From positions 1 through 45,172 of the forward strand of contig JAKEFB010000093.1 of the NCBI GenBank assembly GCA_022616275.1: a stretch of 45,172 bases of DNA, given 5' to 3'. Source of the stretch: Chloroflexota bacterium (lineage in GTDB: Bacteria > Chloroflexota > Anaerolineae > Promineifilales > Promineifilaceae). The notes under the pieces are model-generated. The model had not been told where the DNA came from, did no database searches, and was given only the letters and a program-made list of their open reading frames with translations. Numbering within the stretch: position 1 is the first letter of the stretch; each line of letters starts with the position of its first letter. Positions 1-45,172 of this stretch are shown here, in pieces. The translations under genes and the position numbers were made by a program.

Positions 1-229
1 GCCCCAGGGCCTGGGTTTTGACAATGTAAGGGTGGGTTAGACCAGTGGCGGCTTTCCAGGCTCGCTGATAATCCTGGACCAGGGCGCTGTTCGGGCTGGT
101 TGTCTCTTTCAGAACCTTTAAGATCACAACGCAATCCTGGTGCCGGTCGTGAGCCAGGTAAACCTCGGCTGCGTTTGTTTGCGTAATCGGCCGGTTTAAT
201 TCGTACCGGCCATTTTCTTTGCCGTTCAC
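1..229 (-). CDS. Ser/Thr protein kinase-like, N-terminal fragment (cut by window edge)
   Basis: An open frame begins at a GTG (229-227) and runs off the left edge, giving 76 codons. The product starts VNGKENGRYELNRPI, followed by AAEVYLAHDR and VVILKVLKE. That layout (an RYEL-type opening, a degenerate glycine loop, then a beta-3 strand with an invariant-type Lys) is typical of bacterial Hanks-type Ser/Thr kinases, and THPYIV matches the HPNIV region. A GAGG Shine-Dalgarno lies 5 bases before the GTG, and the gene starts 16 bases after the PPC-protein stop, so it is probably the next cistron of the same operon. The catalytic loop is outside the window, so activity cannot be judged. The kinase-fold assignment is fairly secure; the substrate is unknown. 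Confidence 0.72.
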   Translation of the reverse strand, partial: MNGKENGRYELNRPITQTNAAEVYLAHDRHQDCVVILKVLKETTSPNSALVQDYQRAWKAATGLTHPYIVKTQALG

Positions 230-245
230 TGCTTCCTCTCACACC

Positions 246-1160
246 TTAACCAGATGGTTGAAACTGCACCTGCAACTGGTAAGGCACTACCTCGTTCAAG
301 TCCCCGTCATTGCTGACATAGATGAAGTACCTGCCCTGCGTCTGCACGCCCAACTCGACGATCTTGGTCGTGCTAAAGTTGCCATTGCTCCCCAGGAAAA
401 CGGCGTTACTGCAGTTGCTACCTTTGTAGACAGCCACCTGGCCAGCCAGGGGAACAAAATTATCTACCCGGACGGTCAAGTTACGGGTAGTGGTCAAGTG
501 GAACCAGTACCAGTCGTTAGGATCGTTCGGATAGAAGTTGTAAATAACGTTCGGTGAGATAGTAAATGCCTCCTGGCAGAAATTATTGGGCTCACCCGCT
601 GAAAAGTTGAAAAAGAGAGTGGGCAAAAAGAGGAAGTGAAATGGCGGCCCACCGGTTGCCGTCGCCGTAGGGGTAGGCGATGGTGTGTCGGTTGGTCCGG
701 GCTCAGTGGCCGTAGCTGTTGGCAACGGTGGTGTGGGCGTGGGTAGCTCTGGCGTGCTGGTTGGCGTGTCCGTCGGTTGGGGCGATGGCGTGAAGGTTGG
801 TGTGTCAGACGGCACAGGTGGTGGTGTCCAGGTCGGCGTGTGAGTAGGTGGTAGGGGTGTGTCGGTTGGCTCGGGCGTTGGCGTGTGGGTTGATGTGGGC
901 AATGGCGTAGCCGTGTCTGTTGGGATATCCGTGTCGGTGGGCTGGGGTGTCTCAGTGTCCGCAGGTTGAGAAGGAACCGTGTCTGTCGGCTGCGGTGTGC
1001 CTGTGTCGGTGGGCTGGGGTATATCCGTCTCTGTGGGAGTGCCCCCCACGACGGCCGCCAGGGCCGGCCGGCCGGCGGCCGAAAGCTGCCGGATAGCCGA
1101 CAGGAACGTGGCTACCAGCAGGAACAGGATCAAAAATAGGGGCAAAGGAATGCGCTTCAT
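246..1160 (-). CDS. Secreted Pro/Thr-rich protein with PPC-like C-terminal domain
   Basis: A 304-residue protein. It has an N-terminal hydrophobic signal/anchor (about residues 4-23 after MKR), then a low-complexity Thr/Pro/Asp linker (about 41-170) built from PTDT, PQPT and TPTP units, and a folded C-terminal region (about 191-302) rich in Asn, Asp and aromatic residues with strands such as WYWFHL, NLTVRV and GRYFIYVS. This resembles bacterial pre-peptidase C-terminal (PPC) beta-sandwich domains; two cysteines (about 195 and 240) could form a disulfide. The start chosen is the ATG at 1160, because a signal peptide follows directly and because it overlaps the upstream stop as ATGA; the longer frame to 1340 only shadows the upstream gene. 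It is probably exported and anchored or wall-associated. PPC assignment is by overall pattern; no enzyme motif is visible. Confidence 0.8.
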   Translation of the reverse strand: MKRIPLPLFLILFLLVATFLSAIRQLSAAGRPALAAVVGGTPTETDIPQPTDTGTPQPTDTVPSQPADTETPQPTDTDIPTDTATPLPTSTHTPTPEPTDTPLPPTHTPTWTPPPVPSDTPTFTPSPQPTDTPTSTPELPTPTPPLPTATATEPGPTDTPSPTPTATATGGPPFHFLFLPTLFFNFSAGEPNNFCQEAFTISPNVIYNFYPNDPNDWYWFHLTTTRNLTVRVDNFVPLAGQVAVYKGSNCSNAVFLGSNGNFSTTKIVELGVQTQGRYFIYVSNDGDLNEVVPYQLQVQFQPSG

Positions 1161-2071
1161 GTCAGTTCTCGCTGTAGATAACTCACCCGCTCCAGGCGAG
1201 CGGTAAGTTGGCCGTACACTGCTGGCGCGCTGCGCCTGAGCGATTCCAGATTGAAAATACCGTTGTCCACCACCAGCAATTGCCAGCGGCCGCCGTCGTT
1301 TACCAGCATCAGGTTTTCCCGCCCCAAGAAATCCACGCATAGGCCATGCTGCTGGTATATGTCCAGAGTCCGTTCAGTAAAAAACAGGAACTGGGCGCGC
1401 AAGCCCTCGTGGGTACACATCAGGTGGAGCAGGTCCGCGTTGCTACAATCCTGGAAGAAATCCTTTTTTTCGCCATGGATGTAAGATTGCAAAACGCCGG
1501 CCGCCGGGCTGCCAAAAATCGGCCCGTGCAAAATCAGGAAGTGGGCCAGGGGCACCAGGTTAAAGCGGCCGTTGTACCAGGCACACACTGTCTCGTACTT
1601 GACTTTGAAGAACTGGGCAATTTGCGCCAGACTGTGAGCCTGTTTACCCAGGGAGCGCCGGTATATTTTCAGGACCCAGTCCCCATCCGGCCGCTTTATT
1701 AGGAAAACGGTCGCCCCGGAGCCATAGCTCATCAGTTGCACCTCGGCACTGGCAAAAGGGAAGCGACTGCTGTTAGTCAGCCCGGCCGAAACACGCCGGG
1801 CAAAGCCCGGGATCAGCGTATCCATCAGGTTTATCCAGGCGGCCACCCGTTCGTAATTAGATGATTTCAGATTCAAGATGGCTTGCAGATAAGCCCGGCG
1901 TTGTTGCCGCGGCCGCAAAGAGGCCGTCATGGCGGCGTCCAGAGATTTGTACAAGAGCCGCGATCGCACGACCTCTGCGCCAGCCTGCCAATCAATCCAA
2001 CGAGCCGGCCAGCCCTTCGTCAGTTTCGGTATTATGAGAGCAGCGGTTTGTCTCTTAAAAGTAGACCGCAA
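1157..2071 (-). CDS. Kinase-fold protein (YrbL/APH-like), possible sugar or Ser/Thr kinase
   Basis: About 304 residues. Kinase-like marks are visible: a glycine-containing segment (SYGSGATVFLIKR) followed by WVLKIYRR with a candidate ATP-binding Lys, a catalytic-loop-like CVDFLGRENLML (Asp and Asn in the right spacing, as in HxDxxxxN loops), and LLVVDNGIF, which matches a DFG-like metal-binding motif. The N-terminal ~110 residues are not recognised. The frame is open to a TTG at 2107, but the TTG at 2071 is preceded by AAGGAG about 10 bases upstream, so the shorter start was chosen; either way it overlaps the sulfotransferase end. It ends in an ATGA overlap with the PPC protein. Context suggests phosphorylation of a glycan or lipid-linked intermediate (inference). 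A pseudokinase role is also possible, because the catalytic His is replaced. Confidence 0.66.
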   Translation of the reverse strand: MRSTFKRQTAALIIPKLTKGWPARWIDWQAGAEVVRSRLLYKSLDAAMTASLRPRQQRRAYLQAILNLKSSNYERVAAWINLMDTLIPGFARRVSAGLTNSSRFPFASAEVQLMSYGSGATVFLIKRPDGDWVLKIYRRSLGKQAHSLAQIAQFFKVKYETVCAWYNGRFNLVPLAHFLILHGPIFGSPAAGVLQSYIHGEKKDFFQDCSNADLLHLMCTHEGLRAQFLFFTERTLDIYQQHGLCVDFLGRENLMLVNDGGRWQLLVVDNGIFNLESLRRSAPAVYGQLTARLERVSYLQRELT

Positions 2072-2945
2072 CTTGTTTCTGCTCCTTAGCACGTTCAAAA
2101 AACTCAAGGATCAGGTCGCCTTCCTCTTCTGACAGATACTTCCGCCACTTATTGACCGGGTTATAGAAGGCCATGCCCTTGACGACTCGCTCAAATTGTG
2201 GTGTCCAATCCAGACCACAAAAAGCCAGCAGCGGCCGTAGCGTCTGCTCTGGCTGCATGATCAACTCCTCGTACTGCAACTCATAAGAACGTTCTGGAAA
2301 CTGGGTCACGTTACGCTCAATGTCGTCCAGGTCCATCTGGATTTTGACGGCGGCCGAGAGCAATGGGCCGCGCCCCAGTTCTTCCCAGAGCTGGCGGTAA
2401 TCGGCAGGAACCTCGCCCCACTGCCACGATCCCTCGTCCAGCCCGCTGGTAACGTCTAACCAGCCGGCCTGGACCCAGGAACTAACGACAGAACGGTGTT
2501 CCCGCTTTAAGAAGACAAAAAGGGCATCCGAGAAGATCCGGTCAAAGTAAGCCATGCGGGACCAACCCGTCACTTTGATGAGAAAATGATCTTTGTTCTG
2601 GAACTTCAAGAGCTGTTCCACGGCCCGCCGGACCGGCGCAATGCCTTCGGCGGGAACGTCTTCGGCTGTCAGCGGTCTATCTCGCCGGCTGAAACCGGGC
2701 AGGTAATGCTCCCAAAACCGGTAAGCCTCAAAGGGCTTGGGAAAGAAAGGCAAATGCTTGATTTTCCGGCCGAGCCAGGGCAGGCGGTACAGGTTAGAAA
2801 AGACGGACAGCCAGGCAAACGTGGGCAGGACCTCGTTAAAGGTAGAGAGCCAGCCTACGTCTTCGTGCCGGGCTAACAGCCGGTGCATCATGGTCGAGCC
2901 GCAACGGCCGGTGCCAACGATGATAATTGGTTTCTCAATCTTCAT
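2055..2945 (-). CDS. PAPS-dependent sulfotransferase family protein
   Basis: A 296-residue cytosolic protein. Near the N-terminus, IIIVGTGRCGSTMMHRLL is the 5'-phosphosulfate-binding loop of sulfotransferases (the usual form is GTGRSGTT/S-LL), and FVFLKREHRSVVSSWVQ matches the 3'-phosphate-binding motif with its conserved Arg and Ser. YEELIMQPEQTL matches the YEDL motif common in the Sulfotransfer_1/3 families. The likely reaction is transfer of sulfate from PAPS to a hydroxyl of a glycan or lipid; its place in a polysaccharide operon suggests a sulfated surface polymer (inference). The start is the ATG at 2945 because a strong GGAGGAG sits just upstream; a longer frame to 2975 has no comparable site. 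No PAPS-synthesis genes occur in the window. Confidence 0.85.
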   Translation of the reverse strand: MKIEKPIIIVGTGRCGSTMMHRLLARHEDVGWLSTFNEVLPTFAWLSVFSNLYRLPWLGRKIKHLPFFPKPFEAYRFWEHYLPGFSRRDRPLTAEDVPAEGIAPVRRAVEQLLKFQNKDHFLIKVTGWSRMAYFDRIFSDALFVFLKREHRSVVSSWVQAGWLDVTSGLDEGSWQWGEVPADYRQLWEELGRGPLLSAAVKIQMDLDDIERNVTQFPERSYELQYEELIMQPEQTLRPLLAFCGLDWTPQFERVVKGMAFYNPVNKWRKYLSEEEGDLILEFFERAKEQKQVAVYF

Positions 2946-2986
2946 AACTCTCCTCCTACACATCCATATACCCACATTTCCACACC

Positions 2987-4237
2987 CTAGACCCCTACAC
3001 TCTCCCGTGACTCTCCCTGGACGGCCGGCGCCCGGTGGGCCCTGGACTTTTTCTTGCCCAGGCCCAGGAAAAGAGCCACGCTCTGGCCCAGGTCGGCCAG
3101 GAAAGGGGCCGGATCATTCCAAGAGAAGACGGCGCAGGCCTTGCGGCCGCGCCAGGAGCGCCACCAGTCGCCCAGCGTAAGCTGGCCACGCCGCCAGTAA
3201 TACAGGGCCGACTGAAAGTCATGCCGCCAATAAATCCACTTGGCTCCTCGATACATTTGTTGCCGGTTAGCCGGCAGGGGCCGGCCCAGGGCATCGCAGT
3301 ACATGGTATACAGCAAAGCCACACCACCGGCCTCGGCGATGGACGAGCGGCCGGTGGGCCGGCCGATATTTGGCTCGATGATGGCGTAGTTGCCGGTGCG
3401 GCTATCCCGCTTCATTTCCACGTAGCCCAATCCCCGGTAGCCGATACCCTGGAACAGGGCCAGGGACGTTTGCCGGACGATGTCGTTGCGGACTTCCACA
3501 CCCAGGGAACTGGTTCCTGTGTGGGGCGGCCATTGGCGAAGCTTCCGGGCAATAAACGCCACCAGTGGTTCATTGTTAGCGTTAAAGTAACAGTTGCAGG
3601 AGTACAGGTCGGCATCTGTGCCCTCAATCCACTCCTGGACTATTAAGATGTCGGCATAGGGTGCGCAGCGGTCGTAGAGGGCCAGTAGCTCTTCGCCGCT
3701 GGCTGCCATGTACGCCTTGGCGAGGTTTTGTGCCTGCCACCGGGGCGTCTTAATCGGTGGTTTTATGATGCAGGGATAGGACAGACGGCCGGCGGCTTCC
3801 TCCGCTTCCTGGCGGTTGTGGAGTAGGAAGGTGGCCGGGACGGGTAGGCCGGTTTTTCGGGCATAGGTGAGAAAGCCAATCTTGTCCATCAACATCTCTA
3901 CCACTTCCGGTTCCGGCAGGATTATGTGATACCAGGGTTCCAGTTGCCGGCGGTAGCGGGAGATCAGCAGGACGCTCATATCTATACAAGGGAAAAGGAC
4001 AGCCTTTTGTGGCAACTGTGGCCCCAGTTCCTGAAGCAACTCAATAAAGTCGGTTGTTTTCACGTCGGCGACCAGAATTCGCTGGCAGACCCTGGTCCGG
4101 CAGCAGAAATGGTCCGGGTTGCCGGCGATGCCGATAACCGGGATGCTGTGGCCGGCCAGGATGCGCGCTGTCTGGAGGCCGGTGATGCAATCAAGCCCGA
4201 CGACGATGGCCGCTGGTTTAAGGGCCTGTTGTTTCAT
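2987..4237 (-). CDS. ATP-grasp carboligase (COG3919-like)
   Basis: A 416-residue ATP-grasp enzyme. The N-terminal pre-ATP-grasp domain begins [19 protein letters not shown] and reads the nucleotide-like loop up to about residue 110. The ATP-grasp core follows: a [20 protein letters not shown] segment, CIIKPPIKT with the ATP Lys, [10 protein letters not shown] (adenine contact) and the metal site [25 protein letters not shown] with conserved Glu/Asn. ATP-grasp ligases form amide or ester bonds through acyl-phosphate intermediates; the COG3919-type members often sit in surface-glycan loci. The start at 4237 gives an ATGA overlap with the PEP mutase gene, so the two are very likely co-translated, suggesting a shared pathway: for example, ligating an amino acid to a phosphonate acid. 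Substrate is inference only. Confidence 0.83.
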
Positions 4238-5202
4238 CTGTCTACCTTGACTTGTTCTTCCTGGTGGTCGGAGACGTGCCCGCCCTGGCGGCCGTTCTGC
4301 CCGTTGCCGCCGTTGGCCCATGTGCCATCGCGAACCGGCAGGTATCGTTTCTCGGCCGCTTTCAATTCGGCAGCGTTTTGCAGCCGGAAGATCTCCTTTA
4401 CCGGGACAATCTCGTGCTCAACCGGCAACAACGATTGGGCCTCATAAATCTGGTAGGCCGTCTGCTGCATGGCGGCCACGCTGGCCCGGATCAGGTGATT
4501 GGCCCAGATGATCAGGCTGACTCCGGCCTCGGCAAAGACCTCAGTGGGCGTGTTGTAATACATGGTTGGCACGATCACCACCGGGCAGGTGTCCTGCCAT
4601 TCGTGCATAAAGTCCAAAATCTGATCGGCCGTCGGCAGCTTGCTATGCATCAGGATGGCGTCGGCCCCGGCGCGGTAATAGGCTTCTGCCCGTTTAAGCG
4701 CCTCGGCCAGACCCCAGCCGGCAATAAACGCCTCGACTCGGGCCACTACGCAGAAATCAGGGTCTTCCTGGGTGTCCTTGGCTGCCTGAATCTTGCCCGC
4801 GAACTCCTCGATGTCGGCCAGTGGCTGCAGCTCGCTGTTGATGAAAGAGTTGGTTTTGGGGAAGAGCTTGTCCTCAATGCAGACGGCGGCGACGCCCCGC
4901 TGTTCCAGCTTGCGCACCAGCCGGCGCATGTTGTTAAAGTTGCCGTAGCCGGTATCGGCGTCTAACAGAATGGGAATGGAAGTGGCGTCACTCATAAACT
5001 CGACCATTTCCAGGACCTGGGTCCAACTGGCCTCGTTGTTGTCACGCACACCCAGGGCGGCCGAGATAGCCAACCCGCTACCCCAAATACCCTTAAAACC
5101 GGACTCTTCCACGATTTTGGCGCTGAGGCCATTATGGGCCTCCAGGATAAATTCGAGCTGATCGGAATAAAGTAGTTGCTTAAACTGCGTTGTCTTCTTC
5201 AT
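4234..5202 (-). CDS. pepM: Phosphoenolpyruvate phosphomutase
   Basis: A 322-residue isocitrate-lyase-superfamily protein with the signature that separates true PEP mutases from relatives: [10 protein letters not shown] (about residues 110-119, the EDK-X5-NS motif). Further matches are [14 protein letters not shown] near residue 40 and [11 protein letters not shown] (81-91), whose Asp pair binds Mg2+. PEP mutase converts phosphoenolpyruvate to phosphonopyruvate, forming the C-P bond that begins nearly all phosphonate biosynthesis; the equilibrium lies toward PEP, so a coupled enzyme must pull it forward. Neighbours are a D-2-hydroxyacid dehydrogenase upstream and an ATP-grasp ligase downstream (ATGA overlap). 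No phosphonopyruvate decarboxylase is seen. The start at 5202 is chosen because conserved sequence begins at MKKTTQF. The last ~25 residues are Gly/Gln/His-rich and look like a dispensable tail. Confidence 0.93.
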
Positions 5203-5216
5203 CACAAACTCCTGAA

Positions 5217-5260
5217 AGTGATGAGTAATGAGTGTTGAGAAACACTCATTACTCATCACT
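5217..5260. repeat. Perfect 20-bp inverted repeat (hairpin) between dehydrogenase and pepM genes
   Basis: Bases 5217-5236 are exactly complementary to 5241-5260 with a 4-base loop (GAGA). The arms are made of ATGAGTAATGAG-type words, and a further CATTACTCAT copy follows at 5261-5270, so the element is also a degenerate tandem repeat. It lies in the 64-base gap between the dehydrogenase stop and the pepM start, just upstream of the pepM Shine-Dalgarno. It may slow or partly terminate transcription, stabilise the downstream mRNA, or be a mobile repeat. There is no T-run, so it is not a classical terminator. Confidence 0.85.
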
Positions 5261-5266
5261 CATTAC

Positions 5267-6235
5267 TCATAGTGTCGGTACAACTTCCCAGTCGAAAGCC
5301 AATTCTTTATTGGCCCTTTTGGCGGCGAAGGAATCAATCGTCTCCAGGATAATTTCACCAATCTCTCGCTGGCTATCAATGGCGCCGGCCCCGATGTGAG
5401 GGGTCAGAATGACGTTGGGCAGCTCCGCCAGAGGCGAGATTTTGCCCTCCCCTTCCTGCTCGTGAACGTCCAGGGCGGCCCCGGCCAGGCGTCCTTCACA
5501 CAGGGTCTGGTAGAGAGCGGCCTCGTTGACCACGCCACCCCGGGCCAGGTTGATCAGGAAGGCGCCGGGCTTCATGCGGGCCAGGCTTTGGGCGTTAATC
5601 AGATAGCGGGTGCTTCCTTTTAGCGGCACGTGGATGCTGACAAAATCGGACCTGGCAAGTACTTCGGCGAATGTGGCCAGGCGAATGCCGGATGTGGCCA
5701 GCCGTCCGGCTGCTTCGGCCGTGGGATGCTCCACACAGCCCAGGACTTCCATATCCCAGGCCGCGCCAAGCCGGCCGACGCGCGTGCCAATATTGCCGGC
5801 ACCGACAATGCCTAGCACCTTGCCGGTCAGCAAGTAGCCGGTCAACTCGTGCTTGGCCCACCGCCCCTGGCGCAGCAGCCGGTCGGCCGTCAGGACGTTG
5901 CGGGCCAGGGCCAGCATGAGGGCAAAGCTCATCTCGGCCACGGCCTTGGCCCCCGGGCCTGGAATACGCACCAGGGTAATTTGCCTCCCCTGGACGTAAT
6001 CCAGGTCTATGTTATCTATGCCCGAACCGGCGCGCAGGATTAACCGCAGGTCAGGGGCGCAGCGCATAACGTCGGCCGTAATCTGGACGCCGCTACGGAA
6101 GATCAGCGCCTCACAGCCCGTTATGCGGGCCTTCAGCTCCTCTTCGCCAGCGCCAAAGGCGCAGATCACTTCGTGCCGCTCCTTCAGTTGAGCGATGGCG
6201 TCGGGATAAATAGAACTGGCAATCAAAATCTTCAT
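5267..6235 (-). CDS. D-2-hydroxyacid dehydrogenase (phosphoglycerate-dehydrogenase-like)
   Basis: A 322-residue NAD-dependent D-isomer 2-hydroxyacid dehydrogenase. The catalytic domain occupies the ends and the nucleotide-binding domain the middle, with the Rossmann motif GIVGAGNIGTRVGRLG near residue 145. Catalytic residues of the family are visible: Arg in LINLARGGVVNEAAL, Glu in the VHEQEGEG region and His in LTPHIGAGA. The length is that of a short PGDH without ACT domains. Related enzymes reduce 2-keto acids. Lying 64 bases upstream of pepM on the same strand, it may reduce phosphonopyruvate to phosphonolactate, pulling the PEP mutase reaction forward (inference). A housekeeping role in serine synthesis is the alternative. 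An AGGAG site precedes the ATG. Confidence 0.86.
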   Translation of the reverse strand: MKILIASSIYPDAIAQLKERHEVICAFGAGEEELKARITGCEALIFRSGVQITADVMRCAPDLRLILRAGSGIDNIDLDYVQGRQITLVRIPGPGAKAVAEMSFALMLALARNVLTADRLLRQGRWAKHELTGYLLTGKVLGIVGAGNIGTRVGRLGAAWDMEVLGCVEHPTAEAAGRLATSGIRLATFAEVLARSDFVSIHVPLKGSTRYLINAQSLARMKPGAFLINLARGGVVNEAALYQTLCEGRLAGAALDVHEQEGEGKISPLAELPNVILTPHIGAGAIDSQREIGEIILETIDSFAAKRANKELAFDWEVVPTL

Positions 6236-6239
6236 CGTT

Positions 6240-6390
6240 ATTTCAACTCCTGTAAGGTAGCTATCAGTTATCAGCTTGTAGCTGTCAGCTTCAAATCGCT
6301 ATCGCTATTGCTATCGTAATCGCAATCGAAATTCGACCAACGATCACGATTACGATTACGACCAACGATTGACCCACACTTCAGTCCTCA
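6240..6390. repeat. Intergenic low-complexity repeat block (CAGCT, CGATT/CGTAATC words)
   Basis: The 160-base gap between the deacetylase and dehydrogenase genes is made of overlapping short words: TATCAGTTATCAGCTTGTAGCTGTCAG, then runs of ATCGCTATCG, GTAATCGCAATCG and ACGATTACGATTACGACC, then CAGTCCTCAGTCCTC. No open frame or clear promoter is seen. Similar words recur at 8316-8400 and 29258-29290, so this looks like a genome-wide class of slippage repeats rather than a single regulatory site. It may still carry the ribosome-loading or mRNA-processing region for the dehydrogenase gene. Confidence 0.7.
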
Positions 6391-6395
6391 GTCCT

Positions 6396-7385
6396 CTAAC
6401 TCGCTTTGGCTAACGGCCGTAATTGGTTCAGATACCAGGACGAATGCAGGAGACGCACCCGTAGCACGGGCAATGTCGCCCGCCGGCCGATGTTGATCCG
6501 CCGTAAACGCAAAGGATCGGCGTAGCGCAGGTCGTTGACGCCCCGGATAGTGGTAAAGGCCAGGGCGAACCCGGCTTGCCGAAGCGCCTGGACGATGTCT
6601 TCTCGGAACTGGCCGCCAGGATAGGCGAAGATGGGCGGCGCCTGACCAACTTCCCGCTCCAGATCTTGTAATGAACCGACAGCTTCAGCCTGGGCCTCCT
6701 GTGATGAAAGCTGGTCCAGGGAGGGATGAGTACGCGTGTGAGCGCCCAGGGTGACCCCCTCGTTGGCCAGTTGCCGCAATTCATCCCAGCTTAACACCTG
6801 GGATTCGGGCTGGGGCGTGTCCAATTCCCGGCAAAGCTGGTAGGTCCAGGCCAGGATCTCGCTGTGGGGCAACCTTCTCAAGTATCGCCGCAAGCGCAGA
6901 AATGCCTGGTAGCGCTGCCGATTGGTAGCCAGGGAGAGCCGCCCAATTGGTGTTTGAATATGATCGCGGTGGCCGGTATGGCGGAGAGCGTGTTCCAGCC
7001 TGTCCCACCAGAAAATGTGATCCGGCCGGTCCGGGAAGGCAGTGGGCACAAACAAAGTTACCGGGAGCCCGTACCGCTTGAGGACGGGCCAGGCACATTC
7101 GGCAAAATTGCGATAAGCGTCGTCGAAAGTAATGAGCACCGAGCGGGGCGGTAGTGGAGTCCCTTCCTTGCAGGCCTCCAGCACCCTGGCCGTAGAGACG
7201 ACATGGTAGTACCTGGACAGGTATTGCATTTGCTGGTCAAAACCGGCCAAGTCTTCAACCTGGTGGTAGGTTAATACCCGCAAAAGATTCGGCCGTTCTT
7301 TATGCAGCCCCTCCAACAACGTTATCACGTGGTTGCCAACGGCGTTGTTCGTCATGACCGTTAGCCATCGCTTTGCCAGAGTCAT
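6396..7385 (-). CDS. Polysaccharide deacetylase (NodB/CE4 family)
   Basis: A 329-residue protein. It shows the CE4 motifs in order: VLTYHQV near residue 38, LITFDDAYRNF (about 84-94, the TFDD metal/base motif), GAHTRTHPSL (about 217-226, the two metal His) and IFAYPGGQF (catalytic Arg replaced by Tyr-Pro-Gly-Gly as in many COG0726 members). CE4 enzymes remove N-acetyl (or O-acetyl) groups from glycans; here the likely target is the polysaccharide made by the surrounding operon. No signal peptide is evident, so it may act on lipid-linked intermediates inside the cell, as seen for COG0726 proteins in exopolysaccharide loci. Its start overlaps the epimerase stop by one base (TGATG), indicating coupling. 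Confidence 0.9.
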   Translation of the reverse strand: MTLAKRWLTVMTNNAVGNHVITLLEGLHKERPNLLRVLTYHQVEDLAGFDQQMQYLSRYYHVVSTARVLEACKEGTPLPPRSVLITFDDAYRNFAECAWPVLKRYGLPVTLFVPTAFPDRPDHIFWWDRLEHALRHTGHRDHIQTPIGRLSLATNRQRYQAFLRLRRYLRRLPHSEILAWTYQLCRELDTPQPESQVLSWDELRQLANEGVTLGAHTRTHPSLDQLSSQEAQAEAVGSLQDLEREVGQAPPIFAYPGGQFREDIVQALRQAGFALAFTTIRGVNDLRYADPLRLRRINIGRRATLPVLRVRLLHSSWYLNQLRPLAKAS

Positions 7386-8314
7386 CAGACCATCTCCTTG
7401 CTTCTGAAGTAACTCGCGGTGAGTTCCAGACCCTCTTCCAGGGTGACAGTCGGCTCCCAGCCAAGTTGTCGCCGGGCGTAGGTGGCGTCCAGGTAAATGC
7501 AGCGCGTCTCACCGACCTTGGCCGGCCCATAAATAGGCTGGCGTTCATAGCCGGTGACTTGTTGCAAGATAGAAAAAAGCGCATTCACGGAAGTGCCCCG
7601 CTCGGAGCCCAAGTTGTATATCTCACAGCCATTCCCGTTGGCCAGAGCCAACAGGTTGGCTCTGGCGCAATCGCCGACGAAGACGAAGTCACGCTCTTGC
7701 CGGCCATCGCCATTAATGATGACTTCATCCCCAGACAACATTCGCCCGGTAAAGATGGCCACCACACCAGCCTCACCGTCTGGGTCTTGCCGGGGGCCAT
7801 AGACATTGGGGTAGCGAAGGACGGTATAAGGCAGACCATAATTGGCGTGGTACAGGTAGAGGTAATGCTCGACCGCGTGTTTGCTGGCCCCATACTGGCT
7901 AAGTGGATTAATCGGATGCTCTTCGTCGCACGGCAGGTAGACAGGCTCACCATAGACGGCGCCGCCGCTGGAAATGTAAATAAAGTGCTGCGTCTCGTAG
8001 CGCCGGGCGCACTCCAGCAGGTTAATCGAACCAATGATGTTGACCTCGGCGTCGTAGCCAGGATCGGCCACCGAGCGGCGTACGTCAATCTGCGCCGCGT
8101 GATGGCTGACAAAATCAGGCCGCTCCTGGTCAAAGAGTTCTCCCAGGCGGGGGCTGCGGATATCCATGTTGTAGAAGGTGGCGGTCGGGTTCAGATTGGC
8201 CAGGCGGCCGGTGGAAAGGTTGTCTACCACAACCACTTCGTACCCATTTTCCAGATACAGGTCCACTACGTGTGACCCAATAAAACCCGCTCCACCAGTA
8301 ACCAGAACTTTCAT
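7385..8314 (-). CDS. NAD-dependent sugar epimerase (UDP-glucose 4-epimerase-like)
   Basis: A 309-residue extended short-chain dehydrogenase. It has VTGGAGFIGSHVVD at the N-terminus (TGxxGxxG NAD loop), VVVDNLSTG (NAD ribose Asp), HHAAQIDVRRSV, YISSGGAVYGE and YGASKHAVEHYL (catalytic YxxxK), and YPNVYGPRQ in the sugar-binding half. This is the GalE/WbpP-like group that interconverts UDP-hexoses or UDP-N-acetylhexosamines. In an exopolysaccharide operon it supplies a nucleotide-sugar precursor. Exact substrate cannot be assigned from the sequence. It is translationally coupled to the deacetylase gene downstream. Confidence 0.9.
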   Translation of the reverse strand: MKVLVTGGAGFIGSHVVDLYLENGYEVVVVDNLSTGRLANLNPTATFYNMDIRSPRLGELFDQERPDFVSHHAAQIDVRRSVADPGYDAEVNIIGSINLLECARRYETQHFIYISSGGAVYGEPVYLPCDEEHPINPLSQYGASKHAVEHYLYLYHANYGLPYTVLRYPNVYGPRQDPDGEAGVVAIFTGRMLSGDEVIINGDGRQERDFVFVGDCARANLLALANGNGCEIYNLGSERGTSVNALFSILQQVTGYERQPIYGPAKVGETRCIYLDATYARRQLGWEPTVTLEEGLELTASYFRSKEMV

Positions 8315-8315
8315 A

Positions 8316-8457
8316 CCTCTTCCTCAGCTATAAGCTGTAAGCTATCAGCTATTAGCTACCAACCATCAATCATCAACTACCAACTACCGACTCTCAGTCC
8401 TCAGCACTCATTGCTCGTAGTTGGCGGAGTTGGGCCGCCCAACTCAACCAACTGCGC
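8316..8457. repeat. Intergenic repeat block with slippage words
   Basis: The 143-base gap between the P-loop kinase and the epimerase contains AGCTATAAGCTGTAAGCTATCAGCTATTAGCTACC, then AACCATCAATCATCAACTACCAACTACC, then CTCAGTCCTCAGCACTCATTGC and GCTCATTGCTCATTGCTCAC. These resemble the words at 6240-6390 and 5217-5270. No open frame is seen. The part nearest the kinase stop also folds as a hairpin (listed separately). Confidence 0.7.
8419..8453 (-). terminator. Imperfect 16-bp hairpin just after the P-loop kinase stop
   Basis: Bases 8419-8434 pair with 8438-8453 at 14 of 16 positions around a 3-base loop; the core GAGTTGGG/CCCAACTC is perfect. It starts 4 bases after the stop codon of the kinase gene (minus strand). 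There is no T-run downstream, so it may be a weak terminator or an mRNA 3'-end stabiliser within the operon rather than a strong terminator. Confidence 0.5.
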
Positions 8458-9174
8458 TCATTGCTCATTGCTCACTACTGCCGCCGTAGCCCGCCAGAGC
8501 CCCTGGAACTCCCCGATGGCTGCCAATACGTCGGCCATAACCTTATTCAGTGGTTGCTCAGCGTTGACGGTGACAAAGCGCCGAACCTCATCGCGCAACC
8601 GTAAATACTCTTGCCGCCGCCGCTCCAGCAGCTCTATGTTTCCCTCCCCCTTGCGGCTGAGGAGAACCTGGGCCGGCGCATCCAGGAAAATCACCAGATC
8701 CGGCCGGGGGTAAAGATGGCCCAGGACAAAGCCGTGGATACGGCTGGTAAGTGGCCGGTGGGGAGCGTTGTTAGCTACGTCGTAGGCATAATAGTCGGAA
8801 AAGAAGTGTCGGTCCGACAAGACGATGAAACCCCGGCGCTGGTAATACCAGACCACGCCCTGGCGGAACCACTCCTCGGCCAGCCGGTTCGCCAGCCGGA
8901 GGCTGGCCTTCAGCCCGGCCGCCAGCCGCTTGATCGGGTTCTTGGGGCGCGGCCGGACCCGTGCAGGATCAGGCGGGCCGCTCATATCGCTCCCCTTACC
9001 CAACAGTCGCTTCACCAATGAAATCAGGCGGGTGGTTGGCAGAGCAACGTTACTCGATAGCGGGCTAAAGCCCATGTAGATGTACTTAATCGTGTGCGGC
9101 AACTCGCTTTCCAGCCGCCGGGCGATGGTGGTCTTGCCCGATCCATCTGCGCCGATCAACGCCACCATAAACAT
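8458..9174 (-). CDS. Thymidylate-kinase-like P-loop kinase
   Basis: A 238-residue P-loop protein. It opens MFMVALIGADGSGKTTIARRL, a textbook Walker A (GxxGxGKT) of the thymidylate/deoxynucleoside kinase fold. FIVLSDRHFFSDYYAYD matches the DR-Y motif and DLVIFLDAPAQVLLSRKGE matches the LDxPxexxxxRk strand and following lid of the TMK family. It is longer than housekeeping Tmk (~210 residues), with a basic Pro/Arg insert (about residues 70-80). Tmk-like proteins of this type are frequent in surface-glycan and capsule loci, where the substrate is unknown and may not be dTMP. It is 7 bases downstream of the HprK-like gene. Confidence 0.82.
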   Translation of the reverse strand: MFMVALIGADGSGKTTIARRLESELPHTIKYIYMGFSPLSSNVALPTTRLISLVKRLLGKGSDMSGPPDPARVRPRPKNPIKRLAAGLKASLRLANRLAEEWFRQGVVWYYQRRGFIVLSDRHFFSDYYAYDVANNAPHRPLTSRIHGFVLGHLYPRPDLVIFLDAPAQVLLSRKGEGNIELLERRRQEYLRLRDEVRRFVTVNAEQPLNKVMADVLAAIGEFQGLWRATAAVVSNEQ

Positions 9175-9181
9175 CGCTTTT

Positions 9182-10306
9182 TTACCTCCTGCCTTCCTCG
9201 AACAGAGGACCCATAACCTCGAAAAGCCGTGGAATTGGCGCCGGGTAGGGGTGATAGACGACGTAAGTTTCCTTGCCGGCCAGGGCCTGTTGTAACAAAT
9301 GGCGCTGTCGCTCGGCCGAACACTCCAGCAGTTCGTTCCGGCACGTGGGAAAGGCGAAGCAGAACTTGCGGTAATAACCGTTAAGCTCCTGCTGCTCTTC
9401 CTGAAGGGAAAAGACCATGCGCTGGCTGATCTCTTCCGGCTCTATCGGTTGAACGGTTACTTCGGCCGATTCGTGGCTGACGACGAAAAAGAGCCTGTCC
9501 AGTGGGCCGGCGAGTGGGCAACAGGCTTGGCCGAAGGCTTCCAGCGGCGACAGGTGGGTATATTGCTGTTTCTGCAGCAGCGGTCTGGCCCGCCGGATCA
9601 TCTTAAACGGTCTCCAGCCCTGGCCCTTCAATAACGGCTGGTCCAGGATTCCCGTCAGCCACTCTAGCGCCTTCAGCCGGGCGCGCGTTCCTCTATCCAG
9701 AAGCGCCTGGTATTGCGGCAGATAATCCAGGTGCCACTGCCACACCCGGATCGGTTCGGGAATACCAAACATCTGCTGGCCTTCCCTATCCAGGTAAACC
9801 CATTCGTCGCCCACGTAAGCCGCACCCTGGCTCATAAAGGCCAGCAGCGTCTCCGTTTTGCCGCCTTTGGCCCAGCCCGTGGCCAGGGCTCCCAGGCCCC
9901 GGTAGAGAAAGGCCGAGGCGTGTAGCGGCAGGTACCCCTTGCCCAGCATGGTCAGGTTGATAATAGCCATCAGCAGAGGGACGGCCGTCAGGCCCCGTTC
10001 ACAAATAATTTCGCAGCGCTGCCCTACCTGGTCGAAGGGAATCTGGACTCGGGCCTGGGATTTGTGTTTGCCGCGTAATACCAGAAAGGCATCCTCGGTA
10101 AAGCCGGCGTCGTCAACGCCCAGGTAGCGTAGTGGCGCCGTGGTGGGCAGCCGGTCTACGAAGCGAATGACCATGTCAGGCTCACGAGAGAGAGAGGCGC
10201 CAATGGGGCCAATCTGGCGCGTGACCATAGCTACGTCGCGCTCTGTAGCCCCTAGCAGGCGGATACCCAGGATCCCGTGCAGATCGTAATCCACAGCCTC
10301 AACCAT
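9182..10306 (-). CDS. HPr kinase-like (HprK-type) ATPase of glycan locus
   Basis: A 374-residue protein. PLHASAFLYRGLGALATGWAKGGKTETLLAFM (described in pieces: PLHASAF near residue 127, GWAKGGKTE at 144-152) gives the conserved HA strand and Walker A of HPr-kinase-like proteins; AAYVGDEWVYLD (about 162-173) matches the VSDD/VGDE metal-binding segment that follows in HprK. It lacks the long N-terminal domain of true HprK and no HPr is near. Such HprK-like proteins occur in polysaccharide and modified-peptide clusters. The ATG at 10306 was chosen because it overlaps the polymerase stop (TGATG) and is preceded by GAGGAGGGG; the frame to 10357 is only a shadow. Role: probable phosphorylation of a small molecule or protein in the pathway (inference). 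Confidence 0.78.
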   Translation of the reverse strand: MVEAVDYDLHGILGIRLLGATERDVAMVTRQIGPIGASLSREPDMVIRFVDRLPTTAPLRYLGVDDAGFTEDAFLVLRGKHKSQARVQIPFDQVGQRCEIICERGLTAVPLLMAIINLTMLGKGYLPLHASAFLYRGLGALATGWAKGGKTETLLAFMSQGAAYVGDEWVYLDREGQQMFGIPEPIRVWQWHLDYLPQYQALLDRGTRARLKALEWLTGILDQPLLKGQGWRPFKMIRRARPLLQKQQYTHLSPLEAFGQACCPLAGPLDRLFFVVSHESAEVTVQPIEPEEISQRMVFSLQEEQQELNGYYRKFCFAFPTCRNELLECSAERQRHLLQQALAGKETYVVYHPYPAPIPRLFEVMGPLFEEGRR

Positions 10307-11868
10307 CAGCGCCCCTCCTCTACCGGGAGAACAACTGGAACCACCTCTGGTGACCAATCTTCCTGGCTGCCGGCCGTCAACTGAACCAACTCGCTTTCCT
10401 GTGCGGCGCGGGCTATAGCGCCGGCCGCCCCAGCCAGGGCCATCATCAGCCAGAAGTAGCGGGCGTAGGACAGGTGCAAAAAGAGGCCGGTGGTCAGGTA
10501 GGCGACAATGGCCAGGGCAAAGGTACCGGCCAGGTTAGCCAGCTCTGGACGGGAGCGGGCCAATTGCCGGCGAGCCCGGAGCAGGTTAAACAGAGTGACG
10601 GTGACGATGGCCAGAAAACTGACCAACCCCAGAAAACCGTTGTCGGCGGCAACGCCAAGGTAGAGAGAGTGGGCTTCCCGGGTCCCTTCTAATATGCCGG
10701 GGTTGATCCGGTTGCCGTACTCCGTTGAGTAATATTTAAACATGCCTGGGCCTACCCCAATGAGTGGATGATCGGCAAAGACCAGGGCAGCGGCCAACAT
10801 CTCGGTGGTCCGGCCCTCGATAGACCCATCTTCGAGACTATCTTCATCCGAAAAGAGGGCCAGGAGCGATTGCAGCGAGGCCAGGCGTGTACCGTATTGG
10901 GGCAACAATGCCAGCAGCAGGAACGCGACCAGCAGGACGGCGATTATCTGATAGGGCTTGATCAGGCGCATGAAGGCTATGATGACTAACAGCAATAAAA
11001 AGCCTACGGCCACGCCGCGCGAAAAAGTGAGAATGACACCTACACCAATGACGGCCGTAACCAGCAGGGCCAGCAACCGCAGGAGGAGTGAGCGCTCGCC
11101 CCAAAAGCGGAACAGGCCCAGCGGCACCAGCATAAGCAGTATCTGAGCAAAGCGGTTTTGCTCGCCAATAGCCCCGGCCAGGCGTGGCTGCCGGACTTCA
11201 CCCAACAGCGTCTCTTCGCCGGTGCGAAAGCCGACTTCCGAAATCTGGCCAAAGCCGCCATAGATGTTGTCGAAATCCCCGGTAAGCTGCTGGTAGATGG
11301 GAACGACGGCCAGCGCCACCCCGGCCAACAACAAGACCCAGACCACACGGCGCAGCATCTCCGGCGTGCGTACGACGTTGGTAATCAGGAAGTAAATTCC
11401 CAGACCCTCGATGATAAAGACAGTTAATTCGGCAAAAGCCCCGTTGATGTCCCTGGCAAAAAGCGTGCCCAGGAACTGGATAAAAAGGAAGAGCAGAATA
11501 AAAGGCAAGGCCGGGGTGAAGACCAACTTCTGGCGGCGCAAGACCAGGTGGGCCGTCAGCGGGATAACCAACAATAGAGGGAAGGCTGCCCCCACCAGGT
11601 AAGGAACGTCGTGGAACCTCACGGCTACCGCGGCGATGTTGGAGTAAAGAATGAAAATAGTAGCCAGCGTAGCCACGTCCGGCCAGGTCAGAATAGCCAC
11701 GGTGAGTGGAAGGGCCAGGATAGCCACGACCGCCAGCAGCGGCTGCTCACTCGCCAGTAGCCCACCGGCCGCGGCCACAGCCAGCGCGCTGGCGGCTACC
11801 AGGAATAGCCCCAATAAGCGCGACCGGGGTTGGAAGTCGTATGGCCGTGTTTCCCCTATCGTCGTCAT
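10306..11868 (-). CDS. O-antigen polymerase/ligase family membrane protein (Wzy/WaaL-like)
   Basis: A 520-residue polytopic protein with about 12 hydrophobic segments. The Wzy_C region is recognisable: LTFSRGVAVGFLLLLVI (SRG/A motif), a long extracytoplasmic loop containing GRTTEMLAAALVFADHPLIGVGPGMFKYY, and EAHSLYLGVAADNGFLGL, which matches the conserved H-N/S-xxL xxxxE/D-xG pattern of Wzy_C. Wzy proteins join undecaprenyl-linked repeat units outside the membrane; WaaL proteins ligate them to an acceptor. In a locus with a flippase and a Wzz-like protein, polymerase is the more likely role. Start and stop overlap the neighbours (ATGA with the GT2 gene, TGATG with the HprK-like gene). Confidence 0.88.
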   Translation of the reverse strand: MTTIGETRPYDFQPRSRLLGLFLVAASALAVAAAGGLLASEQPLLAVVAILALPLTVAILTWPDVATLATIFILYSNIAAVAVRFHDVPYLVGAAFPLLLVIPLTAHLVLRRQKLVFTPALPFILLFLFIQFLGTLFARDINGAFAELTVFIIEGLGIYFLITNVVRTPEMLRRVVWVLLLAGVALAVVPIYQQLTGDFDNIYGGFGQISEVGFRTGEETLLGEVRQPRLAGAIGEQNRFAQILLMLVPLGLFRFWGERSLLLRLLALLVTAVIGVGVILTFSRGVAVGFLLLLVIIAFMRLIKPYQIIAVLLVAFLLLALLPQYGTRLASLQSLLALFSDEDSLEDGSIEGRTTEMLAAALVFADHPLIGVGPGMFKYYSTEYGNRINPGILEGTREAHSLYLGVAADNGFLGLVSFLAIVTVTLFNLLRARRQLARSRPELANLAGTFALAIVAYLTTGLFLHLSYARYFWLMMALAGAAGAIARAAQESELVQLTAGSQEDWSPEVVPVVLPVEEGR

Positions 11869-13061
11869 GACGCTCTCCTCTCCGACGGCTGGGCGATGAC
11901 CCCGGCTTCACCAGCTTCCGGCCGGCGTGTTTCCCACAACACGATGCGCCGGCCCTGGAGCACATTCCAGACGGCCAACAGGCAGGCCAGGTTGACCAGG
12001 CAGAAGTAGAAAGGCAACGAGAAGAACTTCACCCGGCCCAGCCTGGTTCCCTCCAATAACATCCCGGCCGCCGCCAGCCCATAGAACCCCAGTTGGGCCA
12101 GCGTAACCAACTGGTAAAACAGCCCATAAGACCACAACAGGGGGCTGGTTACCAGCAACAACAGTAGCGGAAAAACCACCAGCCGCCGCAACAGCTTGTG
12201 CGAAAAGAGCTGCAGGGCATAGAAACCGTAGCGGAACGGATTCAATAACTGGCCCATGAACAACACGGCCCGCAGACCACGAGTAATGACCCGTACCTTG
12301 CGGCCGAACTCCCGCCCGCGAGTGCCGGCGACCGGCTCGTAGGCTACAGCCTCCGGGGCAAAGACCAGCCGGTAACCCTGGGCGATGACCCGGGTAGAGG
12401 TGACAAAATCGTCAGTCACTCCCTCCGGGACAGGCAAGAATAACTCCCGGCGAATGGCGTAAATGGCGCCGGTCGCCGAAATGACGTTGCCGGCCCGGCT
12501 TTGAAACCGCTTGAGCTGCCGGTCAAAGCCCCAGTAGCTTTTTTCACCTTCGCCGGCCGAGGTAGACCCGGTGTGGGACAGGTAACGCTGGTTGCCGGCC
12601 ACGCCACCTACCCTGGGATCAGCAAAGGGTTGCACCAGGAACCGCAAGGCCTGGTGAGCGTACATACTGTTGGCGTCGGAAAAAACCAGGATGTCGCCGG
12701 TAGCTATAGCCACGGCCGCGTTAAGCGCCGCCGCCTTGCCCTGGCGGGGTAGAGGCAGCAGTTTGACGCCCCGCCCGGCGTATTGGCGAACGATATCATT
12801 GGTCCCGTCGCGGGAGCCGTCCGAAGCGACAATGACTTCCAGCCGCTCGGCCGGGTAATCCAGCGAGAGGATGTTTTCCAGCTTGGCCCGAATAGAGTCG
12901 GCCTCGTTGTAGGCGGCAATAATCACACTGGCGCGAGGTATGGCCGGGGCCTGGTGATATGGCCGGGCGGCCAGCAGACCACGCCAGAAGATCAATAGTG
13001 GAAATACAACGTAGGTATAGAGAATCAGGCCCAGGGCCAGCCAGAATAGCGCCAGGATCAT
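11865..13061 (-). CDS. Membrane glycosyltransferase, family 2
   Basis: A 398-residue protein. An N-terminal membrane segment (about 3-27) is followed by a GT-A domain: ASVIIAAYNEADSI (about 44-57), EVIVASDGSRDGTND (about 75-89), ILVFSDANSM (the DxD/DxN motif, about 124-133), GNVISATGAIYAIRR and VTDDFVTSTRVIAQGYR (the ED/TDD catalytic base region). Two to four C-terminal membrane segments follow (about 285-375). This is the layout of processive or membrane GT2 enzymes such as hyaluronan/PgaC-like synthases, though the QxxRW motif is replaced by RKVRVITRG. It adds a sugar from a nucleotide-sugar donor to a lipid-linked acceptor on the cytoplasmic face. Linked to neighbours by ATGA overlaps at both ends. 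Confidence 0.9.
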   Translation of the reverse strand: MILALFWLALGLILYTYVVFPLLIFWRGLLAARPYHQAPAIPRASVIIAAYNEADSIRAKLENILSLDYPAERLEVIVASDGSRDGTNDIVRQYAGRGVKLLPLPRQGKAAALNAAVAIATGDILVFSDANSMYAHQALRFLVQPFADPRVGGVAGNQRYLSHTGSTSAGEGEKSYWGFDRQLKRFQSRAGNVISATGAIYAIRRELFLPVPEGVTDDFVTSTRVIAQGYRLVFAPEAVAYEPVAGTRGREFGRKVRVITRGLRAVLFMGQLLNPFRYGFYALQLFSHKLLRRLVVFPLLLLLVTSPLLWSYGLFYQLVTLAQLGFYGLAAAGMLLEGTRLGRVKFFSLPFYFCLVNLACLLAVWNVLQGRRIVLWETRRPEAGEAGVIAQPSERRAS

Positions 13062-14293
13062 TGGTTCACCTCCCTCGCAAAGCGCCGGGCCAGGACGGCC
13101 GCGTTGGCATGAAGGTCAAAGGCCTGCAAAATCACTTCTCGCCCGGCCTGGCCCATCTGCCGGCGCGTCTCCGGTTCGTAATAGAGGCGGGCCAGAACGC
13201 CGGCCAGAGCTTCAGCTTCACCAGGGGGGACCAGCAGGCCGGTATGGCGGTCTTTAACCAGCTCCGGGATGCCGGACAGCCGGCTGGCGACGACGGGCAG
13301 CCCGCAGGCCATCGCTTCCATCAGAACCACTGGAATGCCTTCACGCCGGCCGTCCTGGCTGGGCACACTGGGAGCGACCAATACGTCAGCTTCCTGCAGC
13401 AGCCGGACCACTTCTTCCCTGGTTTTACGCCCCAGAAAGTGAACACAGTCGGTCAGGCCGGCTGCGGCCGCCTGGGCCATCAGGGTGGCTTCATCTGGGC
13501 CGTCCCCCACGAAGCGACAAGTAAAGGGGATACCCTTCTCCCGCAGCAACCGGCAGGCTTCCACCAGGTGTGTCTGGCCTTTAACCTCGTGCAGAGTGCC
13601 AATGCTCAACAGGTTGAGTGGCCCTCCATCCGGGCTATGGCCGTTGCGGCCCGGCCGGGGCTGGAAATAGTGGCTGTCTACGCCGCAATGAATAACTACC
13701 AGCTTGTCGTCCGCCGTTCCGTTGAGCCCACATGCTTCCATGATCACTTCCCGGTTGAACTTTGAAATGGGAACAACAAAGGCCGCCTCGGCTACTTTTT
13801 CCCGCAGCATTCTTTTTTCGCGGTGAATGTCGGAGCCGTGGGCGGTGAAACTATAAGGGATGCCCGTCAGGCGGTGGATGAAAAGAGCCGCCGCCGCCGG
13901 GTGGCTGGCAAAGTGGGCATGAATGTGACTGATGCCTTCGGCCGTCATCTGGCGCGCGAAAAGGGCGCTCTTAGGAATGATGGCCAGCGCCCCAAAGAAG
14001 TAGCGCAGGCTACCCCAGTTGTGGCGCAGCAGGGTCCAGACAGAGCCCAGGTATTGGCGCGGCCGGCGGCGCAGGTAATACAGATTGGCCCGCAGAATGG
14101 ACCAGGAAAGAGTAGGCTGGTAATTGGCCCGTTCCACCAAAGGCCTGGCTTCCGGGTGCATAACCGTCGTCCGTTCTCGCCACAAGGGGTAAAGGGCGAC
14201 GTGAACGCCTTGCTCCTCCAGAGCGACTATCTCGTAAAGGATGAACGTTTCCGTGAGTTTGGGGAAACGGGACATAACGTAGGCGACACGCAT
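13058..14293 (-). CDS. Glycosyltransferase family 4
   Basis: A 411-residue GT-B enzyme. The N-terminal half starts MRVAYVMSRFPKLTETFILYE, a motif typical of exopolysaccharide GT4 proteins, and contains HIHAHFASHPA and FTAHGSDIH. The C-terminal donor domain has LLSIGTLHEVKGQTHLVEA, FVGDGPDEATL, VHFLGRKTREEV and the E-X7-E motif EGIPVVLMEAMACGLPVVAS (about residues 308-327). Such enzymes transfer sugars with retention of configuration. It is cytosolic or membrane-associated. The 3' end overlaps the GT2 start by ATGA, and the gene starts 4 bases after the flippase frame ends. Confidence 0.92.
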   Translation of the reverse strand: MRVAYVMSRFPKLTETFILYEIVALEEQGVHVALYPLWRERTTVMHPEARPLVERANYQPTLSWSILRANLYYLRRRPRQYLGSVWTLLRHNWGSLRYFFGALAIIPKSALFARQMTAEGISHIHAHFASHPAAAALFIHRLTGIPYSFTAHGSDIHREKRMLREKVAEAAFVVPISKFNREVIMEACGLNGTADDKLVVIHCGVDSHYFQPRPGRNGHSPDGGPLNLLSIGTLHEVKGQTHLVEACRLLREKGIPFTCRFVGDGPDEATLMAQAAAAGLTDCVHFLGRKTREEVVRLLQEADVLVAPSVPSQDGRREGIPVVLMEAMACGLPVVASRLSGIPELVKDRHTGLLVPPGEAEALAGVLARLYYEPETRRQMGQAGREVILQAFDLHANAAVLARRFAREVNQ

Positions 14294-14297
14294 ACCT

Positions 14298-15852
14298 TTA
14301 CAATCCTAGAAATGGCCGCAGCACCGGAATTCGCCGCAGCTCGGGAAACATTTGCCCCACGTTCAGCGCCTTGTGGTTCAACCGGACGATGGACAGAGAC
14401 ACAAAGACCACCAGGGCGCCGCTGATAGCCAGCGGAGGATTGAATAACGTCTGTACCAGCAGCATACCAACCGCCGCCACGATGATGCTGGCGTAGACTC
14501 GCAAATAGCGCCATTGGAACAGGTCAATGCCTGTACCCAGCAGCAGCCCGGTGTGGTTGAGCAGGTTGTGGGCAATGAGGGCGATGCACGTGCCGACGGC
14601 CGCCCCCAGCTCACCGTAAGCGGGAATCAACCACAGGTTGAGGCCCAGCCCTAGCAGAGCAGCCAGCAGGTCTATCACGACGATATAACGGACTTTGCCG
14701 TAAACCCGCAGAGTGTAGCTGTTGAAGCCAACGGCCGCGTTGAAGTAGTTGCCCAGGGAGAGCAAGGCCAGAATAATGCCCGATTGGGCGTACCGCGAGC
14801 CAAATAACAACACCGTCAGCGGCTGGGCCAGGGCGAAGGAGACGACAAAGACCGGGAAGGAAAAGACGGCAATCCAGATAGCCGTCCGCCAGTACAGATC
14901 GTTGATGCCGGCCTTGTCGTCCCGGGCAAAGAGGCGGGCCGCCATAGGCGTATACAGGAACTTGAAGCTCTGCATAACTACCAGGTTTAATCCGGCCACC
15001 GGGATAACTGCCCGATTCAGCTACGTCGCGGGTCCCCCGGAAAAACTCCAGGAGCATAACCACGGCCGAACTACGCAAGATATAGACCACGTCTGTCGTT
15101 AGTAAGGGGATGCTGAAACCAAAGGTCTCGCGTACCGGCCATTGAATGCGGCCGGGGTCAAAATGGTGTAAAAGCCCCCGTTCCCGCAGCACCTGCAAGA
15201 TCATGAGAACGTAGACGACCTCACCAAAGAGGCCTCCTATCAGGTAGCCAAAGGCCAGTAAGTAAACATCACCCCGGGCAAAGAGAACCAGGAGCACGGC
15301 CGCCAGTTTTAGGCCCGGTCCCAGCAGGTGGCGGCGGAAGAAGATAGCGGTGGGGCTGGCAAACACGGCCAGCATGCCCTGGAAGAGGCTATCCAGCGCC
15401 TGCGTCGGGGCCAGGGCAATCAGGATCAGGAGCAGAGCCAGGGATAGCGGATCGGACACAAAGGAGCGACCCAGGATGCCCTGCAAGCCGAGGACGATCA
15501 TCACCAGAGAGATCCCAATGCCGAGGACAGTCCCCACCATAAGCAGGAGAGCCCCGAACATCCTGGCATATCGGCGCTGCTCCTGGTAAATAGGAACGAA
15601 ACGGGTAACGGCTTTGTCCAGGCCAAAGAGGGCTACGCTGGCGCCCATCGAAGCCACAGAGAGAGCATAAGAAAAAGCGCCAAAGTCGCTCTTGGAGAGG
15701 TAACGGACTGTCAGGACCTGGATGACGAAGTTCAGGCCCAGGGAAACAAATCGCCCGATTAGCAGCAGACTGGAACCACGAATGTGCTTCCGCGTCGTAT
15801 CCCTCTTTGGCGAGGTTGCAGCGGCCGAGACGCGGGCAGGAACTGTGTCCAT
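14298..15852 (-). pseudogene. Wzx-type polysaccharide flippase, interrupted by a frameshift
   Basis: Two frames together make one MATE/MOP-type flippase of about 517 residues. The 5' part (start ATG 15852, MDTVPARVSAA) carries SLLLIGRFVSLGLNFVIQ, LSKSDFGAFSYALSV and later FSIPLLTTDVVYIL, then VVMLLEFFRGTRDVAE. There the frame is lost near 15005-15020 and continues out of frame to 14611. The 3' part resumes one frame over as RAVIPVAGLNLVVMQSFKF and continues to 14298 with six or so membrane segments. A TAG at 15023-15021 blocks the second frame upstream, so the break lies in a window of ~20 bases. The net change is +1 or -2; restoring two bases would give the family-like order DVAEFRAVIPVAG. 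It could be a sequencing/assembly error, a real mutation, or (less likely) programmed shifting. Confidence 0.85.
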
Positions 15853-15853
15853 T

Positions 15854-17548
15854 TCACCGTGATTCCGTGGTCTTGGTTGGTTTAGTCGGGACGGTCTGCT
15901 CTTCACTCCCGCCAGCCTCCGGCTGCCGGGCAGCCACCGCCGCCTGTCTCCGGCCGTTCGCGCGATGGACTAAGGCCTGGGCCGGGCGAGTGACCAGCGG
16001 CCGGCGGCCAATAGGAGTGGCCAGTTGGACGCTGCCGCGCCGGCTGTTGAGTAACACGGTGCCCAAGACAGTGGCGCCGACCATACGCAGGCTGGCAATA
16101 GCGTGGTGGACCATTTCGCCCTGGGTCTTACCGCTACGAGCCACCAGAATGACGCCGTCCACGTGTGTCGTCAGGAACAAACTGTCGGCAAAGGACAGGA
16201 TCGGTGAGGCCACGATGATGACCATGTCGGCCATTTCTTCCAGTTGAGCCACCAGACGGGTCATCCGGGGCGAGGCGAGCAGGGCGAACGAATCGTAAGT
16301 GATGGGACCGCTGGGTAGGATAGAGAGCCCAGGCGCCCAGTCAACTGGCATCAGTTCCAGCGCCTCAGCCTGGCCGGTTAAGATATCGGTCAGACCAGAG
16401 CGTCCGCTAACGTTGAAAAGCTGACCGATGCTAGGATGGTGGAGGTTGGCGTCTATCAGGACGATGCGGCTGCCGGTCTGGGCCAGGATCACGGCCAGGT
16501 TGGCGGCCAGTTCGCCGGTATCGCCACTGGGACCGGCGCTGCTGAGGAGTACGGAGCGGAGTTGACGGTAGTCGCCGGAGTGGAGCAACTTGGTGCCCAA
16601 CATCCGGTAATTCTCGGCCGCGGCCGAGCGGGGCAGGGCCTGTACGGCCATTCGTTCCCGACCGGCGCCGCGCAACCTTTTGTGCCGGGCAATAGCGCCC
16701 AGCACCGGCACACTGCTGGCGCGGGCCAGGTCCGCGACGTCGTCTACAGTGTTGGACCAGTATTCGAAGGCAAAGACGATCAAAAAGCTGAGCACCAGCC
16801 CCACCAGCCCGCCAATCATGACCTTCAGCCCTAATTGGGTGGCTACCGGTGCGGCGCTACTGGCCGGCTCGATAATCTCCACCCGGTTCGTCGTGGCCGT
16901 CTGCAGTAACTCGTACAATTGGGCCAGCGTCCGGTGAGCCTCCGACAGCCGGTTACGCTCTTCGGCAATATTGTCCCGGATCAGGCGTTGTTCCGTCAGG
17001 TCGGTAGCGCCCTGAAACTCGGTTTCGAGCTGGGCAATATTGGCTTCCATGGCCGCAATGTTTTGCTCCAGCCGCTGCGACTGGTTAACCATCTGAGCTC
17101 TGAGTTCTGCAACCGGGTTGTCGGCGCCCGACGGGCTGAGACGAACCAGCGTTTCGGCCACGGCATTGGCAATGGCTACAGCTTGAGCCGGGTCGTTATG
17201 CTGGGCGCTGATGGTTAGAATTTGGGTCTCCTGGTTAGCTGAAACTGCAATCCGCTCATCCAGCTCCTCAATATTCGTGTCCAGGTTCAATTCGTTGATA
17301 ATGGTTTGCAGGAAAGGTCCTGTAGTAGGTAGCTCGGCGTAGGTTTGCATTAACTGGCCACCGGCCCGTAGGGCATTCAGATCCGGGTTGGGACTGCTAA
17401 TGCCAGGACCCACTACTAGCCTGGCCGTTGCCGTATAAGAAAGGGACTGCCGCTGGCTCACCCAATAGGTAAGCAGCCCGGCCAGCAACGTGGCCAGAAT
17501 TAAAAGCCATAACCAACGCCGGACGATGTTTAAGTAACGTTGTTCCAA
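15854..17548 (-). CDS. Wzz/BY-kinase-like protein with degenerate ATP-binding motifs
   Basis: A 564-residue protein. Residues 1-290 form a Wzz chain-length domain: a membrane segment near 12-30, ATARLVVGPG, a periplasmic coiled coil (about 140-215) and a second membrane segment near 243-263 ending in a Pro-containing region. Residues ~300-540 are a CpsD/CapB-type tyrosine-kinase domain (SAAAENYRMLGTKL is the usual EAYR motif), but the nucleotide motifs are altered: SAGPSGDTGELAANLA (about 336-351) lacks the GKS/T Lys of Walker A, VLIDANLHHPSI replaces the usual LIDADLRRP, and MVIIVASPIL lacks the Walker B Asp. The C-terminus has no Tyr cluster. It probably regulates chain length without kinase activity. 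The start is TTG at 17548 with GGAG 9 bases upstream; an ATG-less frame makes it the best choice. Confidence 0.87.
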   Translation of the reverse strand: MEQRYLNIVRRWLWLLILATLLAGLLTYWVSQRQSLSYTATARLVVGPGISSPNPDLNALRAGGQLMQTYAELPTTGPFLQTIINELNLDTNIEELDERIAVSANQETQILTISAQHNDPAQAVAIANAVAETLVRLSPSGADNPVAELRAQMVNQSQRLEQNIAAMEANIAQLETEFQGATDLTEQRLIRDNIAEERNRLSEAHRTLAQLYELLQTATTNRVEIIEPASSAAPVATQLGLKVMIGGLVGLVLSFLIVFAFEYWSNTVDDVADLARASSVPVLGAIARHKRLRGAGRERMAVQALPRSAAAENYRMLGTKLLHSGDYRQLRSVLLSSAGPSGDTGELAANLAVILAQTGSRIVLIDANLHHPSIGQLFNVSGRSGLTDILTGQAEALELMPVDWAPGLSILPSGPITYDSFALLASPRMTRLVAQLEEMADMVIIVASPILSFADSLFLTTHVDGVILVARSGKTQGEMVHHAIASLRMVGATVLGTVLLNSRRGSVQLATPIGRRPLVTRPAQALVHRANGRRQAAVAARQPEAGGSEEQTVPTKPTKTTESR

Positions 17549-17632
17549 TTTCTACTTCTCCTTAATGGTTGGCACATAATGCGGGAGGTCAGCCCAGCGC
17601 TGTTTAAATAGTTCGCCCGTATGGGCAAACGA

Positions 17633-17702
17633 AAAGGCAGGTGGGAAATTAAGATAGGGGCGGAGAAACTACGGCCGCCCACCTCGGCCGCCACCTGCCT
17701 TT
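17633..17702 (-). promoter_or_regulatory. Attenuator-like hairpin between GGDEF-like and Wzz/BY-kinase-like genes
   Basis: Bases 17633-17644 and 17691-17702 form a perfect 12-bp inverted repeat enclosing CGGCCG copies at 17672-17677 and 17685-17690. In the direction of transcription (minus) the stem begins overlapping the stop region of the GGDEF-like gene, and the second arm is followed by TTTTCGTTT. A second pairing is possible: AGGTGGG (17639-17645) with CCCACCT (17678-17684), which excludes part of the long stem. Two alternative folds plus a T-rich tail suggest partial termination or attenuation controlling the downstream operon. No known riboswitch class was recognised. Confidence 0.5.
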
Positions 17703-17704
17703 AT

Positions 17705-18604
17705 TTAACGAATACTCTGGACAGAAGCCTCCTTAGGTCGTCGCGAAGGGACGGTTTTAGCCTCCGGCGTAACTCCTGAAAGTTGGTGGCTCGTGACATC
17801 CTTGTTACTTGTTGCCATCTGCGCTTCGGCGATGGCCAACAGGCTCTCGAAGGTCACTGCCTCGTCAGGGAAAGTGGCCAGGCCGACGTTGAGATGGAGG
17901 TTTAACTTCTCGGCCGCCTTTTCCTTGATTCGCCGGATAATGTCGCCAACCATATCACGAGTGGTCTCAGGCATCAGTGTGATGAAGTGCCCGTTACGCC
18001 GGGCAACAATGTCACAATCATGCAGCTCTTCGACCAATAGCTCGGAAATGCGAGCGGCAATGTATTGCTTGATAATCTCGCGTTGAGCTTCTTGAATAAA
18101 ATAGTCAATGGAAAACTCGACAGACTCTTCTGTGGCCGAGATTGCCAGTAGGGTAGCCGGCCGTTCGTAGAGCCTGGCCCGGCGAATCTCGCTGTAGATA
18201 CGCGCCTGCCCGGTGGCAAAAGGCACAGCCTCCTGGCCCAACCGGCCAATGATCAGGCTGGCCAGGGTCTCTTTAATGCCTTCCAGTCGCCGCCCCAACT
18301 GGCCGGCCAGGAATATAGTGATCCCTATAGCGCAAATTTCCGTGATGATAATGGGCAGCTCGCTACCACTAATGGGGTAGCCGAGCTGGGATTTCAAAAT
18401 AAAGTAAGGCAGTAAGGAACCTGCCAACAGCCAGGCAAAGGAAATCCGCTGCAGCGCCGGGACCAGGATAAGCAGAACAGCACTAACAAAGGCAAAAACG
18501 TAGACAAACGAAGCGAGATTCAACGGGTCTCCCAGTCGCTCCATGTTGTAAAGAAGGAAGAACCAGGCGCAAATGCCCACGAACCAAAAGCGTAACTGTT
18601 TCAT
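17705..18604 (-). CDS. Membrane protein with degenerate GGDEF-like domain
   Basis: A 299-residue protein. The first ~110 residues contain four or so membrane helices (FVGICAWFFLLY, FVYVFAFVSAVLLIL, SFAWLLAGSLLPYFI, EICAIGITIFLAGQLG). The C-terminal half follows a GGDEF-domain pattern (SEIRRARLYERPATLLAIS, then DCDIVARRNGHFITLMPET, then LNVGLATFPDEAVTFESLLAIAEAQM, like the usual VTxSIGxAxxP...LLxxADxALY), but the GGDEF active site is replaced by RNGHF (about residues 200-204) and the metal Asp are missing. It is probably a non-catalytic signalling protein. A GTP- or c-di-GMP-sensing role in exopolysaccharide control is an inference. It lies between the phosphoglycosyl transferase and the Wzz-like gene. 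Confidence 0.68.
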   Translation of the reverse strand: MKQLRFWFVGICAWFFLLYNMERLGDPLNLASFVYVFAFVSAVLLILVPALQRISFAWLLAGSLLPYFILKSQLGYPISGSELPIIITEICAIGITIFLAGQLGRRLEGIKETLASLIIGRLGQEAVPFATGQARIYSEIRRARLYERPATLLAISATEESVEFSIDYFIQEAQREIIKQYIAARISELLVEELHDCDIVARRNGHFITLMPETTRDMVGDIIRRIKEKAAEKLNLHLNVGLATFPDEAVTFESLLAIAEAQMATSNKDVTSHQLSGVTPEAKTVPSRRPKEASVQSIR

Positions 18605-18681
18605 AAACTCATCATTTCCAGATAACTATCCGGGACGCCAACAGCCGCTGGCGTCCCGGAACAGGCCGTTGGGCAAGAGGC

Positions 18682-19326
18682 CTAGTAGGCGCCACGCTGG
18701 CTGAAAACCGCTGCAACTGTGCGGAACAATATCTGGATGTCCAGCCACAGGCTTTGGTTTTCAATGTAGGCTACATCTAGCCGGAGCCGTTCATCAAAAT
18801 CCAGGTCACTGCGGCCGTTGACCTGCCACAGGCCGGTAATGCCCGGCAACACTTCCAGGCGTTCTGTGTGCCAGAGGGCATAGGTGCTAGCATCAAAGGA
18901 GGTGGGGCGCGGACCGACCATGCTCATGTCCCCTTTGAGCACGTTGATGATCTGTGGCAGCTCGTCCAGGCTGGTTTTTCGTAAAAAATGGCCGACGCGG
19001 GTAACTCGCGGATCGTTGGTAATCTTAAAATCCGGCCAGGTTAGTTCATTCAGATGAGCATACTTTAGCTTTAACTCCTCTGCATTCTTGACCATGGTCC
19101 GGAATTTGAACATGGTAAAACGTCGCCCTCCCTTCCCAGTCCGCTTTTGTTTAAAAAAGATAGGCCCTGGGTCGTCAATCCAGATAAGGGCAGCACAAAT
19201 AGCCATGAACAAAGCAATCAACGGCAAAAAAAGTAGGCATAAGGTCACGTCGAAAATGCGTTTGGCAACCCGGTACCCTTTGCGGAACAGGCGAACATGC
19301 CGGGGCTGTACGATCATAAGTTCCAT
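18682..19326 (-). CDS. Phosphoglycosyl transferase (initiating undecaprenyl-phosphate sugar transferase)
   Basis: A 214-residue protein of the bacterial sugar transferase family in its minimal form. One re-entrant hydrophobic segment (about 26-50) is followed by the catalytic core: [24 protein letters not shown], then [17 protein letters not shown] with the catalytic Asp-Glu (121-122), MVGPRPT, and [15 protein letters not shown]. It transfers a sugar-phosphate from a nucleotide sugar to undecaprenyl phosphate at the cytoplasmic membrane face, the first committed step of repeat-unit synthesis. A GAGG site precedes the ATG by 7 bases. As the first gene of the co-directional run it probably marks the operon start. 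Confidence 0.93.
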
Positions 19327-19532
19327 GGATTGTCCTCTTCATCTCAACCTGAGGAGCGTGGGCAGCACGAACCCTCCAGCCGGACAGGGTTATTCCGCAG
19401 CGAGCGGCCGAAGCCATTCACCGAAGTATCTGAGCCAGTTCCAGTGTTACCTGGCGGCGCCCACTAGGCTCCTAATTTTTACTTACTAACCACTACAGGG
19501 TTACTGACCCCATATCATTTCCTGTAGCGCCC

Positions 19533-19614
19533 ACAAAAAAAAGAGCACGCTTGTCGTCTGGTAAGCACGCTTGCCGTCTAGCAGGCGCACTTGCCCGGCA
19601 GGCGGGCTCTCCTC
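19533..19614 (-). promoter_or_regulatory. 5' leader of polysaccharide operon: 20-base tandem repeats ending in terminator-like T8
   Basis: On the plus strand AGCACGCTTGTCGTCT (19544-19559) is repeated at 19564-19579 with one change, and a weaker third copy is at 19584-19599; the period is exactly 20. Read on the minus strand, GAGAGCCCGCCTGCCGGGC starts a hairpin (GCCCG/CGGGC), and the array ends in GTGCTC followed by eight T. AGAGC at the 5' end can also pair with GCTCT just before the T-run. This is a plausible intrinsic terminator or attenuator about 200 bases upstream of the phosphoglycosyl transferase. The repeats could also be operator sites. Confidence 0.5.
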
Positions 19615-19895
19615 TTAAGATAGGAAAACAACGCACCCAAAACCATGGGGTTCGGGCTCAAGACCTACTAAAGCCTCGCTGTAAATCACACCTAAAATTG
19701 TAATTTACTGTTACCATCCTACCGAAAGTGCCTGGGAGCGTATATAGGGTGATACCCTACCTTGGGACTATCTTTGACTGTATTCTTAAGGCAAGAGACC
19801 ATACTTTATTCGCCGTCGCTCCAGGACCATGGTCATGGGACTTCAGTACTATCATCTCCTACCCCCTACAGAGGCTCTTCCTATCTAAAAAATAC

Positions 19896-19913
19896 AGCCC
19901 ATTGGGGCTTTTT
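19896..19913 (+). terminator. Small intrinsic terminator-like hairpin in divergent region
   Basis: AGCCC (19896-19900) pairs with GGGCT (19905-19909) around an ATTG loop, followed by four T. The upstream side is A-rich (six A before TAC), so the reverse strand also shows a hairpin followed by GTATTTTTT; it could work both ways. No gene ends nearby, so it may end a short untranslated RNA from the divergent region. Confidence 0.4.
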
Positions 19914-20000
19914 ACTCGCTCAAGAATAAAGTTAGTACCCAGGTCCTAGTATAAAAGTACTACTTTGTAGTTTTGATTTAAATCGTGTACCCTTTCTCCT

Positions 20001-22190
20001 ATGAACTGGCTCGTGCTGATTCTGCTTGTAACGGTGATTATCAGTCTGAGCGTGGCTCTTTACCTGGGACGGCTGTATGATCGGCAGCGGCGCGTTGCCG
20101 ACCGGCAAATGATCCTGTACGAAGTGCTTCGAGCCATTGGGCGCCACATGGAGCCGGAGGCCGTTGTGCGGAGCGCTGTTGAGACCATTGGGCGGCTCAC
20201 CGGGTGGCCGGGCGTAGCTATTTTGCTGCCTGATAACGGTGGAGCGATGCTGGCTATCCAGGCGGCCGCCGGTTCAATGACCGGCCAGGAGGCCAGCCTG
20301 GTGGTCACAGACGAAGGAGCAGTCGGCGGCGCGTTCCGTTCTGGAGAGAGCCGTTACCGCCCTAAAGCAGCCAACGCAGGCCAGCCGGCCACAAAGGGAG
20401 ACGTGGCCAGTGAGCTGGCGGTTCCCCTCATCCACGGGGGCAAGGTACTCGGCGTCTTGTGGCTACAGAGCGACCGGCCGGCCGCCTTTCACGTGGGAGA
20501 CCAACACCTGGCCACATCTCTGGCCGAAGCAATTGCCCTGGCCCTGGACAACGCTCGTTTCCACACCGCCATGCGCAAGCACGCCGCCAACCTGAACGCC
20601 CTGTATTCGATTAACCGCATGCTGGGGCGCTCCCTGGTGATGGAAGAATTACTGGCTAAAATCCTTTACTCAGCCCTGGCTTCGCTTCGCTTTGGTTCCG
20701 GGGTCATTTGCCTGTTGGAGTCGCCTGAAGAGCGGCTGACCGTGGTGGCCGAGCGTGGCCTGCCGCCGGAACTTGTGGCCCACTGGCGTCAGGACGGGTT
20801 AGAAGGCTCGTTTTGCGCTTACGCCCAGGAACGACAGGAAGTGATCGTCATTGGCGATTTGCAGCAAGAGACGGCCGAGCTACAACGGCTGCGGCAGGAA
20901 TCGCCCCAGGTGGCCGCCGAACTGGCTTCCCAGCAGATCCGCTCTGGTGTCGGCCTGCCCCTCTGGCACCAGCGCCACCTGGTAGGCACGATGTGCCTCT
21001 ATAGCCGCCACCCCCGTAGCTTTACGGCCGATGAGCTGGACCTTTACACGGCTATTGGCCAGCAGATAGGTATTGGTCTGGTGAACGCCCGCCTTTTCGG
21101 TACCATTGCCGACGAGCGAACGCTACTGCAGGCGCTCATCGAGGCCAGCCGGGATGGCATTATCCTGGTAGGTCCACGCCAACGTATCCGCGTCGTCAAT
21201 CAGCCGGCCCTTGATTTCCTGGGCTTGCCTGGGCGGCCCCGCTACTGGTTGGATAAGCCGGTAGCTCAGGTTTTGCTGGCCCTGCGACGGGACTCTCCGG
21301 CCGTGGTTCGCGCCGCGCTGGCCGAAGTCCGCCGGTTGCAGAATGGCACGCAGGCGGCCGCCGAAGGAGAACTTCAACTGCCCCCGAGAACTGTATACTG
21401 GGCCAGCCTGCCCGTTAAAACCGGGTTGATGCCCCTGGGGCGGCTTCTGGTCTTGCGCGACGTCACCGAGGAGCGGTTGGTAACCCAGATGCGAGAAGAC
21501 CTGGTCCATACTATGGTCCACGATTTGCGCAATCCCTTGACCAGTATCTTTGGGGCGATTGAGTTCCTGGAGAATGAATTGTTCCCGGTAATTTCTGAGG
21601 ATCACCAGCAGGTCTTGGAGATTGCCCGGGTGAATACTCAGCAAATGGTAGACCTGATTACGGCCATCCTGGACATCAACCGGCTGGAAAGCGGTCACAT
21701 GCCTATCAATCGCGGCCTGGTCTCGCTGCCGGATTTGGTGGCCAGCGTGCTGCGGGCCCAGCTTCCCCTGGCTGAACGGAAGAGGTTGATTTTTGAGGAC
21801 CGGGTTCCGATTGATCTGCCCCTGGCCTGGGTAGATGGCGAGCTGTTTGAGCGGGTGCTGCAAAACCTGGTCGGCAACGCTATCAAATTCACACCTCCTG
21901 GTGGCCAGGTAGGCGTGCGGGCCTGGGTCTCAATGCAGGAGCAACCGGAATTAGTCCTCTCTATCAGTGATACCGGGCCAGGCGTTCCCGCAGACGTGGA
22001 GGGCCGGCTGTTTCAGAAGTTTACCACCGGCCAGCGGGGAAAAGGCGGCACCGGGCTGGGGCTGGCGTTTTGCAAAATGGTCGTCGAAGCCCACGGCGGC
22101 CGCATTTGGGCAGAAAGCCCGTCCGGGAAGGGAGCCACCTTCACCTTCACCATGCCGCTCCTCGCTGAAGAAGTTAGCGTGTTGAGTTAG
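20001..22190 (+). CDS. Membrane sensor histidine kinase, GAF-GAF-PAS-HisKA-HATPase
   Basis: A 729-residue kinase. A single N-terminal membrane helix (about 3-22) is followed by a short linker, a GAF domain (about 45-190, SELAVPLIHGGKVLGVLWLQS), a second GAF domain (about 200-370, SGVGLPLWHQRHLVGTMCLYS), a PAS-like segment (about 372-490, ASRDGIILVGPRQRIRVVN), and the catalytic core. The HisKA H-box MVHDLRNPLTSIFGAIEFLE puts the phosphorylated His at about 507. The ATPase has the N-box (LQNLVGNAIKFTPPGG), G1 (SDTGPGV), F (FQKFTTG) and G2 (GGTGLGLAFCK) motifs, so it looks active. No receiver domain or response regulator adjoins it; the partner is unknown. No clear Shine-Dalgarno precedes the ATG. 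Being divergent from the polysaccharide operon, it may share its control region (inference). Confidence 0.9.
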   Translation: MNWLVLILLVTVIISLSVALYLGRLYDRQRRVADRQMILYEVLRAIGRHMEPEAVVRSAVETIGRLTGWPGVAILLPDNGGAMLAIQAAAGSMTGQEASLVVTDEGAVGGAFRSGESRYRPKAANAGQPATKGDVASELAVPLIHGGKVLGVLWLQSDRPAAFHVGDQHLATSLAEAIALALDNARFHTAMRKHAANLNALYSINRMLGRSLVMEELLAKILYSALASLRFGSGVICLLESPEERLTVVAERGLPPELVAHWRQDGLEGSFCAYAQERQEVIVIGDLQQETAELQRLRQESPQVAAELASQQIRSGVGLPLWHQRHLVGTMCLYSRHPRSFTADELDLYTAIGQQIGIGLVNARLFGTIADERTLLQALIEASRDGIILVGPRQRIRVVNQPALDFLGLPGRPRYWLDKPVAQVLLALRRDSPAVVRAALAEVRRLQNGTQAAAEGELQLPPRTVYWASLPVKTGLMPLGRLLVLRDVTEERLVTQMREDLVHTMVHDLRNPLTSIFGAIEFLENELFPVISEDHQQVLEIARVNTQQMVDLITAILDINRLESGHMPINRGLVSLPDLVASVLRAQLPLAERKRLIFEDRVPIDLPLAWVDGELFERVLQNLVGNAIKFTPPGGQVGVRAWVSMQEQPELVLSISDTGPGVPADVEGRLFQKFTTGQRGKGGTGLGLAFCKMVVEAHGGRIWAESPSGKGATFTFTMPLLAEEVSVLS

Positions 22191-22205
22191 AGTGGCTCTA
22201 ACTCA
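22183..22205. terminator. Perfect palindrome spanning both stop codons of a convergent gene pair
   Basis: Bases 22183-22192 pair perfectly with 22196-22205 around a TGG loop (10-bp stem). The two stop codons (plus-strand TAG 22188-22190 and minus-strand TAG 22200-22198) both lie in the stem, and the two genes end with the same codons AGT TAG. Only 7 bases separate the genes, so this hairpin is probably the shared transcript end. There is no T-run on either side. Confidence 0.6.
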
Positions 22206-23610
22206 TTGGCAGTCCGGCCGCTTTCCAGTCACGCATGCCGCCCATCAGGTTAGCTACGGCCAGGATGCCCCGGGCCTGGAGGATGCTGGCCCCAATGGCC
22301 GAGCGGTTCCCCGACTGGCAGACAACCACCACCGGCTTGTCGGTAGGAATTTCCCCCACCTGGCTATTTAGGTAGCCCAACATAATGTGCCTGGCTCCGG
22401 GAATATGCCCCTCATCCCACTCGCTCTGGTTACGCACGTCAACGAAGGTGACTTCCCCCCGCAAAGCGCGGTCGCCAATCTCCGGGGGCGTGATGACGTC
22501 GTAAGATTGCACCGGGTAGCCGTTTTCAGCCCAGGATTCTACGGCCGGAACGTCGAAGTACCCGGCCACGTTATCCAGCCCAATCGCCGCCAGGTCGCGA
22601 GCTACCTGAGCCGCGTTTTGGTGGCTGGCGATGAGATAAAAGGGACGATCATAATCCACCAGCCAGCCGGCCCAGTTGATGAAGGAATTGTTGTGGGGGA
22701 TATTGATAGTGCCGGGAATATGGCCGGCGGCAAAATCCCCCCTTCTACGACTATCCACAATCATCACTTTCTCTTGCAAGGCCGAGGCCAGGCGATTAAA
22801 AGGCAGGTGTTCTGGCAGCGGCAGCCGGTGGAGAACCGGCGGACCTTCCTGGTTAACCCGTTTCATCATGGCAAAGTAGCGTGGCGGTTCCGGCTGGCCG
22901 GCCAGCAGTTCGCGAACAAAAGCCTCTTCGCTGGTCTGGGAGAGAGCCCAATTGAACATTTTTTCGTACCCCACCGTGCTGGAAGGAACGGCGCCCAGAG
23001 CTTTGCCGCAGGCGCTGCCGGCCCCGTGGCCAGGCCACAACTGCAAATAGTCGGGCAATTCCTTGAAGCGCTGCAGTGAGTGGAACATCTGTCGCGCCCC
23101 TTTCTCAGCCGTGTTGGCCACACGGGCCGCTTTTTCCAGCAAGTCCGGCCGACCGACGTCGCCCACGAAGACAAAGTCGCCACTGAACAGACCCATCGGC
23201 CGGTCGGCTCCTGCGGTGTCGGTAACCAGCAGAGCAATGTGCTCCGGTGTGTGTCCGGGCGTGTGCAGCGCTTCAAAACGGAGGTTGCCGACCATGAAGA
23301 GGTCTTCGTCGTGCAGCGGAACGTGCCTGTACTGGCCGGTGTACCGGTACTTCCACGCCGGGTCCCCGGCGTCGGACAGGTAGAGGGTAGCGCCGGTCCG
23401 CTCGGCCAATTCCCGCGCCCCAGAGACGAAATCGGCGTGGATGTGGGTTTCGGCCGCGCCAATAATGCGCATACCTTCCGCTTCGGCCGCTTCCAGGTAG
23501 GGCTCTACGTCCCGGGCCGGATCAACGACAATGGCTTCGCCCGTTTCCTGGCAGCCGACAAAGTAAGAAGCCTGGGCCAGTTTCTGGTCATAAAAGTATC
23601 GGAGTAGCAT
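22198..23610 (-). CDS. MBL-fold persulfide dioxygenase-like protein with two rhodanese domains
   Basis: A 470-residue protein. The N-terminal metallo-beta-lactamase domain has AAETHIHADFVSGA (HxHxD metal motif, about residues 53-66), ALHTPGHTPEH and GLFSGDFVFVGDVGR, as in ETHE1-type persulfide dioxygenases. Two rhodanese domains follow: the first (about 270-360, KVMIVDSRRRGDFAAGHIPG) lacks an active Cys (LIASHQNAA at that place), while the second (about 375-468) has VVVCQSGNRSA with the catalytic Cys. Family members oxidise glutathione persulfide or move sulfane sulfur, linking to sulfide detoxification. The start is the ATG at 23610 where conserved sequence begins; a TATAAT-like -10 lies 43 bases upstream. 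Convergent with the sensor kinase. Confidence 0.9.
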   Translation of the reverse strand: MLLRYFYDQKLAQASYFVGCQETGEAIVVDPARDVEPYLEAAEAEGMRIIGAAETHIHADFVSGARELAERTGATLYLSDAGDPAWKYRYTGQYRHVPLHDEDLFMVGNLRFEALHTPGHTPEHIALLVTDTAGADRPMGLFSGDFVFVGDVGRPDLLEKAARVANTAEKGARQMFHSLQRFKELPDYLQLWPGHGAGSACGKALGAVPSSTVGYEKMFNWALSQTSEEAFVRELLAGQPEPPRYFAMMKRVNQEGPPVLHRLPLPEHLPFNRLASALQEKVMIVDSRRRGDFAAGHIPGTINIPHNNSFINWAGWLVDYDRPFYLIASHQNAAQVARDLAAIGLDNVAGYFDVPAVESWAENGYPVQSYDVITPPEIGDRALRGEVTFVDVRNQSEWDEGHIPGARHIMLGYLNSQVGEIPTDKPVVVVCQSGNRSAIGASILQARGILAVANLMGGMRDWKAAGLPMS

Positions 23611-23641
23611 TTCATTTCCCTTTTCCTGGTCTATCAAGTGG

Positions 23642-23658
23642 TGGTTAACCAAATTATA
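23642..23658 (-). promoter_or_regulatory. Promoter -10 (TATAAT) with adjoining TGGTTAACCA palindrome
   Basis: On the minus strand TATAAT (23658-23653) lies 43 bases upstream of the MBL-rhodanese start, and is followed by TTGGTTAACCACC, whose TGGTTAACCA (23642-23651) is a perfect 10-base palindrome at about the expected transcription start. No good -35 is seen at 17 bases. The palindrome suggests a repressor site controlling the sulfur gene. Confidence 0.45.
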
Positions 23659-23698
23659 CCGGCTTTGGTTTGCAGTTGGGTAGGGAGTGGCTCATGAA

Positions 23699-26095
23699 TT
23701 ACACCAGCGCGTAAGCGATGGCCTGCTCCAGCGTCATGGCCTGCCCTTCCGCCCAGGCCACATGAAAAGTTGCGTCACCTAGTTGTGCGCGCGCCTGTGG
23801 CATGTACTCGTCCAGCTCACGTTGCACGTCCGGCGCGAGAGATTCGCCGATTGCCTCCCATTGGGCACGGGCGCAGCCCAGCAACCGCGCGCCGCGCTCT
23901 GCCTCGCCGAGGGCGATGGCCACGAAGCCCAGAGAAACTAACGCCGAGGCGACACCCGGCCTGTTGCCTATTTGGGCGCACAGAGCCAGGCTTTCCCGGA
24001 ACCACACCATTGCTTGCGACCACCGATCCTGTTCCAAGGCCACGCTGCCCAATTCGTGTAGCGATGTAGCTATTCCATGTTGATTGCCGCTTTGTCGCTT
24101 GTAGATCAGGCTTTCTTCCAGCAACGCCTCAGCGCGCGGAAAGTCTTCCTGTCCTTTAGCTACAATCGCCAGGTTGTTGAGTAGGATGGGCAAGTTACCC
24201 GTAGGCGGGTCGAAGGCGCGCTCGATCTCCAGCGCGCGACTGAAAAAGTCGCCGGCGCGGTCATAGTCCGACTGCGTCCCGGCCAGGATGCCCAGAAATT
24301 GGAGCGACGTCGCCTGCCCTGCCTCATGGCCCAACACCCGGTGGAGCGCCAAGGCCTGTTCTTGTAAAGCAGTGGCGCGCAGAACATCACCCTTACGCAT
24401 GGCGAAGTTGCCGAGCGCATTCAGGAGACGGGCGCGCAGCAGGGTGGGTTGCGGCGCGACGGAAAGCCCAGCCTCTATCCAGCGCATGCCTTCGCTGTAG
24501 TCACCCCGGATAGTCCAGAAGTGGGCCAGCGCGTAGGCCAGCGCCAGCCCTTGGGCCGTGTTGGCCGCGTGCGCCGGCTCGTGGAGCAGCCAGGCCAGCG
24601 CCGCCCGCAAATTGTCATACTCGCGTTCAAGGCGAGCCATTTCAGGCAGTTGCCGTTCGCTGCCCGACACGTGGGGGCGGGCAGCCTGGGCCAGCTTCAG
24701 GAAATATTCGGCGTGCCTCTGGCGGGTAGCGGCCAGTTCGCCGCCGGCCGCCAACTGCTCAAGCGCGCATTCCCGGATCGTCTCCAGCATCGAGAAACGC
24801 GACTCCCCCTCGGCCGTGAGGTCATGGCGCAACAGGCTCTTATCACACAGAGATTCGAGCAGGAGCGAATAAGGCAACGGCGGGAAGATGTCCATAGGAC
24901 CCTCCGCTTCCACGATGCCACAGACAAACTCGGCCGCCTCCGCCGTGCAGCCGCCGGCAAACACCCCCAGTCCCTTGAACGATTGCCGCTCGACCTCGGT
25001 CAGCAAGTTGTAGCTCCACTCAATCGCGCTGCGCAGGGTTTGCTGGCGCGGCGCCAGGCCGCGAGCGCTGCCGGCCAGCAGTGCCAGGCGTTGATTCAAT
25101 TGGGCCAGCAACGTTTGCGGTGGCTGCCATTTAACGCGTGCCGCGGCCATCTCAATCGCCAGCGGCAGGCCGTCCAGGCTGGCGCAGATGCGGGCCACCG
25201 CCTCGCTTTCGTCAGGCGTCAATTTAAAATCCGGTTTGACGGCCCGGGCGCGCTCCACAAACAGTTGGATGGCCGCAAACTTCAACAGAGCGTTGAAGGG
25301 GGGCAAGTGGCTGAGATCGGGCAGGGCCAGGGGCGCAACGGGCAGTTCGCGCTCGCCGTACAGGCGTAGCGTCTCGCGGCTGGTGACCAGCACTTTCAGG
25401 CCGGGCGCAGCGGCCAGCAGATCGGCGACGAGCGCAGCGGCCGGCAGAAGGTGTTCAAAGTTGTCCAACAATAGCAGGAGATCTTTACCGCGCAGGCTGC
25501 TTTCCAGGGCGGCAAGCAGGGATTGCTGCCCAGACTCACGCACCCCAAGCGCTTGCGCGATGGCTACCTCCACCAGCGTGGGATCGCCGAGCGGCGCGAG
25601 CGGCACGAAACACGCGCCATACCTGAACTCGTCCTGTAGAGTGTGAGCGATCTCCAGGCCCAGGCGGGTTTTGCCCGTGCCCGGCGGGCCGGTGAGCGTG
25701 ACGAGCCGCACGTCGGGCATGCGCAGGAGTTTACAGCCCACAATAAGGTCACGCTCGCGCCCGATCAAGGCTGTCATTGGCGCGGGGAGATGATGTTGGT
25801 GGGCAGGGACGGCCGCCGGCAGTGGCGCGGGGGAAGTCGGGGCGGCCAGGAATGCGGAAGCCGGGGCGGTGGCGCGCGGCGAGCGGGCGAAGGTCACGAA
25901 GGCCTCCTGCTCGGCGGTGGGAATTGCCAGTACTCGCGCCAACTGCCGCGCCAGATCGTTGGACGGCGTGAGGTCGCCGGACTCGATTTTACGGATGGTC
26001 ACGAGGGAGCAGTTGGCTCGCCTGGCCAGGTCGTCTTGCGTCAGGTCTTGCGCCCGGCGGCGCTGTTTGAGCCACGGCCCGAAGTGGAGTGCCAT
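23699..26095 (-). CDS. XRE-HTH / NB-ARC (STAND) / TPR transcriptional regulator
   Basis: A 798-residue regulator. The N-terminal Xre-type HTH (about 6-62) contains LTQDDLARRANCSLVTIRKIESG. An Ala/Pro-rich linker leads to an NB-ARC ATPase: TLTGPPGTGKTRLGLEIA (Walker A, about 133-150), KDLLLLLDNFEHLLPA (Walker B), VLVTSRETLRL (sensor) and LDGLPLAIEMAAARVK (GLPL motif). From about 480 to 740 it has TPR-like helices (LLNNLAIVAKGQEDFPRAEALLEES and similar, read as repeated A-x(3)-G units). Such proteins act as ligand- or protein-gated transcription switches and are common in Chloroflexota and Actinobacteria. It is divergent from the globin, 138 bases away. Word use (more GCGCG, fewer GGCCGG) differs from neighbours, hinting at acquisition. 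Confidence 0.9.
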   Translation of the reverse strand: MALHFGPWLKQRRRAQDLTQDDLARRANCSLVTIRKIESGDLTPSNDLARQLARVLAIPTAEQEAFVTFARSPRATAPASAFLAAPTSPAPLPAAVPAHQHHLPAPMTALIGRERDLIVGCKLLRMPDVRLVTLTGPPGTGKTRLGLEIAHTLQDEFRYGACFVPLAPLGDPTLVEVAIAQALGVRESGQQSLLAALESSLRGKDLLLLLDNFEHLLPAAALVADLLAAAPGLKVLVTSRETLRLYGERELPVAPLALPDLSHLPPFNALLKFAAIQLFVERARAVKPDFKLTPDESEAVARICASLDGLPLAIEMAAARVKWQPPQTLLAQLNQRLALLAGSARGLAPRQQTLRSAIEWSYNLLTEVERQSFKGLGVFAGGCTAEAAEFVCGIVEAEGPMDIFPPLPYSLLLESLCDKSLLRHDLTAEGESRFSMLETIRECALEQLAAGGELAATRQRHAEYFLKLAQAARPHVSGSERQLPEMARLEREYDNLRAALAWLLHEPAHAANTAQGLALAYALAHFWTIRGDYSEGMRWIEAGLSVAPQPTLLRARLLNALGNFAMRKGDVLRATALQEQALALHRVLGHEAGQATSLQFLGILAGTQSDYDRAGDFFSRALEIERAFDPPTGNLPILLNNLAIVAKGQEDFPRAEALLEESLIYKRQSGNQHGIATSLHELGSVALEQDRWSQAMVWFRESLALCAQIGNRPGVASALVSLGFVAIALGEAERGARLLGCARAQWEAIGESLAPDVQRELDEYMPQARAQLGDATFHVAWAEGQAMTLEQAIAYALV

Positions 26096-26099
26096 TTTT

Positions 26100-26127
26100 A
26101 TATCACAATGGTATCGCTAAGTGATAT
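26100..26127. promoter_or_regulatory. Inverted repeat ATATCAC-N14-GTGATAT upstream of XRE regulator (putative operator)
   Basis: ATATCAC at 26100-26106 and GTGATAT at 26121-26127 are exact inverted copies 14 bases apart, 5 bases before the regulator start codon and in the shared control region with the globin gene. The position fits autorepression by the HTH protein. Only the symmetry and position support this. Confidence 0.5.
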
Positions 26128-26233
26128 TACTTTGCCGCGCTGTTCGTGATTGAATAAGAGGCAATAACGGCGACTGTAACATAACCGGCCGCCTAACGCA
26201 ATGAAACCCCGCCCGGCGGGCAAGGAGAGATTC

Positions 26234-26680
26234 ATGGATACTCGACAGATCACCCTCGTACAGAGTTCGTTTGCCATGGTTGCACCCATCGCCGACCAGG
26301 CGGCCGACCTGTTTTACGCGCGGCTGTTTCAACTGGACCCATCGCTGCGGGGCCTGTTCCCCAGTGACATGCGCGAGCAGAAGGGCAAACTGATGCACAT
26401 GCTCGCTGTAGCCGTGCGCGGGCTGAACAGAATTGACGAACTCGTTCCGGCCGTGCAACTGCTCGGCCGCCGCCACGCCGGTTATGGCGTGAAGCCGGAA
26501 CATTACGCGACTGTGGGCGCCGCTCTGCTCTGGACGCTGGAACAGGGCTTAGGTGAAGCCTTCACTCAGGAGGTCTGGGAGGCCTGGGTTGCCGTCTATA
26601 CCCTGCTGGCGAACACGATGCAATCGGCCGCTGTGACGCCTGCGCCGGTGGAACACGCCCTGGCGCAGCCGGTGGCTTAG
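26234..26680 (+). CDS. Single-domain bacterial globin
   Basis: A 148-residue globin of the flavohaemoglobin/Vitreoscilla type without reductase domain. It begins MDTRQITLVQSSFAMVAPIADQAADLFYARLFQLDPSLRGLF (shown here in parts), with the A-B helices and the conserved Phe-Pro (LFPSDM) of the CD corner. LLGRRHAGYGV places the proximal haem His at about 81. Such proteins bind O2 or NO. The start is the ATG at 26234, preceded by AAGGAGAG; the longer frame to 26201 has no such site. It is divergent from the XRE-NB-ARC regulator, so that protein may control it (inference). Confidence 0.9.
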   Translation: MDTRQITLVQSSFAMVAPIADQAADLFYARLFQLDPSLRGLFPSDMREQKGKLMHMLAVAVRGLNRIDELVPAVQLLGRRHAGYGVKPEHYATVGAALLWTLEQGLGEAFTQEVWEAWVAVYTLLANTMQSAAVTPAPVEHALAQPVA

Positions 26681-26822
26681 GAGTAGTTCCCACCGGCTCC
26701 AGCTACGACACGGTCTGGCGTGCATTACGGGCCACTCTTCCCGTTTGCAGTTGGCTGGAAGAAGGGGATAATCAAGCGTTGTTCCACTATAAAGATGCTC
26801 CTTAAAGCTGGCCCAACGTTTC

Positions 26823-28538
26823 ATGAATTACGGATTTGTCATTGACAACCGCAAATGTATTGGTTGCCACGCCTGTTCCACGGCCTGCAAGGCTGAGAAC
26901 GAGGTGCCCCTGGGAGTCTACCGCACCTGGGTCAAATACGTCGAAACCGGCGCTTTCCCCAACACCCGCCGCCATTTCCAGGTAACCCGCTGTAACCACT
27001 GCGCCAACCCGCCCTGCGTGCGCATTTGCCCGGTGACGGCTATGTACCAGCGTGAGGATGGCATCGTGGACTTTGACGGCCGGCTCTGCATCGGTTGCAA
27101 AGCCTGCCTGCAAGCCTGCCCCTACGACGCCATTTACATGGACCCGGACACGCACACGGCCGCCAAGTGCCATTACTGCGCCCACCGGACTGAGATTGGC
27201 CTGGAGCCGGCCTGCGTGGTCGTCTGCCCGGAGCATGCCATTATTTCCGGCGACATGGACGACCCGGCGACAGAAATCAGCCGGCTGCTGGCCACCCAGG
27301 ACGTGACCGTGCGCAAACCGGAACAGGGTACGGCGCCCAAGCTCTTTTACATTGACGCACACGAAGTGACGCTACACCCGACGGCCGTGGAGCGGGCGCC
27401 GGAGACGTTTCTGTGGGCGGACGTGATCCCTTTGAAAGCGGAGGGGAGGGGGGGACAAGGAGACAAGGAGACAAGGAGACAAGCAGAGGTGGAGACGCAG
27501 GGGCGCAGGGATGTGAAGAAGGAGGGAAGGGCAAAGAGGGCTGGTTCGGGGGTGGCGCTGCGGCCAGGGCAGCCGCAGGGGACGCCGTGGGCGGGGCCGA
27601 TTCAGTTCGGGGGGACGGTGGCCGGGCAGATGGTCCAGGTGAGCTACAACGCCCAACACAAGATTCCCTGGCACTGGCCGGTGCCGGCTTACCTGGTGAC
27701 CAAGGGGATTGGCGCAGGGCTGTTTATGCTTTTCAGCCTGGGGGTGGGGTTGGGCTGGTTTGCTTTTGACAGCCTGGCGGCGACTACGGCCGGTTTCCTG
27801 TGCCTGCTGTTTATTGGCCTGACGACCGGCTTGCTGGTCTACGACCTGGAGAAACCGGAGCGCTTCCTATCAATTATTATCCGGCCGCAGTGGCGAAGCT
27901 GGCTGGCGCGAGGAGCGTTTATCCTCATCGGCTTTAGCGCCCTGGCTGGGCTATGGTGGCTGTTGGAGGCGAGCGCCTACGTTGGTGTGCCGCCGTCCGG
28001 CCTGGCGGCCGCCGTCCGGCCCATACTCTTGTGGGCCGGCCTGCCTCTGGCTGTGGGTGTGGCCACCTACACCGCCTTCCTTTTTGCTCAGGCTGAGGGA
28101 CGCGACCTCTGGCAAAGCCCCCTGCTGCCGATCCACCTGCTCGTCCAGGCTTTCCTGGCCGGGAGCGCTGTCTTCCTATTATTAGATCTGTTTGTGGCCC
28201 TGCCGGCCGATTTGAGCCGGGTGAGCGTGGTTGCCTTTACGATAGCTCTCATCTTGGACCTGTTTGTCACCCTGGCCGGGGAGTTTGGCGTGCCCCACGC
28301 CAGCGAGGTCGCCGCCCGCGCCGTACACGACATCAGCCACGGCCGGTACAAAAACTATTTTTGGTGGGGCAGCATCGCCCTGGGCCACGCGTTGCCCTTG
28401 CTTTTACTGTGGCTGGCCTCGTCGTTGGCCGGGCTGCAAGGCGTTTTAGTGGCCACGGCCGGCCTCTGCGCCATTGCGGGCCTGTACCTGTTTGAGTACG
28501 CTTTTGTCATGGCTCCCCAGGAAATTCCCAATAGTTAG
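26823..28538 (+). CDS. Fused four-[4Fe-4S] ferredoxin subunit and NrfD/PsrC membrane subunit
   Basis: A 571-residue fusion. Residues 1-200 are a PsrB/DmsB-type electron-transfer protein with four Cys motifs: CIGCHACSTACKAEN (about 12-26), CNHCANPPCVRICP (about 58-71), CIGCKACLQACP (about 88-99) and CHYCAHRTEIGLEPACVVVCP (given as CHYC...CVVVCP, about 119-139). After a charged linker (about 206-240) encoded by short tandem repeats, residues ~265-571 are an NrfD/PsrC-type quinone-interacting membrane protein with about eight helices (PVPAYLVTKGIGAGLFM is the family opening). These two subunits normally are separate genes of a molybdoenzyme complex; no catalytic subunit gene is in the window. 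No good Shine-Dalgarno is seen before the ATG. A quinone/ferredoxin electron link is the likely role. Confidence 0.88.
   Translation: MNYGFVIDNRKCIGCHACSTACKAENEVPLGVYRTWVKYVETGAFPNTRRHFQVTRCNHCANPPCVRICPVTAMYQREDGIVDFDGRLCIGCKACLQACPYDAIYMDPDTHTAAKCHYCAHRTEIGLEPACVVVCPEHAIISGDMDDPATEISRLLATQDVTVRKPEQGTAPKLFYIDAHEVTLHPTAVERAPETFLWADVIPLKAEGRGGQGDKETRRQAEVETQGRRDVKKEGRAKRAGSGVALRPGQPQGTPWAGPIQFGGTVAGQMVQVSYNAQHKIPWHWPVPAYLVTKGIGAGLFMLFSLGVGLGWFAFDSLAATTAGFLCLLFIGLTTGLLVYDLEKPERFLSIIIRPQWRSWLARGAFILIGFSALAGLWWLLEASAYVGVPPSGLAAAVRPILLWAGLPLAVGVATYTAFLFAQAEGRDLWQSPLLPIHLLVQAFLAGSAVFLLLDLFVALPADLSRVSVVAFTIALILDLFVTLAGEFGVPHASEVAARAVHDISHGRYKNYFWWGSIALGHALPLLLLWLASSLAGLQGVLVATAGLCAIAGLYLFEYAFVMAPQEIPNS
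27455..27483 (+). repeat. 8-base tandem repeat (ACAAGGAG)n inside the Fe-S/NrfD coding region
   Basis: Three full and one partial copies of ACAAGGAG lie in a purine-rich stretch (about 27441-27540). Period 8 is not a multiple of 3, so each unit reads differently (Gly-Asp-Lys-Glu-Thr-Arg-Arg). They encode part of the linker between the two fused domains, and resemble repeat words normally seen between genes. Confidence 0.85.
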
Positions 28539-28566
28539 GTAAACGGTTCACAAGTGCCTGGCACCT

Positions 28567-29238
28567 CTAGGACTGGGCTGGGGCAAATAGCCACTTGAGA
28601 GCTGGGAGCGCGTCGTTACTGACGACCGCCAGGACTTCGTCGCCGGCTTCAAACATCATGTTGCCGCGCGGGGCTAACACCCGGCCCTGGCGAATGACGG
28701 CGGCAATCACGCACGTTTCCGGCAGATCGAGCTGCTGCAGCGGCGCTTGCAGTAGCCGGGACTTAGGCTGTAGTTTCTCCTCTACCAGCGCATATTCACC
28801 CCGGCGCAGTTTCAGCAAGACCATCATGTCGCCCAGCGACATCTCCTCGGCAATCAACTTGGAGAGAATGTCCGCCTGGTTGAGGGCCACGTCTACCCCC
28901 ATGTCGGCCGTAAACAGCCAGGCGTTCTTGGGGTTATTGACCCGGCCGATAATACGCGGCACGTTAAACTCAAACCGGGCCAGCGTGGTAATCACCAGGT
29001 TGGCCTCATCTTCGCCGGTCACGGCCGCCAGGACCTGCGCCTGCCGGATACCAGCCAGTTCCAGCACGGCGGGTGAACTGCCATCTCCGGCAACGACAGT
29101 ACCCGGCGGCAACTCCTGCTGCAGCCGCTCCAAAACCTCCGGCCGGGCCTCAATGATGGCTACCTGGTAGCCGACGTCAAGTAACAATTGAGCCAGGTAA
29201 GAGCCGGTTTTTCCACCACCGACGATAATCACAAACAT
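28567..29238 (-). CDS. TrkA-family RCK protein (K+ transport regulator)
   Basis: A 223-residue protein with a TrkA-N Rossmann domain (MFVIIVGGGKTGSYLAQLLL, then VAIIEARPEVL with the acidic NAD residue) and a TrkA-C domain at about 140-220 (LPETCVIAAVIRQGRVLAPRG). RCK/TrkA proteins bind nucleotides (NAD(H), ATP or c-di-AMP) and gate K+ channels or transporters. It follows a second TrkA protein and a P-type ATPase on the same strand, so it is part of a cation locus. Its partner transporter is not certain; no TrkH/KtrB-type subunit is in the window. The 85-base gap before it carries more AGCTGTCAGC-type repeat words. Confidence 0.88.
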   Translation of the reverse strand: MFVIIVGGGKTGSYLAQLLLDVGYQVAIIEARPEVLERLQQELPPGTVVAGDGSSPAVLELAGIRQAQVLAAVTGEDEANLVITTLARFEFNVPRIIGRVNNPKNAWLFTADMGVDVALNQADILSKLIAEEMSLGDMMVLLKLRRGEYALVEEKLQPKSRLLQAPLQQLDLPETCVIAAVIRQGRVLAPRGNMMFEAGDEVLAVVSNDALPALKWLFAPAQS

Positions 29239-29323
29239 AGGATGCTCCTTGGTAAATAGCTGTCAGCTTTAAGCGATAAGCTTTTTCATTCATGGTAGCG
29301 ATAGCCACGCCCATGTAAACGCC

Positions 29324-29968
29324 TCAATCCAATAACGACTGCAGCCGATCCATCGCCAGGGCCAGGACAGCCAGGTAAATGGTGTCGCCGGCACGAAGTT
29401 CCGTGCCCAGGTTAGGCAATAGCGCCATCCCGTCGCGGACCACTGCGACAACGCTGATTTCGCCGGGCACGTTGAAATGCTTCACCAACCGGCCGGCAAA
29501 AGAGGAGGGCGCTTCCAGACCGACCAGCGAAACCTCGCCGCGGCCAAAAGACAGGACCGGGTCAAAGTCGGCATGGGTCAGTAGTTCCCGGATGCGCTCT
29601 GCCCCCCAGGCGGTTGCAGAAATCGTGACCAATCCCAACCGGTGGTAAATTTCCGCCCGGCGTGGATCGTACAGGCGGGTTACCACGCGCGGCACGCGGA
29701 AGATGTTGCGGGCAATGCGTGCGGCAATGATGTTGGCATTGTCAGACGAGCTGGCGGCGGCAAAGGCGTCGGCCGACTCAATCCCGGCCTGGATAAGCAC
29801 CTCACGGTCGAAGCCAACTCCTTTAATTCGCTTTCCTTTGAACTGGGGTCCCAGGCGGGCCAATGCCCTTTCCTCTTTATCAATCACGGTGACGTCGTGC
29901 CCTTCGTCGGCCAACACCCGGCTCACCTGTTCGCCGACGCGGCCGCAACCCATAATAATGACTTTCAT
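29324..29968 (-). CDS. TrkA-family RCK protein (second copy)
   Basis: A 214-residue protein with MKVIIMGCGRVGEQVSRVLA (NAD-binding loop), VTVIDKEERAL, a DREVLIQAGIESADAFAAAS segment and a TrkA-C half with SVVAVVRDGMALLPNLGTELRAGD. It is a clear paralogue of the gene downstream. The start at 29968 overlaps the P-type ATPase stop by ATGA, so the two should be made together; the longer frame to 30103 lies inside the ATPase gene. Tandem TrkA proteins can form hetero-octamer-like rings. A K+-dependent role is likely from family and context. Confidence 0.88.
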   Translation of the reverse strand: MKVIIMGCGRVGEQVSRVLADEGHDVTVIDKEERALARLGPQFKGKRIKGVGFDREVLIQAGIESADAFAAASSSDNANIIAARIARNIFRVPRVVTRLYDPRRAEIYHRLGLVTISATAWGAERIRELLTHADFDPVLSFGRGEVSLVGLEAPSSFAGRLVKHFNVPGEISVVAVVRDGMALLPNLGTELRAGDTIYLAVLALAMDRLQSLLD

Positions 29969-32790
29969 GATGCCTCCTGTGTCGGGGCATTGTAGTTGGG
30001 CGTGCCAACAACCAAGGCCCGTCCGACGGTGCGCCGGGCGATGCTTTTCCGTATCCGGTCGAGCGCATACAGCGCCGGCGCATAGAGAATGAGCCAGCCC
30101 CAATAACGCAGCGGCAGCGGCGCGTGGTCAAAAAGCTGCGTCAGGGGCGGCAGGTAAATGAGCAGGACAATTAAGAAAATTTCCATGGCCACGGCCGCCC
30201 AGAGAAACGAGTTGCTGAACCAGCCAAGACGGTGGACCCTTTCCACCTCTGTCCGGCAGGTAAAGGCGTTGCCTATCTGGGCCATGACCACACCGGCATG
30301 AAAAACAGTCGTCGCCAACGGATAGAGGGCAACGCCGGCCGGGATGGCCAGCAGCGCGGCAATGGGCAGCTCGTCGGGCACCGAGAGGGCAGGCAGCAAC
30401 GGTTGCCCGGCCAGATCATATATAAATAGGAAGCCCAGGTAACAGAGCGCCGTTTCAATCAATCCCAACCAGAGGGCGCGTAAAACCAGGCCGCTGTTGA
30501 TGAGTGGCTGTGTCCGGCGGCGTGGCGGCCGATTCATGACCTTTGGCTCCGGCTTTTCCAGGCCCAACGCCAGGGCCGGCAGGACGTCCGTGCCCAGGTC
30601 AATGGCCAGGATTTGAGAAACGGTCAGGGCCAACGGGATCGCCGGGAATAAAGCCGTGACGATAAAGGGCATCACTTCCGGCACGTTGCTGGCCAGGATG
30701 TAGGTAATAAATTTGCGCAGATTATCGTAGACGGCTCGCCCCTCGGCAATGGCGCTGGCCAGGGCGGCAAAATTATCGTTGGTTAGAACGACGTCAGCCG
30801 CTTCTTTGGCCACGTCCGTTCCGGTAATGCCCATGGCCACGCCAATGTCGGCTTTACGCAGGGCGGGCACGTCGTTCACCCCATCGCCGCTGACGGCCAC
30901 CACGTCGCCGCGCGCCTGGAAAGCGGCTACCAGCCGCAGTTTGTGCTCAGGAGCCATGCGGGCAAAAATCACTTCCTCATTTAAAAGGCTCTGTAACTCG
31001 CCGTCGCTCATCTCCTCCAATTCTGCGCCGGTGATAATCTGTGGCCGGGGCGTGGTGAGCAGGCCAACGCGGCGGGCAACGGACTCGGCCGTCAGGCCAT
31101 AATCGCCGGTAATCATGACGATGCGGATGCCCGCCTGGCGGCACTCCTCCACGGCGGTGGCTACTTCGGGCCGGGGTGGATCGGCCATGCCCACCAACCC
31201 CAGAAAAATAAGTTCTCGCTCCACACCCTCCAGGGTATAAGCATTGGTCCGCGGCGGCAATTCCCGGTAGGCCAGGGCCAACACTCGCAGGGCGTTACGG
31301 GCATAGTTGTCATTAACGGCCATAATGTCTGCTCGCGTTGCCTCATCCAGGGGTCGAACCTGGCCGTTCTGCAAAATCGAGGTGCAGAGCCGCAGCACTT
31401 CTTTGGGCGCGCCTTTCAGAAAAGCCACCTCGCCACCTTCGTTGCGGTGAATGGTACTCATGCGTTTGCGCCGGGCGTCAAAAGGCAACTCGTGAATACG
31501 GGGATAGGCCAGGCTTAGGGCCTGATCGTTCACCCCACCTTTCAACGCCAACACCAGCAGGGCTGCCTCCGTCTGGTCCCCCAGGCACGTCCACTGCGGC
31601 CTTTCCGGCGAGGGAGGATTCAAGCGAGCGTTGTTGCATAGGGCGGCGGCTGCCAGCAACTTTTCCAGCTCTGGCCGGTGCGCACGGCCATTGGACGACG
31701 GCTTTAACTCCCCGGCCGGCTCGTAACCCACGCCGGAGACGGCCAGGCGGCGGCCGCCGACCCACACTTCGCGCACCGTCATCTGGTTTTGCGTCAGCGT
31801 GCCACTTTTATCGGTGCAGATGACGGACGTCGTGCCCAGCGTTTCGACGACCGCCAGCTTTTTGACCAACACGCCTTGCTGCGCCAGGCGGCGCACGGCC
31901 ATGGCCAGGGTAATGGTCACAATGGGTAATAAGCCTTCAGGGATAGCCGCTACGATCAGGCCAAAGGCCAGGAAAAAGGCCTCGAACCAGGGTAGGCCGA
32001 TGTCGAACCGGCTGACGATAAAAACGATTAATCCCAGCCCGAAAGCGAACAGCGAGATCAGGCGGGTGATCCGCCGGATACCCTGCTGGAGCAGGCTGGG
32101 CGCTTCGGGAACGGCCTGGGTCAGGCTGGCAATCCGGCCGAATTGGGTGGTCATGCCCACCGCGTAGACCACCGCCCGCCCTGTGCCGGACACCACCGAC
32201 GTTCCGGCAAAGATCAGGTTCGGCCGCTCAATCTCCGTCAACCCTTCGCGCAGGGAGGCGTCAGCGACCTTGCGCGCCGGGATTGCCTCGCCGGTCAGAG
32301 CGGCGTTATTGACGCGCAGCCCGTACTCTTCGACCACGCGGGCATCGGCCGGAATGTGATCACCTTCGGCCAGGATCAGGACGTCGCCAGGCACAATGTC
32401 GCTGGCGGATATTTTGCTTTCTGCCCCGGCGCGAACGGCCCGGGCGTAGTGTGGCAACAGTTGTTTGAGGGCAGTGATGGCTTGTTCGGCGCGGTATTCT
32501 TGCCAGAACGAGAAAGCGGCGTTGGCCAGGACCACAATCCAGATGACGAGGCCCAAGGCCAGCCGGCCGCTGGCCACAGCCCACGAACCCGCTCCGATGA
32601 GAAGCAGGGCCATCGGATGGGCCATGTGAGCGGCAAACCGGCGCCACAGCGGCACGGCCGGCGGTTCCGACAGGAGATTCAGCCCGTAGAGGGCCTGGTG
32701 GCTTTCCGCCTGTTCCGCTGTCAGGCCGTTGGGGGAGCTGTCCAGCGCCTGGTAGACATCGGCCGTACGGACGGCGTAGATTGGCTGCAT
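29965..32790 (-). CDS. P-type cation ATPase, Na+/K+-ATPase-like (P2C) class
   Basis: A 941-residue P2-type pump. It has an N-terminal cation-ATPase region, LTGEA (A domain), AAIPEGLLPIVTITLAM (M4, about residue 285), ETLGTTSVICTDKSGTLTQN (phosphorylation site with Ser in place of the usual Thr in DKTGT, about 326), MITGDYG, GDGVNDVPALRKADIGVAMG (hinge), and M5-M6 sequences YILASNVPEVMPF (about 700) and AIDLGTDVLPALALG (about 730). The M5 SN-PE and M6 DLGTD residues are those of the Na+/K+-ATPase alpha subunit, unlike SERCA (SSNVGE, NLVTD). The C-terminal LDRIRKSIAR also resembles its end. Exact ions are inference (Na+ out, K+ in, or H+). It lies in an operon with TrkA proteins; no beta subunit is seen. 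Confidence 0.85.
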   Translation of the reverse strand: MQPIYAVRTADVYQALDSSPNGLTAEQAESHQALYGLNLLSEPPAVPLWRRFAAHMAHPMALLLIGAGSWAVASGRLALGLVIWIVVLANAAFSFWQEYRAEQAITALKQLLPHYARAVRAGAESKISASDIVPGDVLILAEGDHIPADARVVEEYGLRVNNAALTGEAIPARKVADASLREGLTEIERPNLIFAGTSVVSGTGRAVVYAVGMTTQFGRIASLTQAVPEAPSLLQQGIRRITRLISLFAFGLGLIVFIVSRFDIGLPWFEAFFLAFGLIVAAIPEGLLPIVTITLAMAVRRLAQQGVLVKKLAVVETLGTTSVICTDKSGTLTQNQMTVREVWVGGRRLAVSGVGYEPAGELKPSSNGRAHRPELEKLLAAAALCNNARLNPPSPERPQWTCLGDQTEAALLVLALKGGVNDQALSLAYPRIHELPFDARRKRMSTIHRNEGGEVAFLKGAPKEVLRLCTSILQNGQVRPLDEATRADIMAVNDNYARNALRVLALAYRELPPRTNAYTLEGVERELIFLGLVGMADPPRPEVATAVEECRQAGIRIVMITGDYGLTAESVARRVGLLTTPRPQIITGAELEEMSDGELQSLLNEEVIFARMAPEHKLRLVAAFQARGDVVAVSGDGVNDVPALRKADIGVAMGITGTDVAKEAADVVLTNDNFAALASAIAEGRAVYDNLRKFITYILASNVPEVMPFIVTALFPAIPLALTVSQILAIDLGTDVLPALALGLEKPEPKVMNRPPRRRTQPLINSGLVLRALWLGLIETALCYLGFLFIYDLAGQPLLPALSVPDELPIAALLAIPAGVALYPLATTVFHAGVVMAQIGNAFTCRTEVERVHRLGWFSNSFLWAAVAMEIFLIVLLIYLPPLTQLFDHAPLPLRYWGWLILYAPALYALDRIRKSIARRTVGRALVVGTPNYNAPTQEAS

Positions 32791-32811
32791 AGGTCTAACG
32801 CCAGGCCAAAC

Positions 32812-34647
32812 TCAGGCCTTGCGTTCTTCATCTCCAACTGATTCCTGGGATTGCCCATCGGCCGGCGATTCAGGTTCAGGCTCAGGCTCGACGTCGAGGT
32901 ATTGTTCCAGTAGCGACGGGGCTTCCGGGTGGTCCACGTGCAGGGCGTGGTCGTAATCGCCGGCCGCTACCGGCTTTTCGTAGCGGACCGGCCGGCGCAC
33001 GCCAAACAGCTCGAAGAAGCGGGCAATGCCGATTAGCAGAGCGTAGCGGTATTCTTGCATCTTCAACGATTGCCACTCGACGATAGAGCCCATTGCGCCT
33101 TGCACCCGCGCTTTTTCGCGGACAATGCGGTGAATCTGTCTGGGTTCACGGTAGCCGAGCGGTGAGATCAAGATTAAGTGGGCGGCCACCGCCAGCAGGG
33201 TGAAGGAGAGGAGGGCGACCCAGCCACCTTCGTTCCATTTGCCGATGAGCTGGCCGAAGAAAACGGTCACCGCCAGGGCGACGGCAAACGAAGCGCCCAG
33301 GCTACCCCATCGCCGGGCGCAACCCGTGTAATGGTTGAGCACGTGCCGGCGAATGGCCAGGCCCATGGCCGTGATGGGCATGAACACGCCAATGCCGTAG
33401 AAGGGCACGGCAATCGTCGTCTGGCCGCGCACCAGGAGCATGATGATGACCGCAATGACGAAGGTCGCGGTCACAGAGCGGGTGAAAGTGCCGCGCGGGT
33501 CGCGGTAAACGACAAATTCGGGAATTTCCCCAATGGCCACGTCCCGCCACTCGGTGGCCTGGGCATCCTGGAAGGCGGTCATCGAAGCAGCCGCCAACAT
33601 CATCACGGCCAGAATCTGGTAAGCCCAGAACAGGATAACGCCGCCCGGAATCTGCTCAAAGCCAATCACGGCCAGGTTGCCCACCAGTGTGCGCCCAAAC
33701 GTGCCGTCAAAGACATTGAAGCGGATGGCGAAGCTGGTCAGGAACAGGGTGGTTAGACCGCCATAGAATAGGAAGGAGGTTTGCACAAAGCGGCCGATGC
33801 CTGACTTGCCGCTGTAGAATTCCCATAGCTTCTTAAAGCGCGGCAACCGTTTTTTACCCCACTTGACAATACCGGCATCTTCATTCTTGACAAATTGAAT
33901 GCCGTTCGACATGGCCTCCAGCCCGGTCAGGGCGACCATACCTTTCATTGATCCTCGCAAAAGGTGTAACACGGCCTGACCCAAGGAGACGGCTTCAGGA
34001 GCTTCGACCGGTGGCACGGCCGGAACACCTCTGAGATGGGCAATGAGCAAGCCGATGCCCATTGTCAGGGTGAGCAGGACAAAGATGCCGATGATGGTAA
34101 AAACCACCTGCGCCGATTCACCCCGGCCGCGGATGGTGAGATACCAGGTAACGCCGGCCAGGATGGCCCCCAGCAAAAAGTGCCAGACCCAGTTCCGGCC
34201 ATAGGCATTCAGGATAGAGAGTAGCTGGTCACCGCCGGAAAGGGCCGAAACCACGATGGTCAACACGTAGTCTTGAATCAGGGTAACGGCGACGATTAAA
34301 CTGATGGTTGGCGCCAGGTAACGCATGGAAGCGGTGTAAGAACCGCCCCCTTCGTTGAAGATACCCAGCGAGTACATGTAGAGCAGGCCGAAGGCGAAGT
34401 TGGCAAAGGCGATAATGACCACGCCAATGTAAGCGTACTTTTGCAGGCCGTAGGGGTGCAGGGCGTGCATCATCTCGCCGGTGGCGTAGTAGTACGACGT
34501 GAAGTAGTCCACCCCGAAGAGGGCCACGGTGGCCAACAAGCCAATCTGCCCCACGCCGTGAACGTGGGCATGTTCTTCCTTCTCGCGCGGCGCAGCCCTG
34601 TAAGCCAGGAAGACGATGATGAGCAGTAAAGCAATAGAGAACAGCAT
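32812..34647 (-). CDS. APC-superfamily permease, KimA-like potassium transporter
   Basis: A 611-residue transporter with about 12 membrane segments and a long hydrophilic C-terminal tail (from about 490) ending in a Glu/Pro-rich stretch. Length and layout resemble B. subtilis KimA (YdaO, ~607 residues), an APC-fold high-affinity K+/H+ symporter. Visible marks are YFTSYYYATGEM in TM1, GIFNEGGGSYTASMRYL and a long loop, then GLEAMSNGIQF. The alternative is an amino-acid permease; the neighbours (P-type pump, TrkA, KdpDE) favour K+. The start has GAGG about 8 bases upstream. It is 22 bases upstream of the P-type ATPase gene. Confidence 0.78.
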   Translation of the reverse strand: MLFSIALLLIIVFLAYRAAPREKEEHAHVHGVGQIGLLATVALFGVDYFTSYYYATGEMMHALHPYGLQKYAYIGVVIIAFANFAFGLLYMYSLGIFNEGGGSYTASMRYLAPTISLIVAVTLIQDYVLTIVVSALSGGDQLLSILNAYGRNWVWHFLLGAILAGVTWYLTIRGRGESAQVVFTIIGIFVLLTLTMGIGLLIAHLRGVPAVPPVEAPEAVSLGQAVLHLLRGSMKGMVALTGLEAMSNGIQFVKNEDAGIVKWGKKRLPRFKKLWEFYSGKSGIGRFVQTSFLFYGGLTTLFLTSFAIRFNVFDGTFGRTLVGNLAVIGFEQIPGGVILFWAYQILAVMMLAAASMTAFQDAQATEWRDVAIGEIPEFVVYRDPRGTFTRSVTATFVIAVIIMLLVRGQTTIAVPFYGIGVFMPITAMGLAIRRHVLNHYTGCARRWGSLGASFAVALAVTVFFGQLIGKWNEGGWVALLSFTLLAVAAHLILISPLGYREPRQIHRIVREKARVQGAMGSIVEWQSLKMQEYRYALLIGIARFFELFGVRRPVRYEKPVAAGDYDHALHVDHPEAPSLLEQYLDVEPEPEPESPADGQSQESVGDEERKA

Positions 34648-34708
34648 CGTTGTTACCTCAGATTCCGTAGGCGCTCAACGTGGCGTGCGCCATACGTTGG
34701 GAAATGGG

Positions 34709-35875
34709 CTAGGAATTGGAACTCCCGGTGGAGCGGAGCGCGGAGGTCGTAAATGCCCCTTCCAGCATGTGCAGTTCAGCCAGAAGGTGTTGGCGGGTAG
34801 AAGCGCTCAGGCGGGTGTCCTGCTCCACTTTGGCTCCCTCCAGGCGGGAGGCGCGCACCACGAAGGCGGGGACGAACATAATCCGCCCGCTTGGAATTAC
34901 TTCAAAGTTGTGCATTTTCAGTTCCAGCGTCTGGTCGTCGAAGTAGGGCAGGCTCAGGCTCAAGCCGCGATTGAGGTCTTGGGCGGCCGCCCGCCGCTTG
35001 ATCGTTTGGATAATTTCACGGGTCTGGGTGCGGGCCAAGGCCCGGCCCTGGTTAACCAGTTGGCCCAACATGCCGTACCGTTTCTGCTGGTAAAGTTCGT
35101 CCACAATGATGTAGGGCGCGAGCGACACGGCCGTGTGGAGCACCTCCATAAAGCGCTGCATGGAAGCTAAATACGCTTCGGCTTCACTCAGCGAGTTGAC
35201 CAGCAGTTGGTCGTTTTCGCCGAAGGCGACCCATTGCGGTAGATAAAAGCGGCGGGCGGCCGGCACAAACGGGACGAGCAACTCGCCGCGCCCGGCTTCG
35301 GCCTGCTCCTCTTCAGCAATGGCGTCCGTGGGGGCGGTGATGGCCGATTCCGGTTCCAGTTCATCGGCGACAGGAATGGTGGGAATCCCCTCACCCTCGG
35401 CCGCTATATACCGCACCGAACGGCCGGCGGGTAACATGTCGCGGACCATAGTGACGGCCGTGGCGTGGCGAATGAGACCCGCGCCCACAGCCACCGCCCG
35501 GTCGGGCGACCCTTCCAACTCGCTTAACCGCTGGCGCAGCGCCGCCCGGCCATCGTGCCCGGTAAAACGGTCTAACAAACCGCCAGCCAATTGCTCGCGT
35601 TGATCGGCCGGCACAGGGACGGGCTGTCCTCCGGCCGCAGCCGGCGCTTCCACGACCAGGCGGTCAGGCAGAGTAAAACGAAGCTGCGACGAATGGTGAA
35701 CCAGGGCATCGGCCAGTTGGCGGGCCTGCGCCTGGAGATATTGCTGGACGATCACCGGCTGGGCTTCAAACAGAGTTTGCCAGTTTCGGTATTCGTTTTG
35801 CAGATAATCGCCCTGAGTCTCGGCCGCTGCGGCCGGCCCGGACGACGTTCGGGGTAAATTTTTTTGATCAGCCAT
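34709..35875 (-). CDS. Uncharacterised soluble protein in cation-transport locus
   Basis: A protein of about 388 residues that I do not recognise. It has no signal peptide or membrane helix. The N-terminal half is Ala/Gln-rich and partly helical, with DYLQNEYRNWQTLFEAQPV at the start; residues ~165-200 form an acidic linker, and the rest contains helical segments such as SEAEAYLASMQRFMEVLHT and a mixed end (MHNFEVIPSGRIMFVPAFVVRASR). No catalytic motif is visible. It is between the Usp gene and the KimA-like gene on the same strand, so a role in the same operon (assembly or regulation) is possible. Two ATGs adjoin; the second (35875) is 5 bases from a GAGG and was chosen. Confidence 0.6.
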   Translation of the reverse strand: MADQKNLPRTSSGPAAAAETQGDYLQNEYRNWQTLFEAQPVIVQQYLQAQARQLADALVHHSSQLRFTLPDRLVVEAPAAAGGQPVPVPADQREQLAGGLLDRFTGHDGRAALRQRLSELEGSPDRAVAVGAGLIRHATAVTMVRDMLPAGRSVRYIAAEGEGIPTIPVADELEPESAITAPTDAIAEEEQAEAGRGELLVPFVPAARRFYLPQWVAFGENDQLLVNSLSEAEAYLASMQRFMEVLHTAVSLAPYIIVDELYQQKRYGMLGQLVNQGRALARTQTREIIQTIKRRAAAQDLNRGLSLSLPYFDDQTLELKMHNFEVIPSGRIMFVPAFVVRASRLEGAKVEQDTRLSASTRQHLLAELHMLEGAFTTSALRSTGSSNS

Positions 35876-35950
35876 CATTTCCTCAATGCGAAAAGAACAG
35901 GCGCCGGATAAGTAGCGGACCTACCGGACCAGGTTCTACAAAAGCAACTT

Positions 35951-36448
35951 TTACTTATCGCCGATTGCCGGCCGGCCTTTTTTCGGGAGGGTGATAGAAG
36001 GTGTCCACCCCGGGGAGGCTCCCGCTTGTTGCAAGGTGTACAGAGTCCGATGCCCCCTGGCCAGTGACTGTTTCAGCCACCATTGTTGGACTACAGACCA
36101 GAGAGGAATAACGCTGCGAGGCGGCGGGGCAAAAATAATCCTGGCCTGCAACTGCTCGGCCGCGCTGAGCACGGCGTTGCTGTACGAAGCGTACTGGCAG
36201 AGGGTAATTGAGAATGGGACGTTGTAATCCTCGGCCGTGGCGGCAAAGTCACGGATAGCCTGCTCTTCCTGGTCGGTAAAGTCCAGGTAGCCGGCGGCCG
36301 TGCCCAGCATGGCCGGATGCCGGACCGGGACCATTTTCACCAGGACGATTTCGCCACCCTGGTTGCGGACTAGAGCGCAGGCTAGGTGAAGGGCTTGCAG
36401 CGTCCATTGTCTTTCGCTCAGAACGAGCATCACTTTGACTGTATCCAC
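35951..36448 (-). CDS. UspA-like universal stress protein
   Basis: A 165-residue protein with VKVMLVLSERQWTLQALHLACALVRNQGG (read in parts) and GGEIVLVKMVPV, the beta1-alpha1-beta2 opening of Usp domains, and ARIIFAPPPRSVIPLW at the later strand. The G-2x-G-9x-G nucleotide motif is not clear, so ATP binding is doubtful. The start is GTG at 36448 with AAGGAGAG 6 bases upstream. In classical KdpD proteins a Usp-like domain is fused to the sensor; here the kdpD nearby lacks it, so this could be the detached partner (inference). It lies about 100 bases downstream of KdpE-like boxes. Confidence 0.68.
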   Translation of the reverse strand: MDTVKVMLVLSERQWTLQALHLACALVRNQGGEIVLVKMVPVRHPAMLGTAAGYLDFTDQEEQAIRDFAATAEDYNVPFSITLCQYASYSNAVLSAAEQLQARIIFAPPPRSVIPLWSVVQQWWLKQSLARGHRTLYTLQQAGASPGWTPSITLPKKGRPAIGDK

Positions 36449-36550
36449 GCTACTCTCCTTTGCATGACAGAAGCCGGGTAGAACCTGGAGCCAGGGCGGC
36501 CGGCCGGTCTACTCTGGCCAGCGCCAGGCACACTGTTTAGTGTAGGACAG

Positions 36551-36602
36551 GGGCCGTAAAGATTGTGTCAGGGGAAATAGCGGGGGCGTAAAAAATGTGT
36601 AA
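36551..36602 (-). promoter_or_regulatory. Two direct KdpE-like operator boxes (putative)
   Basis: Plus-strand 36551-36570 and 36583-36602 match at 16 of 20 positions and are 32 bases apart (about three helical turns). On the minus strand the second reads TTACACATTTTTTACGCCCC, close to the E. coli KdpE site at the kdpFABC promoter (recalled as TATAC-T7-ACACCCC). They sit between the kdpE gene and the Usp gene, 103 bases upstream of the Usp start, oriented for that operon. A weak -10-like AGTGTA/TACACT lies at 36539-36544. The match is by eye and needs a profile search. Confidence 0.55.
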
Positions 36603-36603
36603 A

Positions 36604-36690
36604 GGCGAGGGGAGCAGGAGCTAGAGCGAGAGCTAGAGGAAGAGCCAGAGGAAGATCTAGAGCGAGAGGAAAAACAGAAAGCTAGGGCTC
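36604..36690. repeat. Purine-rich degenerate tandem repeat (AGAGCTAGAGGAAG words)
   Basis: This stretch is made of GAGCTAGAGCGAGAGCTAGAGG-type words with AGAGGAAGA variants. It lies in the 258-base gap after the kdpE stop. It resembles other repeat blocks in this window by style but not by word. No open frame is seen. Confidence 0.75.
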
Positions 36691-36706
36691 GAACTCAAGT
36701 GGGGAA

Positions 36707-37399
36707 TTACTCAACGTCAATAAAGCGGTAGCCAATACCAGGTTCGTTGAGAATATAGCGGACGTTGGCGGCCGGGTTTTCCCCCAGCTTTTTGCGGATC
36801 TGGTTGACGTAGATGCGGACGTAATGGGTCATATCCCGGTATTCCGGTCCCCACACGCCGGCCAGGATAGACTGGTGAGTCATAATCTTACCCGGGTGGG
36901 TGGCCAGCAGGCGGAGTATGTCGTATTCAATGGGGGTCAGGTGGACCTCCACGCCAGCCACTGTGACCCGGCGGTTAGCCAGGTCAATTTCCAACGCGCC
37001 GGCCCTCACCACGGCCGCCGGGCTGCTGGACGGTTCCAGAGCCACCCGCCGAAGCACCGCCTGCATCCGGGCGCGTAGCTCCTCCATGCCGAACGGTTTG
37101 GTCAGGTAGTCGTCGGCGCCGGCGTCCAGGGCCATGACCTTCGTCTTTTCGTCGCCACGGACCGACAACATAATGATGGGGACCTGGCTCCACTCCCGCA
37201 GGCGCCGGCAGACCTCGACGCCGTCTGGCTCACTGCCCAGGGCAATGTCCAGGATAATCAGCTCCGGGGCGCGTTGGGCGGCGGCCGTGAGCGCTTCCTG
37301 GCCATTGGCGGCCGTTATCACCTGGTAGCCATACCCTTCCAGGCCCGTCTTCAGCAGCTTGCGAATCTGCGGCTCGTCATCTACGACCAGGATCAACAT
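36707..37399 (-). CDS. kdpE: KdpE-like response regulator (OmpR family)
   Basis: A 230-residue protein. The receiver domain has ILVVDDEPQIRKLLKTGLE (acidic pocket), the phospho-Asp in LIILDIALGSEPDG (about 52) and the Lys in DDYLTKPFGMEEL. The winged helix (about 135-228) contains VHLTPIEYDILRLLATHPGK, MTHQSIL, RDMTHYVRIYVNQIRKKLG and EPGIGYRF. The LTPTEYxLL and THYVRIYM-type wording is characteristic of KdpE. The start is the ATG at 37399, overlapping the kdpD end by 23 bases; the frame to 37531 is inside kdpD. KdpE normally activates K+ uptake genes when K+ is low. Confidence 0.88.
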   Translation of the reverse strand: MLILVVDDEPQIRKLLKTGLEGYGYQVITAANGQEALTAAAQRAPELIILDIALGSEPDGVEVCRRLREWSQVPIIMLSVRGDEKTKVMALDAGADDYLTKPFGMEELRARMQAVLRRVALEPSSSPAAVVRAGALEIDLANRRVTVAGVEVHLTPIEYDILRLLATHPGKIMTHQSILAGVWGPEYRDMTHYVRIYVNQIRKKLGENPAANVRYILNEPGIGYRFIDVE

Positions 37400-38792
37400 T
37401 AGGTTGTTCCCCAGGCTCTTCTCGCGGCAGGCTGACAACAAAGGTCGCCCCGCCGCCGGGGGTATCTTCGACCCATATTTTACCCTGGTGGGCCTCGACA
37501 ATCCCCTTGCTAATGGCCAACCCCAGGCCAATGTGCCCGTCCCGGCCGTGATAAAACGGCTCCATGATCAGCTCTTTCTCCTCAGGCGAAATGGTCTCCC
37601 CGTGATTGACGATGGCAATCTGGACTTCACTGGCTGAGTAAGAACCCCGAATTTCTACCTGTGAACCGGCCGGCTCGTAACGGAGCACGTTGTCTACGAT
37701 GTTGCCCAGGGCCTGCAACATCAGGCCGTAATCACAGCGGACCAGCGGCATCTCTTCGGGAAAGATGAGCTTGATACGCTCCTGCCGGCTGAGCTGCCAG
37801 GCGCGGGCAGCCACATCGCCGGCAATTTCGGACAGGGCATTCCAATCTTTGTTGATGACCATCGCTCCGGCTTTCAGACGAGACATATCCAATAGATTAC
37901 CGACCAGCCTGTCGAGGTGATCTACTTCGTTGTCAATAGCCCGGATCATTTCTAGTTGCTTCTCTTCCGGCAGGCGGTCGTGAAGGGTGTACAGGTTACT
38001 GGCCGAGGTCTTGATAATAGTAATGGGGGTGCGGAGGTCGTGCGAGACGGCGTGCAGGAGGGCCGTTTTCAGTTTGTCCGCTTCTTCCAGGGTGTGGCTG
38101 CGTTGGGCGTGTTCGGTCAGGTCAATGCGCTGCAAGGCCATCGCCGCCTGGACGGCGCAGGCCATCAGTAGCCTGGATTGAGAGGGCGATGGCGGCGCAG
38201 CAAACGTGGCTTGCAAAGCGCCGTAGATGTGCTCGCCAGCCTGTAATAGCAGGTAAGAAGTGGTCGCGTCCTCCGTTGTGGCGGCTTCCCTCATTTGGGG
38301 CAGCACAGAAACGTCGCGCGCCCCCAGGCTTTCCCGCACCACCCGCTGCAACTCGGCGTAGATCCCTTCCCGATCGGTAAGCTGGTTGAAGGAACTGCTG
38401 AGACTATAGAGAAAGTTTTGTTCGGCCGCGTTCAACCGGGCGGCGTCGGCCTGCTTACGGGCGTAAGCAGCCAGTTGCCCGGCAATCACGGCCACGAGCA
38501 GAAAAATGAACAAGTCCAGCAACTCGCGCGGGTCTTCAACCTTCAGGGTGTAGAACGGCCGGATCAGGAAGAAATTGAAGCAGACAAAGCTGGTCCCGGC
38601 CGCCAGCAGCGAGGGGCCGGTGCCCAGCCAGATGGCGGTGACGAGCGTCGCCAACGTATACAGCAGGGAAAAATTGGCCAGCGTCAGGGCGTCCCGCAAG
38701 ATCCACAGCAGCAGGGTGACGGCCGCCACTAGAAAAACAGCAGTGACGTACTTAATGAGTGGATGGCCGGCCGGGCTCTGTCGTTGCCACAT
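37377..38792 (-). CDS. kdpD: KdpD-like sensor histidine kinase lacking the N-terminal KdpD/Usp region
   Basis: A 471-residue protein. It starts directly with four closely spaced membrane helices (about 15-115, DUF4118 type, with LLWILRDAL and NFFLIRPFYTL), then a GAF-like region (about 130-240) and a kinase core with LLHAVSHDLRTPITIIKTSASNL (phospho-His), LGNIVDNVLRYEPAG (N-box), HIGLGLAISKGIVEAH (G2) and GGGATFVVSLP. Full KdpD has ~900 residues with a cytosolic KdpD domain and a Usp domain at its N-terminus; both are absent here. The G1 motif (DxGxG) is replaced by IAIVNHGETISPEE, so nucleotide binding could be altered. It overlaps kdpE by 23 bases. Confidence 0.85.
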   Translation of the reverse strand: MWQRQSPAGHPLIKYVTAVFLVAAVTLLLWILRDALTLANFSLLYTLATLVTAIWLGTGPSLLAAGTSFVCFNFFLIRPFYTLKVEDPRELLDLFIFLLVAVIAGQLAAYARKQADAARLNAAEQNFLYSLSSSFNQLTDREGIYAELQRVVRESLGARDVSVLPQMREAATTEDATTSYLLLQAGEHIYGALQATFAAPPSPSQSRLLMACAVQAAMALQRIDLTEHAQRSHTLEEADKLKTALLHAVSHDLRTPITIIKTSASNLYTLHDRLPEEKQLEMIRAIDNEVDHLDRLVGNLLDMSRLKAGAMVINKDWNALSEIAGDVAARAWQLSRQERIKLIFPEEMPLVRCDYGLMLQALGNIVDNVLRYEPAGSQVEIRGSYSASEVQIAIVNHGETISPEEKELIMEPFYHGRDGHIGLGLAISKGIVEAHQGKIWVEDTPGGGATFVVSLPREEPGEQPNVDPGRR

Positions 38793-38814
38793 CGCGCTTT
38801 CTTTATGGGAGCGG

Positions 38815-39801
38815 TTAAACGATTTCCGGGTGGGCGAAGAGACCCGGCTCGCCGCCAGTGTGCAGGAAGACGACTGTTTCGTCCGGTCCAATCCGGCCGG
38901 CCTGGATTTCGCCGATTAGCCCGGCCAGCCCCTTGCCGGTATAGGTGGGGTCGAGGAACAGCCCCTCGGTGCGGGCAGCCAGGCGAATGGCCGTTGCACA
39001 TTCCGGGGTAGGAATGCCGTAGCCGGGGCCGATGTAGCCGTCTAGTACCCGGACGTCTTCTTCAGCGATGTCTACCGGCTGTCCGACCAGTTCGGCCGCC
39101 TGGTGGGCCAGCGCCCCTACCCGGACCAGGCACTCGGCCAGCGGCCGGCTGACCGTCACCCCCAACACGCGGTACGGCGCGCCATATAACCTGGCCCCGG
39201 CCAGCAGCCCGGCCTGGGTGCCGCAGGAGCCGGTGGCCAGGACCAGCCAGTCCGGCCGCAGGTCCAGCGCCGCCAACTGTTCGTTCAGTTCCTGGACGCA
39301 ACGAACGTAGCCCAGCGCCCCCAGCGGGGTGGCCCCGCCACGGGGAATGACGTACGGTTTCCGGCCGGCCTGGCGCAGCGCCTCGGCCACGACCTCTATC
39401 TGCTGGTCTACCAGGGCGCGGTCCGGGCTATTGGTGAAGTGCAGGGTGACGTCCAGCAGCTCGTCCAACAACAAGTTGCCCTGGGTTTCGGCCGGCCGGG
39501 AATCGTGCAGCACGGCCGCTACGTCCAGGCCAGCCAGCCGGGCGGCCGCGGCCGTGGCCCGCACGTGGTTGGACTGTGGCCCACCGGCCGTGACAATAAC
39601 GTCCGCCCCTTCGTCCACGGCCTGGGCCAGGAAAAATTCCAGGATGCGGATTTTATTGCCGCCAAAGCCGAAGCCGGTCATGTCGTCCCGCTTGATAAAG
39701 AGACGTGGCCCGCCCAGGGCGGCCGCCAGGCGCGGCGCTTCCACCAGGGGAGTGGGAAAGATACCCAAAGGGTAACGGGGCGGGAAGTTCAAAGCGTTCA
39801 T
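38815..39801 (-). CDS. PLP enzyme, D-cysteine desulfhydrase / ACC deaminase family
   Basis: A 328-residue PLP-dependent fold-type II protein. LFIKRDDMTGFGFGGNKIRILEFFL (read in parts) contains the PLP-Lys motif GGNKIR; GGPQSNHVRATAAAARLAG is the substrate loop, and ATGSCGTQAGLLAG the phosphate-binding loop. GEPGLFAHPEIV is the usual end. The family includes D-cysteine desulfhydrase (DcyD) and 1-aminocyclopropane-1-carboxylate deaminase, which cannot be told apart here by eye. The start at 39801 (MNALNFPPRY) fits the family opening. The gene is 5 bases downstream of the DUF2182 fusion protein and ends 23 bases before the kdpD start. Confidence 0.9.
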   Translation of the reverse strand: MNALNFPPRYPLGIFPTPLVEAPRLAAALGGPRLFIKRDDMTGFGFGGNKIRILEFFLAQAVDEGADVIVTAGGPQSNHVRATAAAARLAGLDVAAVLHDSRPAETQGNLLLDELLDVTLHFTNSPDRALVDQQIEVVAEALRQAGRKPYVIPRGGATPLGALGYVRCVQELNEQLAALDLRPDWLVLATGSCGTQAGLLAGARLYGAPYRVLGVTVSRPLAECLVRVGALAHQAAELVGQPVDIAEEDVRVLDGYIGPGYGIPTPECATAIRLAARTEGLFLDPTYTGKGLAGLIGEIQAGRIGPDETVVFLHTGGEPGLFAHPEIV

Positions 39802-39806
39802 AAGGG

Positions 39807-40883
39807 CTACGATGAGCAGTAAGTCAGCCAACTAGCCTGGTATTCTACTTTCAAATCGTCGCCGGTTCCGTCGTCAAACTGGCTGTTGGGGCCGTAAGAT
39901 AGGAAATAAAAGGCGTCCTCACCTGTCTTCTGATAAATAAGGGGTTGGCCGAAGACGTCGCCACGTTGAGGCAGGGTGACGCCGCTTTCCTGGTGGGCTT
40001 CTTCAAAAGTTTCCGGCAATGTGCCATGTCTGGCCTGGTAATCCAGGACGATGCTGCCTAACGTCTCCTCCAGGTAACGGCAGTTCTGGGCGCGCTGTTC
40101 GGCCGGTTTCGGACTGCAAGCGACCAGCCATAGGCCCCAGGCCATAAGTAATACGCCGGCTATCCGGCCGACCCACCGGCCGGCTGGTATCACCTTCTCC
40201 ACCAGGATAAAAACGGCCATGACGGCCGTCCAGAGGAGATTCATCACTCCGGTAACAAATAAGAGAGCCATCAGCAGCCCGCAGCAGCCCAGGCAATATC
40301 CGCCATAGCGAAGGCCCATGAGGAAAGCGCCCCGAACCCCCTCGCGCCAGTCGGTCAAGAAAAAGCCCAGGGGCGAACGGCAATGGGCCAGGCAGGCGTG
40401 CTTAAGGGAACTCCATTGAAAGAGACCGGCAGCCAGGAGAATAACGCCACCCACGGGAGCGCTGGCAATGGCCAGCATCGGTGAGAGCAGGGCCTGACTA
40501 TGTAGCAGCCAATGAACCAGGGTAGCCAGGGCGCTAAACCCGATCCAGACCGCCAGATACCCCCCCAGAAACACGGCGGCCAGGGCCAGCGGCCGCGGCC
40601 GCCGATTGATGGCGACAAAAGCCAGAACGACTGGCCAGGCCGAGGGGAGCATCATGGCCGCCATCATCACCGCCCACATCACCAGGGTCCAGGCAAGTTC
40701 CGCTGTCTGGCCGGATTGGGTTTCGGACATCGTGATCCCCAAGCCCATCTCTGGCATTTGTTGGGTCAGGTGCAACAGATAAACCCAGGCCAATACCACC
40801 AGGCTGGCCAGCCCGGCCAGCACAATGAATTGCTCTGGCCTCCAGCGTGGGGCTGTGGAGTCCCTCCTGGTAATTTTAATCAC
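39807..40883 (-). CDS. DUF2182 membrane protein with extra pseudopilin-like C-terminal domain
   Basis: A 358-residue protein. Residues ~20-270 form a DUF2182-type integral membrane protein (about seven helices) with MWAVMMAAMMLPS, Cys/His-containing SLKHACLAHCRSPLGFF, and GGYCLGCCGLLMALL, suggesting metal binding. After WGLWLVACS comes an extra domain (about 275-358): LPETFEEAH, VFGQPLIYQKTGEDAFYFLSYGPNSQFDDGTGDD, whose PxGxPxxY and SxGxDGxxG pattern resembles the C-terminal part of type II secretion pseudopilin GspG. The combination is unusual. The start used is GTG at 40883, overlapping the DUF1326 gene end; a later start is possible. DUF1326 and DUF2182 often pair in one operon. Confidence 0.78.
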   Translation of the reverse strand: MIKITRRDSTAPRWRPEQFIVLAGLASLVVLAWVYLLHLTQQMPEMGLGITMSETQSGQTAELAWTLVMWAVMMAAMMLPSAWPVVLAFVAINRRPRPLALAAVFLGGYLAVWIGFSALATLVHWLLHSQALLSPMLAIASAPVGGVILLAAGLFQWSSLKHACLAHCRSPLGFFLTDWREGVRGAFLMGLRYGGYCLGCCGLLMALLFVTGVMNLLWTAVMAVFILVEKVIPAGRWVGRIAGVLLMAWGLWLVACSPKPAEQRAQNCRYLEETLGSIVLDYQARHGTLPETFEEAHQESGVTLPQRGDVFGQPLIYQKTGEDAFYFLSYGPNSQFDDGTGDDLKVEYQASWLTYCSS

Positions 40884-41466
40884 TATGATACTCGAAGGTG
40901 GTACTCAAAGCGTTCTGGCCACGATAATCAAAGTTCATGCTCCCCTCATGGAACCAGTCTTCTTCCGCCATAGCGGCCACGCCGGGTGTATTAGGGATAC
41001 GACAGAGCGTCGGTCCAGCTTCGCTTTTCAGCAGGCCAATGGCTAACCCCAATCTTCCCAGGATAGAAGCGCGGTGTTGCCAGCCTTCGAGTTTGACCTC
41101 AATTTGAGCCTGCTTGACGCTCTGGACCTGCCACCGGTTGCCATAGACCTTGCCCAGGTATCCACCATTCACGGCGGTAAAAATCTGTTTGAGCGCTTCA
41201 AATTGGGCCTCGCTGGTCCGGTCGTCCATGTAGAACCAACAGTTCCACCTGGTCTCGCGCATATGTCCGTCACACCGCTGAACCATGATGACGTTGAGTC
41301 CATCGAGGGGGACGTCTCCATAATAGCCCTTCCTGATGTGCCAGGCGCAGTTGCCTTCGCAGTAACCATAAGTTGGCGCCTGGCCAATATAACAGGGACA
41401 GACTGAGTCGCAATTGCAGGCTTCAAAATAGAGGCCGCTTACCTTCCATTCAACGGCTGTATCCAT
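40876..41466 (-). CDS. DUF1326 family protein
   Basis: A 196-residue soluble protein opening with VSGLYFEACNCDSVCPCYIGQAPTYGYC (read in parts: ACNCDSVCPC at about 17-26), the cysteine signature of DUF1326, followed by CAWHIRKGYYGDVPLDGLNV. The last ~80 residues include LGRLGLAIGLLKSEAGP and the ordinary family end. The cysteine-rich start suggests metal (copper or zinc) or thiol chemistry, but the function is unproved. It overlaps the DUF2182 gene by 8 bases (ends TAA at 40878-40876), and such pairs are common in other genomes. Confidence 0.82.
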   Translation of the reverse strand: MDTAVEWKVSGLYFEACNCDSVCPCYIGQAPTYGYCEGNCAWHIRKGYYGDVPLDGLNVIMVQRCDGHMRETRWNCWFYMDDRTSEAQFEALKQIFTAVNGGYLGKVYGNRWQVQSVKQAQIEVKLEGWQHRASILGRLGLAIGLLKSEAGPTLCRIPNTPGVAAMAEEDWFHEGSMNFDYRGQNALSTTFEYHSD

Positions 41467-41505
41467 CGCTATCCTCCTTGGGGCCAGGCGCGCCCGGCCT
41501 CACTT

Positions 41506-42894
41506 TCACAGAATGCCTTCGTTATCGCCCGCTCGCTCCCTCCTGGACAGAGCCAGGACGCGATCCACAAATTGAGGACACAATCCGGCCGCCTGGCGGT
41601 AATCAAACAGCGCCTCCATCTCTTCCGTGCTCAGGTGGGCGCGGATGGCGGCGTTATCCAGAATGGCCTCCTTGAGCGGCCGGCCGGCTTCGTGGGCCTG
41701 CATCGCCGTTTCGTAGACCAGCGTGTGGGCCGTCTGCTTGCCAACGTGGCCGGCCAGGGCCAGCATCACCGCTTCCGAGAGAACGAAGCCTTGAGTGGCC
41801 TCCAGGTTGGCCAGCATCCGTTCCGGGTAGACCTGCAAATTGGCGATCATCTCTTTGGTCAGAGCCACCGACTTGGCCGTGGCCATACATGTCTCGGCCA
41901 GCGCCACCCACTCTACCTTCCAGGAGCGGCCGTCCCGCTCGTGGTCGTGGACCTGGCTTTCGGCCACCAGCGCCGTGTTGTGGCGCACCAGGCGGGCCAG
42001 TGTGCCCAGGTGTTCGGCGATTTCCGGGTTGCGCTTGTGGGGCATGGTGATACTGCCAACAGTGCCGGGTACGAAGCCTTCGCTTACCTCGCCAATTTCC
42101 GGCCGCTGCAAGTTATAAACCTCCTGGCCGAATTTGTCAGCCGAGCCGGTGATGAGCGTCAAGACCTGGAACCACTCGATGACTACATCCCGGGCCGTGT
42201 TCCAGACGATGTCCGGCGGCCGCAGCCCCAGCCGGGCAAAGAACCGCTCCTGGAGTTCCAGGCCGCGCGGCCCATAGGAGGAGAGGCTGCCCACGCCGCC
42301 AGCCAACTGGCCCACGCCCAGCCGCGGCCGCAGATCCTTCAGCCGCTGGACGTGCCGCCGCACCTCCCGCGCCCACACGGCCACTTTAAAGCCGAAGGTA
42401 ATCGGCACACCCTGCTGGCCGTGCGTCCGGCCGGGCATAACGGTGTCGCGGTGCTGTTCGGCCAGCCGTAATAGGTGTCCTTCCAACTCGCGCAGATCGC
42501 GAAGCACTATCTCCCACACCCGGCCGATAACCAGCATCATCCAGGTATCGGTCACGTCCTGAACCGTCGTGCCATAGTAGAACCATTCGCCGGAATCGCC
42601 GGGGCAGCGCCGCTGCATGGCCCGGATAAGCCCCAGGGTGGAGTGGTTGGTGGCCTCAAACCCCTGGCGTACCTCGTCGAAAAAAGCTTCGTCCAGGGAC
42701 ACAGTGCGACACGTTTCCGCCACCTGGCGGGCGGCTTCGGCCGGAATCAGGCCCACCTCGGCCTGGGCTTCGGCCAGCGCCGCCAGAATCTCCAGCCAGG
42801 CCCGTGTGCGCGGCACGTCGTCAAAAATCGCCCGCGTTTCCTCCGTCCCCCACGAATTACGGTAAATCAAGGAGTCAGAAATATGGGTTGGCAT
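41506..42894 (-). CDS. Adenylosuccinate-lyase-like member of the fumarase/aspartase superfamily
   Basis: A 462-residue lyase. Conserved regions are VQDVTDTWMM (C1 area), MPGRTHGQQGVPITFGFK (C2, catalytic His) and GTVGSITMPHKRNPEIAEHL (C3, mobile Ser loop, about residues 277-296). The pattern fits adenylosuccinate lyase and the related 3-carboxymuconate cycloisomerases rather than argininosuccinate lyase. It cleaves fumarate or a related acid from a succinyl compound. There is no purine gene next to it, so a substrate other than adenylosuccinate is possible. No clear Shine-Dalgarno precedes the ATG. Confidence 0.85.
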   Translation of the reverse strand: MPTHISDSLIYRNSWGTEETRAIFDDVPRTRAWLEILAALAEAQAEVGLIPAEAARQVAETCRTVSLDEAFFDEVRQGFEATNHSTLGLIRAMQRRCPGDSGEWFYYGTTVQDVTDTWMMLVIGRVWEIVLRDLRELEGHLLRLAEQHRDTVMPGRTHGQQGVPITFGFKVAVWAREVRRHVQRLKDLRPRLGVGQLAGGVGSLSSYGPRGLELQERFFARLGLRPPDIVWNTARDVVIEWFQVLTLITGSADKFGQEVYNLQRPEIGEVSEGFVPGTVGSITMPHKRNPEIAEHLGTLARLVRHNTALVAESQVHDHERDGRSWKVEWVALAETCMATAKSVALTKEMIANLQVYPERMLANLEATQGFVLSEAVMLALAGHVGKQTAHTLVYETAMQAHEAGRPLKEAILDNAAIRAHLSTEEMEALFDYRQAAGLCPQFVDRVLALSRRERAGDNEGIL

Positions 42895-42923
42895 AGTTGA
42901 ATGTCAGGTCAGACACGAAGAGA

Positions 42924-42950
42924 AATTCGTGCAATTCGTGCAATTCGTGT
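42924..42950. repeat. Three 9-base tandem repeats (AATTCGTGC)
   Basis: AATTCGTGC occurs at 42924-42932 and 42933-42941, then AATTCGTGT at 42942-42950. It is in the 62-base gap between the two lyase genes, and may overlap the mRNA just before the adenylosuccinate-lyase-like start. Confidence 0.85.
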
Positions 42951-42956
42951 CAAAAA

Positions 42957-44519
42957 TTACCGGAAGAACCGGCTTCGTCGCCGCCAGTCCATTTCCGGCA
43001 TTTCACGCAGCAAATCCCCCATTGTTTTCTCTCCTGGCCCGGCCAGCGGCTCCTCCGGCGGGATGGCCAGGGCCTGGGCGGTCGCCAACAGGTTAGCCTC
43101 AGCCGCTTCCAGTCGCCGGATGCGCTCCTGGACCCATTGGCTGTAGCCATCCAGGATGGCCTGAACGCCGGCCAGCATGGCCCGCATCGGCGCTTCGGCC
43201 GCCCCACCAGGTGTCTGGCGGGTGGCGACGATGGCCGCCGGGTCCAACGCCTCAGCCAGCCGCTCGGCCGGCAGTTCCACCGGCCGGCCAATAACCGCCT
43301 GGGCCGCAGCAGCAACCATCTCTGGGGTAACTGTGGTCTGGCCTTGAGCCAGTGCCTCCCGCACCAGGTGAGCCACCACTTGGTGGGCTATCCGGTAGTT
43401 CAGCCCAGCCTCTAGCATGATGATCTCGGCCAGGTCAGCAGACCCGGCGAAGGCGGCCGCCGCTCGTTCGGTCGCTCGCTCCGTGTTCACCGTCAGGCCG
43501 CGCAGCACCCCGGCCATCAGCCTGGCTACGCCGGCCGCCTGGTCTACGGCCCGGGGCACGCTGCCCTGGGCAAAGAGGCGGTTGTCCGGCTGGCCAGAGG
43601 GCGTCTTGCCGGTGGCTGCCATCGCCACCAGGGTTCCCAGGGCCTCCCCGGCCGCGCCGCGCACATAGGTCAGGGCGTAGGGGTTTTTCTTCTGGGGCAT
43701 AATCTTGCTGGCCCGCGAGTGCCGGTCGGCCAGCTCCACCAGGCCAAATTCCTGGGTAGCAAAAATTTGCAAATCCTCGGCCAGCCGGTCCAGATTGACG
43801 AGGGCCGCCGCCAACACGGCCGCGACCTCAACAGGCAGGTCGGCCTGCCACATGGCGTCGCGGGTGTGGGTAATCAGGGAGTCAAAACCGAGCAACGCAG
43901 CCAGGCGCTCCCGGTCCAGGGGCAGCCGGCTGCCGTTGACGCTGCCCGAACCGGCCGGGCTGGCGTTGACGCGAGCATAGACCCCTTGCAGCCGCTCCAG
44001 GTCGCGCAGTATAGGATAAACAAAGGCCAGCAAATAATGGCCAAAGGTCGTCGGCTGGGCCGTTTGCAGGTAAGTATAGTCGGGAAAGAGCGTATCCAGG
44101 TGCTCTTCGGCCAGCTCGGCAGCGGCGCGGGCGCAGCGCCCCAGGGCGGCCGCCAGCTCCAGCAGGCGTTGGCGGGTCGCTACCCGGTAGGCGATAGTAA
44201 TCGCTTCACGGCGCGGCCGCCCGGCAGTCAGATAGCCGGCGTGGGTAGTGAACATGCCCAGGTAAGCCTCCCGGTTGGCAAACAAATCGCCGGTCGCCGG
44301 GTCTCGGCCGAAATCAAGGGGCGGCCGGGGGTGGGCCTGGAGCAACGTGTAGAGCAGCAGGCCACTGGCCGGGTGGGGGATCAGCTCCTTTTCGCTGAGC
44401 ATGACCACGTGAGCCAGGTCGGCCAGGCTCATCCCTTCGTACAGGATGGCCGTATCGGCCAGCTCGCGGGTGGCGGCCGTTTCTACCAGTTCGGGAGCCG
44501 CGTCTTCAGACAGGCGCAC
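42957..44519 (-). CDS. Argininosuccinate-lyase-like member of the fumarase/aspartase superfamily
   Basis: A 520-residue lyase. It has DYTYLQTAQPTTFGHYLLAF (C2-like, HxHxQxAQP with changes), DRHSRASKIMPQKKNPYAL (C3, SxxMPQKKNP as in argininosuccinate lyase, about residues 262-280) and helical bundles elsewhere. The usual first ~80 residues (GGRF, TSIAFDxxL, HxxML) are mostly absent or altered, and the start is GTG at 44519 with no ATG upstream in frame before a stop. Together with the next gene it forms a pair of lyases. The substrate is not clear; the changed Tyr in TYLQ and the short N-terminus suggest it is not the biosynthetic ArgH. Confidence 0.82.
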   Translation of the reverse strand: MRLSEDAAPELVETAATRELADTAILYEGMSLADLAHVVMLSEKELIPHPASGLLLYTLLQAHPRPPLDFGRDPATGDLFANREAYLGMFTTHAGYLTAGRPRREAITIAYRVATRQRLLELAAALGRCARAAAELAEEHLDTLFPDYTYLQTAQPTTFGHYLLAFVYPILRDLERLQGVYARVNASPAGSGSVNGSRLPLDRERLAALLGFDSLITHTRDAMWQADLPVEVAAVLAAALVNLDRLAEDLQIFATQEFGLVELADRHSRASKIMPQKKNPYALTYVRGAAGEALGTLVAMAATGKTPSGQPDNRLFAQGSVPRAVDQAAGVARLMAGVLRGLTVNTERATERAAAAFAGSADLAEIIMLEAGLNYRIAHQVVAHLVREALAQGQTTVTPEMVAAAAQAVIGRPVELPAERLAEALDPAAIVATRQTPGGAAEAPMRAMLAGVQAILDGYSQWVQERIRRLEAAEANLLATAQALAIPPEEPLAGPGEKTMGDLLREMPEMDWRRRSRFFR

Positions 44520-44545
44520 GTTAAAGAGCCAGCAGGCCAGCCAGC

Positions 44546-45172
44546 CTAAGATAGTGTACTATTAACAGCCTGCTCAATTTCAGCCAATGAAGACGCTTCC
44601 AGGGCCAGATCGAATAGGCGGACCAATTCCTCAGCCTTCAAGTCTTTAGTCCGCAGGATCAACTCGGCCGGCACGGAACCAAAACGATGCTCCAGCAGCC
44701 GCACCAGCGATTCCCACTGTCCTTCCTGGCGTCCTTCCTGATGTCCTTCCCGGCGCCCTTTTTCAACTCCCTTTTGTTCAGCGTCTTCAAGCCACTCATC
44801 TATAAACGTATTCGTGCGAATCATCTCTAACTCCTGGCGAAACAAACGGCGAATCGTTTCCCTATCAAAATAACGGCCGGCTAACAGCGCTACCAGAGAA
44901 AGCAACAAAGAACGGCGTTCCAAATCGGGTTCGTAGCTGACGAGAGATTTGGCGGTTTGAACCGTTTCCGCCGTCGGCCGGGCAACGATTTCCAATAAGA
45001 AAGGGGCCAGCGGAGCCAGTTCGCCGGAACGAATTTGCTCTTCGTAATCTATCAGCCATATATCCGGGTAGATGAAACGGTTAATAACCTGGTCGCCAAC
45101 GCGAACGATATATTCATTCTTCGGCCGCTGCTCCGGCCGGCGGCGTTCAGAGTAAATGACTACCGTGGCTAC
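44546..45172 (-). CDS. Rpn-type putative nuclease/transposase-like protein, C-terminal part (cut by window edge)
   Basis: A frame of 208 codons runs from the right window edge, entering as VATVVIYSERRRPEQR, then RFIYPDIWLIDYEEQ and LAPLAPFLLEIVARPTAET. The C-terminal part has FRQELEMIRTNTFIDEWLEDAEQKG followed by Gly-Arg-rich units (KGRREGHQEGRQEGQWE), typical of Rpn/YhgA-like and cyanobacterial DUF4351-type proteins, which carry a PD-(D/E)XK nuclease core in their N-terminal half (outside the window here). The charged units come from GGAAGG-type DNA repeats. Such proteins are often many-copy and mobile. The frame before 44995 has no stop, so that shorter frame start (a TTG) is not the true start. 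Confidence 0.72.
   Translation of the reverse strand, partial: VATVVIYSERRRPEQRPKNEYIVRVGDQVINRFIYPDIWLIDYEEQIRSGELAPLAPFLLEIVARPTAETVQTAKSLVSYEPDLERRSLLLSLVALLAGRYFDRETIRRLFRQELEMIRTNTFIDEWLEDAEQKGVEKGRREGHQEGRQEGQWESLVRLLEHRFGSVPAELILRTKDLKAEELVRLFDLALEASSLAEIEQAVNSTLS

Follow-up and report, generated by a model that had tools for sequence, protein, structure and literature searches.

Inside a polysaccharide operon, the stretch of DNA analysed here (the window, an entire contig of 45,172 bp from the 8.5-Mb genome G000) carries genes for a D-2-hydroxyacid dehydrogenase (HADH), a phosphoenolpyruvate mutase (PepM) and an ATP-grasp ligase, all on the minus strand, and this trio looks like a swappable cassette (G and L numbers denote genomes compared and PepM loci). 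Its core chemistry is probably the reduction of phosphonopyruvate to phosphonolactate, followed by ATP-grasp ligation. A fuller reading, to which we give about one chance in three, is that the trio amide-links phosphonolactate through its carboxyl group to amino sugars of the polysaccharide, with no decarboxylase, nucleotidyltransferase or phosphonyl ester involved; that such operons exchange one ATP-grasp and its acid-making enzymes for another; and that two genomes from this phylum use a diverged mutase with the motif EDNLFPKRNS.

The first-pass annotation had described pepM, an ATP-grasp gene in ATGA overlap with it and a D-2-hydroxyacid dehydrogenase gene in one co-directional polysaccharide operon, and family scans and start calls bear this out; the identity and order of the genes are direct observations (Table 1). 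On the same strand, the Pfam scan places an initiating sugar transferase, Wzz/ParA, a flippase, GT4 and GT2 enzymes, Wzy_C and an epimerase. PepM exceeds the TIGR02320 cut-off (398.4 against 319.55 bits) and contains the EDKX5NS motif, and its family profile matches the PEP mutase entries 1m1b/1pym of the PDB with 538 bits; the gene is delimited by its likely start, the ATG at 5202 behind CAGGAG, although the ORF extends to 5259. We infer that it is a PEP mutase forming phosphonopyruvate from PEP. The ATP-grasp gene begins at the ATG at 4237, overlapping the PepM stop. Its product matches only CPSase_L_D2 in Pfam (71 residues, 25.9 bits against a cut-off of 19.8) and has weak NCBIfam matches. 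In a 13-row alignment of its relatives, K119 and K159 are invariant and E274, E288 and N290 nearly so; we take these lysines and the E..EPN residues to have the expected ATP-grasp and metal-site roles. Domain, lysines and metal site together point to a predicted carboxylate-amine ligase.

Table 1. Features of the polysaccharide operon and its trio, in window coordinates.
Feature	Position	Strand	Basis
Protein of no Pfam family, conserved in G307 operon	1157..2107	-	37% identity in L147
Sulfotransferase, general operon gene	2055..2975	-	PF13469 70 bits; 58% identity in G307
ATP-grasp ligase, own subfamily	2987..4237	-	CPSase_L_D2; weak LysX/RimK/Ddl resemblance
Phosphoenolpyruvate mutase PepM, no cytidylyltransferase fusion	4234..5202	-	TIGR02320
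Perfect inverted repeat between HADH and PepM genes	5217..5260	.	arms 20 bp matched, stem 21 bp folded
D-2-hydroxyacid dehydrogenase (HADH), proposed phosphonopyruvate reductase	5267..6235	-	Pfam PF02826/PF00389
Polysaccharide deacetylase, general operon gene	6396..7385	-	PF01522 83 bits; relative in trio-less G307 operon
NAD-dependent sugar epimerase/dehydratase	7385..8314	-	PF01370 220 bits; G307 has another ATP-grasp at that place
Thymidylate-kinase-like (TMK-like) P-loop kinase	8458..9174	-	PF02223 47 bits; alignment; predicted model pLDDT 83
HPr-kinase-like (HprK-like) P-loop kinase	9182..10357	-	HprK_rel_B, 18.5 bits only
Wzy/O-antigen-ligase type polymerase	10306..11868	-	PF04932 70 bits
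Family 2 glycosyltransferase	11865..13061	-	family scan
GT4-type glycosyltransferase	13058..14293	-	family scan
Flippase	14611..15906	-	PF01943 49.5 bits
Wzz chain-length / ParA-like protein	15854..17548	-	two Pfam matches, each slightly under cut-off
Protein of no Pfam family, conserved in G307 operon	17705..18604	-	43% identity in L147
Initiating sugar-phosphate transferase	18682..19326	-	PF02397 232 bits

On the proposed pathway, each step of which is predicted from sequence, PepM would convert PEP into phosphonopyruvate, an equilibrium that lies more than 500-fold toward PEP (PMC12871164). HADH would then reduce phosphonopyruvate to phosphonolactate with NAD(P)H, and it would be this reduction, instead of decarboxylation, that draws the unfavourable mutase reaction forward. 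The ligase may then activate a carboxylate, in the simplest case the one on phosphonolactate, for coupling to an amine. The acceptor, the least certain element, would likely be an amino sugar released by the deacetylase encoded nearby, and the product a polysaccharide bearing amide-linked phosphonolactoyl groups with the phosphonate left free.

No decarboxylase, aminotransferase or cytidylyltransferase was found among the 30 window ORFs scanned, as the first-pass annotation had stated for the window (the ORFs at 35951-36448, 39807-40883, 40876-41466 and 44546-44995 are among those outside the scan). That annotation would have yielded to a phosphonopyruvate decarboxylase gene (ppd) just beyond the window; none scores over the cut-off in the 8.5-Mb genome, the best match reaching 35 bits, nor in any of the 17 genomes with the gene set, where it had suggested looking. 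We therefore rejected a decarboxylase beyond the window, excepting a two-piece decarboxylase-like match in G329 (126 and 76 bits), on a contig other than the trio's. Six genomes whose PepM frames are long served as controls; five of them encode the decarboxylase and the sixth has it in two pieces.

The trio is a recurring unit, a possibility raised at the outset and now observed. Among the best 80 of 572 confirmed PepM stretches, counted as profile matches on stop-to-stop frames, 14 loci from five phyla carry HADH and/or ATP-grasp of the window type (the set loci: HADH in 13, ATP-grasp in 13, both in 12). Four of these loci belong to genomes of the class surveys described below (L032 to G375, L034 to G113, L035 to G329 and L036 to G093). 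Gene order varies while content is kept: besides HADH-PepM-ATP-grasp there are HADH-PepM-HprK-TMK-ATP-grasp (L037, L038) and ATP-grasp-HADH-PepM (L055). In L045 PepM has no adjacent HADH. Outside the set loci, the same 80 hold 62 long PepM frames, three of which (L042, L052, L064) had their tails inspected by eye, and short frames in L039 and in L062, L065 and L100, the latter three reaching contig ends. A PepM tree joins the 14 loci and the window in one group (SH-aLRT 86), and the set label changes twice, against 14 times when shuffled; a more careful tree did not recover a single clade for them (43% of bootstraps). The literature searched, which covered few subscription papers, yielded no description of the HADH-PepM-ATP-grasp trio.

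Surveys of the class for PepM, ATP-grasp and HprK-like proteins covered 397 genomes, with at most four or five candidates scored per genome; we take the 397 to be the same throughout, as the collections agree in size and labels. The PepM survey gave matches in 13 genomes: five, a fragment in G132 and seven others matching at 31-44%. The seven comprise G096, an EDN variant; G255, hydrolase-like (TIGR02321 346 bits, under cut-off); G118 and G237, whose PepM-like stretches showed no HADH or ATP-grasp; and G292, G309 and G343. G610 has a diverged PepM at the operon position that PepM holds in the window; this diverged mutase, which two genomes from the phylum possess, carries EDNLFPKRNS instead of the EDK motif. 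Its plasmid relatives, in the three examined of 19 records, are all EDK. The ATP-grasp subfamily exceeds 600 bits in seven of the 397 genomes, and in six of these PepM or its variant is also present. G200 has the ligase at 616 bits, yet its only TIGR02320 match scores 44 bits, and G000 itself holds an orphan copy, 59% identical, near a transposase fragment; the ligase is thus not strictly tied to PepM. Among 60 plasmid records matching the ligase, the 20 listed rows show 27.7-28.9% identity.

The swap itself is observed in the same-family genome G307, where 12 of the 17 operon genes keep the same order, PepM is absent and another ATP-grasp stands instead. Glycan decoration is likely in the window operon. 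A less probable alternative is that the product of the trio is a soluble conjugate of phosphonolactate, an amino-acid amide or ester of the kind formed by ATP-grasp ligases in valinophos or the phosphonoalamides, and that its location in a polysaccharide operon is incidental. ATP-grasp phosphonopeptide ligases are known (PMC11867202). A condensation-domain protein lies near L047. In L055 and L063, both with the trio, six neighbours were scanned at each locus and none was recognised as a polysaccharide-assembly gene (L055 lies near Amj, PEP carboxylase and integrase genes, L063 near RND efflux and YchF genes), so glycan decoration may not be general to the trio. Amj, however, is presumably of the envelope-lipid flippase type, and even L055 may therefore not be wholly unlinked. 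Against a soluble product also stand the long co-directional polysaccharide operon that encloses the trio-type genes both in the window and in G610, the deacetylase genes adjoining L032 and L036, the polysaccharide export and FemAB genes of L038, and the other ATP-grasp that G307 holds within the same operon.

HADH (322 aa) fits a putative phosphonopyruvate reductase of the VlpB kind: it matches the D-2-hydroxyacid dehydrogenase families PF00389 and PF02826 (2-Hacid_dh_C, 193 bits), has the Arg/Glu/His residues, lies adjacent to pepM and belongs to a genome without ppd over the cut-off. In alignment, the catalytic R232, E261 and H280 are kept in all 16 set HADH rows, as is R68, while R47 is kept in the 15 of 15 rows with letters there; these two arginines presumably correspond to the phosphate ligands of phosphoglycerate dehydrogenase (PGDH). 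That HADH is simply a second phosphoglycerate or hydroxypyruvate dehydrogenase, with no relation to the PepM step, seems improbable. Its best PDB matches are phosphoglycerate dehydrogenases, and its best NCBIfam model is PGDH TIGR01327, at 268 bits, under the cut-off of 454 for that SerA model (525 positions). However, G000 has a separate 531-aa PGDH-like dehydrogenase elsewhere, which scores 224 bits with the HADH-family profile against 620 for the window protein (itself one of the profile's four rows); among the best 80 of 572 loci, 13 from several phyla have HADH immediately upstream of PepM; and EGEG takes the place of EP in 13 of the 16 set rows. The best of the HADH matches on plasmids comes from Streptomyces, and no PepM is annotated within 9 kb of it.

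It is still less probable that the two kinases, rather than the ATP-grasp enzyme, activate the phosphonate for sugar transfer, as a phosphonyl-phosphate or similar. Both are present in the window and in G610, and TMK-like and HprK-like kinases occur in six and five, respectively, of the 14 set loci among the best 80 of 572 (the HprK-like relative in L038 matches Hpr_kinase_C at E 0.002, below cut-off). Yet G307, G232 and G390 have both kinases and no PepM match, and the HprK-like kinase occurs in 11 genomes of the class, six of which lack the trio. The kinases, recurring without PepM, were accordingly rejected as parts of a phosphonate unit; like the deacetylase and the sulfotransferase, they are polysaccharide-operon genes whether or not the trio is present. 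Least credible is a catabolic role, with HADH oxidising salvaged phosphonolactate and PepM returning PEP, which the mutase equilibrium would favour, whereas the 30 window ORFs scanned include no recognised phosphonate uptake gene and the two genes keep company with an ATP-grasp ligase and with polysaccharide assembly genes.

A reductive route from phosphonopyruvate has already been published in kind, for VlpB of the valinophos pathway, reportedly by Zhang et al. (JACS, 2022), and an inventory of early branch points is said to be that of Li and Horsman (2022). Other related systems are phosphonate-decorated polymers made through phosphonopyruvate decarboxylase, and long PepM proteins with a nucleotidyltransferase-like tail; neither decarboxylase nor tail is seen here, and the linkage proposed would run through the carboxylate, not through a CMP-activated phosphonyl ester. 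VlpB is described as a 2-hydroxyacid dehydrogenase that reduces phosphonopyruvate to phosphonolactate (PMC12871164, PMC11867202, PMC12723261). Valinophos resembles the trio in having PepM followed by such a dehydrogenase, and also an ATP-grasp enzyme, VlpF. It is a Streptomyces small molecule built on dihydroxypropylphosphonate, in which VlpF esterifies valine to an alcohol, while the three genes of the window form a unit within a polysaccharide operon, in a different phylum; VlpB and VlpF are likened here by description. The phosphonoalamide cluster PnaABCD likewise pulls PepM by a step other than decarboxylation and continues with ATP-grasp ligation, but by transamination to phosphonoalanine, with two ligases and a peptide product (PMC11867202). 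Phosphonolactate is counted among early-branch phosphonates (PMC9961378), FrbC and VlpB together account for 8.1% while Ppd or PalB make up 91.9% (PMC11933879), and PepM genes lie near surface-polymer genes in other systems as well (PMC9381506, PMC8931226).

If the reading is right, surface-polymer operons in several phyla hold a PepM branch that needs no decarboxylase, which would broaden what surveys count and would predict a new phosphonate bound to polymer that 31P NMR could reveal. The trio is a compact enzyme set for assay, and the matched operons with (G000) and without it (G307) permit direct comparison. The inverted repeat between the HADH and PepM genes has a folding z of -5.0, and the pattern tried occurs at one site in the genome.

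The D-2-hydroxyacid dehydrogenase (HADH), PEP mutase (PepM) and ATP-grasp ligase genes, which the first-pass annotation had placed in one polysaccharide operon, were indeed found there: all three lie on the minus strand, the PepM exceeds the TIGR02320 cut-off and carries the EDKX5NS motif, and its gene shares an exact ATGA overlap with that of the ligase. The operon, read along that strand, encodes an initiating sugar-phosphate transferase, an unknown protein, Wzz/ParA, a flippase, GT4, GT2 and Wzy, followed by an HPr-kinase-like protein (HprK), a thymidylate-kinase-like protein (TMK), an epimerase, a polysaccharide deacetylase, the trio, a sulfotransferase and two further proteins. The window is one entire contig of G000, an 8.53-Mb assembly of 309 contigs (completeness 98.25%, contamination 5.5%). 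PepM likely starts at position 5202 rather than 5259. Between the HADH and PepM genes lies a perfect inverted repeat (-35.5 kcal/mol over a 96-nt stretch, z -5.0) that lacks a T-run; the pattern tried has a single occurrence in the genome, and the repeat could be a control of PepM expression or a recombination scar.

Features of the trio operon and of related loci
Feature	Sequence	Coordinates	Strand	Remark
HADH	window	6235-5267	minus	
PepM	window	5202-4234	minus	TIGR02320 398 bits, cut-off 320
ATP-grasp	window	4237-2987	minus	
Inverted repeat	window	5217-5260		perfect
Pro/Thr-rich protein	window	246-1340	minus	no Pfam match
Unknown gene	window	1157-2107		overlaps the preceding protein
Second ATP-grasp	G000, contig 117 (L116)	3713-4906		59% identical to window copy
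EDN-type mutase	G610 (L115)	9810-10706		TIGR02320 249 bits, below cut-off
EDN-type mutase	G096 (L029)	9161-10069		
Two-piece decarboxylase match	G329, contig 74	~3235-4250		126 and 76 bits

The main new result is that the trio behaves as a substituent cassette. G307, a genome of the same family, has counterparts of 12 of the 17 operon genes, arranged as in the window and 37-73% identical, and its 20-kb stretch contains no match to HADH, PepM, the window ATP-grasp, the epimerase or the outermost protein; genome-wide, it has neither a PepM match nor a window-type ATP-grasp at E 1e-40. This comparison shows the kinases, deacetylase and sulfotransferase to be general operon genes. Between TMK and the deacetylase G307 carries another ATP-grasp, of the ATPgrasp_Ter type (25% identical to the window enzyme over 220 columns), and G232 and G390 have a distant one (26-27%) in the same place. 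The operon thus tends to hold an ATP-grasp ligase, the PepM-linked type arriving with HADH and PepM. The window also encodes a protein with a long Pro/Thr-rich stretch, unmatched in the G307 operon stretch compared.

The dehydrogenase is closest to phosphoglycerate dehydrogenase (PGDH), yet it is short and far under that model's cut-off, and G000 encodes a separate 531-aa PGDH-like protein. When 16 HADHs of the set were aligned with four others from G000, R47 and R68, which we take to be phosphate ligands in PGDH, were kept in 15 of the 15 set rows with letters and in 16 of 16, respectively. The 531-aa protein keeps both; among the remaining three G000 enzymes, neither residue is present in two, and R47 is missing from the third. 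All 16 set HADHs have R232, E261 and H280, and EGEG replaces EP in 13 (EWEG, EGDN and EGPG in the other three). This residue pattern would fit a phosphonate-bearing 2-oxo acid, that is, the product of PepM.

The lack of a phosphonopyruvate decarboxylase, reported earlier for the window, held when the whole G000 genome was searched with TIGR03297: nothing exceeded the cut-off, and six weak matches (best 35 bits), within frames of 525-655 aa, are as expected for other thiamine enzymes. Among 23 genomes searched, the model exceeded its cut-off in none of 17 set genomes (completeness 81-99% for the seven with a stated value, none being stated for the other ten) and in five of six controls with a long PepM frame; in the sixth control a single contig carries a match split into two pieces (172 and 129 bits). 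A two-piece match in G329, which has the trio, counts against a decarboxylase-free reading; it lies on another contig than its PepM and is perhaps a sulfopyruvate decarboxylase.

A reductive PepM route is already known in kind: the flavophos preprint lists decarboxylase, aminotransferase and 2-hydroxyacid dehydrogenase steps, the last yielding phosphonolactate, as alternative drivers of PepM (PMC12871164), and VlpB has been described as a phosphonopyruvate reductase (PMC11867202) and VlpF as an ATP-grasp enzyme that esterifies valine (PMC12723261). The trio is therefore a variant of a known route, real, coherent and better supported than a sequence-only reading could tell; as a polysaccharide cassette it was not found in the literature searched, which leaves out the two most relevant papers. 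Reduction of phosphonopyruvate to phosphonolactate, then ligation of its carboxylate to an amine, is the chemistry that we would predict, with a probability of about 0.6. That a glycan is thereby decorated through an amide linkage is a tentative idea, and we would sooner bet against it.

The ligase subfamily is rare, scoring >600 bits in seven of 397 class genomes, with the next best at 220 bits. Six of the seven also have PepM or a variant; in the exception, G200, sulfotransferase and FemAB genes adjoin the ligase gene. FemAB-like genes also come after it at L038, L047 and L077, which is compatible with acyl or amide chemistry, short of proof. G000 itself has a second copy near a transposase-like fragment, with no PepM or HADH within the 12 kb taken. 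The core product need not be a glycan in every locus, since the six neighbours scanned at each of two loci, with Amj, PEP carboxylase, integrase and DUF362 genes at L055 and RND efflux, YchF and PKD genes at L063, show no polysaccharide-assembly gene, and a condensation-domain protein is close by at L047.

Window PepM was matched in 13 of the 397 class genomes (E up to 1e-30), five of them, G000 included, at 75-100% identity across most of the protein; the G132 match is a 76% fragment. The triad recurs more widely: among the best 80 of 572 confirmed PepM stretches across GTDB, taken as loci, 14 have a window-type HADH (13), ATP-grasp (13) or both (12). At L040 the contig ends shortly past PepM, and at L045 an immunoglobulin-domain gene occupies the HADH position. 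These loci represent five phyla (Chloroflexota, Ignavibacteriota, Bacteroidota, Acidobacteriota and Thermodesulfobacteriota), L037 having no phylum. Together with the window, their 15 PepMs form one group in a quick tree search (SH-aLRT 86); on a careful tree the set label needs two changes, against 14 under shuffled labels, and 43% of bootstrap trees need only one. The set PepMs are thus strongly clustered, in a manner compatible with one origin or more.

In G610, of the same phylum, HprK, TMK, HADH, mutase, ATP-grasp and deacetylase genes are consecutive, and the mutase, a separate lineage 34% identical to window PepM, has EDNLFPKRNS in place of EDKX5NS. The same form occurs in G096, of the same class, with TMK, deacetylase and HADH ~7 kb away and an ATP-grasp ~11 kb downstream on the mutase contig. 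Both keep N ahead of S, a position held by T in the hydrolase-like L028 (EDKRFPKDTS). Because HADH and ligase are retained, this mutase probably makes the same product.

L069, from a record titled Nitrosospira, has a PepM placed among Nitrospira sequences and is possibly a mislabelled bin. Two PepM-like genes are plasmid-borne. L160 (Priestia megaterium, NZ_CP085446.1), with two ATP-grasp, two thiamine-enzyme, carbamoyltransferase and M20 peptidase genes, looks like a phosphonopeptide cluster; L159 (Streptomyces scopuliridis, NZ_CP109092.1; EDKIFPKRNS), with aconitase, isocitrate/isopropylmalate dehydrogenase and dioxygenase genes, is likely a phosphonate cluster.
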